DNA of 64,000 nucleotides from Coptis chinensis (lineage: Eukaryota; Streptophyta; Magnoliopsida; Ranunculales; Ranunculaceae): assembly GCA_015680905.1 (NCBI GenBank), contig CM027382.1, positions 13,303,501-13,367,500 of the forward strand. Direction: 5' to 3'. Position numbers and translations under genes: made by a program. The notes below the pieces were generated by a model. That model was not told where the DNA came from. It did no database searches and saw nothing but the letters and a program-made list of their open reading frames with translations. Positions 1-64,000 of this stretch are shown here, piece by piece; position 1 is the stretch's first letter, and each line of letters opens with the position of its first letter.

Positions 1-2030
1 CAACCATCTCAAAGCGCCTATTCAGATTAGGCCTCCTAAACTGAGCGGGAGCATCACCACCTCCCCCAGCATTCCCACCTTCATGACCAGCCCTATCAAC
101 TTCACCCCCCTCATGTCGTCTAGAAGCATAACGGCTACCAGAACCTCCCCCAGCCGTTCTCACTCCAGAAACAGATGCTCGCTTCTGGCTCTCCCTCTCC
201 ATCTCAGGATCCGAGCTAGAATCAGAGATGTCAAGCACTAGCTTTTGAGTCCTCTTCTTCTGCTCAGCTTTCTTCCTATTGATCTTCGCACCACCTCATT
301 TCTTGAAGTAATGTGCAACCTCCTCCAACAAGGACACTTTCTCTTCCCAACTCAGCCTCGCAAACTCTTCAATAGCCCCCGTTGACGTACGACCCCAAAT
401 TACGATCTCTGAAAAAACAAACAAGTGTCAGAACGGCATCATATCAAAATCATAAACAAAACAAACGACCTACAACATGAAAACGATCCACATCAAATAA
501 CGACCTACCATCAGTCCTCACACTACGGCTCTCCAACTCACACCCAGGAGGACAATAACTCTCCACAATCAACAAAGGCCTACGCCACCACTTTTACTTA
601 CTCACCCCAACTATCACCGGTGATTTACCCCTCATCACTTGGAAACCAAAGTCCATAGCAGAAGATATTTTCACAGTAAAGTGTTCCAGCATGTCAGACA
701 AACAAATATTATAGCCCCTCTGTCTCAACAGATCCAGAACATGCAACACCCTCCAACTATTATCCACAAATTTCAAAGGTGCCTTCCTACAAAAGTTCAG
801 CACGTCTAAGGTCAGACGTGAGAATGACAACCTCAACCCCGCCTTCAGTTGGCCATACGTAATTACAACCCCACCATCTCGAGGCATATAATCTGAACCA
901 AAAACATTCTTCTCACCACTCAGGTCGTATATCATCAGATCTGGGCTATCAATCCCAAACTCTTTTCTTAAGTCTCCAAAGTTATCAAACACCGACCTAG
1001 ACACCGCAACCTCAGTCATCGTCTCCAACGAAGAGGACGATGACACTCACCTCCACTACGTGCCCTAACACCATCATCTCCATCACTCACCGTTCTCTCT
1101 CTCCACTAATCCAACTCCACTTTACCACTCAAACTATCACTAGTAATCGACATTACAAAAGCAAAAGAAGCAAAAGATCAAATTTTTGAAGTTCAAGAAG
1201 ACGTACCTAAAGACGAAAGGTTGGAAAAGTTTTTTTTTTTTTCTTCCACTCTGTTTTTCTTCCTTTGTTGATAAAGTGAATAAATGAAGAAGCTTCACAC
1301 GTGAAAACTCTTCAGCTGCACAAATCTCGAAAGCAGACAAAACGTAATCATAACCTCGCCCACAAACCACCACGATTTTGGGACTATGGATCAGATCCAA
1401 CAGTTCCTGCACATTTTCCAAACCGTTCAAACAAAACCAACTGTGCGAGCGACACGTGTTAAAAACTTTATTCCATTTTTTTCTTTCTTTTCACATCACA
1501 GCTGTCCAAAGAAATAAATAAAATAAAGGGGGGTTGTGTAGTAAGTACCTTCCGTTCTCAAGCATATCACTATATAACATGTGTCCACAATCTAGGTCGT
1601 ATATTCACCAGCTCGTACCACACCACTATGACTAACAACGACCTAGACTCAGGTCGTCCCAAATATCAATTACAGCCATATATAGAAGCAAATGATCTAG
1701 TGTGATCCTAGAACTCAGTCAACACACCAATCAAGGAGATATTTACTTTATAACATCATGAGTAATGACAAATCATCAAGATAGCACAAAATATGGATCT
1801 ACACTTGACAACGGCCTGGAGCAAATAAGGAAGGTCAGCTCAAACATCTATAAGTAGAAAGAGATGAACTACGTAAGGCTTGATTCAAGTTTACCCAAGG
1901 AACTTGATACGTAGGCAACTCTTATCCCAAGAAAGAGTGCATCCATTCCCTACCAATCACAACATCAGGTCGTAGACCCCAAAATATACTAACCTCTACA
2001 ATAGTCATTTATGTTTTTCCATATAATCCA
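1..2030 (+). mobile_element. 3' end of a Ty3/gypsy LTR fossil, probably Tat/Retand-like
   Basis: A purine tract ending in a run of G at about 1525-1533 is directly followed by TGTGTAGTAAG, which fits a polypurine tract next to a 3' LTR starting near 1535. Inside the putative LTR is TACGTAGGCAAC (about 1909-1920), a word I associate with plant Tat/Ogre LTRs. The preceding 1.5 kb carries an ORF on the opposite strand, as known for Retand-type elements between pol and the 3' LTR. The left end lies outside the window and the right LTR end is uncertain. No pol is visible here, so the family is an inference. Confidence 0.4.
594..1046 (-). CDS. Antisense ORF of the LTR fossil, unknown function (150 residues)
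   Basis: A 150-residue open frame on the minus strand. It starts with a serine-rich leader, and the middle (about residues 60-115) has the leucine-rich, amphipathic look of plant transposon-associated ORFs. Further minus-strand sequence at about 300-1 reads as a low-complexity acidic, basic and glycine-rich stretch (for example KLVLDISDSSSDPEMERESQ), so the original product was probably longer or multi-exon. I do not recognise a catalytic motif. Its position just inside a putative 3' LTR and its opposite strand suggest the accessory antisense ORF of Retand-like elements. It could instead belong to a separate DNA transposon. Confidence 0.35.
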   Translation of the reverse strand: MSSSSSLETMTEVAVSRSVFDNFGDLRKEFGIDSPDLMIYDLSGEKNVFGSDYMPRDGGVVITYGQLKAGLRLSFSRLTLDVLNFCRKAPLKFVDNSWRVLHVLDLLRQRGYNICLSDMLEHFTVKISSAMDFGFQVMRGKSPVIVGVSK

Positions 2031-2574
2031 TATAATTGGCGTAAGCTAATAACCACCACAAGTTGGAGCTAAATTCATTCCCCCTTATTCTCAGCCAACT
2101 ATGCAACAAGGATTGAAGAGAGTTGTTATGTGCCATTAATGAAAATGTGTGCGCAGTCGATTCCATCAATTGAAACATTCAATTATAATGTTTTTGAATA
2201 TGATGATTTGCATGACATTGAGATCTTCTTTGTCAGAGATCATAACTTGTATCAATTTCACTTGTTTTATTGTGAATAATTGTGTAAAATTTTGAGTTGT
2301 CTCCCAAAAATGTTATATCCGATAAAAACACTTAATTTGACCCATATTTGCGTAACAATTATTATGAAAATGAACGTAGTTGTTGTTCTTTTGCACCATT
2401 CTAATAAAGTTTACAGATATTACGACCTAAGGACAAAGCCCAATAATAATTTTGTAATAAGTTCACATTGATTTTTCATTTTGCCATAAGTCCTAAACTT
2501 GACATTATCATTTTTTACTTATAATTTCGGCTCAAGAACACATTTTCAATTTTTATTTCACCATAAGTCTTATG

Positions 2575-2860
2575 TAAATATATATTTTCATAGTTTTCTT
2601 TTCATATGTAAATTTAAATTTGCATATGAAAATATATATGTTCATATGCAAATATAAATTTACATAGTTTCATTTTCATATGTAAATTTAATTTACATAT
2701 AGTATCTTACATATGAAAATTTACATATAATATTGTATTTTTACATATGTAAATTTAAATTTGCATATGAATATTTACATATAGTATTTTTTCAATTTAA
2801 ATTTAAATTTTCATATGCAAATGTAAATTTAAATTTGCATATAGTATTTACATAGGACTT
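2575..2860. repeat. AT-rich palindromic repeat, CATATG/AAATTTAAATTT words
   Basis: Short palindromic words recur: CATATGCAAAT, AAATTTAAATTT and TTACATATG in both orientations. The stretch can fold back on itself many times. It resembles the core of an AT-rich MITE, but clear terminal repeats and target duplications were not found. Confidence 0.5.
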
Positions 2861-2869
2861 ATGTCGAAC

Positions 2870-3382
2870 TTAAAATTGAAGTGGACTTAGGACGAAAATA
2901 TTTAGGAAAATTGAGCTCTTAGCCCAATTACTTATCCCAAAAGAAAACAAAATGAAGCATCTCGAATGGTTGTCATATATGACTTGCCAAATTGCCATCT
3001 ATGCGAGTGATGTCTAATTATAACACAAAAACCAGAAGCCCTGCTGTACATCCAAAGACTTGCCGCACAGTGGCTAAAGGTAATAATACAAAATCACTGG
3101 TTATTTTTTTAGCCACAAAAATGACAAATAATATAAGACAAAACCATTGGTTTTCATAAAAATGTAAATTTAAATTTGCATTCTTATTTATGGGAACTTA
3201 AAATTCAATGGATAGGACTAAAAATATTTAGGAAAATTGGATTTACTTATCCCAAAAAAAAACAAAATGAACATCCAAACCGATGCCAAAAAATTGAGAA
3301 TCCAAAAAATCTGTACATCCAAACTTGCTAAAGGTAATAATACAAAATCACTGGTTATTTTTTTAGCCACAAAAATGACAAA
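2870..3382 (+). repeat. Imperfect direct duplication of about 200-260 bp
   Basis: Two blocks share long words. GGTAATAATACAAAATCACT lies at about 3080 and again at about 3331, each followed by GGTTATTTTTTTAGCCAC. Upstream of each, ATATTTAGGAAAATTG and a TTACTTATCCCAAA stretch also recur (about 2900-2945 and 3225-3260). The second block is shorter than the first. This looks like a local tandem duplication followed by small deletions. Confidence 0.6.
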
Positions 3383-3384
3383 TG

Positions 3385-3745
3385 GATTCAAAAATCCGAA
3401 CCCAAACCGATAAAAAAATTGAGAATCCAAAATCGAACCGACTTGAATTGAAAAACTATAAATTGAATTAAATCCTAAATTAAATCAATTAATTTTAGCC
3501 GATAAATATATACAAAATTAATCATAAATATTACTAAAATGCCATTTTATCGGTTTGGGTTCATATCGGTTCGGTGGAGCCGTGGAGGACAAATCCAAAA
3601 CCAAACCAATATCTTATCAGTTCGGTTCGCTTTCGGATCGGTGGAGTGAGATCCAAATTACCAAAACCCAAACTATTTTTTATCGGTTTGATTCGGGTCG
3701 GTTATCGGGTTGTTATGAAAACCATTGACAGCCCTACTCTTACCA
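3385..3745. mobile_element. Possible hAT-type MITE rich in CGGTT/AACCG words
   Basis: The stretch has AACCGAT words on the left and ATCGGTTTGGGT, TTCGGTTCG and CGGGTCGG words on the right, so the two halves are roughly inverted. The right border reads CCATTGACAGCCCTA, similar to the GTGTCAAATGG-type ends of many plant hAT MITEs. The left border is unclear because it abuts the duplicated block. Nothing codes here. Confidence 0.3.
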
Positions 3746-4050
3746 CAGCAACTTTAGAGTTGCCTGTAAGCAGCATATCTCACCAAAATTGCCAACCTAC
3801 ATCGACTCACTGGACTCCATGAGACCATGACATTCCTCTGACCCACAACTTGGGTCAACTTCCTTGGAGCCCAAGTATACTACTAATATACAACCCACCA
3901 AAACACACTCAATCTAATCCTACACGTGTATAGAACGTATCATCCAACGGCATTAAATACCGCTACACCAAATTACTAAAACCCCTGTCTCACACCACAT
4001 CATCAGATAAAAAAAAAAAAAACCACAGCCTAAAAACACAAGACAGAAAG

Positions 4051-4110
4051 AAACCCTAAAAACAAATCCCCTTCAGCCAAAGGTACCAAAAATTTCTCAA
4101 ATTAGGGTTT
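4051..4110 (+). promoter_or_regulatory. Telo-box motifs at the start of the eIF6 gene
   Basis: AAACCCTAA lies at 4051-4059 and its reverse complement TTAGGGTTT at 4102-4110. Telo-boxes (AAACCCTAA) are typical of plant genes for ribosomal proteins and translation factors, often near the transcription start. A GAGCCCAAG site II-like word lies at about 3867. The first copy falls in the presumed 5' leader and the second inside a 5' UTR intron (donor at about 4083, acceptor ending at 4154). The motif match is direct; the regulatory role is inferred from the family. Confidence 0.55.
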
Positions 4111-4176
4111 ATATATTTTAACTGTTTTCATTTATTAATATGTTTTCGATGCAGGTTGTAGCTGTTATTATTCATC

Positions 4177-6899
4177 ATGGCAACTCGTAAGTTTAATATT
4201 TTTGTTATGAGTGCATGTATATATATCGTTTTAATGATTAATATATTGACATGTTGGAGGGGATGGTATAATTGACAGGTCTTCAGTTTGAGAATAATTG
4301 TGACATTGGGGTGTTTTCAAAGCTTACAAATGCTTATTGCTTAGTTGCTATTGGAGGTTCAGAGAATTTCTATAGGTCTGTATGTATATGTTGGTTAGAC
4401 TATAATAAGTTTATGTGGGGTTTTTTTTTTATAGTTTTTATGTTTGGTGTATTAAAAAATGATTGATCGGCTTTGTGATTTTGCAGTACGTTCGAGTCTG
4501 ATCTCGCAGAGTTTATTCCTGTTGTCAAAACATCTATTGCTGGCACTAGAATAGTTGGGAGACTTTGTGTTGGTGAGTACACTTTGGATCACTTTAGCTT
4601 GAGTTTTTTGAGGTCTTTTTTTACCGCTCGAGTTTAACATGTCTAATTTTGTTGTTTCTGTTGTGGCAGGTAATAAAAATGGGCTTCTCCTTCCACACAA
4701 TACTACTGACCAAGGTAATTTTGAGAGCAAATTTATAGAGGGGGTGATTAACTGATTATAATGTAGTACTCCCAAGTTTTAACTTTTTTTTTATTGCTCT
4801 GGATGTATACCTTTATTAAAGAAATGATAGTGCGATGGAACAATGTGCACTAATTGAGATATAATCTTTCTGGTTAGACCGGTAGACTGGAAAATGAACT
4901 TGGATAAAACTAGTTGTGGTTTTCCACTGTAAATAACTAACTCCATAATTTTTACAAAGACAAGAATGCAACTGCTATTCTTGCATAGTACAAGGAATAT
5001 ATTTGGACATCTTTTTGTATTATTTAGTTTTTAGCTTTATAGTGATTATAGTAGCTTCCAATCATTTACTGTGTAGCGCTTGTTGTTTGGGTTCTATTCC
5101 TGATGGCATTCCACTTGTCAACAGTGTCCAAAAAACAGTGGACAATGCTTGTAGACGACCTAGGTCAAGTTCTTGATGTTTCCTTTTTAAAACTTGATAC
5201 GCTTTTCAAGTTAATGGCTGCTAAGTCATATTTTGATTCGATTGATTGTGTCATTAGGATCCTTCAAATTGTTCAGATGAGTTCCAATCTTTGAGTGCAT
5301 AAACAATTTTTATATATTTATAAAATCTTGTGTTGTATAAAATGTATGTCATAAAATTTAATATGAATATTTTCTTCAACCTTGTTGATTGTATCATCTA
5401 CATATGCAATAATTTAATTGTATTTGGAGGGCATGTCTTATAATTGTATATACGCTTGACAAATTTTGTTGATATTTTTTGTATGCTGGGTAAAACAATT
5501 TATATGTTGTTTCCTTGTTTGATTTGTTATCCTTTTCCTTCATTTTAGAGCTTCAACACTTGAGAAACAGTTTACCAGAGGAAGTAGCCGTTCAACGTAT
5601 TGAAGAAAGACTGTCTGCTTTGGGGAATTGCATTGCTTGCAATGACCACGTTGCTCTGACACATACTGATCTTGACAGGGTATAGTATTTATTTACTTCT
5701 ATATTACTTATTTAAGTTATTTTTGTGTTTAACAATGACTTCCTTGCACAAAATTTTGTGGCCTTTTTCACTAACAGGACTCTATTAATAAAAGAAGGCC
5801 TCTGCTAATAAAAGAGGGAGGTTACTCCTGGTTTTCTCTTGGCTAACAAATAGATTATGCAAATTTATTTTTATCCGCAAGTTCGTCGCGATTCAACAAT
5901 ACAGGCCTTGGTGGAGTTAGGGAAGTACATGCCTTGGCGAAGGTGTCTAGGGCTACTCGTCTTGGGTTTGGTTCCCACCTTCACCGGGGAAAAAGGGAAT
6001 TTAAGGGTTTAGGGAATGAAGTTTTAACTATCAAGAAAGAAAAAAAATCACTAATAATCATATGAATATATGATCTCATTCTCACTAACCCTGACAATAC
6101 TCAAGGTCAACAAAGGACAATTTTATCTCAGTTGGATGTAAAATGTTTTGCGTACTTGCTTCTTTAGATCAGCGTGCAATAACGTTGCTGTCGTGAGTTG
6201 TTCATTATCCATCCACCTTATTATTCTGGAAGGTCTACCTTGTAGAATCATTATTCTCCTATTAAATATTGTGGTCAACTGTGGTCTTACACTGGATCGT
6301 TGGCTTGACTGTTGAGAAACATATAGGTGTATCTTAATGCATTGGACGTTTTGTCACCTGCACTTGAATACTAATGAAACATATAGGTGTATCTTAATGC
6401 TTACTCATGCTGTATGCTATATCTATGGTTTTTTTACAGGAAACTGAGGAGTTTATTGCAGATACTCTTGGAGTTGAGGTGTTTAGACAGACAATTGCAG
6501 GAAACATTCTTGTTGGTAGTTATTGTGCCTTCTCTAACAAAGGCGGGCTGGTAAGAAACAGAACTCTCTATAGTGTTTAAATGATTGAAAGAGATCCCAC
6601 CCTTGTTTGACCTATTCCTTTTAAAAATCTTCCCTTAACAGGTCCATCCCCACACATCCATTGAAGATTTGGATGAACTTTCAACACTACTTCAAGTTCC
6701 TCTTGTAGCTGGGACTGTTAACCGAGGCAGTGAAGTCATTGGTGCTGGTATGGTTGTCAATGACTGGACAGCTTTTTGTGGTTCGGACACCACTGCTACA
6801 GAACTCTCTGTTATTGAAAGTGTGTTTAAGTTGAGGGAAGGCCAACCCAATGCTATAGTTGATGAAATGAGGAGGTCGTTGATTGATACCTATGTTTGA
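4177..6899 (+). CDS. eIF6: Eukaryotic translation initiation factor 6 (eIF6), 7 coding exons
   Basis: eIF6 binds the 60S ribosomal subunit, acts in its nucleolar biogenesis, and keeps it from joining 40S until released. Coding exons, all with GT-AG introns: 4177-4186, 4279-4375, 4487-4572, 4670-4714, 5549-5679, 6440-6550 and 6642-6899. They sum to 738 nt, so 245 residues plus stop, exactly the usual eIF6 length. The product opens [20 protein letters not shown], contains NNTTDQ-like and [18 protein letters not shown] stretches (middle), then SNKGGLVHPHTS and [14 protein letters not shown], and ends SLIDTYV. The five-fold pentein fold spans the whole chain. The first coding exon has only 10 nt and is preceded by a 5' UTR intron. 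All residues that I can judge fit a working gene. An open stretch in intron 4 is not part of it. Confidence 0.95.
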
Positions 6900-8029
6900 G
6901 TACTTGAGCCACCTTCCCTTGGTGTCAATTACTTGCTGAAGTTGTTGTTAGTTTGTTATCTTGTTGATTATGTTTTTACTAAGTAGGTTTGAAAAATTGA
7001 ATCCATTTAGAGGCATTAAGCATACAAGTCCAAAAGGTTACATGGATTTACAATGGCATAAACTTAAACTCGTTGTTTTTTGTTAAAGCAGAAGTCATGC
7101 AACTTTGAAATACAGAAAGTATTGGTTTGGAGTTGCACATAAATCGTCTTATTCCTTTCCTGGTACTGGACACTGAGAGTTTGAGTTTGGATGATTTAGC
7201 AAGTATAAATCAATTTAGGAAAATTAGCCAAAAAAAGTAGCAAACTTTGCCCGAAAATTCAATGAGTTTTGTTTGTTTTCTTCTTAACAAGCTTAAGGAA
7301 TTGGGCGTATTTGTCAGCGCCGTTTTGATTAAAGAAGCAATTTTAACCAAACAAGAACAAAGTCCTTATCTATCAGACGCGCATGCCCTAATCTTCATCT
7401 GTCTAAATTAACAGATAAAGGTGGTAAATTTAATTTGTCCATGCTCGATTATAAGCTCTTGTGACGTTGTAGACAAAAAAAAAAAAAAAGGCTCTTGTGA
7501 CATGCGGTCGGCCTGTCAAAAACTTTTGAGAACAAAATCGTTGACATACACCTGTTGAACCAAAATGACTTGATCAGAATTCTTTTGAGTCTATTGCACA
7601 GTCCAAAAGGCTGGTTTGCCTAAGCCAGGTTTACAAACAGGATTGTGTTGCAAGGGAGTCACAAGTTATAACTTATTATAAGTATAACTATGCCTCGATC
7701 TATTTATTAAACAAGCGAAATGAATTTCTAGAGTCGGCAATAGGGTTCTTCATTTCGTATTCTGATATTTTGGTGTTTGATTGACACTTGAACCATTAAT
7801 ATTTTGGTCCATGTACAAAAACTACAGATGAAGTGGCTACAGATCAACCGACGAACTGATTCGTCCCAACTCCCAACCAAATAGAAACGTTGTATTCATT
7901 GACATGAAATGGTACGTACTAGGCTACACGAATTTATCTACAAATTGGAGTAAAAAATGTGGAACAAAATTACATGTGAATCAGGATAAACTCTTTCAAG
8001 TTGACATCAAAATGTTGCACCCTGACCAG
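6900..8029. other. Intergenic, 3' of eIF6
   Basis: Holds the presumed eIF6 3' UTR (roughly the first 200 bases, with AT-rich possible polyadenylation signals). I see no gene, tRNA or mobile element with ends in the remainder. A poly-A run lies at about 7475-7489. Confidence 0.5.
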
Positions 8030-8251
8030 TTAAATGACTAGATCCGGATACGGTTGGAGGTTCCTCCACCCTGCTAGGCTTCGGTTAATGTGGTCCTGAG
8101 TGCCATATCCACGACTCTTGTACTCCTGTAGATCAGAATATCTCAGGTAAGGACTGCTCTGCAATGGCAACTGTTGCAAGCTCGCCTTCTTTTCCTCATT
8201 CTTCTGCTCTTCAGATTCGTCATTCCTAACCATTTGAGCGCTGTCCGACAT
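8030..8251 (-). CDS. Small plant-type hydrophilic protein (73 residues)
   Basis: A short, charged protein without signal peptide or membrane segment. Residues about 10-25 are rich in E and K. The centre carries SPYLRYSDLQEYKSRGYGTQ, a motif of the form SPYxxYxDLxxYKxxGYGTxxH that I recall from small plant proteins of unknown biochemistry, but I cannot name the family. The start is supported by an AACAAGCAATGTC context. About 75-85 bases upstream is an AATATATAC box that could serve as TATA, preceded by no other ATG in frame. It is a single exon with its own promoter, divergent from eIF6. It could be a stress- or seed-related protein, but nothing in the sequence proves a role. Confidence 0.55.
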   Translation of the reverse strand: MSDSAQMVRNDESEEQKNEEKKASLQQLPLQSSPYLRYSDLQEYKSRGYGTQDHINRSLAGWRNLQPYPDLVI

Positions 8252-9133
8252 TGCTTGTTCTCAGTTTTAGTACTTTGTTCAATTGAATACCAATGATACA
8301 AATTGGTGCATTATGTTGGTAATTGTATATATTGCAAACTGAAGAAAATGATGTCTGAATTATTATTGATTTTCCTTTAATAGACATTTGAATAAGTCAG
8401 TCTACTCTTCCTCACCAGTTGTTTTGGTGGCCAAGAATCTATTGTGTTGCAGACCTTAAATATATATGTAATGAGCTAGAATGCCTAGAGTCCTGTACAT
8501 TTCTTCTCCTATTACGTATTTCTTAATCCTTATTGCCTGGGTGAAAATTTCAATCATTCTAATTCGGGTAATTCCTCCATAAATCGATTGACATTTTGAA
8601 AGTGTGAAGAAAGGATTTAACCATTACAGAAGCTTAAAAAGTTTGCAGCTTAACCATTTTTCAAAAACGAATTTTCCAAGCATTTCTTTCCAAGTAAGAT
8701 AAGTCACTAGTCTTAAACGTTGCATCAAGTCCAATCCATGAAATTAAACAGATTTTGGCAAGAAAAAATGTACTTAATCTCGAATAAAAAAAATTCTCCA
8801 ATATTTTTGCATTCACAATAGCATAGGTACTTACATATTTGTTAAAAAGAAGATACCAGTGAACAATATACAAACTTGATACAGTAAGCAGATATATACT
8901 CTAATTAAAAGTACTTCAAAATATCTACAGAAGGACTGTTATCTCATCAGTTTTGAATTTACCGCTAATTAGTATGATTTCTATGCCTAAGATACCTAAA
9001 CATTTTTATGGAAATTACTCTTTTTTTATTTCTTTTTCTTTTACATAAGTTACAGTGATTCTGTTATATGAAAAATGAAAAGAATTGGAAGTAGAGTTCC
9101 ATTACCTTGTATAAAACATAAAAGCATCATTTG
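8252..9133. other. Intergenic, between small gene and PPR gene
   Basis: Contains the presumed promoter of the small gene (TATA-like ATATATAC near 8325-8335, minus strand) and the presumed 3' UTR of the PPR gene on the right. No further gene or repeat recognised. Confidence 0.5.
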
Positions 9134-11860
9134 CTACCAATAATCCCCACAAGAGCAAGATCCACTTCTGAAATGATGGAAACGGTGCACATCCCGCACT
9201 ACTAATTTCCTTGCTGTAACGAGAGAAGTCAACTTCAAGAAAGTGTGACAATCGGTGCACACCCTTAAGTTTTTCATGACATGAACTGGTACACACCCAG
9301 GTAAGCTCAGCAACCCAAAAGCAACTGCAAGTTTCTCACTATGGTAGCCCCAGGATTCCTCAGAACCATTCTTATTTATGTAATCACCTGTATCTTCAAT
9401 CTTCTTAAGAAGCTCTTCTAACTTTCTACGAACATCATTGATTTGTGGGTGGTCTGTATCATCTACAGTGAACACATGTATCCTGTTCCCAGCTTCAATC
9501 CAGCTACAACCAGGATTTTTCCTAATGCCTCTTTCTCTCATCAGTTTCCTCACATCTGAAAGGGCATTCAGATTTCCCGAGTCTGCATACAGGTTGGCTA
9601 GCAGGACATAACTTCCTGAATGTTTTGGATCCAACTCAAACAAATGCTTCACAGCACAATGTGCTAAGTCTGCATTACCATGGGTACGACATGCACTAAG
9701 TAAAGCTCCCCAAGCACCAGCACATGCTTCCATGGGCATCTCATCAATCATTTTCTTGGCATCCTCTAGCAACCCAGCACGTCCAAGAAGGTCAACCATA
9801 CAAGCAAAATGCTCTGAAGTTGGAGATATACCGTGATCTTTTGTCATGGAATCAAAGTACTGTTTTCCTTCCATAACGAGTCCCGAATGACTACAACCTG
9901 ATAGAACAGCAACATAGCTTATATGATCAGGGGCGAGACCTGATTTCAACATGCTCTCAAAAATCTGCACTGCTTTTGTTCCTTGGCCATTTTGAGCATA
10001 CCCTGAGATCATGGCGTTCCAAGAAATTAAGTTCATCTCACTTATTGAATCGAAAACCTCCTGTGCTTCTTCAATCCTACCACATTTTGAGTACATAGTA
10101 ATCATACCATTTACAACCGATATGTTCGCATCAACTCCAATCTTTGTAGTTTGAGCAATGATTTGATTGCCAAGTCGTAATGTGGCTGAATCAGCACAAG
10201 CGCCAAAAAGAGTTGCATATGTTGTCCAATCTGTCCGGACGCTTTCCCTTAGCATCACAGTGTATAACTTGAATCCTTCTTCCCAATGCCCATGCTGTGT
10301 GTATGCAGCTAACATGGAGTTCCAAGTAATGACATTCCGCCCGGGCATACTGTTGAAACATTGACGGGCGTTCTCAAGATCACCAATTTGAGAGAATGCA
10401 GTGAGCATTGCTGTCCAAGATATGATGTCTTTAGCAGGCATCAACTGAAACACATGATGTGCAGTTTTAATCTTTCCACATTTAGCATACATTGTCAGAA
10501 GAGCATTAGCTACAGGGATGGCAGACTCAAGTCCGATCTTAATAGTATAAGGATGGAGTTGAGTCCCTAAAGAAACATCCTTTATACTAGAACATGCTGC
10601 AAGAACCGTAGCAAGTGTGAACCTATCTGAGGCCATTGGCACTTTTCTCATTTCAATAAATAGCCCCATAGCTTCTTCTTCTGACCCAAACTGTGCAAGT
10701 CCCCCAATAAGAGTAGTCCACGAAACTGTATTCTGTTCAGGTAAGCTATTAAATACTTTCTTAGCAGCTACCAAATGTCCACACTTTGCATACATATCAA
10801 TCAAACCACTACCCACATAGACATCAATAGAAGATTTTGATCTAATGAACCGAGCATGCAAATGCTTACCCCAGTATAAATCATGAATACTTGCACATGC
10901 ACTAAGAACACTAGCATATGTCATGGAATTCGCTACAAAGCCTTGATTCCACATTTCAATAAACATAGAAAGAGTCTGAACGCCATACCCATGTTGCGAC
11001 AAGATTGAAATCATCGTGTTCCATGAAACATTATCTCGCTCTGGCATCCTATGGAACATATCAATTGCAAGTTCTACCCGAGATCCTTTCGCATAACAAT
11101 ACATCATACTGTTATAACAAAACAAACTCGGCCTAGAAATCATACGCGATACTTTCTCAGCGTAACCCATTGCTCCACATTTAATGTACATATCAAGAAT
11201 CGAAGTTTCCAGAAAAGGGTCTCTTCCAAAACCAAACTTCTTAACGAGACAATGCAATTGCAATCCTAACTCAAGCAACCCCAGACTTCCACACGCCTTC
11301 AAAACACACGACAAAGAAAAAGGATCAGGCTCACAACTAAAATCCCTCATCATTAAAGCAAACACATTTAAAGTCTCCCCACTTTCTCCATTCTGAAAAT
11401 AACCCGACATCATAGAATTCCAAGACACACAATCTCTCTCACCCATTTCATCAAACAGTTTTCTAGCTTCCTTCATTCTCCCAGAATCAGCTAACCCACT
11501 TATCATAGTATTCCAACTAAACACATTACGTTCCTCAATCTCCTCAAAAACAAGTATAGCATCATCAACTAATCCACACTTTGAGTACATGTTCAACAAA
11601 TGGTTTTGAAGGAATATCGAAGAAGCAAAACCAGTGGAGATTAAATGTGCATGGAGTTTTTGAGCATTAGGTATTGTTCCACAAGCTTTCATAGCTTCAG
11701 AAAGTGTTTTGGAGAATTCCATGTAAGGTTTTTGTTTGGAGAAGTTGAGGTATAAAGAGTTCATGCTTTCTTTTGCGTGGCTTTCTTGGTAAATATAACG
11801 AACTAGTTGTTGTTGAGTAGTTTTGCATTTTGAGCGGGTGCATGGAAACTTTAAAAACAT
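9134..11860 (-). CDS. Pentatricopeptide repeat protein, PLS-E-DYW class (908 residues)
   Basis: PLS-class PPR-DYW proteins bind organellar transcripts and act in C-to-U RNA editing; the DYW domain is the cytidine deaminase. The reading frame is intronless, as usual for the family. Residues 1-55 are basic and poor in acidic residues, suggesting an organelle (probably mitochondrial) presequence. An alternative start is Met33. From about residue 58 to 680 there is an uninterrupted array of PPR motifs, seen as repeated VVSWNTMI/AYAKCG-like words (NVFSWNTMISGLADSG, YAKCGKIKTAHHVF, NLISWNAMISGYAQNG). E/E+ motifs follow. The DYW domain starts at NPGCSWIE (about 782), has the catalytic HSE at 840-842 and zinc ligands CTDCH at 868-872, and ends CSCGDYW. 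All key deaminase residues are present. The edited site cannot be told from sequence alone. A broken copy of its 5' end lies at 28456-31815. Confidence 0.93.
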   Translation of the reverse strand: MFLKFPCTRSKCKTTQQQLVRYIYQESHAKESMNSLYLNFSKQKPYMEFSKTLSEAMKACGTIPNAQKLHAHLISTGFASSIFLQNHLLNMYSKCGLVDDAILVFEEIEERNVFSWNTMISGLADSGRMKEARKLFDEMGERDCVSWNSMMSGYFQNGESGETLNVFALMMRDFSCEPDPFSLSCVLKACGSLGLLELGLQLHCLVKKFGFGRDPFLETSILDMYIKCGAMGYAEKVSRMISRPSLFCYNSMMYCYAKGSRVELAIDMFHRMPERDNVSWNTMISILSQHGYGVQTLSMFIEMWNQGFVANSMTYASVLSACASIHDLYWGKHLHARFIRSKSSIDVYVGSGLIDMYAKCGHLVAAKKVFNSLPEQNTVSWTTLIGGLAQFGSEEEAMGLFIEMRKVPMASDRFTLATVLAACSSIKDVSLGTQLHPYTIKIGLESAIPVANALLTMYAKCGKIKTAHHVFQLMPAKDIISWTAMLTAFSQIGDLENARQCFNSMPGRNVITWNSMLAAYTQHGHWEEGFKLYTVMLRESVRTDWTTYATLFGACADSATLRLGNQIIAQTTKIGVDANISVVNGMITMYSKCGRIEEAQEVFDSISEMNLISWNAMISGYAQNGQGTKAVQIFESMLKSGLAPDHISYVAVLSGCSHSGLVMEGKQYFDSMTKDHGISPTSEHFACMVDLLGRAGLLEDAKKMIDEMPMEACAGAWGALLSACRTHGNADLAHCAVKHLFELDPKHSGSYVLLANLYADSGNLNALSDVRKLMRERGIRKNPGCSWIEAGNRIHVFTVDDTDHPQINDVRRKLEELLKKIEDTGDYINKNGSEESWGYHSEKLAVAFGLLSLPGCVPVHVMKNLRVCTDCHTFLKLTSLVTARKLVVRDVHRFHHFRSGSCSCGDYW

Positions 11861-12131
11861 TCAAAACTACCAACGTAAAGGTTTCTACGATCTATTCACT
11901 TGTTCATATTTTTGTGGGAAAAGTGAATACGCAATTTCGCTGAAATATTGGATATCTCGGCGAAATATTTTGGTTTTTTGAGAATCTGGAACGAATATAT
12001 GAGTACATTCACTGCACCATAGTTACAGGAGTGTCAACCACCACTAGCACTGCTAGTCTGCTATAAGGAGACCAACTGGGCTGCTAGATTTATAAAAGAC
12101 TCTCCAAAGATTTATAAGAGACTTTTTTTTT
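11861..12131. other. PPR gene upstream region
   Basis: Presumed promoter and leader of the PPR gene on the minus strand. The part 11861-12005 is also present, diverged, at 28663-28710 and 31708-31815, so it was duplicated together with the gene's 5' end. No clear TATA box. Confidence 0.45.
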
Positions 12132-12335
12132 CTAGATGAACAATTCTCTAAAAACATTGAGGGGGTGTATTGATGTCCCTAATGAGCTGTAGAGTTTTTT
12201 CCTTTGCATCATGTGAGAAAACTTCCTAGTGAGTTTGGCAACTTCTTTCCAGTTTGCAGCTGCTGCGTCCTCAGTTAGTACATTCTCCTTGACAAACTCC
12301 ATAACTTTGGGCCAGATCCTACAGGACGACGCCAT
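12132..12335 (-). CDS. Hypothetical small protein (67 residues)
   Basis: Open frame starting MASSCRIWPKVMEFVKENVL, with a plausible plant start context (four tandem CCAAT-like words run up to ATGGCG). The first 50 residues look like an amphipathic, helical, basic protein (KEVAKLTRKFSHMMQRKK); the last 17 look less protein-like, and a splice site there is possible. I do not recognise a family. It could be a genuine small gene, an exon of a longer one, or chance. Confidence 0.35.
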   Translation of the reverse strand: MASSCRIWPKVMEFVKENVLTEDAAAANWKEVAKLTRKFSHMMQRKKLYSSLGTSIHPLNVFRELFI

Positions 12336-12540
12336 TGGATTGGATTGGATTGGAGGGAGTTGGTATTGGCTTTGTAATTGTTTTGCAAATATAGTACCTA
12401 TACTAATAGTGATATCAAATAAATCTTTAGTTCTTGATCATATATAAATCAAAATTCTAAGACATGTAAACATCAACCATTTTTAATTTGCCCTAGAATG
12501 GTTTAAAAGATATTTTAGAATCAAAGGCATGATCATATAT

Positions 12541-12783
12541 TATTAGAATATGTCAAATATGGAAAGTCTCATATTTCTATAAGTGTGGACATCCATATCT
12601 AGTAGTTTCTATTATCATGTTTTAGTTTAGTGTAAGTATGTAACTCTGGATAGAGAACAAACTCTCTCAGACTCTATATTCCAACCCTAATCAATCTCTA
12701 ATCTTCTTAGTTCTTATTCTTAGTTTCTCTAATATATCAATGTCACAACTTTCCTAGCATCACCACTAACATAGAATTCAATA
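12541..12783 (+). repeat. 5' LTR of the non-coding LTR element
   Basis: Begins TATTAGAATATGTC and ends ATTCAATA; same length as its partner at 14650-14892. Confidence 0.88.
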
Positions 12784-13174
12784 TGGCATCAGAGCGAGGT
12801 TCAGTGGTATGCTAGGAGAGGAATCCATTACCAAGAAAAAAAATCAAGGTTCTTTAAGTTTTTCAGTATAGTATTCAAGAAGAAGAATGATTTCTCACAA
12901 GAAAAAGTTCTTATATCTCAATTCAAGTTTCAATCTTTCTCTGGAAGGATTTACTGTTCACCGGCACTATTTACTAGCACTGTTTACTGACACTATTTTC
13001 GGTACTGTTCATCGTCATGTTAAAATAAGTTTTTAAGATTCCGCTAGTGTTTAAAGTTTGTTTGAAGAATGCTAGGAGAGAGATCCGAAGTTTTTTAGTA
13101 TTGGCATGGTTTTTTAGTATTGTTTCGCTTCCGCAATCTACATCTTCCGCAATCTCTCTGTCTTAGTACTGATA

Positions 13175-13419
13175 AGAGGGGCACAACCTCTTTGTATCTC
13201 GGTGTCTTTGAAGTTAGTATTGGATGAGATGCGCATGCGCTCAATCACACACCAAAAGTTGTTTTCAGTATTGTTTGTTTTGTACTCAGAGAAGAGGGCA
13301 CGCGCCCTTAAGTACATCCTTGCCCAAGGTGCGCATGCACCCTGAGTATTGGAAGTTGGAATAGTGGAGGGCGCGCACGCCCTCCAATAGGCCTTGCCAA
13401 GAGCGCGACCGCGCCCATG
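13175..13419. repeat. Series of GC-rich palindromic words in the LTR element
   Basis: Six GC-rich, nearly self-complementary words lie 35-70 bases apart: AGAGGGGCACAACCTCTT (13175), GAGATGCGCATGCGCTCA (13226), GAGGGCACGCGCCCTTA (13294), AGGTGCGCATGCACCCTG (13327), GAGGGCGCGCACGCCCTCC (13367) and GAGCGCGACCGCGCCCATG (13401). The bases differ but the palindrome is kept in most. Confidence 0.75.
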
Positions 13420-14089
13420 TCTCCACACATCAATTTTTGAGATTTTTGAAGTATCAAGCCTTTGGAAGGTAGTTTGCACTCTCATCCAAGATTGGAGGGG
13501 TAGTATTATTTGTATGCCGTTATGGATGTTTGGGTTTCTAGTTTCTGCGCAGTTGGTATTGATGCCGTCTTCTGTCTCAGTTTCTAGAACATGATCAAGT
13601 TGTTTGTTTGAAGTATTATATGGGTACATGACCTCTATCTCACGAGGAATTATTCTTTCCATCTTTCACTGTTCTAGAAGTTCGCAGTCATAAAAAGGCG
13701 CGACCCACCCTTCACCCTCTATAGTGAATATTGTTTGATGCATGTTCTGTTAGAATTTTTTTTGTGTATTAGAGTATGAAGTATAGTTTTTTGAAGTGGG
13801 CATTGGTTGGTTGTATAAGTTGGTATTTGGTTTTCTCTATTTCAAGTTCAAGTCGGAATAGACAAGTCTTTGTATGTTCCTACTCAGCTTTGTATATTCC
13901 AACTTGAGAGGGGGAATAGGGAGATATGAAGACATTCAGTAGTATATGAGGGAAGGAGAATATGGAGACGCATGAGAAAGAGTACTCATGTCTCCATATT
14001 CCAGCAAGCCTTGACGAACTCTTCATGACAAGGCATATCCACTATTCAGTCTTTAGTATGATATCTCCACTATTCAGTCTTTATTATTC

Positions 14090-14262
14090 AGGTAGCAGTC
14101 AAGCTTAAACTGCACGTATGTTTCAGGTTGCAGTCACACCAAAACTGCACATATGTTTCAGGTAGCAGTCAAGCCTAAACTGCAAGTATGTTTTAGGTAG
14201 CAGTCAAGCCTAAATTGCATTCATTAGGATTTAGGTAGCAGTCAAGTTATAATTGCACTAGT
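14090..14262 (+). repeat. Tandem repeat, about 35-bp unit, five copies
   Basis: Unit begins GGTAGCAGTCAAGCCTAAAC and continues with TGCA-TATGTTT; five copies start near 14091, 14126, 14161, 14196 and 14232, with the last two more diverged. It lies in the 3' part of the internal region of the LTR element. Confidence 0.8.
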
Positions 14263-14649
14263 ATTTAGTATTCAGAAGTATCTATAATAGTATTTTGTTA
14301 ACATTAACAGTGATATTGATAGTAGCAGGCAAGAAGCGCACATCAAGTCAGTGTTATTGTTTTCAATTTATATTATGACAATCATAACAACGAATGGAGT
14401 GAGTAGTAGCCAAGCAACGCGCCACTAAATCGGTGTTATGATTTTAGTTTGTGATTGTGGTACACCTTCAGTATTCACGTTAGGCCATTGCCTACATCGA
14501 CAGTTTCAGCTCCATAACGTCTAAACAGTTGTTCGAGTTCTTCAACTAAAGACATTTCTATACGAAAGGGGGAGCAGTATTCTTATCTTTTGTTTTTTGT
14601 AATCCAAGTTGTAATTTGCATAGTTTGCGTAATTACAGCTTGGGGGGAG

Positions 14650-14892
14650 TATTAGAATATGTCAAATATGGAAAGTCCCATATTTTTATAAGTGTGGACA
14701 TCCATATATAGTAGTTTCTATTATCATGTTTTAGTTTAGTATAAGTATATAACTCTGGATAGAGAACAAACTCTCTCAGACTCTATATTCCAACCCTAAT
14801 CAATCTATAGTCTTCTTAGTTCTTTTTCTTGGTTTCTCTAATATATCAAGGTCACAACTCTCATAGCATCACCACTAACATAGAATTCAACA
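14650..14892 (+). repeat. 3' LTR of the non-coding LTR element
   Basis: Begins TATTAGAATATGTC and ends ATTCAACA, directly after the G-rich polypurine tract. Confidence 0.88.
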
Positions 14893-14941
14893 TATATATT
14901 CGCATAACTCAATTGAAAAATAAAACTCGAAACGTCTTTTA

Positions 14942-17063
14942 ATAAATTGTTTTGCCCAAAAAATTGCGGTAACGGTATGATCCATGACGAAGGAGAGATG
15001 TTGGATTAATATAATTGAAAATATTTAGTGGCCATCGATTTGCCATGACCATTTGAAATTTTGTCTAGAGAACAAAAGATTTGGTTTTTAAGATGTGGGT
15101 TTTGCAAATCAAATTGAAAAGAAGTCCGATTTTTATTTTGAATCTATTATTATTATTATTGTTATCATTATTTTTTATTTTCAATACCCCAAATATGTTT
15201 GGGACATTCTATTAAAATGATGTAGTTAACAGGTATGCCAAATTGCCAGTAAACGTGTTAGTTATGAGTTAGTTACAGGGAATGTTAATGTTTTATTCGG
15301 TGACCAAGATTAATTAGTCTTCTCATGAAACTCTCCAAGACAAATAGGGGGAAAACGTAACTCTCAAGGACACTTGTTTTTTTAATCACTTACAAAGACC
15401 GGATAGATAAAAGGTCAAGTATACCCAATATGCAAAATTAAAAACGACTCGGGTAGATGAAAGGTCAAGTATACCCTTGACGCAAAATTAAAAATGGCTC
15501 GGCCCAACCGAAATGACTCAGTGTATATAGTATGAACAATCACTTTTCATATGAGCATTCATTGTTCACACCTATTTGAGGTATGAACAATCACTGTTCA
15601 TACCTCAACATAATATATGTTCAGTAAGAACACCTATTAGAGTATGGACAATCATTGTTCATACCCCTATTGTTCATACTTTAACATGAGCTATATGAAC
15701 ACTCATTGTTCATACCTATTTGGGGTATGAATAATCAATGTTCATATCTCAATATAATGTATGATAAGTAAGAACACCTATTGGAGTATTGTTCATACCT
15801 ATTTAGGGTATGAACAATCACTGTTCGTACCTCAACATGAGCTATGAACACTCATTGTTCATACCTATTTGGGGTATGAACAATCACTATTCACACCTCA
15901 ATATAATGTATGATTAGTAAGAACACCTATTAGAGTATGAACAATGATTATTCATACCTCAACATGAGCTATTAACAATGATTGTTCATATGAACAATTA
16001 CTGTTCACACCTTAATGTAATGTATGATTAGTAAGAATACCTATTAGAGTATGAACAATGATTGTTCATACCTAGCTATTTGGAGTATGAACAATCACTA
16101 TTTATACCTCAACATGAGATATGAACAATCATTGTTCATACCTATTTGGGGTATAGTATGAATAATCAATGTTCATACCTCAACATAATGTATGATTAGT
16201 AAGAACACATTTTGGAGTAGGAACAATGACTGTTCATACCTATTTTGGTTATGAACAATCAATGTTCATACCTCAACATAATGTATAATCAGTAAAAACA
16301 CATATTAGAGTATAAATACTTCAACATATTGTATGAGATACGCTCATCTATGTAGGTATGAACAATCAATGTTCATATATTAGCATAATGTATGAATACT
16401 CATTGTTCATAGCAAAACGACTGAAAATGTAAAATTGGAAAATATTTATTTCAAATCTAGGCTATTTGTCCTTACGAGTTATTTTTATTCGAAAATTGGT
16501 TTTCCGAGTTATTTACACTTGAAAATTGTCCCTTAGAGTTATTAAAAAAAAACATTGGTTCTGTGAATGATTTTCACTAGCAAATGGGCCTTAGGACCAA
16601 TTTCTTATTAATTAATTACCTCCTCATGTACTGTCACCGTCACCTCTTATCCATCTACATTCACGAACGATTACTGATTTGACCCATATTTGAATAGTTT
16701 GATTCCCAATTTTTACTTCCCAAAACCCCAACTCTCATTCCCAAGATGTCATCGGTTCTGTTTATTTTCCATATTACAACAACACTCACAGTTCCATTTA
16801 TCTCCTTATTACAAATAAATAAAGACATTATTCTTATATATTGGAAATCAATCCTAACTTTGAAAATCAATTAAGTTATGGAAAAATATCAACCGCATTC
16901 TTAAGTCTACCAAACCTAGAAACCTTAAACCATGCCATTAAAATTTCAAATGACCATGGTAGATCGATGACCACTAAATATTTTCAATTAGATTAATCCA
17001 ACACCTCTCCGTCATCGATCATTCGTACCGTTACCGCAAATTTCTGGGCAAAAAGAAACTATT
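14942..17063. mobile_element. TIR DNA element, about 2.1 kb, non-coding (MULE-like or large MITE)
   Basis: About 120-bp terminal inverted repeats: left 14942-15062, right 16940-17063 in reverse. Shared words include TTGCGGTAACGGTA, TGTTGGATTAAT, AATTGAAAATATTTAGTGG and CATTTGAAATTTT; identity looks close to 88 percent. No transposase is visible, so it is non-autonomous. Long inverted repeats suggest a Mutator-like origin, but no target duplication could be fixed: the left end is close to the 3' end of the LTR element at 14892. The core holds a palindromic minisatellite. Confidence 0.75.
15530..16420. repeat. Palindromic minisatellite, TATGAACAAT(C/G)ATTGTTCATA
   Basis: About 0.9 kb made of a word that is almost its own reverse complement (TATGAACAATCATTGTTCAT plus A), alternating with spacers such as CCTCAACATAATGTATGATT and AGTAAGAACACCTATTAGAG. 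More than 15 half or full palindromes can be counted. The higher-order unit is roughly 85-120 bp. It is not a CRISPR array: spacers repeat and spacing is irregular. Confidence 0.9.
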
Positions 17064-17899
17064 AAACTGTTTGGCAACATTCAAAAGACATGTCATGGAG
17101 AAACACATGCATTTTGTACCAAATAACAGATCCGGAGGCAATTCTCCACATACCAAAATGGTAGTAGGTATATTTAAACAAAGGCAGAGAAATCCACTTA
17201 GGAGTTAGGATACGGGTTACACAAATAGGATATAGAGGAGTAGCTTTAAAAAAAACATCTTCATAATAGGTGACTCTAGTTAATGGTGCAGATCAGAGCA
17301 TTTCTAGATCATTCACAAGATCTCTATTATGTATTAATAATGCAAGTTTGATGTACACTATTTGTAAAGAAGTTGTGCAGCTGCTCCATTGCAAGAGGTG
17401 AGAAAGACAACATAATGTTGCACATTTTCAATTTCATAAAATCTTTTAGGGGAACGTAATGTTGATCTAAATTGTTGCACATTTTGATGGGATGGTTATA
17501 TGAACTCCACTAAAACGAACTCTACCACTAAAAATAATGAATTGGAAGCTGACTTTTGTTGGAGATGTTCTCTACACAATAGAGATGATCTTCACAAAAA
17601 ATCAACTCATTTGAAGATGTACAACCTTGTTGAAAATCGTTTGGAATATTATGAAATTATCCAACGGTTTTCGATTATTCTAATTTCAATATAACTTTTG
17701 AAAAGGTTAAACAAATTCAATATAATTGAACTAAATTTTTGCAGGAGTGTTCTTCACTATAAGATCGATGTATATTTGCGCTCCACCAAAAATCACCCCT
17801 TATTTCATCTTGTAAGTTGTAAGTCCACTTTTAGGGGTGGAGTAACTTTGGAGTCACTATAATGATACTTCAAAATTTTAAAAAGATTTATTTTATTTT
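17064..17899. other. Intergenic, no gene recognised
   Basis: AT-rich unique-looking sequence between two TIR elements. One 64-residue open frame at 17500-17694 has no recognisable feature. Nothing else seen. Confidence 0.5.
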
Positions 17900-17970
17900 G
17901 GAAAATTACCTATAAGTGGAACTTTGAATTTCTATGACAAAAAACCAGGTGGCCTAACTTTTAAGACCAG

Positions 17971-19720
17971 TGATAAAACGTTAAATTGTACGTTTTGGTT
18001 TTATACTTAAGTCCGAAGTCCGAAGACTAAAGTCCAAAGTCCAAAGTTCGTATAGTCGTCCGTTTAGTCAAGTTACCTTACTCACGTAGGTTTGGTAGGA
18101 TAGGTCAAGTAAGGGATCGTCCAAACCTTAGGGCTCGACAAGGTTTACAACTTTTGGTGAGTAGGATTTTAGGTTATTTAGTTGGTTTAAGTAAATTAAC
18201 GATAATGCAAATAATATAAATAAATAACGGTGATTTCGACGTAAATAAACAAAGATAGAGAAACAGAGAGAGGGTTAATCGTACTCATGCAAGAATCATT
18301 TTCAACAGTTTATACTACTATATCACTACAATTATAATCCGTCTCGAGTTCATAGACAAACCGGAGACGACGTCGAGTATCGATCCCTAGCGAAATACAC
18401 ATATCTCTAAGCGCATCTTACTATCATAAGGAGTTGAACTAATATTTCATATCTGGAATATCATTTCAGCTCCTTGTTCAATTCTACATCAGCTGGACAA
18501 ATTGGAGAGCTGTGTGACACCAGAGAGTCGCGCGCGAGACATTTTGGGTCTCTCGCAAGATTGTTCTAGAGCATCAACACTCCAAATTTGTATAGTCTCA
18601 ATCATTTTAGGACCGGATGTATAATCTACACCTAATTCCTAAGTAGTGATTCTAGAACACTAAAGTGTCAATCCGGATTCTCACACGAGCAGCATAACCC
18701 TCCCCCTGAGGGGAGGGGGATTAGCTCATGGTCATTGGAGGAAAAATTAAACTTGCTGTATACAATAAATAAGTAAATGCAGGACATGAATTAAACTTGA
18801 AAAGAAATGACTTTTATTAAGAAGAAAGACTTACAATACTGAAGCTGCTGGAAGGGAAAATGACGGAATGTAAACTACCTACTGGAATGAAGCTACAGAC
18901 GATAAACTAAAGCTAACTAACTAATGAGCAAAGGCTAAAACATAAAATGCTGAAGGAGAAAAATTGAAGACCCCCCTCACATATATATAGGCTGGTCTCC
19001 CTCGTGAAGCCTATTAATCTATTTTGTCCTTTTGTTAAATTGAATCCTTCAAAACTTTGAAATACAAAGTTTTGTCTTTACCTGGTTTACTTTGCTTTTT
19101 GTCTTTTCCTCATTTGTATTCCTTCCAAAGTTTTGTTTAGGAAACAAAACTTGCAATTAATGTTTTGTCTTCAGCCAATTCAATTCAAACATTGAATTGA
19201 TACGTGTCTTTTCCTTTTGCAAGGTGGCACAAAATTGTGACCATCACTTGCCACTTGCCTATGCTGACTCGTCATGCCTTTTGGGCCCGTAGAGTGGGTC
19301 CACGTGGTGTGTCCAGTGTGGCGCCAATTTTGGCGTTTTTACAACTTTTTGTCTTTGCATAGAGTTCGTCGCCCTGGTTGCTCTAGAAGTTCACTAGCCA
19401 AAGTCGGCTTCCAGGTTTGAAAGATGCGAGCTTCAGAAGTTTGCTGCTTCTTTACATGTAGACCCGTTTTGCACTGGTTTTGTTCCTTTGGAAACTTCGA
19501 CTCTAGTCAGGCTTTGTTGGGCTTCACTGGGGCTGTCGTGGGAAGACCTCAAATATTCTAGTATTCCCGTACTTCGATTCATGTTTTATCATTATATTCA
19601 CGTTAACTGTGGAAACCTGCAAAAGTACGAAAATATAATTATTACATGATTATTAATAACATAATTGACCAAAATGCTATGTCTCTCGGGGTTTAATATT
19701 ACAGTTTTGGGTGCTTATCA
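17971..19720 (-). repeat. 3' LTR of the Athila-type fossil
   Basis: Near-identical along its full length to 25869-27619. Confidence 0.92.
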
Positions 19721-21463
19721 CACCACCCCCAAACAGTACTTTGCTTGTCCTCAAGCAAAGAAGAGACATTAAAATGATAAGTGGCCAAAAATGTGTTGTC
19801 CTAAGCTAAGTCTTATTTCTCAGAGTGCGGTTGTATTGACCGTATGCAACAAGGCCTTGAACCACTAGGAATTCCCTAGTGGACGAGTTATAGCCTCGTG
19901 AGAGTTTTCCATAGAAGATACTCACAAACTTCAATTATACTACAACGACTCAGTAACAAAGGCCCATTTCCTTAATTAATCTCAGATATCCATACAGCTC
20001 ACTAGCGGGGGAAACAAGGATTTAATTCTTTCGAAATTCAAGTTAATATACATACAATAATCAAAATATCTACATATGAGCATGGATGCAGTGATATTTC
20101 TAATGAAATGTACGAGCAGGGCCGTTTCTCGATCCTTTGGATAGCGTCCTTAAGTAGGTTCTCACAGGTATGTGTCGAAACACAATTTCTCTCTTATTTT
20201 TCCACTCAAGTTTTGCTAACTCCAGTGTGTAGTGGGCACATATTTCCTCACATACTCAATGACAGTCAGAGGAGCCGAGGTCGAGAATTCACATCTACTA
20301 CTTATTATCACACCACCCTACTCCTAATTAAGCTAGATGTCTTTATTAGGTTTTATGGGGCTTAGGTGGTAGTATAGAAGAAAATGGAATGAAAAATTAA
20401 AAAATGATAAGTATGAGAGAATAAGATCTTTGAGATATTTATACTAGAGAAATCCTTATTTTCTTTTCTGCTCCTAACATGGGTTTCCATACTTGACTTT
20501 TTTTAAGCTTTTGTATTCCCTTTTCATTTGATTTTGGGGGAAATTCTAACTCCGATATTTCTTTTGATTTTTGGAAACATATTTCTATTTTTCTTTTTCT
20601 TTTCTTTTGAAGCAGGTAACTGATTTTGATTTGTGACAAGTTTTTCTCTTCATTTTTCCGCACTTCATCTTATTTCTCATACTCATCATCATCTAGGTAG
20701 GCTTATTTATTTGTGGTTAATAGATGGGTAATGAATTTTTGGTGAAATAGAAAGGGTTAATGAAAGGTTCAATGGGCGACTAGCGGTAAATTTTTTTACA
20801 GGTGTTAATTTTTGGCTATATCGATCCAAAGAACCCCTAAATTCTCGCATAAGATTCGGGTAGTGATCAAGTAAGTAGACGTGTGAACTTCTCTATTTGG
20901 AAAAACTACTTCTCTGTGTCATTACTCACATATCACACATTTTGAGGCTTTTTGGTTAGATTCTTACAAGATATGGAAACTAAGTTGTCTAACCGTGGGT
21001 CCAAGAAACTTATTGATGTGTACATTTAATGATAATCAGTGCATGAATGCTCATGAAAAGATGTAAAAACTATTGCATACGTATTAACTCAAGTTTCTAA
21101 GAAAAAGTCCTAATTCAAATGCTAGGGTGAGATATCTAAATATTTTTCATCACAGAAAAGAAAACGAGAATTTGTCACTAAATACGTTTATTTAGACATA
21201 AAATAAAACTATATACAACTATGAATGCTTAATTTTTGCGAAAGGTTCTCGCCACCCCAAACAAATCGGATTTGTGTCCTCAAAGTGTTAAAAGGAAGAA
21301 AGAATATACCTGAGAGGCTTTGAGCAAAAATATAGCTGACATCTTCCACAGAAATTTATTGTAACACACTATATATTATACATCATAAAAGTGAAAGCAC
21401 ACTGTTAGATTATTTTTTCTTCTGAACATCATGGGGGATTGACATTTCTCCACTGCCTCAAAA

Positions 21464-21922
21464 TCAGCTTGTAAGACGTTCCATGCCCTGTCCCAGCAAC
21501 ATACCAATTACATTTTGTACAACTTGAATGCCGGACTTTTTGAGAACAACGTGGACAGGACTAACCCAGTCACTATCAGAGATAGGGTATATTATACCTG
21601 CATCAAGTAAACGTAAAACTTCCTCCCTCACCACCTCTTTCATGGCGGGGTTAAGAGGACGTTGCGGTTCCCGCGATATCTTTGTGCCGTTATCGAGATG
21701 TATGTGATGCGTGCATACGCTAGGGTCTATTCCTTTGATATCATCTAAGGACCATCCAATAGTGGAGCGATGTTCACGAATGACATGAATCAAACGTGCT
21801 TTTTCGTTGGTAGTCAAGTGAGAAGAAATTATTATAGGGTGACAACCATAGGGATCGAGACGCACGTACTTCAAATCAAAGGGTAGAGGTTTTAAATCTG
21901 GAGTTGGAGGAGTGAGGATCAA
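21464..21922 (-). CDS. Start of reverse transcriptase region, Athila-type fossil
   Basis: Contains LKPLPFDLKYVRLDP, IGWSLDDIKGIDPSVCTHHI, REPQRPLNPAMKEVVREEVL and GIIYPISDSDWVSPVHVV, the conserved entry region of plant Ty3/gypsy (Athila) reverse transcriptase. Fossil. Confidence 0.8.
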   Translation of the reverse strand: MILTPPTPDLKPLPFDLKYVRLDPYGCHPIIISSHLTTNEKARLIHVIREHRSTIGWSLDDIKGIDPSVCTHHIHLDNGTKISREPQRPLNPAMKEVVREEVLRLLDAGIIYPISDSDWVSPVHVVLKKSGIQVVQNVIGMLLGQGMERLTS

Positions 21923-22245
21923 GGAATCGTGAGGGGCTGTCTCTTCAATGGAAAAGAGCGAGTCCGGTTCTTCTGAATCAGTTGATAATGCAGCAGTAGG
22001 GTCAAATAGAGGTACTGACTCTAATAATGCGTGGACATCCTTAATGTACGAGTAAACTTAGGATTATCAAAAGAAAGAAATTGGTGTACCTTGTCTGGGG
22101 GAAAAGAGTTTTCGAAATATTCTTATTCCATATTATCGACCAAGCTAATCTCACCCTCCATTATAGGATCGGGAAATTATTTCATTAATTTGAACACGTT
22201 GACTTCGACAGAAAGGTTCTCGAAAGACAATGTCATTGAACCGTC

Positions 22246-22554
22246 CTAACAATTGATGAGGGCGTTAGTAGTTGCAAGAAATGGACGTCCCAAAATGATA
22301 GGAATGGAGTCACAGGCTACTTCGGTATCTAGAATGACAAAATCAACTGGGTAGTAAAAATCTTGGACATTGACTATGACGTTTTCTACTATGCCCTTTG
22401 GGTACTTGATGGAGCGATCCGCGAGTTGCAGAGTCATATTGGTAGGTTTTAATTCATGAAGACCTAATTGCTTAAATAAGTAGTAGGGAAGTAGGTTAAC
22501 ACTGGCGCCTAGGTCTAAAGTGCGGTAGCGGTATACTTGTCGCCCAACGTGCAT
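22246..22554 (-). CDS. Protease part of the Athila-type fossil
   Basis: Contains DLGASVNLLPYYLFKQLGL (the Athila form of the aspartic protease active-site region), a ILGRPFLATTNALINC stretch, and LADRSIKYPKGIVENV between them. Fossil. Confidence 0.8.
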   Translation of the reverse strand: MHVGRQVYRYRTLDLGASVNLLPYYLFKQLGLHELKPTNMTLQLADRSIKYPKGIVENVIVNVQDFYYPVDFVILDTEVACDSIPIILGRPFLATTNALINC

Positions 22555-23569
22555 GGTACAGTTGGTCGACCTGGGTCTTTGTATTTAACCACACCATTGG
22601 TAGTAGTAATTGAGGGAAATTGCTCAGTGAGGAACGCTTGTTGAGGAACATTCGTACGTCGTTTTTTGGTGCACATCTCTTTCTAAAACTTGGCATGCTT
22701 GGGTAAATGCTTAAGCGCATCTAGAAAAGGTAAGTTTATGGTCAAATTTTTGAAGGTTTCACGGATCTTATCAAAATGTTCGCCAGGTTTGTTCTTTGCC
22801 AAACGGGTAGGTAATAGATCTTTTGGGCGGAATCGCGCATATGGATCAGTGATGTCTTTCCCTAGGGACGTGGATGTAGATATGGAAGGAACAACTTTGT
22901 CCGCTATAAGTTGCGAGGTAGGAGTTGGAAGGACGTCAGCCGTGGCTTTTGTCGATTCAATGTCTGGCATACATATGTTGTTGTCGATGGTTCGGCCAGA
23001 ACGAAGAGTGGTGATGACATTTACCTCACCTTGGCTGGGATTACTAGATCCTAGTGCATTGTTGAGTTCAAAGGCAGTGTTGGTGGGCTTAGGATTTGGA
23101 ACTGCTTAGCCTGAAAACACGCCCTTTTGACTTTTATCCTGTGCTAACAGCTGAATAGACTGTTGGATAGATGCTAGGATTTGATTATGTTGATTCATGT
23201 AAGTCAGAAAAGTTTCAGCTATTTTATTGGTAGTGGATTGTACCAGTGGAGCGGCAGGAACAAGTTCACAATTATTGTTTATGGGTTGATTTTGGTAGCC
23301 ATATCCTTGATTAGTGGGAACAAGGCTGCGGTTGTTTTGGTACCCTATATTTGCGTTGTTGGGAAAATGACTTTGCCCTTGCTAGAATTGCGGAGGATTT
23401 CCGTGACGGTAGGAATTGTAGTTCGTGGGTGGTCGTACAGGAGCGTTGTTGACACTCGGAGTAGCTTGTTGTTGGGCAGGGGGGCCCAAGCCAAATTCGG
23501 ATGTTGTCGCCAAGGTGCATTAGGGATGTTGAAAGCACAAGCCTCTTCAGATGGTTGTGGAGAGCACTC

Positions 23570-23872
23570 TTATACCAAAGGACAATAAGAATTGGCGTGC
23601 TCAGGACTTAAGCAAAGAAGACATGGGGAAGCATTGGTAGCCATGACTTGTTTGGGTTTTTGATCATTTACTTGAACCGAAAGAGCATTGACCTTTTTGT
23701 TTAGGGACTCGATCAAAGTTTTTAATTTAGGATCGGGTTTGACCTCGAACATAGACGTAACCTTGGTAGGAGTGTCTTTAGAAGATCTGGAAGAATCAGT
23801 GTTTCCCCAATGGGTGCTTCGTGAAGCCTGTTTCTCAAGAAAAGTGTATGCTTCAGTAGCGCCTTTGTCCAT
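23570..23872 (-). CDS. Nucleocapsid-like CCHC knuckle region of the Athila-type fossil
   Basis: Contains CLLCLSPEHANSYC, a CX2CX4HX4C zinc knuckle as in retroelement nucleocapsids, matched by the related knuckle in the second element near 52556. Fossil. Confidence 0.65.
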   Translation of the reverse strand: MDKGATEAYTFLEKQASRSTHWGNTDSSRSSKDTPTKVTSMFEVKPDPKLKTLIESLNKKVNALSVQVNDQKPKQVMATNASPCLLCLSPEHANSYCPLV

Positions 23873-24064
23873 GAAACAACCGCCGTTAATGATATCTAAT
23901 GTTTCCTTTTGATGGTCAGAGAGACCATTAAAGAATGAACGGACTAAAACAGCGGTGCCGAGTTGATGATGGGGACATTCGAGAAGCAGATCAGTAAATC
24001 TGCTTCATGCTTCTGAAAAGGATTCCTGGGGGTGCTGGCGAAAAAATTGAATCTTCTAAAGCAT

Positions 24065-24601
24065 TTATGTAGTTTTCTTCTGAGTATAAAACTTTATCAT
24101 GAATGCTTGTACGAGTTTGGCCCATATGTCAATAGATTGCGGCGCTTCGCCTGCGAGCCAAATTGAAGTTTTATCAGCTAAGGTGATGGGAAATAACCTA
24201 AGCAAGACTTGTTCATTGGTAACGGTCGGATGGCGGAAAGTGGTGACTACTTGTTGCATCCGACGAAGGTGATTGTATGGTCTTTCATGATCTAGACCAT
24301 AGTAAACAGGTAACAAACCAAAAATGTTTGGCGGAATGCGAAAATCTCCTACAATCTCATCGAGTTTAATGTAGGAAGCAAGTCCTTCTTGTAAGGCAAT
24401 ATAGAAGTCCGAAAGTGGTTTCTCGATTGTGGGATTTTCCTGAGCCATAACTAAGGGAGATAATGACAACGAAGATACTTGACGAGGTTGGTTTACGGAG
24501 GAGGAACTATGTCTAGGAGATAGCTTAAGCAGTTGTTTATTGTATTTCCGATGACGATATGTAAGTTCTAATTCCTTATTAGTACCAGACCGTAGTCTCA
24601 T
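24065..24601 (-). CDS. gag: gag part of the Athila-type fossil
   Basis: Frame begins MRLRSGTNKEL. It contains DFRIPPNIFGLLPVYYGLDH, then an arginine-containing MQQVV.FRHP stretch and TLADKTSIWLAGEAPQSIDI, the conserved middle of the plant Ty3/gypsy retrotransposon gag (capsid) domain. The same words recur in the second Athila-type element at 51614. The structural protein would assemble virus-like particles. Fossil. Confidence 0.75.
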   Translation of the reverse strand: MRLRSGTNKELELTYRHRKYNKQLLKLSPRHSSSSVNQPRQVSSLSLSPLVMAQENPTIEKPLSDFYIALQEGLASYIKLDEIVGDFRIPPNIFGLLPVYYGLDHERPYNHLRRMQQVVTTFRHPTVTNEQVLLRLFPITLADKTSIWLAGEAPQSIDIWAKLVQAFMIKFYTQKKTT

Positions 24602-25868
24602 ACAAACACAAGTTTTAATTTTAGGCTCATAAGGAACAATTTATGACAGGATGATTTAGAATTAAGGAATGAGGGAGGTGAAGCATGTTTTCCTGAGCTG
24701 TTGCTAACTCGAGCAGGTAAGCTAGGATAACATGTGAATATTCCAGCAGCTAGGTCACCTGAGAGAATTGAGGGAGGTTGTTTGTGCTAGCACGTTCCTT
24801 AATTAGGCAATCTCAATCTTTCAAGTTTCCTAGACACTGATGGAATAGGATAATGATTTATGATGGTGTATTATGCGGGGTATTATTAAGATGATTATGA
24901 TGAAATTTTAATTATTAGGATTTTAATTATTTTTTTATTTTATTATTTTTAGTTTACGTAATTAATGTATTATGGAGACGTGATTACGAAACATGCAATT
25001 AAAGACGATAGATGCCAAAATAGAAACTAAACATACAATTAACACATGCTAGTTTTACACAGCAAGTCTACACATGCAAATCTATATTACTTATATGTGA
25101 ATAGAATTATGTTCTATGCATGCAATAATCTATAGCTACCGATAAGTGCAACTATATGTGAGCTAGGGGAATGTTGAGAATGAACTCATGTAAATGAATA
25201 CCGCGTACGTGAATTGATGTAACATATACATACAAAAATATTCTAAGTAGGTGGTTTGAAATTACTATTACATCCAAATATATTCGAATCATATTAATCG
25301 TATTAACGTGAATATGTAATGACGAACCACATTTACATGCAAAGATTTTTATGCCAACACACAAATATGCGAGGTGAAACAGGTTATAGCAAATAATATC
25401 CTTGACAAAGTTTGAGGAGTTTAAGAATTCGAAACCTGGCGTCCCGCGATTCCTCGTACAACGATCGAATTAACTCGAGCTCGTGAATCTTACTGGATGG
25501 GTAATAAATAGGACTAGAGAGTCCAAAATAGTACTGAGAAAGAAAGTGGTCTGTACCTAAAAACCGGAGTGTTGATACTACATGTTAGTGTCGCGCGCTA
25601 CTAATATAGTCTAGTCCGAGACTCTTTTATTAGTTCAGTACTTCAAGTTCCTACGGAATACTTAGACTGTGCTAATAAAGATAAACAAGATCTGGTTCAT
25701 AGGTATCTGTTAGTAGAAAAAATTGTGGCAAACAGGTACGTAACACGTTAGTATTGCAAAAGAAATAGAAATAAAAAAAAATGAGGGGGTAGGGGAGGGG
25801 GTTATGTTTGATGTATTACAGTTATTACGTTAAATGTCCAGAGTCCTTCGGCGTGCAGCGGTGCTATT

Positions 25869-27619
25869 TGATAAAACGTTAAATTGTACGTTTTGGTTTT
25901 ATACTTAAGTCCGAAGTCCGAAGACCAAAGTCCAAAGTCCAAAGTCCGTATAGTCATTCGTTTAGTCAAGTTACCTTACTCACGTGGGTTTGGTAGGATA
26001 GGTCGAGTAAGGGATCGTCCAAACCTTAAGGCTCGGCAAGGTTTACATCTGGATTTACAATTTTTGGTGAGTAGGATTTTAGGTTATTTAGTTGGTTTAA
26101 GTAAATTAACAGTAATGCAAATAATGTAAATAAATAACGGTGATTTCGACGTAAATAAACAAAGATAGAGAAACAGAGAGAGGGTTAATCGTATTCATAC
26201 AAGAATCATTTTCAACAGTTTATACTACCATATCACTACAGCTCTAATCCGTCTCGAGTTCATAGACAAACTCGAGACGACGTCGAGTATCGATCCCTAG
26301 CGAAATACACACATCTCTGAGCATATCTTACTAGCATAAGGAGTTGAACTAATATTTCATCTCTGGAATATCATTTCAGCTCCTGGTTCGATTCTACATC
26401 AGCTGGACAAATTGGAGAGCTATCTGACATCAAAGAGTCGCGCGCGAGACTGTTCTGGAGCATCAGCACTCCAAATTTGTATAGTCTCAATCATTTTGGG
26501 ACCGGATGTATAATCTACACCTAATTCCTAAGTAGTGATTCTATAATATTAAAGTGTCAATCCGGATTCTCACACGAGCAGCATAACCCTCTCCTTGAGG
26601 GGGGGGAGGGGATTAGCTCATAGTCATTGGAGGAATAATTAAACTTGTTGTATACAATAAATAAGTAAATGCAGGACAGGAATTAAACTTGAAAAGAAAT
26701 GACTTTTATTAAGAAGAAAGACTTACAATACTGAAGCTGCTGGAAGGGAAAATGACGGAATGTAAACTACCTACTGGAATGAAGCTACAGACGATAAACT
26801 AAAGCTAACTAACTAATGAGCAAAGACTAAAGCATAAAATGCTGAAGGAGAAATATTGAAGACCCCCCTCACATATATATATAGGCTGGTCTCCCTCGTG
26901 AAGCCTTTTAATCTATTTCGTCCTTTTAATTTGTTAAATTGAATCCTTCAAAACTTTGAAATACAAAGTTTTGTCTTTACCTTGTTTACTTTGCTTTTTG
27001 TCTTTTCCTCATTTGTATTCCTTCCAAAGTTTTGTTTAGGAAACAAAATTTGCAATTAATGTTTTGTCTACAGCCAATTCAATTCAAACATTGAATTGAT
27101 ACGTGTCTTTTCCTTTTGCAAGGTGGCACAAAATTGTGACCATCACTTGCCACCTGTCTATGCTGACTCGTCATGCCTTTTGGGCCCACAGAGTGGGTCC
27201 ACGTGGTGTGTCTAGTGGCGGCGCCGATTTTGGCGTTTTTACAACTTTCTGTCTTTGCATAGAATTCGTCACCCTGATTGCTCTGGAAGTTCACTAGCCG
27301 AAGTCGGCATCCAGGTTTGAAAGATGTGAGCTTCGGAAGTTTGCTGCTTCTTTACATGTGGACCCGTTCTGCACTGGTTTTGTTCCTTTGGAAACATCGG
27401 CTCTAGTCAGGCTTTGTTGGGATTCACTGGGGCTGTGTCGAAAGACTTCAAATATTCTAGTATTCCCGTACTTCGATGCATGTTTTATCATTATATTCAC
27501 GTTAACTGCGGAAACCTGCAAAAGTACGAAAATATAATTATTACATGATTATTAATAACATAATTGACCAAAATGCTATGTCTCTCGGGATTTAATATTA
27601 CAGTTTTGGGTGCTTATCA
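25869..27619 (-). repeat. 5' LTR of the Athila-type fossil
   Basis: Partner of 17971-19720. The primer-site-like sequence lies just below 25869. Confidence 0.92.
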
Positions 27620-28179
27620 ACCAGTCAAATGGTAATCTACAATTTTTGTTACCGAAAACCAGAGTAACTAAGGGGAGCCGGATAAGACTAACTCGAGAAG
27701 GTGTAAATTCACTATGTTTTCTATAAATATCCGTCTCCAAGTTCTTTTCCAATTTTTTTTTTTTTTTTTTTTTTTAATTTTATTTTGGTAACAACTAACA
27801 ACCTTACCCTTTACATGTATGTAGAAACTAGAAACAATGTTAGCATGTACATGTAGATTTGAAGAATTGCATTAAAATATATGGAAAGTTAGCTAGAGCG
27901 ACAGAGATCGATCACTTTTATTTTTTTGAGAAGGAGACCACTTTGAATGGGGTATTCTAATATCTTATTTCAAATGAAAAGACTTAATGATGAAAAACAC
28001 AGAGAAAAGAAGAGAGAATCATACACCATTTTAAAAATTGAAAAAAAAGTAATAAAACACTTTATTGGGGTTAATGTAACTGGGCTCTTTGGTTAGTCTA
28101 GTTTTTGGTAACGAAAATTGTAAATTACTATTTGACTTGTCATAGAAATTCGAAAATTCAGTTCATAGGTAATTTTCCG

Positions 28180-28455
28180 ATTTTATTTTTTGGTTGGGGA
28201 TGTGATTGTTTTCGATCTTGGGTCTGACCAATATCACTCACCGAAAACCTGGATTTTTAGCATCACAGCAGAAAAATATATATATAGATACGAGTAGGTT
28301 GAAAATTGTTTAGACTAGTTTATATTAGTAATTATTGATTTTCAAGAAATCAAACTTTTGCTTGACAATTTCGATTTGCATCTCAACAATGAACCCCTAA
28401 TTTTATTCAAGTCTAGACATAACTACACTTCTAAAGTGGGGATTCGTTTGGCCAA
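28180..28455. other. Intergenic, nothing recognised
   Basis: AT-rich spacer between the split TIR element and the PPR gene fragment. Confidence 0.45.
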
Positions 28456-28710
28456 TTTTTTGAGCATTAGGTATTGTTCCACAAGCTTTCATAGCTACAG
28501 AAAGTATTTTGGAGAATTCCTTTCGCGTGGAAAAGTTGAGGTATAAAGCTAGATCGAGTTCATGATTTCTTTTGCGTGGTTTTCTCGGTAAATATAATAA
28601 ACTAGTTTTTGGTGAGTGATTTTGCATTTTGAGCGGGTGCATGGAAACTTGAAAAACATTCAAAGTACGTACGAAAAGGTTTGTACAAGATTGATCTCAT
28701 TTCACTTCTT
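28456..28710 (-). pseudogene. Duplicated 5' fragment of the PPR-DYW gene, part 1
   Basis: Diverged copy (about 85-90 percent by eye) of the start of the PPR gene at 11655-11900: MKACGTIPNAQK, LYLNFS and the start-codon region (TTGAAAAACATTC) are all kept in order. It covers only about the first 60 codons plus leader. Small insertions and losses relative to the parent make it unable to give a PPR protein. The copy continues at 31708 after a Helitron insertion. Confidence 0.85.
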
Positions 28711-28974
28711 GATGGTTACTATCATGATGCACGTGCATACACACGTGTTTTTACGCCAACCTAATTGTATAAGTATTAGCATATCTAAAATGGTGCAAGT
28801 CTGTATATGTTCATGATTTTGGTAATTGTCACTCTATGTTTAAATCGATGTTGGTGAAAATTGTAAATCAAGATATGTTAGGGGAGTTGAAAAACCATAT
28901 ATACCAATGCAAAAAAACCAAATATCAGATAAATATACAGATGCAAAATATCACATACATAGTAGTCAGTAAAA

Positions 28975-29080
28975 AACGCATAAGAAAATAAAAATTGCCC
29001 CATAGCATGTAACATAGTTGATAGCAAAAATTGCCCCATAGAAGGCATAAGAAAATAAAAATTGCCCCATAGCATGTCTT
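28975..29080. repeat. Short repeat, AAAATTGCCCCATAG, three copies
   Basis: The word lies near 28990, 29027 and 29058; two copies are followed by CATGT. It is inside the Helitron. Confidence 0.7.
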
Positions 29081-30509
29081 GAGATTGCCAAGTTTCTGCT
29101 GAGGTTACTCCAAAAAACTTATAAGTCTATTACAACTCCAAACAAAAATTTGAAAAAAGAGGTCCAATGCTTGGGACTTTATCTTTTTGTTGCTAATCCA
29201 GATCATCTGATTCATTTCTCAGCTTTCTCATCAGTACTAAGTTATTGTCTAGCTACAACTTTCCAACAGAATTACAACTATCTTTGCTTCTAACCTCTTA
29301 GGCACTCAGCTTCAAAGGTACCTTCTCACTCACCATTTTATCTGCAGTATCCAGAATCCTTAATGTAGTTGCAGCGGTTCCGTTGCTTGCTTTCCTATGA
29401 AAAGCACCACTGCACCAACATGATTTTTAGACCAATCATGCTGACAATATGACCTTATATATTTATTGCAATACTAAGTTGAAAGTATCCCAAGACTTGA
29501 ACAAAAGCTAAAACAATATGTATTGGGGAGAGAGAACTAAAATTGAAAAAAGACCGCTACTCCTCACCCTCATGAATAGAATCTTTTATTGAAACATAAT
29601 CCATAAATTTTTGACTATTGAAATTAAACAAAATTGAAAGTAATTTTTTTATTTTGTAACTTTTTCCTTTGATTTTTTAAATTAGTGCTAAGTATGTACT
29701 AATACCATCAAAACATTATTAATGTCTCTGTAAGTATCATGGTTCTCATATATAGCAGTAAGCTAAAACTTTCATAACTAAGAAAGGAGGAACTCAGGCT
29801 GATTTTAAGAAACTATTCCGACCACTATAAAGAGCTTGAAAGGCTTACAAATGACCATTGTATATAGTCGTTGTAGAAGGATCAAGTTGTGTCATACCTT
29901 GTGACAATGAATTCAACATACAGACATTTGGGAAATTAGATATGAGCACAAATTATCAAGATGTTATGTCTAACCACTACATGGTTACAATCCTGATCGA
30001 GAAACTGAAAGTTGATAACAAAAAAATGATACAATGACACAATACCCCCATTTCTACATCTTTGCGCAATATAAATGGTTCTTCTCTATATCATGTAATA
30101 ACTGTTTTTATCTATCCCATTTATTCCTCAAATTTTTATGTGACAAAACCCTACCATCTCCTTCCCTAGACTTTACCATCGATCGCGACTTCACCCTCAT
30201 TTCTTCTATACTAACTGAAATGCTTAATTTATTCAAGCCACCCTCTACATCTGTTTTATCTTTTATCAATAGTATTTGAAATGCTCCACTATTGAACTCA
30301 GTATTATATGACTCACGCGGATAAGTAACCCTCTTTCTAGACCTCCTCCTATAATCATTCCTTCGATTCCCCTCAGTTTCATCCTCTAAATTCTCGTTCT
30401 GTCCAAGCCCATAAGGTTTAACATTATGACCAACGCCTTTCGGAAAAAACCTCACCGAAAGTAAACCATTTTCAGTCTGAAACAATTAAGAACTATCTCT
30501 ATCAGACCA

Positions 30510-30586
30510 TCTTACTATATTAGAAAAATATGGGGTATGAGGATTAGTGATTTGGTGTCACGTTTGTGTCCGTCACAGGGACAAAA
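30510..30586 (+). mobile_element. Inverted copy of the Helitron 5' end
   Basis: TCTTACTATATTAGAAAAAT on the plus strand, preceded by A. With the following 57 bases it matches the reverse complement of 31624-31700, including TTGGTGTCACGTTTGTGTCC. It therefore forms a long inverted repeat with the 5' end of the enclosing Helitron. Either it is the start of a second, oppositely inserted and truncated family member, or an internal inversion. Confidence 0.75.
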
Positions 30587-30865
30587 CCATAAACCATAAC
30601 CACCATGCTTATGAAACCTATCAGCTAAAACCTTCAACTGTTCATCAGCACTAACTGAAAATAGATTAGGTGCTCGTTCGACAACTTCCTGACGGGCACT
30701 TACATGAAACCTCATCACACGCTCTCTTTCAGTGGCAATTTGCTCATCACTCATATTTTGTTTATATTCTCTATATTGCAAATGCCAACATTCTTTTCGA
30801 ATCTCTAGCTGTTCCTCAGTCATCATCTGGCGACACTCTCTATATCGCTTTCGCTTTCGCTCCAA
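30515..30865 (-). CDS. Basic, RKRY/MTEEQ-repeat ORF inside the Helitron (116 residues)
   Basis: Opens MERKRKRYRECRQMMTEEQL and repeats the pattern (YREYKQNMSDEQIATERERV). Such basic repeats with MTxEQ words occur at the start of plant Helitron helicase-like proteins, so this may be a remnant of one; that is an inference. The last 30 residues are read from the inverted Helitron-end sequence, so the natural C-terminus is lost. Not likely to be a working gene. Confidence 0.35.
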   Translation of the reverse strand: MERKRKRYRECRQMMTEEQLEIRKECWHLQYREYKQNMSDEQIATERERVMRFHVSARQEVVERAPNLFSVSADEQLKVLADRFHKHGGYGLWFCPCDGHKRDTKSLILIPHIFLI

Positions 30866-31089
30866 CCGATTATTATTACTATTTGATTTGTAGCTGAATT
30901 ATCATCCATTTTAAATCAAATGGCAGTTACTACCAAAATTAAATAAGGCAAGAGAGATAAACAATTAGTATACTAACATTCTCACAGGAAGATTAATGTG
31001 TTTTAACATATATAAGTTTCGTAATTATTCAAAGTCAATTACTTTTAAACTGCATTAAAATTTGTCATACTAACTTACAAAGAATTACT

Positions 31090-31200
31090 ATCTTCATGCT
31101 GTTCAAAATGAAAGAAAGAAGGTATCGGCTTCTTCTATCTCATCCATTTGCTTCATTTGAAACTAAAATTAAAGCAAGAAGGTATCGACTTCTTCTACCT
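31090..31200 (+). repeat. Two-copy repeat, about 65-bp spacing
   Basis: AGAAGGTATCGGCTTCTTCT near 31117 recurs as AGAAGGTATCGACTTCTTCT near 31178, each followed by a related ATCTCA or ACCTCACC stretch. Confidence 0.6.
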
Positions 31201-31707
31201 CACCAAAGGATTTCTTATTGGCAAAATTGATTATACAGAGTTTGTTAGAGTTATTGATAAAGCTTTACCTTCAGATGATGATGATGATATCGGTTCGCGA
31301 GCATCCCCAACTATCTTCCTATTTTCTGATCTGGTTGAAGCATTAGAGAAATCAAAAGTGTTTATTAATCTGTAATCCCATTTAGTTGCCCCTTATAACC
31401 TTTTGATCCTCAAAGTGATTAAGAATGGCTGTAAGTATTGATTTTGAAATGACTTTGGACATAATTCTTGGATGAAATTAGGAATGAAGGAGATTCGGTG
31501 GAGGCGTGGAGCAAGAAGATGAGATATCTAAAAGTTGCAAATGGGAGAAATGGGGAGACCGAGAGAGAGAGCGATTAGAGAGAGGAAAAATCGAGAATTA
31601 GGTAGAAGCTAATGAAATTACAATTTTGCCCCTGTGACGGACACAAACGTGACACCAAATCACTATTCCTCATATCCCATATTTTTCTAATATAGTAAGA
31701 TGTGAGA

Positions 31708-31815
31708 ATGTGTTGTGTGTGGAGTAAAGACGTAATTTCGCTGAAATATTTGATATCTCTGCGAACTTTTTGGTTTTTCGAGAATCTGTAAGTCTGGAAC
31801 GGATATATTGAAAGT
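31708..31815 (-). pseudogene. Duplicated upstream region of the PPR gene, part 2
   Basis: Matches the parent at about 11908-12005: AATTTCGCTGAAATATT, GATATCTC, TTTTTGGTTTTT and GAATCTG with GGAACG-ATATAT. Together with 28456-28710 it forms one copy of about 350 bp split by the Helitron. Confidence 0.8.
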
Positions 31816-33713
31816 TTCGACAGTGGAAATTTGGTGAAATGTTGTTTGTTATCGTTTTCTGGTTTGATGTGAACGCTAATATATATACACTAGAATAACA
31901 TGATTCTTGTTCACGCAGAATTTACTTTCAAATTCTAGTTTAGTGCATTCAAATATTGAGTTTATTTTCTCATTAAAAAAATAAAAAATATTGAGTTTCT
32001 TTTGCATGTATAAATAAAGATTTCTGTGTTACACAAATTTGACAACTCCTTCACTCGGTTGATATGACCTTCGTTAGCCTATTGTTGTTTAAAGAGTGTG
32101 GTACGCCTTTCAAGTTAATTCATCCACAACATAATTTCTATGTTTCTGAATTCGAATCAAGTGTCTTCAATTATAATGTACAATGTCTGGGAAGATCATT
32201 CATTACTATAACTTGAGATTTTGGAGGAAATTGATGTATGTCCGTTTGAATTGTTGGAAAGAAATATTGTCTTGGTCCTAGCAGAAGATATTGATGCTTT
32301 GGTTACAAGATAGATATGAGTTTATTACGGTATACTATTATTTGGGTGGTATGAAAAACAAAAAATAATCATATATATATTTTGGAGTACTATGCTAGAT
32401 GTTAAATAGCTGCTGTGGTATTGGATGTCCACTACATATCAAATTATAGGTTCAAAGAACTTGTTTTATACAAGAGGATGCTGGTACTTGGAGGGTAGTT
32501 TGTTTGTTTGTTTTGTTTTATTTGTAAACAAGTGAGTACTCACTCTCTGTTTTACATTTTGTTTTGTTTTGTTTTGTTTTTTTTTTTAACTTTTGTGGTA
32601 TGCACAACCCTCTTAATAAAGATCACTTATAAAAAAAAACATAAATATTGTCTTCTCCTCATTTTTCCAGCATTATGCATTTACACTCGTATGAGCACGT
32701 AATTAAATTATAAAATATGGAAAGAAAATCAGAAAGAATTTACTTAGAACCATAACACTAAAGCTATATACTATCATCACTAAAATCCAAAGATAAATGA
32801 AGCTTTATTTTAATTCCAAACATAGTTTCATAGGAGCTTTCCCAATGCGCATCACGAAGCAAAATTTTAACTATTTCTTCTAATTCTTAACTTTAGGAAG
32901 ATTTGTTGCCCACTAATTGCAAGGGTACATCATGTGTAATATTCGGTTGTGTAATGCAGGTGTAGGTCTGCCTATACCATAACATTTTTGGGGAAAAAAT
33001 TACTATTGATCTCTATAGGTAATATACATCCCTTAAAATTAGACAAACAGGTCTGCGCTTAACAACCCTCATAGCAGTATAGCACTACAGCAGCATTTAG
33101 TCAGAAAGTGAACCATCCACCACACGGACCTAAAATTCCTATCTGTGAAAAAATGCTGCAGTTTATAAAATGATTTACCAAATGCTACAAAATTTCCCGC
33201 TCGTACTTCTCACAATTTACAAACAAGTAAAACAACCAGAAGAAAATGGCTCATGTAATTGCGTAATCATAATTCTATAATAGATCATGAACACAATTGC
33301 AAACTTGAAAAAAGGTTGCTGCTAAAATTAATATTTCATATACGCACTGTGGCCTGATCGAGCTACTATAGTATCACACACTTTACATTCCACAAATATT
33401 TTCAACATACAATGTTGCATGAGGCAAAACCATATATCCTCAATGTTAAAAATGGTTACATTAAATTTAAGCTGTTGGTCACAATATTGAACTTGAACCG
33501 AAGGGTATCTGTCTCTCATCTGTTTGCGAGACCATGAGAAGAAAATCCAGAAAATGGTTGTAGAGCAGAACTGTTGCTTTCATTACATGCTTTTCCATTG
33601 GAGAATCAATTCCAGTAGGAAGAGGCTTCCCCAGTCTTCTCGGTGATGAGTGCTTCTAGTAAAAAAATAAGTATGGTTGACCTATTGGTCACATTTTAGA
33701 AGGACTTAAGCTA
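31816..33713. other. Intergenic, AT-rich
   Basis: Contains a (GTTTT)n microsatellite at about 32557-32590. No gene or element with ends was recognised. The right end holds the presumed 3' UTR of the phosphate carrier gene. Confidence 0.5.
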
Positions 33714-36700
33714 TCACTTCACTTCTTGCAAACGGCTAGGAAGACCTCCACTAGTTGGCCTGAAAAATTTCCAATGAATCATAGTAATAGTATGAACAAT
33801 AAAAGATGGACATAGATGGTTTTTTTGGGACATGGCATTTTTTTACATTCTCTTAAATTAACCACATTTTTTCAAGTCGTAGCCAATAATTCTGTTACAG
33901 GGTACACATTTTGTATTTTGTTTATATTCTGAACTAAACTAGGCATTAATGATTATTTATGTCAACTCTCAATAAAGTCCACATAAGCAAATTACAACAA
34001 GGGGTAGAAAATAGTCAAGAGTGATGGAGTTGTTCACTGCATGAACCATATTAGTGACATCCCTTCTCCACCTCTCTACACGTATGATATAGAAGAGCTA
34101 TTAACATTACAATGAATCTGCAAATGAATTCATGATCATGAACAAGGAACTCTAAAAATGAATGACTAACGTCAATAACGAACTTTTACTGCGATATAGC
34201 ACCATAGAGAAATAATGGGTTTTACACATGTACTTGTCATCCATTGGACCAACTGTTAGTTCAAAGATCTTAAAAGACCTCAACAAACATTGAAAACAAT
34301 GAGATGTATTGTTCAGGAAAATGAAATAGTGGTTATGGCAATATGGGACAGGCCAAGCAATTCCAGTTACTTTCTTTTGTTTTATTGGACAAGAACCTTC
34401 AGTTTATTCTTCATGAGATATTCATTTTAGTTAAAAGTCCAGGTATATTTGACCCATATAACAACAGAAAAGACCTAGGCGGCCGCAGCATTTCCCTCGT
34501 GAATGGAAGAAAGTAGGCAGAAATCGTAAGTATGAGAAATTTCAATAATATGCTCATAACATTTACTTACAGTCCAGTTAGCACTTTAATGGTGTCGTAC
34601 AAGAACCATTGTGAAGTTACGACGGGTCCGACAAGTGCAACTCGAATAGGAAGACTTCTTGTAAACAAATTTACAAAACCAATGTTCTTCACAGCCTGAC
34701 ATACCAGAGAGCAAATATTAGTACTTATATTCTAACTGAACTTTGGATTCAAGAAGTTAAAACTAAACCAAAGAATGTCAAAAAGCATTTTGAGAGAGAA
34801 CCTGCATCACAGTGTCAGCCTTCTTGTTATACAGAGAAGAAACAATGTTGTCTGCAGGATTAGAAACAAAAGTACCAACAGCTCCGGCTGCATAGCCAGC
34901 TGCACATGTCACTGCAAGTTGCTGAGCTCTAGAGCAATCTTCCTTTCTTCTTTGAATCATATTACTATATATGAAGTCCACAGAATGCTCAAACGTCGAG
35001 AACATAACAATTGAAACTGTAAAACACAAGTCTAATGAGATTAGTATGTAATAGAATACCTATCTAGGCAAATGAGACAAACGAAAAGTTGATAGTCCAA
35101 GTCACATATACTAATAGTAAGCTCCATTTGTGAGATATCTTAAGTTTTCCTGTCCAAGTACATAACACGGAAATGCGAAAAAGAAGAAATAGAACAATGC
35201 TCATCAAATGTATATATGCCCACTAATAACCAAGATTTTTGTACATTATATAGCTAGTGGGTAGAAAGAACAAGGCTGCCTTTATAAATCAGAATCTGGA
35301 TGAAGTACTGCATCCACTCAAATGTGGCAATACCAAAACAAGTAATGGTAGATCTACAGTAGTTTAGAACCAACACAGTAATCTACAGTAAGTACAGTAC
35401 ATCCCACATTAAAAATTTCCTAGTTCATCACAACTTCTTGGGCACGTCATCTCACAGGTCGAATTCAGGAAGCGTAAAACAAAAGGAGGATTATATGACG
35501 AATAGGAAAGATTCTGGGACCATATCTTCTTCATGAAGTGAGGTCAACAAAAAGTATGCATCTTAGTTTCTCATTTGGCGCGATACATTAAAGAATACAC
35601 CCAAACCTCTGCATATTTAGTATAACAGGTCACAATGGAATATACATATATTCCAAAAGAAAAAAAATGAGAATGAGAATGAAAATGAGAATGAGAATTA
35701 CATGGAAGGTTACGTCCCCAGAGTGGAAGTAGGCCTTTATAGAATCTGCAGTGGAAGAAAATATTCTTTAACACAAAAGTAAATAGAATCAGAGAAAGGG
35801 GAAAAAGGAAATGAGAGAAATAAGAATTTGATTTGTATACCCAAAGACACCTTCAGTTGCATATAACTTTGGGAATCCATCAATCAAGCCCTTTCCATAA
35901 TAAGGTTTTACTTGAACACGGACTTTTACAGCTTCAAAAGGGCAGAGGGCAACATCAGCAAATACTTGAGCAGATGCACTGCTCGCAAGGAAGATGAGGC
36001 TCTTATCATGGCCTACTAACGCATCTGAATAAAACTTCTTGAAGTACTCATAAAGGCCAAATTTGCAGCCACCTTGAGCACCATAGCCGAACAATTTGCT
36101 ACCCCAACCTCTCCAAAGCGCTGGAGCACCTTGTTCCCTCCAGAGAGAATTGAAACCTGAATAAATGCTGTGGTACTTGACAGGGTTCACCTAAAACGAT
36201 GAATTTATTAGGTCCCCTTAAGATACCAACAATTATCAAAAGATAAACATGTTCATGAGAGTGGAAATATGAGAGGGAAAGAGAGATACAGCAGACAATA
36301 GCAAATATTCAACACCAAATGCAGAACCTCCATAACTATTAGAAAGGCATAGAAAAATAACGATGATCAAATTTAAGGGAAAGGGTCGTTACTAGGATAG
36401 AAAGGGAAGGCTTTTGTATTTTTCCCTGTACATTAGAATCTAATCAGTTGCTTTAGAATCATAGTTCACCAACATAAAAATCCCATTATCATCATCACTC
36501 AAGTCCTGTAAGTTGTAACATCTATCTGGGTGCCATTTGAAGGACATATTTTCACCGTTACATTCTACTGAGATTCCTCTCCACTTGTCCATTTCTAAGG
36601 CATAGTCACTAAAAATCGGTTGTCCAGTACCATGAGCACATCCTACAAAATTCCAGTCATCTAGAACTAAAACTTAACCAATGAATAAACTATCTGAAGA

Positions 36701-37307
36701 GCGACTCCCATTTACATATTTCCCTCGTTCCTGCAATATGTGCCTATATATCTCCTTTTTTGGTAGCAGCCTTTATAATCTCTTGTTTACAAGTTTTGCC
36801 ACTATTAAACATTAACACAAAAATCAGTAGACTATCAGGTAGACCATGAACTTATTTCGAACTACGGGCACTAGTAAGTTATAAAATGGAACATGGAAGC
36901 ACGGTCCTAATTGGTTGCTCAATTTTCATTAGTTGATAATTACGCAAACATACAAATACAATCAACAATTCCTAAATGCTATAACATAATCATGAACAAA
37001 CATGCAGGGGAGACACTCATTCTTCATAATCAACACTATGTAATCTGATTGATAACCATTCGTCGAAAAATCATAAATCAAAAGGGGCATCGTCAAATAC
37101 AAGCATTGAGTAAAAAAAATGACAAAAACAAACCTGCATATTAACTTTCAAAACATCAAGAGGAGTAATAGCAAGATGAGTTGTTCCAGCACTTAACATT
37201 CCACTGACTGTACATATACCATAATACCCAGCTGAAAACTCCTCACATATTCTCCCATCAACTCTTCTTCTCATTTTACTTTCCATTTCTTCCACCATCA
37301 ACCCCAT
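33714..37307 (-). CDS. Mitochondrial phosphate carrier (MPT1/PHT3;3-type), 6 exons
   Basis: This inner-membrane carrier imports phosphate into mitochondria with protons (or in exchange for hydroxide), feeding ATP synthesis. Coding exons on the minus strand, all with GT-AG introns: 37307-37134, 36190-35841, 35745-35702, 35016-34802, 34695-34571 and 33759-33714. They sum to 954 nt, so 317 residues, normal for the family. The three carrier repeats are visible with signature words PLDVLK (49-54), PFEAVK (142-147) and a degenerate PADNIVS (243-249), the last as usual in phosphate carriers. The product ends with PTSGGLPSRLQEVK. I chose the start MGLMVEEMESKMRRR; Met4 is an alternative, and an in-frame open stretch extends upstream without family likeness. 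The sequence resembles Arabidopsis MPT1 (PHT3;3) more than MPT2/3 because it lacks a long presequence. No damage seen. Confidence 0.92.
35667..35699. repeat. GAGAAT/GAAAAT microsatellite in intron 3 of the carrier gene
   Basis: About five near-perfect hexamer copies just downstream (minus strand) of exon 3's donor site. Confidence 0.7.
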
Positions 37308-37611
37308 ATCTCTGTATATAAAGTCACCTACAAAGTAATGTTGATAAGTCAAGAAGAGAGAAAAGAGAGGGGAACATGTGGAGAAGGAACGGTGAGCAGT
37401 CTTTTGCCAAGGAAGGAAGGCTTCGAGAGAGTGTTTGAATGAATAAGCAAGTATGTGTATGTAATACACTAGCTGGGAATTTGTCCACGTTTACATGGAC
37501 AAAAACACAAGGCTTAAAACAGAGACCAACTCTGTTGTTTTCATGTGGCTCGTTTAAAAGCTGCTTTTTGTAATTTATTGAGATTTTAGAGTTAAAAGTG
37601 TGTAAACCCCT

Positions 37612-37620
37612 AAACCCTAA
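37612..37620 (-). promoter_or_regulatory. Telo-box upstream of the phosphate carrier gene
   Basis: AAACCCTAA, about 305 bases upstream of the start codon. Telo-boxes work in either orientation near transcription starts of growth-related plant genes. Role inferred. Confidence 0.35.
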
Positions 37621-37708
37621 TTAGTCCAGAGTACTTTGACCCTTTTAGGGTTGTTTTGGGCATATTATAGTGAGTTTACTAGTATAGAGTACAGAGTTAA
37701 AAACACAA

Positions 37709-38140
37709 GGGTTGTTTTTTATGATGAAACACTATGAAAAGGAAAGGAAAATAAAATGGCCCAATCTTTCCATAGTTTATAAAGGTGTTTGTTTTACTGG
37801 AAAGAAAATGGGAACGCTTTTCCATATGGAAACAAAATTATTGAAATGGAAAAAGTTTTTTGTGTCCTACTAACCCCTCAAATTTTTTGTGGAAAGGAAA
37901 GGAAAAGAAATAAATAGATAGGGACTTACTACTAATACACCTATGACCCAACAATACAATTATTCATTTTCCAGCTTTTTGCAAAACAAACATAATTATT
38001 CCTTTCCCCCAGCTTTTTTTACTTTCCTTTCCACCAAACACATACCATTTAAAATTATTTCTTTTTCATTCCATTCCATAGTGGACCACCCATTTTATTT
38101 CCTTTCCATTCCATGAGTTAAAATTTAACAAACACACCCT
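37709..38140. mobile_element. MITE of about 430 bp
   Basis: The ends are inverted: left GGGTTGTTTT followed by GGAAAGGAAAATAAAATGG; right, in reverse, GGGTGTGTTTG followed by GGAAAGGAAATAAAATGG. The arms are about 50 bp and the core is non-coding. A target duplication was not settled. Confidence 0.55.
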
Positions 38141-38887
38141 AAATTTTTCATATAAGCAAGCTATAAAGACTATTATTATGTACATTTTATGAAAAAGTAA
38201 GTTAATTAATATATGAATTCGTTGCAACTTTCTCCACTTTCTCCAAAAGTTTAGAAGATGCATGATTAAATTGGGGTTCCCTTGCTTTAAAACATCCAAG
38301 AGAATTATTGGCAAGTGGCAACAGCATTTTCTTATATAGTTGCACTTTGAGCGAGCTATTAAAGCAATGACCTGCATATATGTATTCGCAATGAGCTTTC
38401 CTGCGTCTCAAGGTCGGTCAAGGAGTGAAAGATTTTAGTCAAGAGTCAAAAGAAGTTATCAAAATTTTATCAATTGAGCTAATTAATTGGTGATGGACCG
38501 GCTACTGTTTCTCAATCATACACTCATTTTCCACCGCTATGGCAATATTTCTTATGGAGAGTGCCGCAACATTTAATCCCTGCTAGCTATTCATCCAGTT
38601 TTATCGCCATCCACATTTACCTCTATCCATTGATTGCCAGGAGAGCAATCGTGATTCATGAAGGCCTTAACAATAAATTTTTTGAGACTCTTCATTGATA
38701 AAACGAAAATATCACCATAGAAAGTTTAATCTGTGTTACTGTGTACATAGGGACTGCAACAGTGCAACCATGCTACAGATTCCATTGCTAAATGCCAGCA
38801 TCTAATACTCCATATGGTAATGTAGTGTTTTTGACTTTCCTCCGCTCTGTTCAGAGTTATTATCTGTACATAGGGTCAGTCATAGGG
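38141..38887. other. Intergenic, nothing recognised
   Basis: No gene, RNA gene or element with ends seen. Confidence 0.4.
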
Positions 38888-39569
38888 GTGACTTCGGATC
38901 GGAATTCTTTTTTCGGATGACAATATCTTTTCCAAATCTAATGTAATTATTTTTCTATGGCAATTTCTTTATGAATTTTCGAATTTGGAATGTTCAGAAA
39001 TCGAATTTTTTTTGGAAATTTCAAAATCGAAAGTAAATATGAAATTTGAATTATATAATCGGATTCTCTTTTAGGAAAACCATTTTTTATCCAGTTAATA
39101 CATTCATTTAGCAATCATTTTGAAATGTATTAATTCAGAAAATAACTTAGACCTTTTAACATGTTCATTCAACAAGTTTTTTCTTCATGTTAATGCATTA
39201 ATTCAGTAAATAAGAAGATGAGAGAAAGAGAGACATGCGCTAGAATGACAATATATATTGATTTTTTTGAAGTTGTGAGAGAGACAATGTTCTATTTCTC
39301 TAGGGTTTTTATTTGGTTTATAAACTATATGTAGTTTTTAATTTAGTAACTATATGAAATAAACAACTATATATTAAAATTTTGGAAATTAATCGGAAAT
39401 CAGATCAAATCGGATTTTGAAAACACATCCAATTCTGATCCAATTATTTTTTGAAAAAAAATCAGATATCGAAATTTGGAGATCGGAACACAAATATCAT
39501 TTAAATTCCAAAAAATATCGAATCGGAATTCAAAAATATCGGGTTTTTGGAAAAAAAAAATGGCTCCCC
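38888..39569. mobile_element. Possible hAT-like MITE with AATCGGA words
   Basis: Left end TAGGGGTGACTTCGGATCGG and right end (reverse) TAGGGGAGCC are similar, and the interior is full of CGGAATTC, AATCGGA and TCCGAT-like words in both orientations. A convincing 8-bp target duplication was not found. Confidence 0.35.
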
Positions 39570-39719
39570 TAGTACTCATACATAACCTACTCTTAAAAAA
39601 AGTTAAAATAAGATTTCATCCGGGATACTACGTTGGTTCTGGTTCTGAATCTATCTTTACTTGTTTTGGTATTGTGACATTTGACTGGATGGGCAATGTA
39701 CTTCATCCAAACTTTAATT

Positions 39720-39946
39720 AGAATATTGCGAGCTGTCCCAAATTTTGTGAACAATGCGGAGTCGAATTTAACTGACCATTTGGTGCAAACACGCGACTTG
39801 GACCAACTGCACCCCAAATCAGCCCCATACTAAGCAATAAATGATCACCAGGGCATGTCCAAGGGCTTCCCTTCGGAAGCTTTTCTAGATCACAAATGTT
39901 ATCCACAGAGGACAGAAGCCACCAGGCCGAACACAGATTAGCTGTA
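39720..39946 (-). pseudogene. Oligopeptide transporter (OPT) gene fragment
   Basis: Encodes AWWLLSSVDNICDLEKLPKG followed by SPWTCPGD, and WGAVGPSRVF: the conserved block of plant OPT-family proton-coupled peptide transporters (AWWxL...GSPWTCP...IWGxxGP). The 5' edge TTACAG directly before CTAATCTG looks like an intron acceptor and abuts the Helitron 3' end at 39947, so the Helitron probably landed in an OPT intron. The next part of the protein is not found downstream. A matching later piece lies on the other strand at 62133. A broken gene. Confidence 0.75.
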
Positions 39947-41718
39947 ATAGCATTATGCACGTGCGATGCACGTATTAACAATACATCCACAACAATAAAA
40001 ATCTTAACAATATTGTTCAATACTATTTACTCTCAAAAACACAAGGGGGAAAAGTTGGGAAATTAACTGAGGTAGGAGACAACAACTCAATAGAAGCGCA
40101 CCTTACATACAAAGATTGTACCATATATCAGAAGTGGTTGCCACAAAGTTGTGGGCCAAACTTGTTGTCCTTCACCTCTTAAAATTCAATTTCCCTTGAA
40201 TGACGCATCTCATTTGAACCTTATCTACACTGTATACTTTGTAGTTTGTACTCATTCTTAGTGTTGGAGGTGCTTGAGGAGGCTCTCGCATCAAAAGTTT
40301 ACTTTATGCTGGTACTGGACTCTTTTAAAATCTCTGACGATGCAATGGATGATAGCTTGCGTAACTCCTTTTTTAATTTCTGTAAACAATTGAATGTGTT
40401 AGAGATGAAATTATACATGATTAATTTACCGGCAGCAAAAGAACTAATCCAATTATGGCAACTGCAGCATAATGTAAAAAGGGCAAAAGATAATTTCAAT
40501 GGGCCACATTGGTTCATTGCATTCACCAACAGTAGCAAAAGGGTTGATGACAATCTCAGCACCATTCAAACCGAAGGCTAACCAGTTCAAAGGATGGTGT
40601 CTTCCAGATCATATGTTAACAACTATCTTCCCATATGCAGTATCAAACACATGGTATGTGATTCTGTTGCACATACCATTCAGAAAAAGTTCAAACAACA
40701 TCAGTACTCACTATGACCATATTATATTTTTGTGCCAGGTCTTAAAGAAATTGGATCGATTCCCCATCGACTGGCTCAACAAACTCACACCATCTGTTCT
40801 CTTTGGTACAAAATGCAAACAACATTGTCCATGCCTCTTGGGATCAAAATATAAACACATTTTGAAATATTAATATTAGATGGAAATACATCTATGTATA
40901 ATATTTGTGGATGTCGCAATTATGTAAAATTATTCATATACATAGTTTGTCTTCGTTAGTGACTCACTTGTAAGCATAATACATTGACTCTTGAAGTGCT
41001 TGCAACATCTATAAGAGGTTTCACTTTCTCGAAAATGACTCTATTCTGGTTTGAAAAGGGTGTAGTGGTGGGAAGAGCAATAGAGTTCTGAATGAGACCT
41101 ACTCGAACCATGCATTCGAGGCTCTCATAAAACTTCTTTTTCATCATAGAAACAGAAGGCCTACAAAAATCAAGAGAAGAGTCACTATATTACGACAAAA
41201 CCCACGGTGAAAGTTACACTTGTGTATGTACGTGAGTTTAGGAACTACAACAATGTTTCCAATAACCTGATCATGCATATCTTACCATTTACCTTGACAT
41301 ATACGATGACACAAATCTATCAGTGCCTTAGCTGGCTTTTTGGCAAAGCCAATTTATACAACTCATGAAAGGATTCTGGGATCATATTTTACCTGCATGT
41401 CGAAGTAATATTTTGAAGATAGATCAATTGCAGAATCAGGGAGACCGGATGATTCAAGTGGTTTTCCACCGTTTAGTCCTGTGAGCATGCATCTCAATTC
41501 CATCAAAATAATTAATTCTTGCAAAATAATTAACTAAAGATTAGAGTGTGTATTCCCTAGTCCCCAGTACCCACCCAAACAAATCAGTAATAGTATACTC
41601 AATTTGGACAGAGGAAATTGAAATTACAAAATTGCTATCCTCGAATTGTATGAACACAATGAGCAATATTATGCAAAAAACACATACCCAGATCCCATAT
41701 TTTCCTAATATAGTAAGA
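39947..41718 (-). mobile_element. Helitron, 1772 bp, with captured gene exons
   Basis: On the minus strand the 5' end TCTTACTATATTAGG at 41718 is preceded by A. The 3' end is ACGTGCATCGCACGT (hairpin) then GCATAATGCTAT at 39947, followed by T. The hairpin plus CTAG-like terminus matches the 3' end at 28719. It carries parts of a beta-ureidopropionase gene in the Helitron's sense direction. No Rep/helicase is seen. An alternative is that the 3' end belongs to a longer element starting at 43421. Confidence 0.65.
40490..41118 (-). pseudogene. Captured beta-ureidopropionase (PYD3) exons
   Basis: Three successive blocks of the nitrilase-family enzyme that ends pyrimidine catabolism are seen in gene order: VRVGLIQNSIALPTT with NVLCLQ (about 41118-40970); EAWTMLFAFC, RWCEFVEPVDGES and QKYNMVIV (about 40838-40700); [30 protein letters not shown] and EPMWPIE (about 40680-40490). 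They are separated by intron-like sequence; a GTGAGT donor directly follows LCLQ. So this is a DNA-level copy, not a retrocopy. It lacks the start and the last third of the enzyme. In block two an in-frame stop falls inside the coding part, and the catalytic Cys segment of block three is altered (the normal NICYGRHHP reads with a stop), so it cannot make the enzyme. Confidence 0.8.
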
Positions 41719-43421
41719 TATACTTTCAACATGAACAGAACATTTGATATTTATTCTCTTACATTCTCATGAGTATTCCTCTATGTGCGAACAATAGTAG
41801 TCATTTGGATAACAATCACATAGAAGAAATAAATATATATATATAGAAAGTGGCGAGAAATTCAAATCTTTAAGAACAGTGTTTGCCTTCTCACACTACC
41901 AGATATGAGTCATCATGTACACCATGAATATGAATAAGGTCAGGAAAAATGAGAGCAACTCCACATAGAAATCTATAGGTAAATTTCATATCAGTGTCTA
42001 GAGAAGTAGCAACTTCTCAATGACATACATAATCTCACAACACATAATAATGCACTGACAATCAGGATTTTTAACCCCCGCTTAGTTTGGAAATCATACC
42101 CCAAGACCTTGGAGCTAACCTCCAAAGGCCTGATTCCTTCAAGCTGTGAATATTAAAAATTATGCCATAAGTATAACTTACATCAGTAAATCTCGGGAGC
42201 AGACATGATTTGCCAAACACCATAATATCCAATGAGCAAAAGCTTGAATAGATAATCACTACAAAACGGCGCCACAAAATTTGTTTCAGCTATATATATT
42301 TTAGATTCAAGATTGAAAAAATCATATAGTATTCCTTTACGTGTGAATAGTACCGGTCGAAGGTTGTGAATAATACCGGTCGGAGACCAAGACAGGGCGA
42401 ATAATGAGAAATTGCAAACACGAAGCGGGGAATATTCGAGAAATCTACAGAGAACCATTAGATAGTGAAAAGATAAGCATTTAAATTTGATAGAGGTACC
42501 TCTGTAAGCTTGTTTACTCAATCGTTGAGCAATTTCATACTTCTCCATATTCAAAGCACACTGCCATTTTTGAAATATGCCAAACAATTATTTACCACAA
42601 ACAAAAAGGGTATGCCATAAATAAAAAATTTCTAGTAGCGTACATGCACTGTAGTTGCCAAATCTAAATGAAAAAAAGAACACTGAGATACCCTCGTAAC
42701 CCTCGTTAGTGCTTTCACTCTTCTCTACACTTGTATCCACTCACAAATTAAAGAGTTGCTCACAACAAACTCATGTTATTTTATCGACTATAGTTTCATA
42801 AAATTACATAAAGTCCTTTTAACTTTTATTTCCTCAAAAATTAACTAAAATTGAAATAATTTATTGTAAACAATTTATTCAACGAATGATAAAATGACAA
42901 AGAGAACAATGAGAAATTTTCTAAAAATAGAAGAAGAAAAAATCCTTTTTAGTTGTAAATTTAACATGAAGGAGATAAAGCAAACAAAACGTACTTGCTC
43001 AAACTTCAATTACATATTCAAAACACAGAGATATTGAATAAAAAGTAATGAAAAGAGAAAAAATCACTTTCGATCGTCTAGCTTTCTCAAGCTCGATATA
43101 TCATAAATCTCTTGCTCAAGAACTTCCAATGGAGAATTCAATTGCTTCGGCTACCTGAATCGTTTGCAGAGATGTATGCATAGGAAATAAATTTGATCAA
43201 TTCAACAAATAATTAATACGTAGATGAATCAACCATCCTATTATTGGAGATTTTAGAGAGAGAGAATAAGAGCGAGAATATTTGAGAACCGTAGAGATAA
43301 TACCTTCATATAGTGAAAAGACCAAAATACCCCCAAAATAGATAGAGAAATTACCAAATTGCCCCTGTGACGTACGTGAAAATACTATTCATCATACCCC
43401 ATATTTTTCTATATAGTAAGA
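41719..43421 (-). mobile_element. Helitron 5' part with a UVR-motif exon
   Basis: A third minus-strand 5' end TCTTACTATAT-AGAAAAATATG is at 43421, preceded by A, followed by a GACGTACGTGAAAA-bearing stretch (in plus sense) similar to the GACGGACACAAACGTGA of the first Helitron. No 3' end was found before 41719, so this may be the 5' part of a larger Helitron whose 3' end is 39947, with 41718 nested in it. ACCGGTCG occurs twice near 42352-42380. Confidence 0.5.
42502..42562 (-). pseudogene. Captured exon with UVR motif (ClpF/UvrB-like)
   Basis: A 61-nt exon bounded by GGCAG acceptor and GTACC donor encodes CALNMEKYEIAQRLSKQAYR. This is the UVR (UvrB/UvrC) helical motif as in plant ClpF-type plastid protease adaptors (ALNMEKYEIAQ...). 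Only this exon is convincing. The sequence at about 43152-43079, an exon-like stretch reading SPLEVLEQEIYDISSLRK in one frame, may be from the same gene or another. The donor gene is an inference. Confidence 0.45.
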
Positions 43422-43475
43422 TATGAGACTGATGCACCAACGATCTACGGAAAACACATTTAAGCCACTTAACAG

Positions 43476-44158
43476 TAGGGGTGTCAAAATGGCCCTCAAA
43501 CCCTTAGCCCACCCCGACCCGGCCCATGGGCCGAAAAAGCCCTTAAAATGAGGCCCTCACACATTCGTGGGCTGGGCCAACCCGGCTCTCAAGCTTTTGA
43601 GGGGAGGGTAAGGGCCTAGACTTTGAAACTTAAGCCCTCCCTTAAGCCCGACCCTCATTAGGCCCTCCACATTTATTATATATATTTTAATAAATTTTTT
43701 TACAATATATTTCATTTTAACATTAATATGCTAAAAATCACTTAAAAGAATGTTTATCTATTAAGTTTTCCAACCTTATAATTTCATTATAATATTTTAT
43801 GAAATGAATTTAACTGATCTTAATTGACTAATACAACTTTAACATGTTTTTGTAGTAGTTTAAAGGTTTAATTGTGAAGTGCATTCGATTTTATCATTTT
43901 TAATTAATGTTTCTAAATTTATTTTGTAAATCAAATGTATAACATAGTATCCGGCCCTCACGTTTGGCCCTCAAGCCCGGCCTTTCAAGCCCTCTCGAGA
44001 GGGTTGAGGGGCGGATAAAGGCTTCGAGATTTAAGCATTGGCCCGACCCGACCCGGCCCTAAAGGTAAATGAGGGTAGGGCTGGCCCGGCCCTCAAAGCA
44101 TGAGGGCTTCATTGTTTAAGGGCCGGGCCAGCCCATCCCAGCCCATTTGACACCACTA
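43476..44158. mobile_element. hAT-type MITE, 683 bp, with perfect 8-bp target duplication
   Basis: Ends TAGGGGTGTCAAAATGG and, reversed, TAGTGGTGTCAAATGGG. The 8-bp target duplication CTTAACAG is perfect (43468-43475 and 44159-44166), the hallmark of hAT transposition. The outer 200 bases on each side are rich in GGGCCGGGCC-type words in inverted order; the core is AT-rich and non-coding. Short enough to be a MITE; looks fairly young. Confidence 0.88.
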
Positions 44159-44166
44159 CTTAACAG

Positions 44167-44376
44167 TGGTGTCTTCAATTCGAACTATTTGAGTATACGA
44201 CGTAAGTTAAAGCTATCTTAATCAAGTTCATACCTGAGCAATGAACATTGATTTGGGAGGGATTTTCATATAGTGGGGTAATTTAAAATCATAAAAGAAG
44301 GCGTGAGCATGATTCATAGTTGATGTTGCATAAGATTTGAAAACTAGGTTTGCAATAGGATTTCTAAGGTATATGT
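44167..44376. other. Intergenic, nothing recognised
   Basis: Short AT-rich spacer between the hAT MITE and the copia LTR. Confidence 0.4.
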
Positions 44377-44955
44377 TGTTAGAATAGTTGTATGAAAATA
44401 TTAACTAGAGTAGAACAGAAGGAACAGTAGACGAACAGTGAACAACCAAGGTGTCGATAAGACTGTCCTTAATTAAGGAAAGATTTCGCCCCTTCCACTT
44501 GTGCAGAAAGGCTACAATGATGTCTTCTCCTCACAGGATTCAATGGTTACAGAAGACTGGTTTTGCACTAATCAGACTTCTCTTTAGAACGACATAATAA
44601 CTCTCTCTGCCACCTGATGAAGTAAGAAGAGAAGGAGAAGCTTGGGGTTTGTTTTTGCGAGATCTGTTTCTGTGAGTATTTTTATATCGGGCCTTACGAT
44701 CCACGGTTATATAGAGAGTCGCGGTCGGTTTCGTAAAACGAGAATAGGAAACTTACTGGAAACAGAAATCCGAAACTTGCTTCAAAAGCAAAACAAGTTT
44801 AGGCAAACCAAGCCACTACCCACTAACAAGGTTAGTGGTGGCTAGGCAATGTGGGACTATCTTCCAAGAACAAAAGTGGAGAGAACACTCTATATTCATC
44901 TCCTCCACTTTGCACACTTTTAAGTAGATTGAAATACAACAAAGAGATTCCAACA
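44377..44955 (-). repeat. 3' LTR of the copia fossil
   Basis: 579 bp; TGTTAG...CCAACA on the plus strand. Similar over its whole length to 49435-49900 plus 61762-61850. Confidence 0.85.
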
Positions 44956-46403
44956 ATCCCCCACTATTTCAAAATACTTATAGTCCCCCACTATTTTGGA
45001 ATAAGATATTACAAAAGAAAGGGTTTACAAAATGCCAGAGATAAACAAAATTGCAATGCCTAAGATACTGGTGCCTTTCGGGCTTGAACCAGTCATAGGG
45101 TAACATGTCTTTTCTCACGTGAAAGCGGTAGATTAAAAAATCTTTGAACCAACTTTCCTTATAGTGAAATAGATGACATGTACCCACATTGTTTTGTCAT
45201 TATATGCCAGTTATGCGGTATTGCGCTTTTTGGCCCTAGCTGTCTGTGTTCCATGAATGCTCTAGATTACATGCCCGAATACTCATAAAAACCGACCCAG
45301 TTCTATATTCACGTAGGTAGATTTCCATCAGGTGTACATTGAAGTTTAACTACACCACCTCATTAAAAAATGGGCTATGGAATCCAATAAGAGTTAAAAA
45401 AAACTCATCCTTACTCACTGCAATTCTAGTTATACAAAGTATACTATAGTACCATCTCGCCATAGGGTGGGAGGTCTCATAAAAATAAGACGATAGTACT
45501 GCAGGTCGACAAAGTGACTTGTTTTTTCCTTTGAACCTACTTCATGGGATCTCCAATCACATAGGTAGGGTTGCCATTAGTGTCGCCCTATATATGGGCA
45601 TAAGTCCCATCTCCCTTGACGTATAACCACTTGCCTCCAAATAAGTGGTGCGGTCAGACATGTGGCCAAACTAAGTCCAACCTAATATAATCTCTAGGAG
45701 CTGCTTGATTAAGTTATATCTCAAACTTATATGTATACCTTTCCCATTGCACATATTTTTTTATGTCTTAGCTATTGCAATGAGACAATTGCAAAACATA
45801 TACATATTAGGAGGCTGTTTAGAGCCAATGGGAAGATTTGCCAAGAGGTTGCTAACCTACTCAGCATCATCACATGTCTTTTAAAAAGGCGATTAGCTTG
45901 GATCATATCCAAGACACTCAATTTCTACCAAAAGTAAACACATAAACATGACTGGATCCAGTTATAACATATTACCCTTCTAACAATGATGGAAATCTAC
46001 TAAATATCAGTCCATAATCAATGGCTCTGCTATAGTAATTGGATAATCTGACAATATATATCAATGTTCCTTATAAGGACAATGAACAATGTCATGTCTT
46101 ACATATATAATCCATCAAGTACAATAGACTACCAATGATATTGACATATTTAGTATGAGAAAACGCCAGTAGATTATTTTTCATAAGATGGATATCTGCC
46201 ACAAGAAGTGTTGACACAGTCTTACTAACGTAATACCCATACTTTTCAATGAAAATATTTCTACTAAGTGCTAAAATAACATAATGAGACCAACATGAGT
46301 TATAATTCCTATATTCACTAGTCATTCAATTATGTAGTGCCCGACATTCCCTTATACCATCCGACCAATCTGGTTTAAGGTACGCTGTGGGATTCAACCA
46401 TAT

Positions 46404-46787
46404 TCAAACGTCAACATCTTGACGACTGAATATAGTAGTTATAGAAATGAGTTTAACAACATAATGAACTATCATTTCCAATAACGGTCTATTATGTGTT
46501 TCAAATAGGAATTTCTCTGTCTCATACACATTCTCAATGCTAGCACTCATGATATTAAACCATCTAAACAAAGAGAGATTAACACATATGTCTTGCTTTA
46601 CTCTAAATAAAATACACATATTTATCAACAACGGTACTTTGACATCCATATGACACCAATATGTTGTTGAATTGATTATGCCATTTATAGGTGCTTGAAT
46701 CAACTTATACAAAGATTTAACTAAATTGTATACCTTAAGCTCATCACCTGGTACAACTTGGTATTGTAGTTCCTCACAACTACTCAA
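46404..46787 (-). CDS. Reverse-transcriptase remnant of the copia fossil
   Basis: KVYNLVKSLYKLIQAP corresponds to the copia RT word KVxxLxKSLYGLKQAP. Fossil. Confidence 0.6.
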   Translation of the reverse strand: MSSCEELQYQVVPGDELKVYNLVKSLYKLIQAPINGIINSTTYWCHMDVKVPLLINMCILFRVKQDICVNLSLFRWFNIMSASIENVYETEKFLFETHNRPLLEMIVHYVVKLISITTIFSRQDVDV

Positions 46788-47846
46788 CTAGAGTCTTTAG
46801 AATTATGAAGAAGAAATTCTAGTTACATGAGCAAGGTTCCAAAATAGTATAAATATTTTCTCTGAGTGAAACCCCTTGGCTATTATTATTAGCCGTGTAT
46901 TTTGCAATACAACTATCACGTTTTAGTTTCCTTTTGAAGATCCAAATTCAACCTATATATCCCCCAAGAGTTAGATTAACTACCTCCTTTTAATGATTGT
47001 GTAAATCAAGAGTCCAGTTAGAGGAGTTGTATCCTTAAAAAAAGGACATTTCTCATAAACAGACAACATACTTATAGGTTAATGAATCTTCCTTAAAAAA
47101 CATGTAAACGTCATCACCGTGAATGGTGGATATACTCACTGATAGTCTTCAAAATTTCTTGTTCAGAAATTATGGGATCCTTTTATGTAGTTCATTATGA
47201 ATATTCAACCACTCTATGTCAATTTCACAGAAAGCACAACCTCAAATAAAATTAGCATATAAGACATTCAATAATAGTGTGGTATCTACAAGATTGTTAA
47301 AAACTTATGACAACTAAAAACAAGTATCACTATTATGAGTTTAACCAATGAACATATATTAGATAGTTCTAGGTCTAAAAAAATAATTATTTCTTTTAAA
47401 TACATTCACAATAGCCTTGGCAAGGCACCTCTCACATTTTGAAGCATTTTTTGATAGGCCCAAGACCTTTCCATACTTTGTAGGTCAATGTCTTTCCAGT
47501 TATCTTGTGAGGTAACTTATGGTAAAACATTGTCATGCATATGGGTCACAACCCCCACAGTTCAATAATTACTTAACATTATCAAACTTACATGCAAAAC
47601 ACATTATACCATAAACACTAAACGAAACAACAATAATAATATGCACTCTTATGACAAGAATATACTTTACTCAAGTCTATGATTATGGATCATATTAAAC
47701 ATAGTTATATTATGTTCATGCTATATATATGAAAGGAAATCCACAAATGATTCTAATGAATTTTAAAGAATAAAAGAATTAGATAAAAGGGTTTTACCCA
47801 AGATAATATCATTATCATTCTTGTTTTCATCATTCAACATTAATGT

Positions 47847-47999
47847 CTTATTAGGCATTATCTTCCTATGGCTATGAATAAATAGCCAAGATGATCTACA
47901 AGTGCGTGGATATTCCAACTTACATAATGAGACAATCCACGCACTTGTAGATCATCTTGGCTATTTATTCATAGTCATAGGAGGATAATGCCTAATAAG
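47847..47999. repeat. Long hairpin: 65-bp inverted repeat with 23-base loop
   Basis: Arms 47847-47911 and 47935-47999 pair at 63 of 65 positions by eye. The arm starts CTTATTAGGCATTATC and ends CTACAAGTGCGTGGAT. It lies in the internal region of the copia fossil. It could be a tiny fold-back element or a local inverted duplication; transcription would give a double-stranded RNA of miRNA-precursor size. Confidence 0.92.
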
Positions 48000-49434
48000 A
48001 TAATCTACATGCATTACATCTCCTTGTCTAAAATAGTCACTAGAGGATATTGTCTAAGAAGACAATCTATAGCCTTACATCTCTTTAACTAAATTAGGTT
48101 TAGGAGGATATTGATTGTTTCCCATATTGTTTTCTCTCGTAGACAACGATGCTCATTACTTAATAAAATATGACATGGTTAAGCTTCATGCCAATGTTAA
48201 ATAATGCATTCATGCCAAACATGATTAATATTATATCATAGGTTCAGGAAAGTAAACTTTAACTGTACCCCTCACAACAAAAGGTATACGATATTAATCA
48301 AATCTAGCCACTGAATATACAAAGCAACTAAGGACTCCACCTCCTCTCCTTACATGAGCTCAAGTAAGATAGAATACCTTATCAACAAGACCTCAAGTAC
48401 TGCCACAACATCTAATGGTTCAACCTATTATTGTCTTCAACTAGAAAAATTTACCAATAAACTATCATCAAGTTCAAAGTAAATCCACGATGATTAATAT
48501 CTAAAGTTAGCATGCAACAAAACCTTAACATATGCTATATTACATATAAGTTACAAGTTACTTCATTTAACATGTATTTTCACAACATTACAATTATAAC
48601 CATCGTTTAACAACACGTACACTCAATAGAGGTAAGCAATTACGCATTGAATACATTATAATTACTACTCAAGATTTGAGTGTGGTTGATATTAACTATC
48701 TTAAGGTCTCTCTTAGACCATCTACATACATCTACATATGTACAAGGAAAAATTAGTATAAAACTACTAGTCAAACAAATTAATAACTTAGTGATAAACA
48801 CGTATAATATGTTGACTAAGTTATTAAAGAAGTTTAAGCTTAGGGGTTTTCCTCCTAAGAATCAAACTAGCATGCAACTTAAGGCAAGAATATCATCATA
48901 TAATCAAACTAAAAGAATTGCAAAGAGTGAAAGAATATGATACCTAACCGATTGAAAAACCGGATTACCATATTTTCCTCTTTCCAGAAAAATAGTTCAA
49001 AAGAACTGTAACACTAAACCAGCTCAGGATAAATTGGGTATCAAGTCTTATACCATTGGAAAGCTCTTTGAAACAGCTATCCAACACAAGAAGCGGATTG
49101 CAAAACCGAGCTCTGAACTGAACATTATAGCAGTTTCCGTAATGAGTGATGCAGCTATTAAAAAGACAAACTTTAACGTTTTTCTTGATAGAAATCTCAT
49201 ATTTGACTCCACATACGTAGGAGAAAGGTCTACAACCATATAGGGTTTGATAAACCACAAAAGATAAATAAGATTCAATCTTTAATTGGTTTCCTTAACA
49301 AAAACAAAATTATTATAAAATTTCTAAAGTCATAACCTAATAACAAAACAATAACTCAACGTAAAAGATTTATCTTTTGATTGCTGTATTAAAGCACTCT
49401 CCTTTGTTCTACTACAAAAATCTTTCCTTAAGAT

Positions 49435-49900
49435 TGTTAGAATAGTTGTATGAAAACAGCAACTAGAGTAGAACAGAAGGAACAATAGACGAACAGTGAA
49501 CAACCAATGCGTCGATAAAACTGTCCTTTATTAAGGAAAGATTTCGCCCCTTCCACTGGTGCAGAAATGCTACAATGATGTCTTCTCATCACAGGATTCA
49601 ATGGTTATAGAAGGCTGGTTTTGCACTAATTAGACTTCTCTTTAGAACGACATAATAACTCTCTCTAGCGGCTGACAGTAAAAAGAGAAGGAGAAGCTTG
49701 GGTTTTGTTTTTATGAGATATGTTTTTGTGAGTATTTTTTATCTAGACGCATAGTCCCGGTTATATAGAGAGTCACAGTCAGTTTCCAGAAATAGAATAG
49801 GAAACCTAATGGAAACAGAAATCCGAAACTTGCTCCAAAAGCAAAAAAAGTTTAGGCAATAGCCAAACCACTACCCACTAACAAGGTTAGTGGTGGCTAT
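49435..49900 (-). repeat. 5' LTR of the copia fossil, first piece
   Basis: Matches 44377-44847; continues at 61762 beyond the nested Athila-type element. Confidence 0.85.
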
Positions 49901-51024
49901 TGATAAGAGCCCAAAACTGTAGTTTTAACCCCTCAATAATCATACTTTTAGACCAATTATGTGAGTAATAAATAAGAGTTAATGCTGATTACGTGTTTTT
50001 ATGTATTTCAGGCAGTAAAGTTAATTATGTGCAGAAATGTGCCACTTTGGCGAGATAAAGGAGCAAGGGTTGGTTGGGATATGAAGTTCTCTGATAAAGG
50101 CCAAGATTCAAGGAGACAATGCCTTTGTAAAGCCCGGTCAAAAGCTGAAAAGTCAACACGGGAAGAAACAGTGCACAAGTCGGCAGAACTTCCGAAGACC
50201 ATATCTTTGGACTCAGACCTCGGAATTGGGCCTACCTTACATCAAATCGACCGGCTCGGAAAGAGCTTTCCAATAGTCTAAGTCTTGACCAAATCAGAGG
50301 AGAAAAAGTGGACAAAAAGTCTGCTGAAGTCAAAGCCAGCTGAAACGGGCTCTGTGGACTGAAGAAATTGGGCTTTGGGCTCGATTTTCCGGCCCAAAAC
50401 ATGGCTCCTCAGCCCATGCACGAAATTGTGGATCTAGTCTCCTCCTTTGTATAAAATAAGACTTAGCACTTAAGTTAGAGGGGTAGATAGGTTAGAGTAA
50501 AAAAATAGCCATTAAAATAGCTTCTAGATCTAGTTTTATTTGAATTCAATTAGTTAAATTAATTAGTTTCAATTCATTGTTTTAGATTAATCCTTTGAAT
50601 CATTGTTCTTCATTTAGTTAGATAAATAAAATAGTCAATTTTTGTCATTTCAATTTATTAGATCTAATTTCCATTGTTGTTATTCAATTCTTAGTCATTA
50701 ATTAGATTTGAAGTATTGGTTAATTAAAAGTAGTAAAGTCCACATCTTTATATATGTCATTTCGTTATTCGTATCTTGTCGTTCGAATTCACGTCATAGT
50801 ATAAAACCTCCACCATTGCTCTTATTAAACTTTGGATTACTAGTCAATTGTAGAAAACTTCAATACTAAGGAACTGAGAGTGGAACGAACTTTTTACTCC
50901 ACTTTATTTCAATAGAATTGAGAGTATAGAAATCTTTGTTAGCAACGCGTAATTTAGTTTAGTTTTCTTACATTTTGAGTTTCAACGTTCATTTCGTAGT
51001 AAACTATTATTTTTACGTTTATCA
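49901..51024 (+). repeat. 5' LTR of the second Athila-type element
   Basis: 1124 bp, about 97 percent identical by eye to 60637-61761. Confidence 0.92.
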
Positions 51025-51613
51025 AATGGTGCCGCTGCTATCTTAGTACACTTTAGTATTGTTTTCTGTAGACTTGATAATTTTTCAAAGTCCCATATCC
51101 CACCCACCCTTGTTTGGATTCTCACTTTGTGGGTTTATGCGTTTCAGATTTGCACGCGTTTCCACGAAAAATTACTTTCGGGCCTTTTCGCTACTGGGCA
51201 AGCCAAAGTGGAGCGCACCCCTGCTTCCACATGCTTGGAATCTCGAATTTTGCTGAGCCACATTGCCTACCCTACCAAGGCAAAAGACAAAGCACCCCCG
51301 CGCCACACTGGAATTCCAACTTTTGCCCGAAGCCACCGCCTGTCTAGGCATATTCTCGAGGGCACCAGCCCTATCTTTGAAACGACCCGATTTCCACAGG
51401 TTTGTTCAAATTTCCATTTCTTTCAAGTTTTTCAGTATTCTAACTTGTTATATACACTGAGCAAGCGCAAACAAGACGCTATTCATAAGCGAAGCAAGGA
51501 GACTTTAGGTACTCTTTTCTTCCACACCTCGCATCTTCTGTTAGAGGTTCATACTAGCATATCAGGATTGTTTGGAGTGTTGTTGTTTTAATTAAGATTG
51601 GTCTTAGCCTTGC

Positions 51614-51976
51614 ATGAGATTAAGGTCAGGCCAAAGAAAAACACCTAACATAATTAACCGACAACGTCAACAAACACGCCTTTCTAGTATACCACTCACT
51701 TTACCTTTAGCTAGCACACCACACACCACACCTGAGATTATGGCTGAAGAAAGAGAGTCTCCTCTCTCGGACTTTTATAAAGCCTTGAGCGATAGCCCTA
51801 AATCTTGCGTCGTTTTATTAGACCCAGTGGGGGATTTCCGAATCCCCCCGAATATATTTAATTTGTTACCCGTTTTTCATGGGTTAGACCATGAAAAACC
51901 TTATCAGCACATGCGTAGGATTGACCAAGTCCTTACTACCTTCCACCATCCTTCGGTTGGTGCTAAAAAAAATTAA
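51614..51976 (+). CDS. gag: gag part of the second Athila-type element
   Basis: Begins MRLRSGQRKTP. Contains DFRIPPNIFNLLPVFHGLDH and KPYQHMRRIDQVLTTFHHPS, shared with the gag of the first Athila-type element. More capsid-domain sequence (LADKAASWLTAQTPNSVDSW) lies at 51891-52328 in another open stretch. Fossil. Confidence 0.75.
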   Translation: MRLRSGQRKTPNIINRQRQQTRLSSIPLTLPLASTPHTTPEIMAEERESPLSDFYKALSDSPKSCVVLLDPVGDFRIPPNIFNLLPVFHGLDHEKPYQHMRRIDQVLTTFHHPSVGAKKN

Positions 51977-52431
51977 ACTGAGGGTATTTCCCTTCACTTT
52001 AGCCGATAAGGCAGCATCTTGGTTAACTGCCCAAACGCCTAATTCTGTGGACTCGTGGGCTAAACTTGTTCAACTATTTATGGAACATTTTTACCCACCA
52101 CTGAAGACCAATGAAATGCTTTCCAAGATTCATTTCTTTCGACAGAATCCTCATGAATCATTTTCAGAGGCTTGGAATCGTTTCACCGACCTACTTATAG
52201 AGTGTCCACACCATAACCTAATGAAAGACATGTTAGTTCGTGCCTTTTTCAATGGGCTTCTACACCACCATAAAGAAGTCCTTGACATAATGAATGGGGG
52301 TAGTTTCTTAAGTAAAGGAGCCTCATAGGCTTATAAATTTTTAGAAGATCAGACTAAGCGGAATAATCATTGGGGGTAGTGATGATATCTCCCATTCCGC
52401 TAGTTCTTCTACAACAGCTAAAGCCGCCGGT

Positions 52432-52671
52432 ATGTTTGAGATGAAACCCGATCAGGAACTTAAAATTTTAATAGAATCTCTAGCTAAAAAGGTAGAGGCT
52501 ATTTCTGTCCAACAAATGCATATCCCCGTCATGAATGTCAACTCCAATCCATGTAATTTCTGTTTGAGTCCAGAGCATCCCGACTCCTATTGTCCGTTCG
52601 CATATGAACAACAACAATCACAACAAGATAATGTTTGTTCCATTAATAGCGAACCTAATGCAGCTTGGTGA
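52432..52671 (+). CDS. CCHC knuckle region, second Athila-type element
   Basis: Contains CNFCLSPEHPDSYC, a CX2CX4HX4C zinc knuckle typical of retroelement nucleocapsid. Fossil. Confidence 0.65.
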   Translation: MFEMKPDQELKILIESLAKKVEAISVQQMHIPVMNVNSNPCNFCLSPEHPDSYCPFAYEQQQSQQDNVCSINSEPNAAW

Positions 52672-52716
52672 CAAAACCCTAATTTCGGTTGGCGAAATAA
52701 TCAACAACCTCCAAGG

Positions 52717-53670
52717 TTGTTTAACCCAAATGATAGGCCAACAAACAATTACAACCAAGGTCCACCAAGACAAGGACAAGGTCAGGGTAATTATAATTAT
52801 AACAATCAAGCTCAACCACGACAAGGACAAGGTCAGGGTAATTATAATAATTATAACAATAATAATTATAATGCAAATCGAGGTATCGTTCCGGTTAATA
52901 ATAATAACTATCACAACCTATCCATAAATAATCAATGTGACATAGTTCCTGTCACACAACCTGTAATAAATACCACTGCACAACCGGATCGCTTTGATAC
53001 CTTTATGCAAACTCAACAACATATTTTACAAGCCATCCAACTTTCCTTACAGCAGTTAGCTCAAGAGAAGGTACAACCCAAAGGTGTGTTTCCAAGACAA
53101 GCGATACCTAATCCTAAAACACCAAACACAGCCTTTGAAGTAAACGGTAATACTAGTAACAAAAATGAAAACATAGGAGAGATAAATTCCATCACCACTC
53201 TCCGTTCAGGTAGAGTGTTGGATAACAAAGTAACGATGTCTATAGTTACCCCACAAGGAGTTCCTACACCATATATTATACTAGATACCGAAACAGAAAC
53301 TGAAGATCCTACCCCTGTAGAGGTACCAGTTAAACCACAACCTAAGAAACAAAAAGCAAATATTAGATATCCAGTTGAACCATACGCTAAACAAAGTAAG
53401 GAACCACCGTTTCCCCAGAAATTAGCAATGTTAAAAAGAGATACAAACTTTGACGAGATTAGGGAAGTTTTCAAAAATCTAACGATTAACCTACCCTTTC
53501 TCGACGCAATTAAAAAATTATCTCACCACGCTAAGTTTCTTAAGGAGTTGTGCACTACTAGGCGTATGACAAATATTCCAAAAGACGCCTTTCTCACTGA
53601 ACATGTTCCAACTTTATCAGAACATAATGGAATAGTAAAGTACAAGGACCCTGGTCGTCCTACTATATAA
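52717..53670 (+). CDS. Asn/Gln/Gly-rich linker and pre-protease region, second Athila-type element
   Basis: Residues about 8-75 are almost only N, Q, G, Y and P, with a twice-repeated RQGQGQGNYN unit; this is a disordered, prion-like composition next to the zinc knuckle. Later come SITTLRSGRVLDNKV and NLTINLPFLDAIKKL, words kept before the protease in Athila-type elements and also seen in the first element (NLTINLPFLDALKHL). Fossil. Confidence 0.65.
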   Translation: MFNPNDRPTNNYNQGPPRQGQGQGNYNYNNQAQPRQGQGQGNYNNYNNNNYNANRGIVPVNNNNYHNLSINNQCDIVPVTQPVINTTAQPDRFDTFMQTQQHILQAIQLSLQQLAQEKVQPKGVFPRQAIPNPKTPNTAFEVNGNTSNKNENIGEINSITTLRSGRVLDNKVTMSIVTPQGVPTPYIILDTETETEDPTPVEVPVKPQPKKQKANIRYPVEPYAKQSKEPPFPQKLAMLKRDTNFDEIREVFKNLTINLPFLDAIKKLSHHAKFLKELCTTRRMTNIPKDAFLTEHVPTLSEHNGIVKYKDPGRPTI

Positions 53671-53772
53671 TGCACCTTAGGAGATACTCACACGACCACT
53701 GCTTTATTAGACCTGGGAGCGAGTGTTAACTTACTCTCTTATTATTTATATAAACAAATAGGTCTACAAGAA

Positions 53773-54606
53773 ATGCAACCTACAACTATGTCGTTGCAAT
53801 TAGCTGATATGTCTATCAAGTATCCTAAGGGTGTAGTGGAAAACGCGCTGGTTAAGGTTCAAGATTTCTACTATCCTGCGGATTTTGTTATCCTCGATAC
53901 AGAAGTCGCTAATGACTCTGTCCCAATCATTTTAAGGAGCCCCTTCTTGGCAACTGCCAACGCTCTTATAAATTGTCGCGATGGTTCGATGTCTTTATCT
54001 TTTGGCCATCTTTCCGCTGAGGTCAATGTATTTAAACAGATCACACAGGTTCCTGATATCAATATCGATAGAGAGGTTAGCATGATCGAGAGTTTAGCTC
54101 ATGATTATTTTAAAACCAAGTTTCCAAATAATCAGATGCACAAATTCCTTTCCTTTGGAAGTTCCAACTTTAATAAGGACTCTGTGGACGTTGAGGAAAT
54201 TGAGGAAGATTTCCTTAAACTCTTTTGCAACTCTTCTTCGCCACCTCGAGAGTCCCCTCCTATTGATAACCATTCACCCACCTCACATTATTCACCTTCC
54301 ATCAATGTACCCCATCCTACACCTTTTCAACGGAACCTAGGGTTTGCACTTGACCCTCTTGCTTTTTCTATGCTTAATGATTTTCTAAATCCTCCTAATA
54401 TGAAAATAATTACCAAGGAAACGACACTAGACACCTTCATTTTCAGGATTGAGACACTTCCTGCCCACACCATGAATGAGGGTTGTGCTAAACCAACATT
54501 TTCATTCTTTCCATTCTTTCCTTCTAATACTTATCCTTATCCACCATATCATCCACAACCATCCATTGTTTCACACTCATTCACTTGGATAACCCCTCGT
54601 TCATAG
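53773..54606 (+). CDS. Protease region and following linker, second Athila-type element
   Basis: Contains LADMSIKYPKGVVENALVKV, FVILDTEVANDS and FLATANALINC. The LDLGASVNLL active-site word lies just upstream (about 53707-53736). The C-terminal 120 residues are proline- and serine-rich and unlike any enzyme domain. Fossil. Confidence 0.7.
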   Translation: MQPTTMSLQLADMSIKYPKGVVENALVKVQDFYYPADFVILDTEVANDSVPIILRSPFLATANALINCRDGSMSLSFGHLSAEVNVFKQITQVPDINIDREVSMIESLAHDYFKTKFPNNQMHKFLSFGSSNFNKDSVDVEEIEEDFLKLFCNSSSPPRESPPIDNHSPTSHYSPSINVPHPTPFQRNLGFALDPLAFSMLNDFLNPPNMKIITKETTLDTFIFRIETLPAHTMNEGCAKPTFSFFPFFPSNTYPYPPYHPQPSIVSHSFTWITPRS

Positions 54607-54779
54607 ATGAAAAAGAAGGTGCATGCTCGATTATGTTCGAGGTCTATCAGACTTTGCTTTCATTCCACTAGGTTGCGACGTAGGAAATCTTGGTGCTTAA
54701 TTCTGTTTGGGAATGCATTCCATGTTATTTATTTATGGAAAAACCCACAACTTTTTAGGTTGTTGATATATGGAACCTG

Positions 54780-54809
54780 CTGGATATATATATATATATA
54801 TATATCCAG
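54780..54809. repeat. (TA)n palindrome flanked by CTGGA/TCCAG
   Basis: A run of TA repeats bounded by inverted CTGGA and TCCAG makes a perfect 30-base palindrome inside the second Athila-type element. Confidence 0.85.
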
Positions 54810-55953
54810 TTATTTGTTCAAGTCTCGAGTAACTATAAACGACTCATTTTGTTGCTTGGTGTGCTTCCTTTCATTTCCATATATTGGTAAGTACACCGTT
54901 AAGATAACCGGGCCCTCCCTATGGAGTGTGTGGCTATAAGTACCGGATCTTAAGTCCACGGTTAACATAATTCACGTTTTCCACTCTTGCATGTTTTCTC
55001 GGGTTTTGAGTCATGTCCTTCTATGGTGTGAATTATGCTTTTAATGCTTTCTTGTTTTTCTTATATTAAAATTTTATTCATAAAAAATAAAAACTTGCTA
55101 AAATCACAAACATAGTAAGTTAAGAAGTCTCGGGAATCTGACTTTAAAATACCCACTTTTAAAAAACAAATTTTCTCAACTCTATGTCTAAAATTTGTTT
55201 GGGGGTGGGGTGTTCGTTTCCGTCCTGGATTGGTCAACTTTTCAGTTGTGTTGTTTAGACCGTTAATCGTATTACGATTCGGATTGACATTTTCTATTAA
55301 GTTAGATTTCATTCGTGCGCATAACTTACGTCATGCACGCATTTCGAGACATTTTCTATGTTCTTATATGTCACCCACGGTCGGAATAAAGTGTTTTATG
55401 GATTATTAGATTGGAAATTCTCTCCTGATCATTCTTATATCTCATTCGCAAAAATCGGACCGGTAACGAAGCGGCAATTTTAGTTTGAATTTGCGCTAAA
55501 AAATGAATTTTTTATGGGTTTCGAATTGGGCTTGGGTCAAGCCCACAGTGAACCCAAGAACGCATCGCGTCCTTCTTCCTCCTCTTCTTCCAAAACGCCA
55601 TTAACAAAAAAAATTTTTACAAAGCTTCAAACCTAAAATAAAATAAATATAAATATAAAACCTAAACACAACCACGCCCCAAGTTTAAACCCACCCCAAA
55701 TCTCCTCCTACCTACACCCACCACCACCTCCACCGATTTCAACAACCAAAAACCACCGGAATTTCAAAATTTTCGAACTGCCACCCCCACCACCACGCCT
55801 CCTGCCATTATTTTTTAGTTAGAGTGTTTTATAACACGCCTCCCTACCTTATTCCAACCAACACACTTATCAAAACTCCAATGTCTCAAAGACGTCGCAT
55901 ATTGCGAGCACGCATTTACTGTTGACCAATTCGCACCGTTTTATGGTGACGAG

Positions 55954-56247
55954 ATGGTTAGGCGAGACTGGAGTGGGTTGTGGTACTCGACAGATGATTT
56001 TTACCACAAAGATTTGGTCCGAGAGTTTTACAGGACGAGGGAGTTGGATGGGAATAGAATTTTCGTTAAGGTGGCTGGGAGGAGGAGAGAGATTACTATT
56101 GGGTTGTTGGCTGAGATTTTAGGCATTCCGCCTCGACACCATCTTGATCCCACATTACAGGATTCCCAGTTTACTGTTGTAGAACCTTTAATGAACACAA
56201 CTATTTCTGAAGGGAACTACAATGCGAGCTCGCATTGTGTTCGCTAA
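55954..56247 (+). CDS. Plant transposon-protein-like ORF A, second Athila-type element
   Basis: Contains DDFYHKDLVREFYRTREL and RIFVKVAGRRREITIGLLAE ILGIP-like words. This is the LVREFY...VxGRxxxxxxxxIxxLLGIP pattern of the putative plant transposon protein domain often found near Athila elements. Biochemical role unknown. Fossil. Confidence 0.5.
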   Translation: MVRRDWSGLWYSTDDFYHKDLVREFYRTRELDGNRIFVKVAGRRREITIGLLAEILGIPPRHHLDPTLQDSQFTVVEPLMNTTISEGNYNASSHCVR

Positions 56248-57599
56248 GCGTCTCTCAGAACCAACCAGCTGGCTGTAGCTCAGTGGATTAGTAGGAATGT
56301 AATAGGGAAGGAGAAAGTCAGCGACATAGGTCTGAACTGCCTTCATGTGCTATGGATACTTTAGCAGCAGAAGTATGAGTTTTGTATTGTGGAGTTTTTG
56401 AGAAACATGATTAGGGGAGTGGGGAAGAGTATTGCACCTCTCCCTGTTTTGATTACGAAAATCATGATGACCCTGAGAGCGACTCCAAGGTCTGATAGGA
56501 TTTGCCTGAAAGAGCACCGAAATCCTCATATATTTATCACGAGTGTATCCAACGAGTTTGGAGGTTGCCTGAAAGAGAGGGTAGCCGACGAGACCGATTT
56601 CGGAGGATGAGGATGACACGACATGTTTTGATGCCGATGCTTTGGAGTGGTGTAGGACGGACACAGAACGCATGACTGTGATTCATCGTGGCATGCGTTC
56701 CCTAAATACTATTTGTGAAGACCTCCAGACTCGACAGGCTGCCATGCATCATAACTTTGAGACTCGTGCCATGCGCGAGGATGAGCGGTACGTGGGAACA
56801 GACGAGGGCTGAGATGGAAGCTCAGCGCCTGTTCCGAGATGACATGATTGCACGTTTTCCACCCCAGTGGGGGTTCTTTTCCGAGGAGCAACCGTTAGGC
56901 ACGAGCGTCGTCGCCGTAGGACGGATGGCTCTGGCCCTTCGGAAGCCCAAGAGCCATCTCCTTCTCATGCGGATTCCATTACCAGTAGTGCGTTGTTTAG
57001 GGATTGATGAGTTGATTTGTTTTATTGTATTTATTTTTATTTAGTTCGAATGTAAAAATATTAGTTCAGTAATCAAATTTGAATTTGGTTGTGTTATGTT
57101 GTTTTAATTCAATTTTAATACAAAATTCAATTTTAATGTAAAAATATTTTCGAATTATGCATTGTTTTTATCATTAATCCCACCTTCCCGATTTGTTTGG
57201 GGGTGGTATTATTTAGCTAGGCATAATTCGCTATATGATCATCCATTTTAGAAGTTGTTTTGGAGTGAAGGTTGAGAATATTGCTGATATGAGCATCGCC
57301 ATGAATAGGTATTGTGATAGGATGAAATCTCGATGAGTTAGGCAGATTCTATCCTAAATTCAGCTTAAAAGATATTAGGGTTGTTTTAGAATCAAGAATA
57401 TGAGTTGTTTTCGTTTTTGGTTTTGGAAATTTTATTATTTCTGGCAATTGCCTTAAAGCTTTTTGGCAACTTCCCGATTCATTTTAGCAATTTAAAACCT
57501 ATAAAAACTGCATTCATTCTACACTCACAACCCCAAATACATCTCACATTCATCTCTCATGTTTCACTCCCCTTTACCTTATTTTTCCTTCGCACTTTG

Positions 57600-57765
57600 G
57601 CCTATCAGCTCCTCGAGCGCACCTGCGCCCTACGCACTGTCAGAGAAATTCTACCCTGAGCGCGACATGCGCCCTAGCCAGCCCAAACCCGAGCGCCACC
57701 TGCGCCCAAGTGCCTGGAACTCGAAATTCATCAGAGCGCAACCTGCGCCCATCGAGCATAGCTTT
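57600..57765 (+). repeat. GC-rich GAGCGC...TGCGCCC minisatellite
   Basis: At least four words of the form GAGCGC-(A/C)CC-TGCGCCC, spaced 25-45 bases (near 57614, 57658, 57690 and 57736), in a region otherwise AT-rich. Related GC words occur near 51208. Confidence 0.7.
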
Positions 57766-57904
57766 GCGCACTGCGATACGACCCACAATGGGCACCAAAA
57801 ATTTCCAGTTTTCCGAGGGTTGTTCCAGGATAGTAGTACCTATTCTAGAAAGTAGTTTTGTGATGACTCCTAGTATAGTGATACCAGAGTAGTCCTTCGA
57901 ACAC

Positions 57905-58606
57905 TTGTTGGGAAGCGAGACTTATGGACATTGGTTATGCGAAAGAATCTTGCAGTTAGGCTGGAGGCATCTACTGGTAAGTGACGCTGACTCGTATTCA
58001 CCTAAGCTTATTGATTTTTTTTACAATAATGTTAAGTTCTATTGTAACCAAGACGGAGAACAAGAATTCTCCGTCACGGTAGATGGCACGCCACTAGAAT
58101 TCAATAAGTATGTCGTAGCGTTAGTTTCGGGAATACCAATACCTGATCCTATTCACACGTGGGGATATATGACCGATAATGCCTACCTCTATGACTATAC
58201 ATATTTCCATGAGTATTATGGGGGAGGGGTATTTCGTATAATGGACCAAGGGCGTTACAACATAGCCCTTGGTAGCCCGGCAATCCTAAATGTAGGCACC
58301 ACCATGTTATTCATCCTGATGAATATTTTAGGGGATTGGCATTTTACCTCTGCAAATAGTACCGCTGGTGACGTTTTCCTTGCTGTAGCTGAGGGACGTC
58401 GCCGATATGACATTTCCCAAGTATTAGTGGCTAATCTTAAGAGAGCCCAAAGCATGAGGCATAAATATCTTCTTATGCCTGTTTTAGTTTGCCGCATCAT
58501 GCTCAATTGCCTACCTGAATTTTGTACCCAGTTCACGGATTGGAAAAGGGTCGAAGTCATGAGACCCACCAATTGGGTGGTTCGCTCTTTTCGAGTCATG
58601 ACTTGA
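57905..58606 (+). CDS. Plant transposon-protein-like ORF B, second Athila-type element (233 residues)
   Basis: Opens MLGSETYGHWLCERILQLGW, then LIDFFYNNVKFYC, FSVTVDGTPLEFNKYVVALV SGIPIPDP-like words, a distant relative of ORF A in layout (LVxxFYxN... VxGxxxxFxxxxVxxLxGIP). The second half (GDVFLAVAEGRRRYDISQVL) is helical. No catalytic motif recognised. Fossil. Confidence 0.5.
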   Translation: MLGSETYGHWLCERILQLGWRHLLVSDADSYSPKLIDFFYNNVKFYCNQDGEQEFSVTVDGTPLEFNKYVVALVSGIPIPDPIHTWGYMTDNAYLYDYTYFHEYYGGGVFRIMDQGRYNIALGSPAILNVGTTMLFILMNILGDWHFTSANSTAGDVFLAVAEGRRRYDISQVLVANLKRAQSMRHKYLLMPVLVCRIMLNCLPEFCTQFTDWKRVEVMRPTNWVVRSFRVMT

Positions 58607-60424
58607 CTGGGATGGCAAGTGCAACCTCACTTGGTTGCTCCTTACACCCCATCAGACATAGTAACACTCGACAGGTTAGCACAAGTAGATGACACACTGC
58701 GACGGGCTTGGCAAGTTATCATGGTGTGGCAGGACGAGAAGGAACCTCATCTCTTTGCGGATGATGAGGAAGAGGACGAGTAAGCGGGAGTGCAGGTAAG
58801 TTTTAGTTTCAGTTAGTGTCTGCTTATGTCCCAAACAATTTATTTCTTATTAACCCCATAGCGGGTGGAACTCCTATAGAGCTGCGTCAGTTTTTATTTC
58901 CTATATTAGTATGTTATAACTTTGTTTTGCAGATGTTCTTGAAGTTCAAGCGCTTCAATCGTATTTTCCCTACCTTCTTTATTTTAAATACTTTGAGGAC
59001 AAAGCATGCTTCTTGTTTGGGGCATAGAAACACGTGTAATTAAGGCATCTGTTAGGATATAGATATGTATAATATGCACTTATTTTCTAGTTAAAATATC
59101 AAAAATTTTAAAAATAAAAATAAAAAGTTTATGCTATACACTTAGGAATATTGGTATTGTTTTCCTTCTCTATGCTCTTAATAATCTAGAAGTCCCACGT
59201 AGCTTTTGCATTAGAATAGTTTTTAGAAACTTAGGTTAATATGTAGGTAATAATCTTTGCATCTATCTATAAATATATTACATGAGTATCTATGATTGTT
59301 AGCAGCAAGTTTCCGAAATCTAGGCCAGAGTACTTATTCTACAAATCCTGTGAGAATATAGCCTAAAGCCTTATATGAGTGAAACATTTGAGAAATGACA
59401 CAAGGGAGAAGTAAAATCTGGATAGAGAAATCACACGTCCACTTGCTTGATCACTATACCATATCCTAAGCGAGAATTTAGGCCCTCTTTGGATCGATAT
59501 AGCTAGAAATTCAACCCTTATGAAATTATTTTCCGCTAGTCGCCCCTCTGAGCCTTTCCTTAGCCTTTCATAAACTGCAAATCCTTTAACCTGTTACAAA
59601 AACAAATAAAAAAAAATAAAAAAAATCAGCCTACCCGTTCTTTGAATAAGTCTGAGAATAAAGATGAAGAATAGAAAAGAGAAAGACCTTTGAAATCAAG
59701 AATTTGTCAGTCGCTTCAAATAAGAAAAGAAAGTTTCCATCCAAATAAAAAAAAAAAGGAATAAGAAAAGAAACAAATAAAAGAAGATAAGAGTTAGAAC
59801 TCCAAAAAAAAAAAAAAAAAAAAAAAAAAAATAGAATCAAAGGAGTAAAAAACCAAAGAAAAAGAAAAATATGGCTAAAGATGGAAACAAAGTGTAGAAG
59901 CGAAAGTAAGAAACAATGTTTTCTCTAGTTACATAATACGAAGACTCTATTATCTCAGACTTGTTCTTTTTAAATATCCATTTTCTTCCTTCTTAAACCA
60001 TCTCCTAACCCCCGCAATACCTAATAAAGACCTCTAGCTCAATTAGGAATATGTTAGTGTGATAGTAAGTGGCAGATGTGTTTGATCGACTCCGGCTTTC
60101 TTGTGTGTCATTGAGATTGTAAGGTAAAGTGTGCTCACCGCATTAACCGGAGATGCTTAAACTTGAGCGGAAAAATCGAGTGGTTTTTGTCTTGACATTT
60201 ATGTGAGGACCTACTTAAGGACGCTTATTCGAAGTTTAAAACGGACCTGCTATTGCATTTCATAGTATTACTCATTGAATATATGTTTATTGTAGATGAT
60301 TGATTATTATGCATATATTATCTTAGGTTTCAACTTGATTATTCTATATTCATTGCTAGTGAGATGTATAGTTAATTTAGAGCATGAATAAGGAAACAAT
60401 AGTTTTATTTCTTAGTCGTTGTAG

Positions 60425-60545
60425 TATAGATAAAGTTTGTGAGTACCTTCACTGGAAAACTTTCACGAGACTATAACTCGTCCACTAGGGAATTCCTAGT
60501 GGTTTAAGGCCTTGTTGCATATGGTAAATGCAATCACACTCAGCG
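60425..60545 (+). other. Conserved 3' noncoding block of Athila-type elements
   Basis: Nearly the same sequence is at 19800-19935 on the minus strand in the first element: ACTCGTCCACTAGGGAATTC continuing CTAGTGGTT and AAGGCCTTGTTGCATA. The core has 8-base arms CCACTAGG and CCTAGTGG around GAATT (60482-60502; 19862-19882). Confidence 0.85.
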
Positions 60546-60636
60546 AAACGAGAGTAGTTAGAACTCCATTTTTGGTCACTTATTCTAATTTCTCATATTT
60601 GCTTGAGGACAAGCAAAATTCTGTTTGGGGGTGGTT

Positions 60637-61761
60637 TGATAAGAGCCCAAAACTATAGTTTTAACCCCTCAATAATCATACTTTTAGACCAATTATGCGA
60701 GTAATAAATAAGAGTTAATGTTGATTACGTGTTTTTATGTATTTCAGGCAGTAAAGTTAATTATGTGCAGAAATGTGCCACTTTGGCGAGATAAAGGAGC
60801 AAGGGTTGGTTGGGATATGAAGTTCTGTGATAAAGGCCAAGATTCAAGGAGACAAAGCCTTTGTAAAGCCCGGTCAAAAGCTGAAAAGTCAACACGGGCA
60901 GAAACAGTGCACAAGTCGGCAGAACTTCCGAAGACCATATCTTTGGACTCAGACCTTGGAATTGGGCCTACCTTACATCAAAACGACCGTCTCGGAAAGA
61001 GCTTTCCAATGGTCTAAGCCTTGACAAAATCAGAGAAGCAAAAGTATACGAAAAGTCTGCTGAAGTCGAAGCTAGCTGAAACGAGCTCTGTAGACTGAAG
61101 AAATTGGGCTTTGGGCTCGATTTTCCGGCCCAAAACATGGCTCCTCAGCCCATGACCCGAAATTGTGGATCTGGTCTCCTCCTTTGTATAAAATAAGACT
61201 TAGCTCTTAAGTTAGAGGGGTAGATAGGTTAGAGTAAAAAAATAGTCATTAAAATAGCTTCTAGATCTAGTTTTATTTGAATTCAATTAGTTAAATTAAT
61301 TAGTTTCAATTCATTGTTTTAGATTAATCCTTTGAATCATTGTTCTTCATTTAGTTAGATAAATAAAATAGTCAATTTTTGTCATTTCAATTTATTAGAT
61401 CTAATTTCCATTGTTGTTATTCAATTCTTAGTCATTAATTAGATTTGAAGTATTGATTAATTAAAAGTAGTAAAGTTCACATCTTTATATATGTCATTTC
61501 ATTATTCGTATCTTGTCGTTCGAATTCACATCATAGTATAAAACCTCCACCATTGCTCTCATTAAACTTTGAATTACTAGTCAATTGTAGAAAACTTCAA
61601 TACTAAGGAACTGAGAGTGGAACGAACTTTTTACTCCACTCTATTTCGATAGAATTGAGAGTATAGAAATCTTTGATAGCAACGCGTAATTTAGTTTAGT
61701 TTTCTTGCGTTTTGAGTTTCAACGTTCATTTCGTAGTAAACTATTCTTTTTACGTTTATCA
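60637..61761 (+). repeat. 3' LTR of the second Athila-type element
   Basis: 1125 bp, directly after a G-rich polypurine tract. Confidence 0.92.
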
Positions 61762-61850
61762 GCTAGGCAATGTGGGACTATCTTCCAAGCACAAAAACTC
61801 CACTTTGCACACTTTTAAGTAGATTAAAATACAACAAAGAGATTCCAACA
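61762..61850 (-). repeat. 5' LTR of the copia fossil, second piece
   Basis: Matches the end of 44377-44955 (GCTAGGCAATGTGGGACTAT and CTTTGCACACTTTTAAGTAG). Confidence 0.85.
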
Positions 61851-62132
61851 TATATTACCAATAAGTAGCTCTAAAAGACCATACATATCAATGCCCCGCA
61901 GGTATCATCAGTAAGAAACTAAGAATACATCAAGGTTAGTTACATGGTCAGGTGTAGTAAAACTTATCTTTGTCCTCATCGGTATTATCGTAATAAACAA
62001 ATTACAGGACTTCATAGGATGTGATTTAATGCCACACAAGAAGTTTGTTAGAATTCTTTGGTGTATGTGAAGTTATTAAGAAAGTGCCATTTTTAACCTG
62101 TCCTGTGGTAGCACTGGTTCTTCCTTTTTGGA
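61851..62132. other. Spacer between copia LTR and OPT fragment
   Basis: No recognisable coding words. It is the right flank of the copia insertion. Confidence 0.4.
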
Positions 62133-62297
62133 GTTCTTGATACTATGTTAGTATGGACTATTTCTCGAACATTTGGAGATAAGAAGTGGATTAGGCTTAT
62201 AAATGTTCCAATTATATTAGGAGCAACGAATGTTATGCCTCCTCTTGCTGCTTTACATTACTGGTCTTGGTTGACAACGACAATCAGTCAAAAATAG
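62133..62297 (+). pseudogene. Oligopeptide transporter (OPT) fragment, later part
   Basis: Encodes KKWIRLINVPIILGATNV followed by MPPLAALHYWSW, matching the OPT block WxKLINxPxxxGATxxMPPATAxNYxSW. In a normal OPT protein this follows the GSPWTCP...IWGxxGP block by a few dozen residues; that block is at 39720-39946 on the other strand. The conserved NYTSW is altered to HYWSW and a stop follows soon, so this is a remnant. Confidence 0.65.
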
Positions 62298-62299
62298 TA

Positions 62300-62668
62300 T
62301 AACACTCACATATATTTCTCTGTGAGATCATGGACATAAATAGCTGATTCTCATAGTTGAGATCCTAAAGTTTAGGACCGAATCTATCTATGCCAGAAGA
62401 GCGTATCTATAATCTAGGAAAAACATCTTTACAATAAGGGAAACATATAATCAGTCTATATATGGAAGTACACCAACTTGGAATTACTTCTAGAATCGTC
62501 AACACTCCTCTTCAAGTTGGTGCATAGATGTCACTCATTCCCAACTTGTCTAGAGTGTAATTAAATGCTTGACTTGACACGACCTTGGTGAGTAGGTCAG
62601 CAAGTTGTTCTTGAGACGGAACATGAGGTGTTTCAATAACCCTTGCTTCTAGTTTCTCCTTGATGAAA
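62300..62668 (-). mobile_element. Tail of a Ty1/copia fossil: end of RNase H, polypurine tract, start of 3' LTR
   Basis: On the minus strand: HFIKEKLEARVIETPHVPSQ, then EQLADLLTKVVSSQAFN and LGMSDIYAPT, the usual C-terminus of copia pol. It is followed by AAGAGGAG and an LTR beginning TGTTGACGATTC at 62504. The LTR's far end was not fixed. The upstream part is cut at 62668 by the next element. Confidence 0.75.
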
Positions 62669-63154
62669 TGTCACACCCGAATTTCGACAGAATTCGGAAA
62701 AACAATATTTGTTCCCGACTCTTCGATTTTCGAGGTGTGATGCACTCTCAACTCCCAAAAACCCATAATCAGTTTAAATACGCGGATAATTAAAAACCAA
62801 TAAAAATTTAGGATAAACAAAAGTCCTCTTCATTTCCCAAGAACTCACAAATATGATTAAATTACAAATCTCCTTTCAACAACTCTTTAATTATAATTAT
62901 AACTGAAAATACAAAACAACATTTGTCTCAACTAAAATCTATTACACCTTAAAGGAAAACAAAACATATCCTGAATGTGACGCTAATGCAAACCATAAGC
63001 AGCAACCAACCTTCTTCAACATTAATCATGCCAAGACTTATCAACTATGTTCATTCACACCCGATAAGCAAACATGCAAATCGGGTCAACATTATAAACA
63101 ATGCTGGTGTGAGTAGCCCTAAAATACAACATATACTTATACATATATATACAC

Positions 63155-63336
63155 AATCCATAAGGCAGTTAGTTCCTCCACTGAGACTGAGGCGCCTTAA
63201 CTTCCCACTAACCACACAACAAACCATACACATAATAAATAAGGCATGTAGTTCCTCCATTGAGGCGCCTTAGTTTTCCAACCATAATACAAAGGCATTT
63301 AGTTCCTCCACCGAGGCGCCTTAGGTTCTAACTAAA
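63155..63336 (+). repeat. Tandem repeat with AGTTCCTCC...GAGGCGCCTTA, three copies
   Basis: Units AAGGCAGTTAGTTCCTCC (63161), AAGGCATGTAGTTCCTCC (63241) and AAGGCATTTAGTTCCTCC (63292), each followed within 6-12 bases by GAGGCGCCTTA. The ends AAGGC and GCCTT of each unit are inverted, so each can form a hairpin. Confidence 0.8.
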
Positions 63337-63775
63337 CTAATAACCAGGCAAGCATATTCTATACTTACCGCATTTCATGCTCAATTACAGAGTGGGTCGT
63401 CTCTGCACAAGTAATTAGTTTGACCCACCCTTCTGCAAAACAATATACAATCATATATTTAAAGATATATCATTAACCAACATATTACCATAATTATATT
63501 ATTTAAGGATTTCTTTGTGTCCCTAAAATCACGTTGTATCTATGTCTGACCTAGTTTCCCTGGCTACCACAATCGCTACCCAACGCTGAACATGTACATC
63601 CACATGCCTCCCCTCACATAAAGAACCACTCCGTGCGTAGCTACCCTAAGCGAGATATCGCATACCAAGTAACCCTCACACGGAAGCCATTATGTGAGTA
63701 CTGCCACTATTCGGCATAAAATATCGCGCGTCTCGTTCTAGTTTTGCGAATGGAATAATCAAGCCACTATTCGGC

Positions 63776-63912
63776 TACGCTAGAAAGGCCATTCAGATTT
63801 ACTGAACCGCCAGAAGGGCCAATCAAATTACTTACTCAGAAGGGCCATTCAGATTCACTGAAATGCCAGAAGAGCCAATAATATCACATAAGCCCATCAC
63901 AAGGGCCAAATC
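63776..63912 (+). repeat. AGAAGGGCCA-type repeats
   Basis: GCCAGAAGGGCCAATCA, CAGAAGGGCCATTCAGATT, GCCAGAAGAGCCAAT and AGAAAGGCCATTCAGATT recur at 20-40 base spacing, with AAGGGCCAAATCA at the end. Confidence 0.7.
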
Positions 63913-64000
63913 ACATGAGTTGTAGTAGCTAGGTTATAGGATTTTCGTTACGTAATTTATTCAGGTGTATACATTTATATCTCATAATCATTCCACCATA

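Follow-up and report, generated by a model that had tools for sequence, protein, structure and literature searches.

Two non-autonomous Helitrons in Coptis chinensis, one probably a nested chimera and one carrying an inverted 5' piece

The 64,000-nucleotide stretch of Coptis chinensis DNA analysed here (the window) holds two elements, A and B, that are almost certainly non-autonomous Helitrons moved in trans by the Rep/helicase proteins of related elements. They are further families of ordinary plant Helitrons, which are rolling-circle transposons, and the sole point out of the ordinary is an insert inside A consisting of a 5' end only. The preliminary description of this DNA had listed four 5' ends, each preceded by A, as copies of a family. 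All four exist (31700, 30510, 41718 and 43421), each with A before it; three read exactly TCTTACTATATTAG, and that at 43421 reads TCTTACTATATAG, shorter by one base. Those at 31700 and 43421 are outer ends, but 30510 belongs to an inverted fragment and 41718 is a probable nested junction. The analysis yields Helitron insertion sites read to the base, and the repeated 5' ends would be explained by nesting together with a single stray 5' piece.

Ends and insertion sites of elements A and B

The main features of the two elements, and the paralogue used for A, are as follows.

28719..31700, minus strand: element A, a 2982-bp non-autonomous Helitron running from its 5' end at 31700 to its 3' end at 28719 (genome copies, flanks read, approximate empty site)
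31687..31700, minus strand: 5' terminus of A, TCTTACTATATTAG, with A before it (motif match, flank reading)
28730..28747, minus strand: 3' hairpin of A, 7-bp stem and 4-nt loop, 11 nt short of the terminus (from folding the end of a family copy)
28719..28722, minus strand: 3' tetranucleotide of A, ATAG in the window copy and CTAG in most copies, T next
39947..43421, minus strand: element B, a 3475-bp non-autonomous Helitron and probable chimera, running from its 5' end at 43421 to its 3' end at 39947 (genome copies, flanks, empty site C6:13448727)
39958..39974, minus strand: 3' hairpin of B with a stem of 6-7 bp, 11-12 nt short of the terminus (folds, flank reading)
11657..11991, plus strand: paralogue of the site where A inserted, itself free of A (alignment)

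In a genome comparison, copies of A stop within a few bases of 28719 and 31700, and copies of B within a few bases of 39947 and 43421. Across the genome the common sequence reaches A^TCTTACTATAT...CTRR^T. Reading the four 5' ends as four separate elements is ruled out, because copies run end to end over 28719-31700 and 39947-43421. Both 3' ends contain GCACGTGCAT and have the hairpin and following T given in the preliminary description, which called the terminus CTAG-like; family ends read TC...CTAG/CTAA, and the window copies have mutated to ATAG (A) and CTAT (B, whose other copies end in CTAG or CTAA). For A and its near relatives, 20 rows include 17 complete ends, and T follows all 17; for B it follows 13/13 ends, where some rows are duplicated loci. 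Eight of 37 5' flank rows have no ATC start, and these are degraded, truncated or rearranged 5' ends. One B insertion, represented by two loci with an identical flank, has T instead of A before TC. The hairpin letters of the window copy of A are those of the folded family copy; each of the two hairpins, that of A and that of B, is equalled or bettered by 8 of 200 shuffles.

Within the window alone, the motifs are within chance at the settings used: 13 of 100 shuffles reach the three matches to the 5' motif (up to 2 mismatches), and 14 of 100 reach the three matches of a second search. Over the whole genome, exact 5' 14-mers number 219 versus 7 for the reversed control, and the 3' pattern GCACGTGCATSWTRCTAR, which was picked after the ends had been seen, has 387 matches versus 0. 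Pairing drew on 63 of the 219 5' ends and 100 of the 387 3' ends, and gave eight same-strand pairs with the 3' end at most 10 kb downstream versus none with it upstream.

Empty counterparts were found for five insertion sites. Four of these could be read at base level (A copies C7:8287 and C8:8211, B copy C3:1102, and the B of the window), and all are A^T without duplication, one with a 1-base indel beside the join. The rule A^TC...CTRR^T proposed in the preliminary description is thus borne out by these four sites and by genome copies sharing ends, and the target duplications that it had named as counter-evidence are absent from all four. The fifth is the paralogue of the A site in the window, in a stretch that holds a PPR gene. 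The empty site earlier read from the PPR gene copy is a real paralogue, but the junction is approximate, as the alignment has 79% identity with 40 gap positions in 364 columns. Joined flanks were searched for 7 of 9 joins, and 3 of the 7 queries gave no empty site (40 of 523 and 40 of 383 candidates scored).

Rep/helicase proteins cut ahead of the 5' TC and strip off a single strand as far as the 3' hairpin and its CTRR; they then join this strand to an A^T target, which is not duplicated. A and B would have transposed by the same steps, from a cut at the 5' TC to the hairpin/CTRR end and joining at A^T; ends, hairpin and target are seen here, and the order of steps is taken from established knowledge. 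A 79-nt inverted repeat, 96% complementary, between 30508 and 31702 would also suit a TIR transposon or foldback element. However, it pairs the 5' end of A with an internal piece, and foldback and TIR readings are rejected because three A copies miss this inner arm and reach the same outer 3' end and 5' end region. The outer 3' end consists of a hairpin with CTRR, and target duplication is absent at the four base-level insertions. We consider such a transposon wildly improbable. As expected of Helitrons, terminal inverted repeats are absent; the inverted-repeat search listed none linking one outer end of A, or of B, to the other.

Relationship of A and B and a Rep/helicase relative

The first 30 bases of A and B give 28 matches in a 31-column alignment. 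Their 3' ends match at 18/30 positions ungapped or 25/32 columns gapped, using one CTAG copy each. Under a family rule that asks for 80% identity or more across the last 30 bp (as cited in PMC5714489), A and B fall just below the limit. The earlier claim that all ends belong to one family holds for the 5' ends but not for the 3' ends: A and B have common 5' ends, yet are just short of one family by this rule.

The autonomous Rep/helicase copy sought in the preliminary description has a counterpart on contig C21, though a degraded one. This relative codes for Helitron_like_N and PIF1 domains (PF14214, PF05970 and PF21530) in broken frames, and it matches 26/30 of the last bases of A, which places it with A under the same rule. 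Exact and loose searches of it for 5' motifs found none (best 17/26 letters), and no intact autonomous partner came to light. With E up to 0.01 allowed, Pfam scans found no match in A and nothing but a sub-cut-off CN_hydrolase match in B. One internal part of A is similar to other elements.

30719..30969, minus strand: part of A that matches other elements, including the Rep/helicase element on C21, at 75-81% identity

In general, there is no essential difference between A and B and known plant Helitrons, which have TC...CTRR ends, a hairpin 11-12 nt from the 3' end and A^T targets without duplication, and, like the C21 relative, Helitron_like_N and PIF1. A table in PMC10095026 gives maize elements the layout A^TCTATACTA...CTAG^T, as in A and B.

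A probable nested structure in element B

B can be divided at its internal 5' end.

39947..41718, minus strand: inner Helitron part of B, beginning at the internal 5' end with A before it (11 B copies and relatives aligned)
41719..43421, minus strand: Helitron part forming the outer portion of B and bearing a separate 5' end (L103/L104 comparison)

Eleven B copies, the window included, align through the internal place at 41718, and the match of three relatives to B stops exactly at the 41718/41719 junction. This second 5' end lies inside B at an A^T site that is unoccupied in two relatives, so a chimeric origin of B from nested Helitrons is probable. Two loci, L103 and L104, have parts of the outer 5' end region and the 78-80 bp preceding the junction in common with B, and run on past the junction. 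The far side of the junction is absent within B beyond weak matches. The most likely origin is a nested insertion followed by composite transposition: a Helitron would have inserted at A^T within an older Helitron, and the composite would then have moved from outer 5' end to inner 3' end.

The internal 5' end could instead stem from gene-fragment capture or a 5'-only insertion, with no nested full Helitron. In keeping with this, the outer element showed no 3' end beside the junction, and 19 matches gave no evident case of the inner part standing free, beginning at its 5' end after A (C2:5171542 matched over only 47 bp around the inner 5' end). However, a regular Helitron 3' end downstream closes B, and L103 and L104 extend over the junction, so we regard capture or a 5'-only insertion as unlikely here and nesting as the better account.

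Nested Helitron chimeras are known in maize. Among helA elements, 17.6% have multiple 5' termini, for which the published account proposes nesting as the source, and the two 5' termini of B fit this. The B junction was read against unoccupied relatives, whereas the detailed maize example in that account has extra 3' ends. PMC3288121 and PMC6591975 also mention multiple 5' termini, and PMC10095026 mentions truncated, tandemly arrayed elements in rice.

The inverted 5' piece inside A

30510..30586, plus strand: Helitron 5' end copied into A in inverted orientation, 76-77 nt long and lacking a 3' end (copy comparison)

The piece is present in 8 of 11 A copies and absent from three copies and one diverged relative. 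A tree of the A copies is star-like with weak support, and a single gain is unproven because copies with and without the piece are unseparated on it. The near junction is the exact Helitron 5' terminus at an A^T dinucleotide. At the far junction there is a 3-4 bp duplication with microhomology, CCA/ACCA being duplicated at the flanks of the piece. We infer, with less assurance than for the elements themselves, a one-ended 5' insertion that stopped early: only the 5' end would have been transferred to an A^T target, and the strand would then have been broken and repaired.

A second case, at C6:76467151, is a 1.3-kb 5' piece inside a B copy that starts exactly at TC; here TC is joined to G and the locus is rearranged. 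Tentatively, then, Helitron 5' ends may be transferable alone, in which case the two pieces would be natural one-ended records of 5' strand transfer before, and uncoupled from, 3' processing. If so, the inverted position within same-family elements would suggest self-targeting. Template switching or break repair with no transposase involved is a serious possibility for the piece in A, if still short of probable. The duplication and microhomology at its far junction resemble break repair, there is just one clean case, the second has the G junction in a rearranged locus, and tandem partial 5'-end repeats at L045, L090, L036 and L103 resemble ordinary duplication. Repair does not readily account for a near junction exactly at the Helitron 5' terminus and the A^T dinucleotide, or for a second piece that also begins exactly at TC.

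One-ended transposition of IS91, as described in PMC10701932, needs a single end to start transfer, as proposed for the piece in A. For Helraiser, PMC4778049 reports that the 5' end is required and the 3' end not strictly, that truncated products occur, and that 46 of 1,751 insertions lie outside AT dinucleotides. The Helraiser truncations described there end in new tetranucleotides next to T, whereas the piece in A lacks any CTRR-like end and shows a 3-4 bp target duplication. A literature search that took in few subscription papers yielded no 5'-only Helitron piece with an empty site. Should 5'-only inserts turn out to be frequent, they would be relevant to whether Helitron 5' transfer can precede the 3' cut, an order that is hard to see in assays selecting whole elements.

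The tandem 5' ends at L045, L036, L090 and L103 were also considered as extra 5'-only inserts and rejected. Their repeated units include flank or miss the exact TC start, and ordinary duplication is therefore the simpler explanation for them.

Ends and copies of elements A and B

Elements A and B are real Helitrons of the ordinary kind. Genome copies are named by contig and position, and fetched loci by L numbers. The window is C6:13303501-13367500 and contains the following features:

28719-31700, minus strand: element A, non-autonomous, with its 5' end at 31700 and its 3' end at 28719
30510-30586, plus strand: inverted copy of a Helitron 5' end (76-77 nt) within A
39947-43421, minus strand: element B, with an inner part (39947-41718) and an outer part (41719-43421) meeting at 41718

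The preliminary description had placed four 5'-end-like sequences, each preceded by A, and two 3'-end-like sequences, each followed by T, in this region, and all were found there with those bases. The 5' motif at 43421 is one T shorter. Motif counts within the window are little above shuffles. Across the 936-Mb genome, probably a plant's to judge by a PPR gene and the type of Helitron, exact 5' 14-mers occur 219 times vs 7 for the reversed control, and the 3' pattern 387 times vs 0. Exact motifs only were then paired: of the 219 5' motifs, the 63 listed within the stretch spanned by the 3' list were compared with the 100 listed of the 387 3' motifs. In eight same-strand pairs the 3' end lay downstream at a distance of up to 10 kb, and in none was it upstream; two pairs were on opposite strands. 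Most of these 63 5' motifs thus had no exact 3' motif close to them.

Element A was covered by two adjoining queries, which gave at least 11 copies, including the window, among the candidates scored (40 of 264 and 40 of 65). Besides the window, nine of these are matched by both queries through to the 3' end; in one of the nine, C8:8211, several kb separate the parts. A tenth, C3:2281, matched both queries without the 3' end. The matches break off at query position 68/69 at one end and, in the best copies, at ~1222 at the other, which puts their limits no more than a few bases from 28719 and 31700. In the 5' alignment, 29 of the 37 rows listed start exactly at ATC, although the query itself began with that A and so gives no unbiased test of it. 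Six of those 29 rows represent the inner inverted piece, and many rows belong to other elements that have this 5' end; the remaining eight of the 37 have a degraded, truncated or rearranged 5' end. At the 3' end, 17 of 20 rows are complete and three stop short. T follows all 17, and the terminal tetranucleotide is CTAG in 14, CTAA in one, CTCG in one and ATAG in the window copy, counting seven relatives that are not A (L050, L053, L054, L055, L057, L059 and L062). In the 3' hairpin of A, a 7-bp stem stands 11 nt before the end. A direct duplication of ~406 bp, 94% identical, lies in the flank of A (19320-19725 and 27220-27623).

For element B, 40 of 611 candidates were scored, among which two copies on C9 (94 and 96%) are near full length and other contigs carry longer or shorter pieces. 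Twelve 3' ends and eight 5' ends were fetched and examined with the window copy. T follows 13 of 13 3' ends, including that of L072, where the motif match failed and the end was taken by eye from the opposite strand; the tetranucleotide is CTAG in nine, CTAA in three and, in the window copy, CTAT. The base before the 5' end is A in seven of nine cases and T in the other two, which have one flank in common and thus represent a single duplicated insertion. The rows are not all independent, as L070-L071/L072-L073 and L074-L075/L076-L077 are duplicated loci. The B copies at C3:110159086-110169344 and 110242578-110245763 have their flanks in common and so belong to a duplicated segment; one of them holds several kb of extra sequence. 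A weak CN_hydrolase (PF00795) match inside B (40519-40656, minus strand; 19.7 bits, cut-off 23.2) is possibly a captured gene fragment.

Empty sites and family limits

To find counterparts of insertion loci without the element, the two flanks were joined as one query. Nine joins were built and seven searched (all but C7:7967 and C6:2531), with the window B query cut to 126 bases, and four of the seven have genome places spanning the join. That of A copy C7:8287 is spanned by one place at 94% and also by C3:97518542 at 76%; that of A copy C8:8211 by 15 rows reaching 60 or more bases to either side, of which three were examined at base level; that of B copy C3:1102 by three places at 91-93% and further weaker rows; and that of window B at C6:13448727. 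All eight empty places examined at base level show A^T with no duplication, and one base adjoining the C8:8211 join is an indel. Joins C7:1084, C8:9245 and C5:741 had no spanning place among the candidates scored (40 of 523 and 40 of 383). The empty site of window A, previously read from a PPR gene copy, stands in approximate form: the paralogue at 11657-11991, in a stretch with a minus-strand PPR gene, crosses the join in an alignment of 364 columns at 79% with 40 gap positions.

L102, the empty-site paralogue of B, begins to align only near the edge of a transposon-like element at 43476-44158. This element has ends TAGGGGTGTCAAAATGG and CCATTTGACACCACTA, is bordered on either side by an 8-bp direct repeat, CTTAACAG, and we take it to be hAT-like.

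All these ends had been assigned to one family. PMC5714489 cites a family rule of 80% over the last 30 bp, under which A and a C21 element fall in one family and B just outside it. A and the C21 element agree at 26 of the last 30 positions; their identity is ~90% across 48 bp at the 3' terminus and 75-76% in two segments of the body. At the 3' end, A and B agree at 18 of 30 positions without gaps, or in 25 of 32 columns with gaps; at the 5' end they agree in 28 of 31. Several broken frames of the C21 element encode Helitron_like_N, PIF1 and Pif1_2B domains; a 5' terminus was looked for in the element and not found. Helitron_like_N matches are numerous in the genome, at least 157 with 150 of 2000 candidates scored.

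Probable nested structure of element B

Judging from sequence comparison, B is probably a chimera of nested Helitrons. Eleven B copies, the window among them, align across 41718, and three other places match B from the upstream side only, ending at this junction. L103 and L104 have 213 bp in common across the junction (91.5%), where L103 reads GTATA^TCTATATA, L104 GTATA^TACATATA and B GTATA^TCTTACTATATTAGG. The first bases past the join in L103 are slightly 5'-end-like by chance; the sequence beyond differs. L105 has only the upstream 47-48 bp in common. Further upstream, L103 has a 5' end of this type and L104 part of one. A search of B for the far side of the junction site gave weak matches only. 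On this evidence, a Helitron seems to have joined at A^T within an older one, with the composite using the inner 3' end. None of the places matching B around 41718 was recognised as a free copy of the inner part. Nesting here and the inverted piece in A would explain the repeated 5' ends in the window.

Inverted 5' pieces

The inverted piece in A was aligned in the window and 26 loci, several of them overlapping fetches of one copy. It is present in eight of 11 A copies (window included) and absent from three. The site reads CAGACCATAAACC without the piece and CAGACCA^TCTTACT...CAAAACCATAAACC with it. The piece lacks a 3' end and consists of the first 76-77 nt of the Helitron 5' end; its junction is precisely at A^T, and beyond the piece the target continues with CCA or ACCA repeated. 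In some copies the far junction carries additional short repeats. A diverged relative, C3:1810 (83-85%), also lacks the piece, which makes gain the simpler reading, but the tree of A copies is star-like with low support, the two states are mixed in it, and the piece may instead have been lost between the short repeats.

A second case is the B copy at C6:76464837, whose 1.3-kb inverted piece corresponds to window 43421 to 42120. Its exact TC is joined after the equivalent of window 42114, beside a small inverted repeat (TTGGAG/CTCCAA), and to G, not A; the locus is rearranged, and a direct remnant of 43200-43403 lies ~7 kb downstream. PMC4778049 describes Helraiser as requiring the 5' end and not the 3' end, with truncated products occurring. 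The piece in A and the C6:76464837 case fit one-ended transfer, and two cases are too few to establish it. The 5'-only piece is the point that merits attention genome-wide.

The rearranged B copy (C6:76464837-76475441, L091-L093) also contains a ~7 kb stretch with similar ~27-bp sequences at both ends, perhaps a retrotransposon. Separately, a Helitron 5' end of ~90-100 bp is present twice in L090 (955-1205, on C43), at a distance of 159 bp; the two copies have ~10 bp of flank in common and thus probably arose by tandem duplication.
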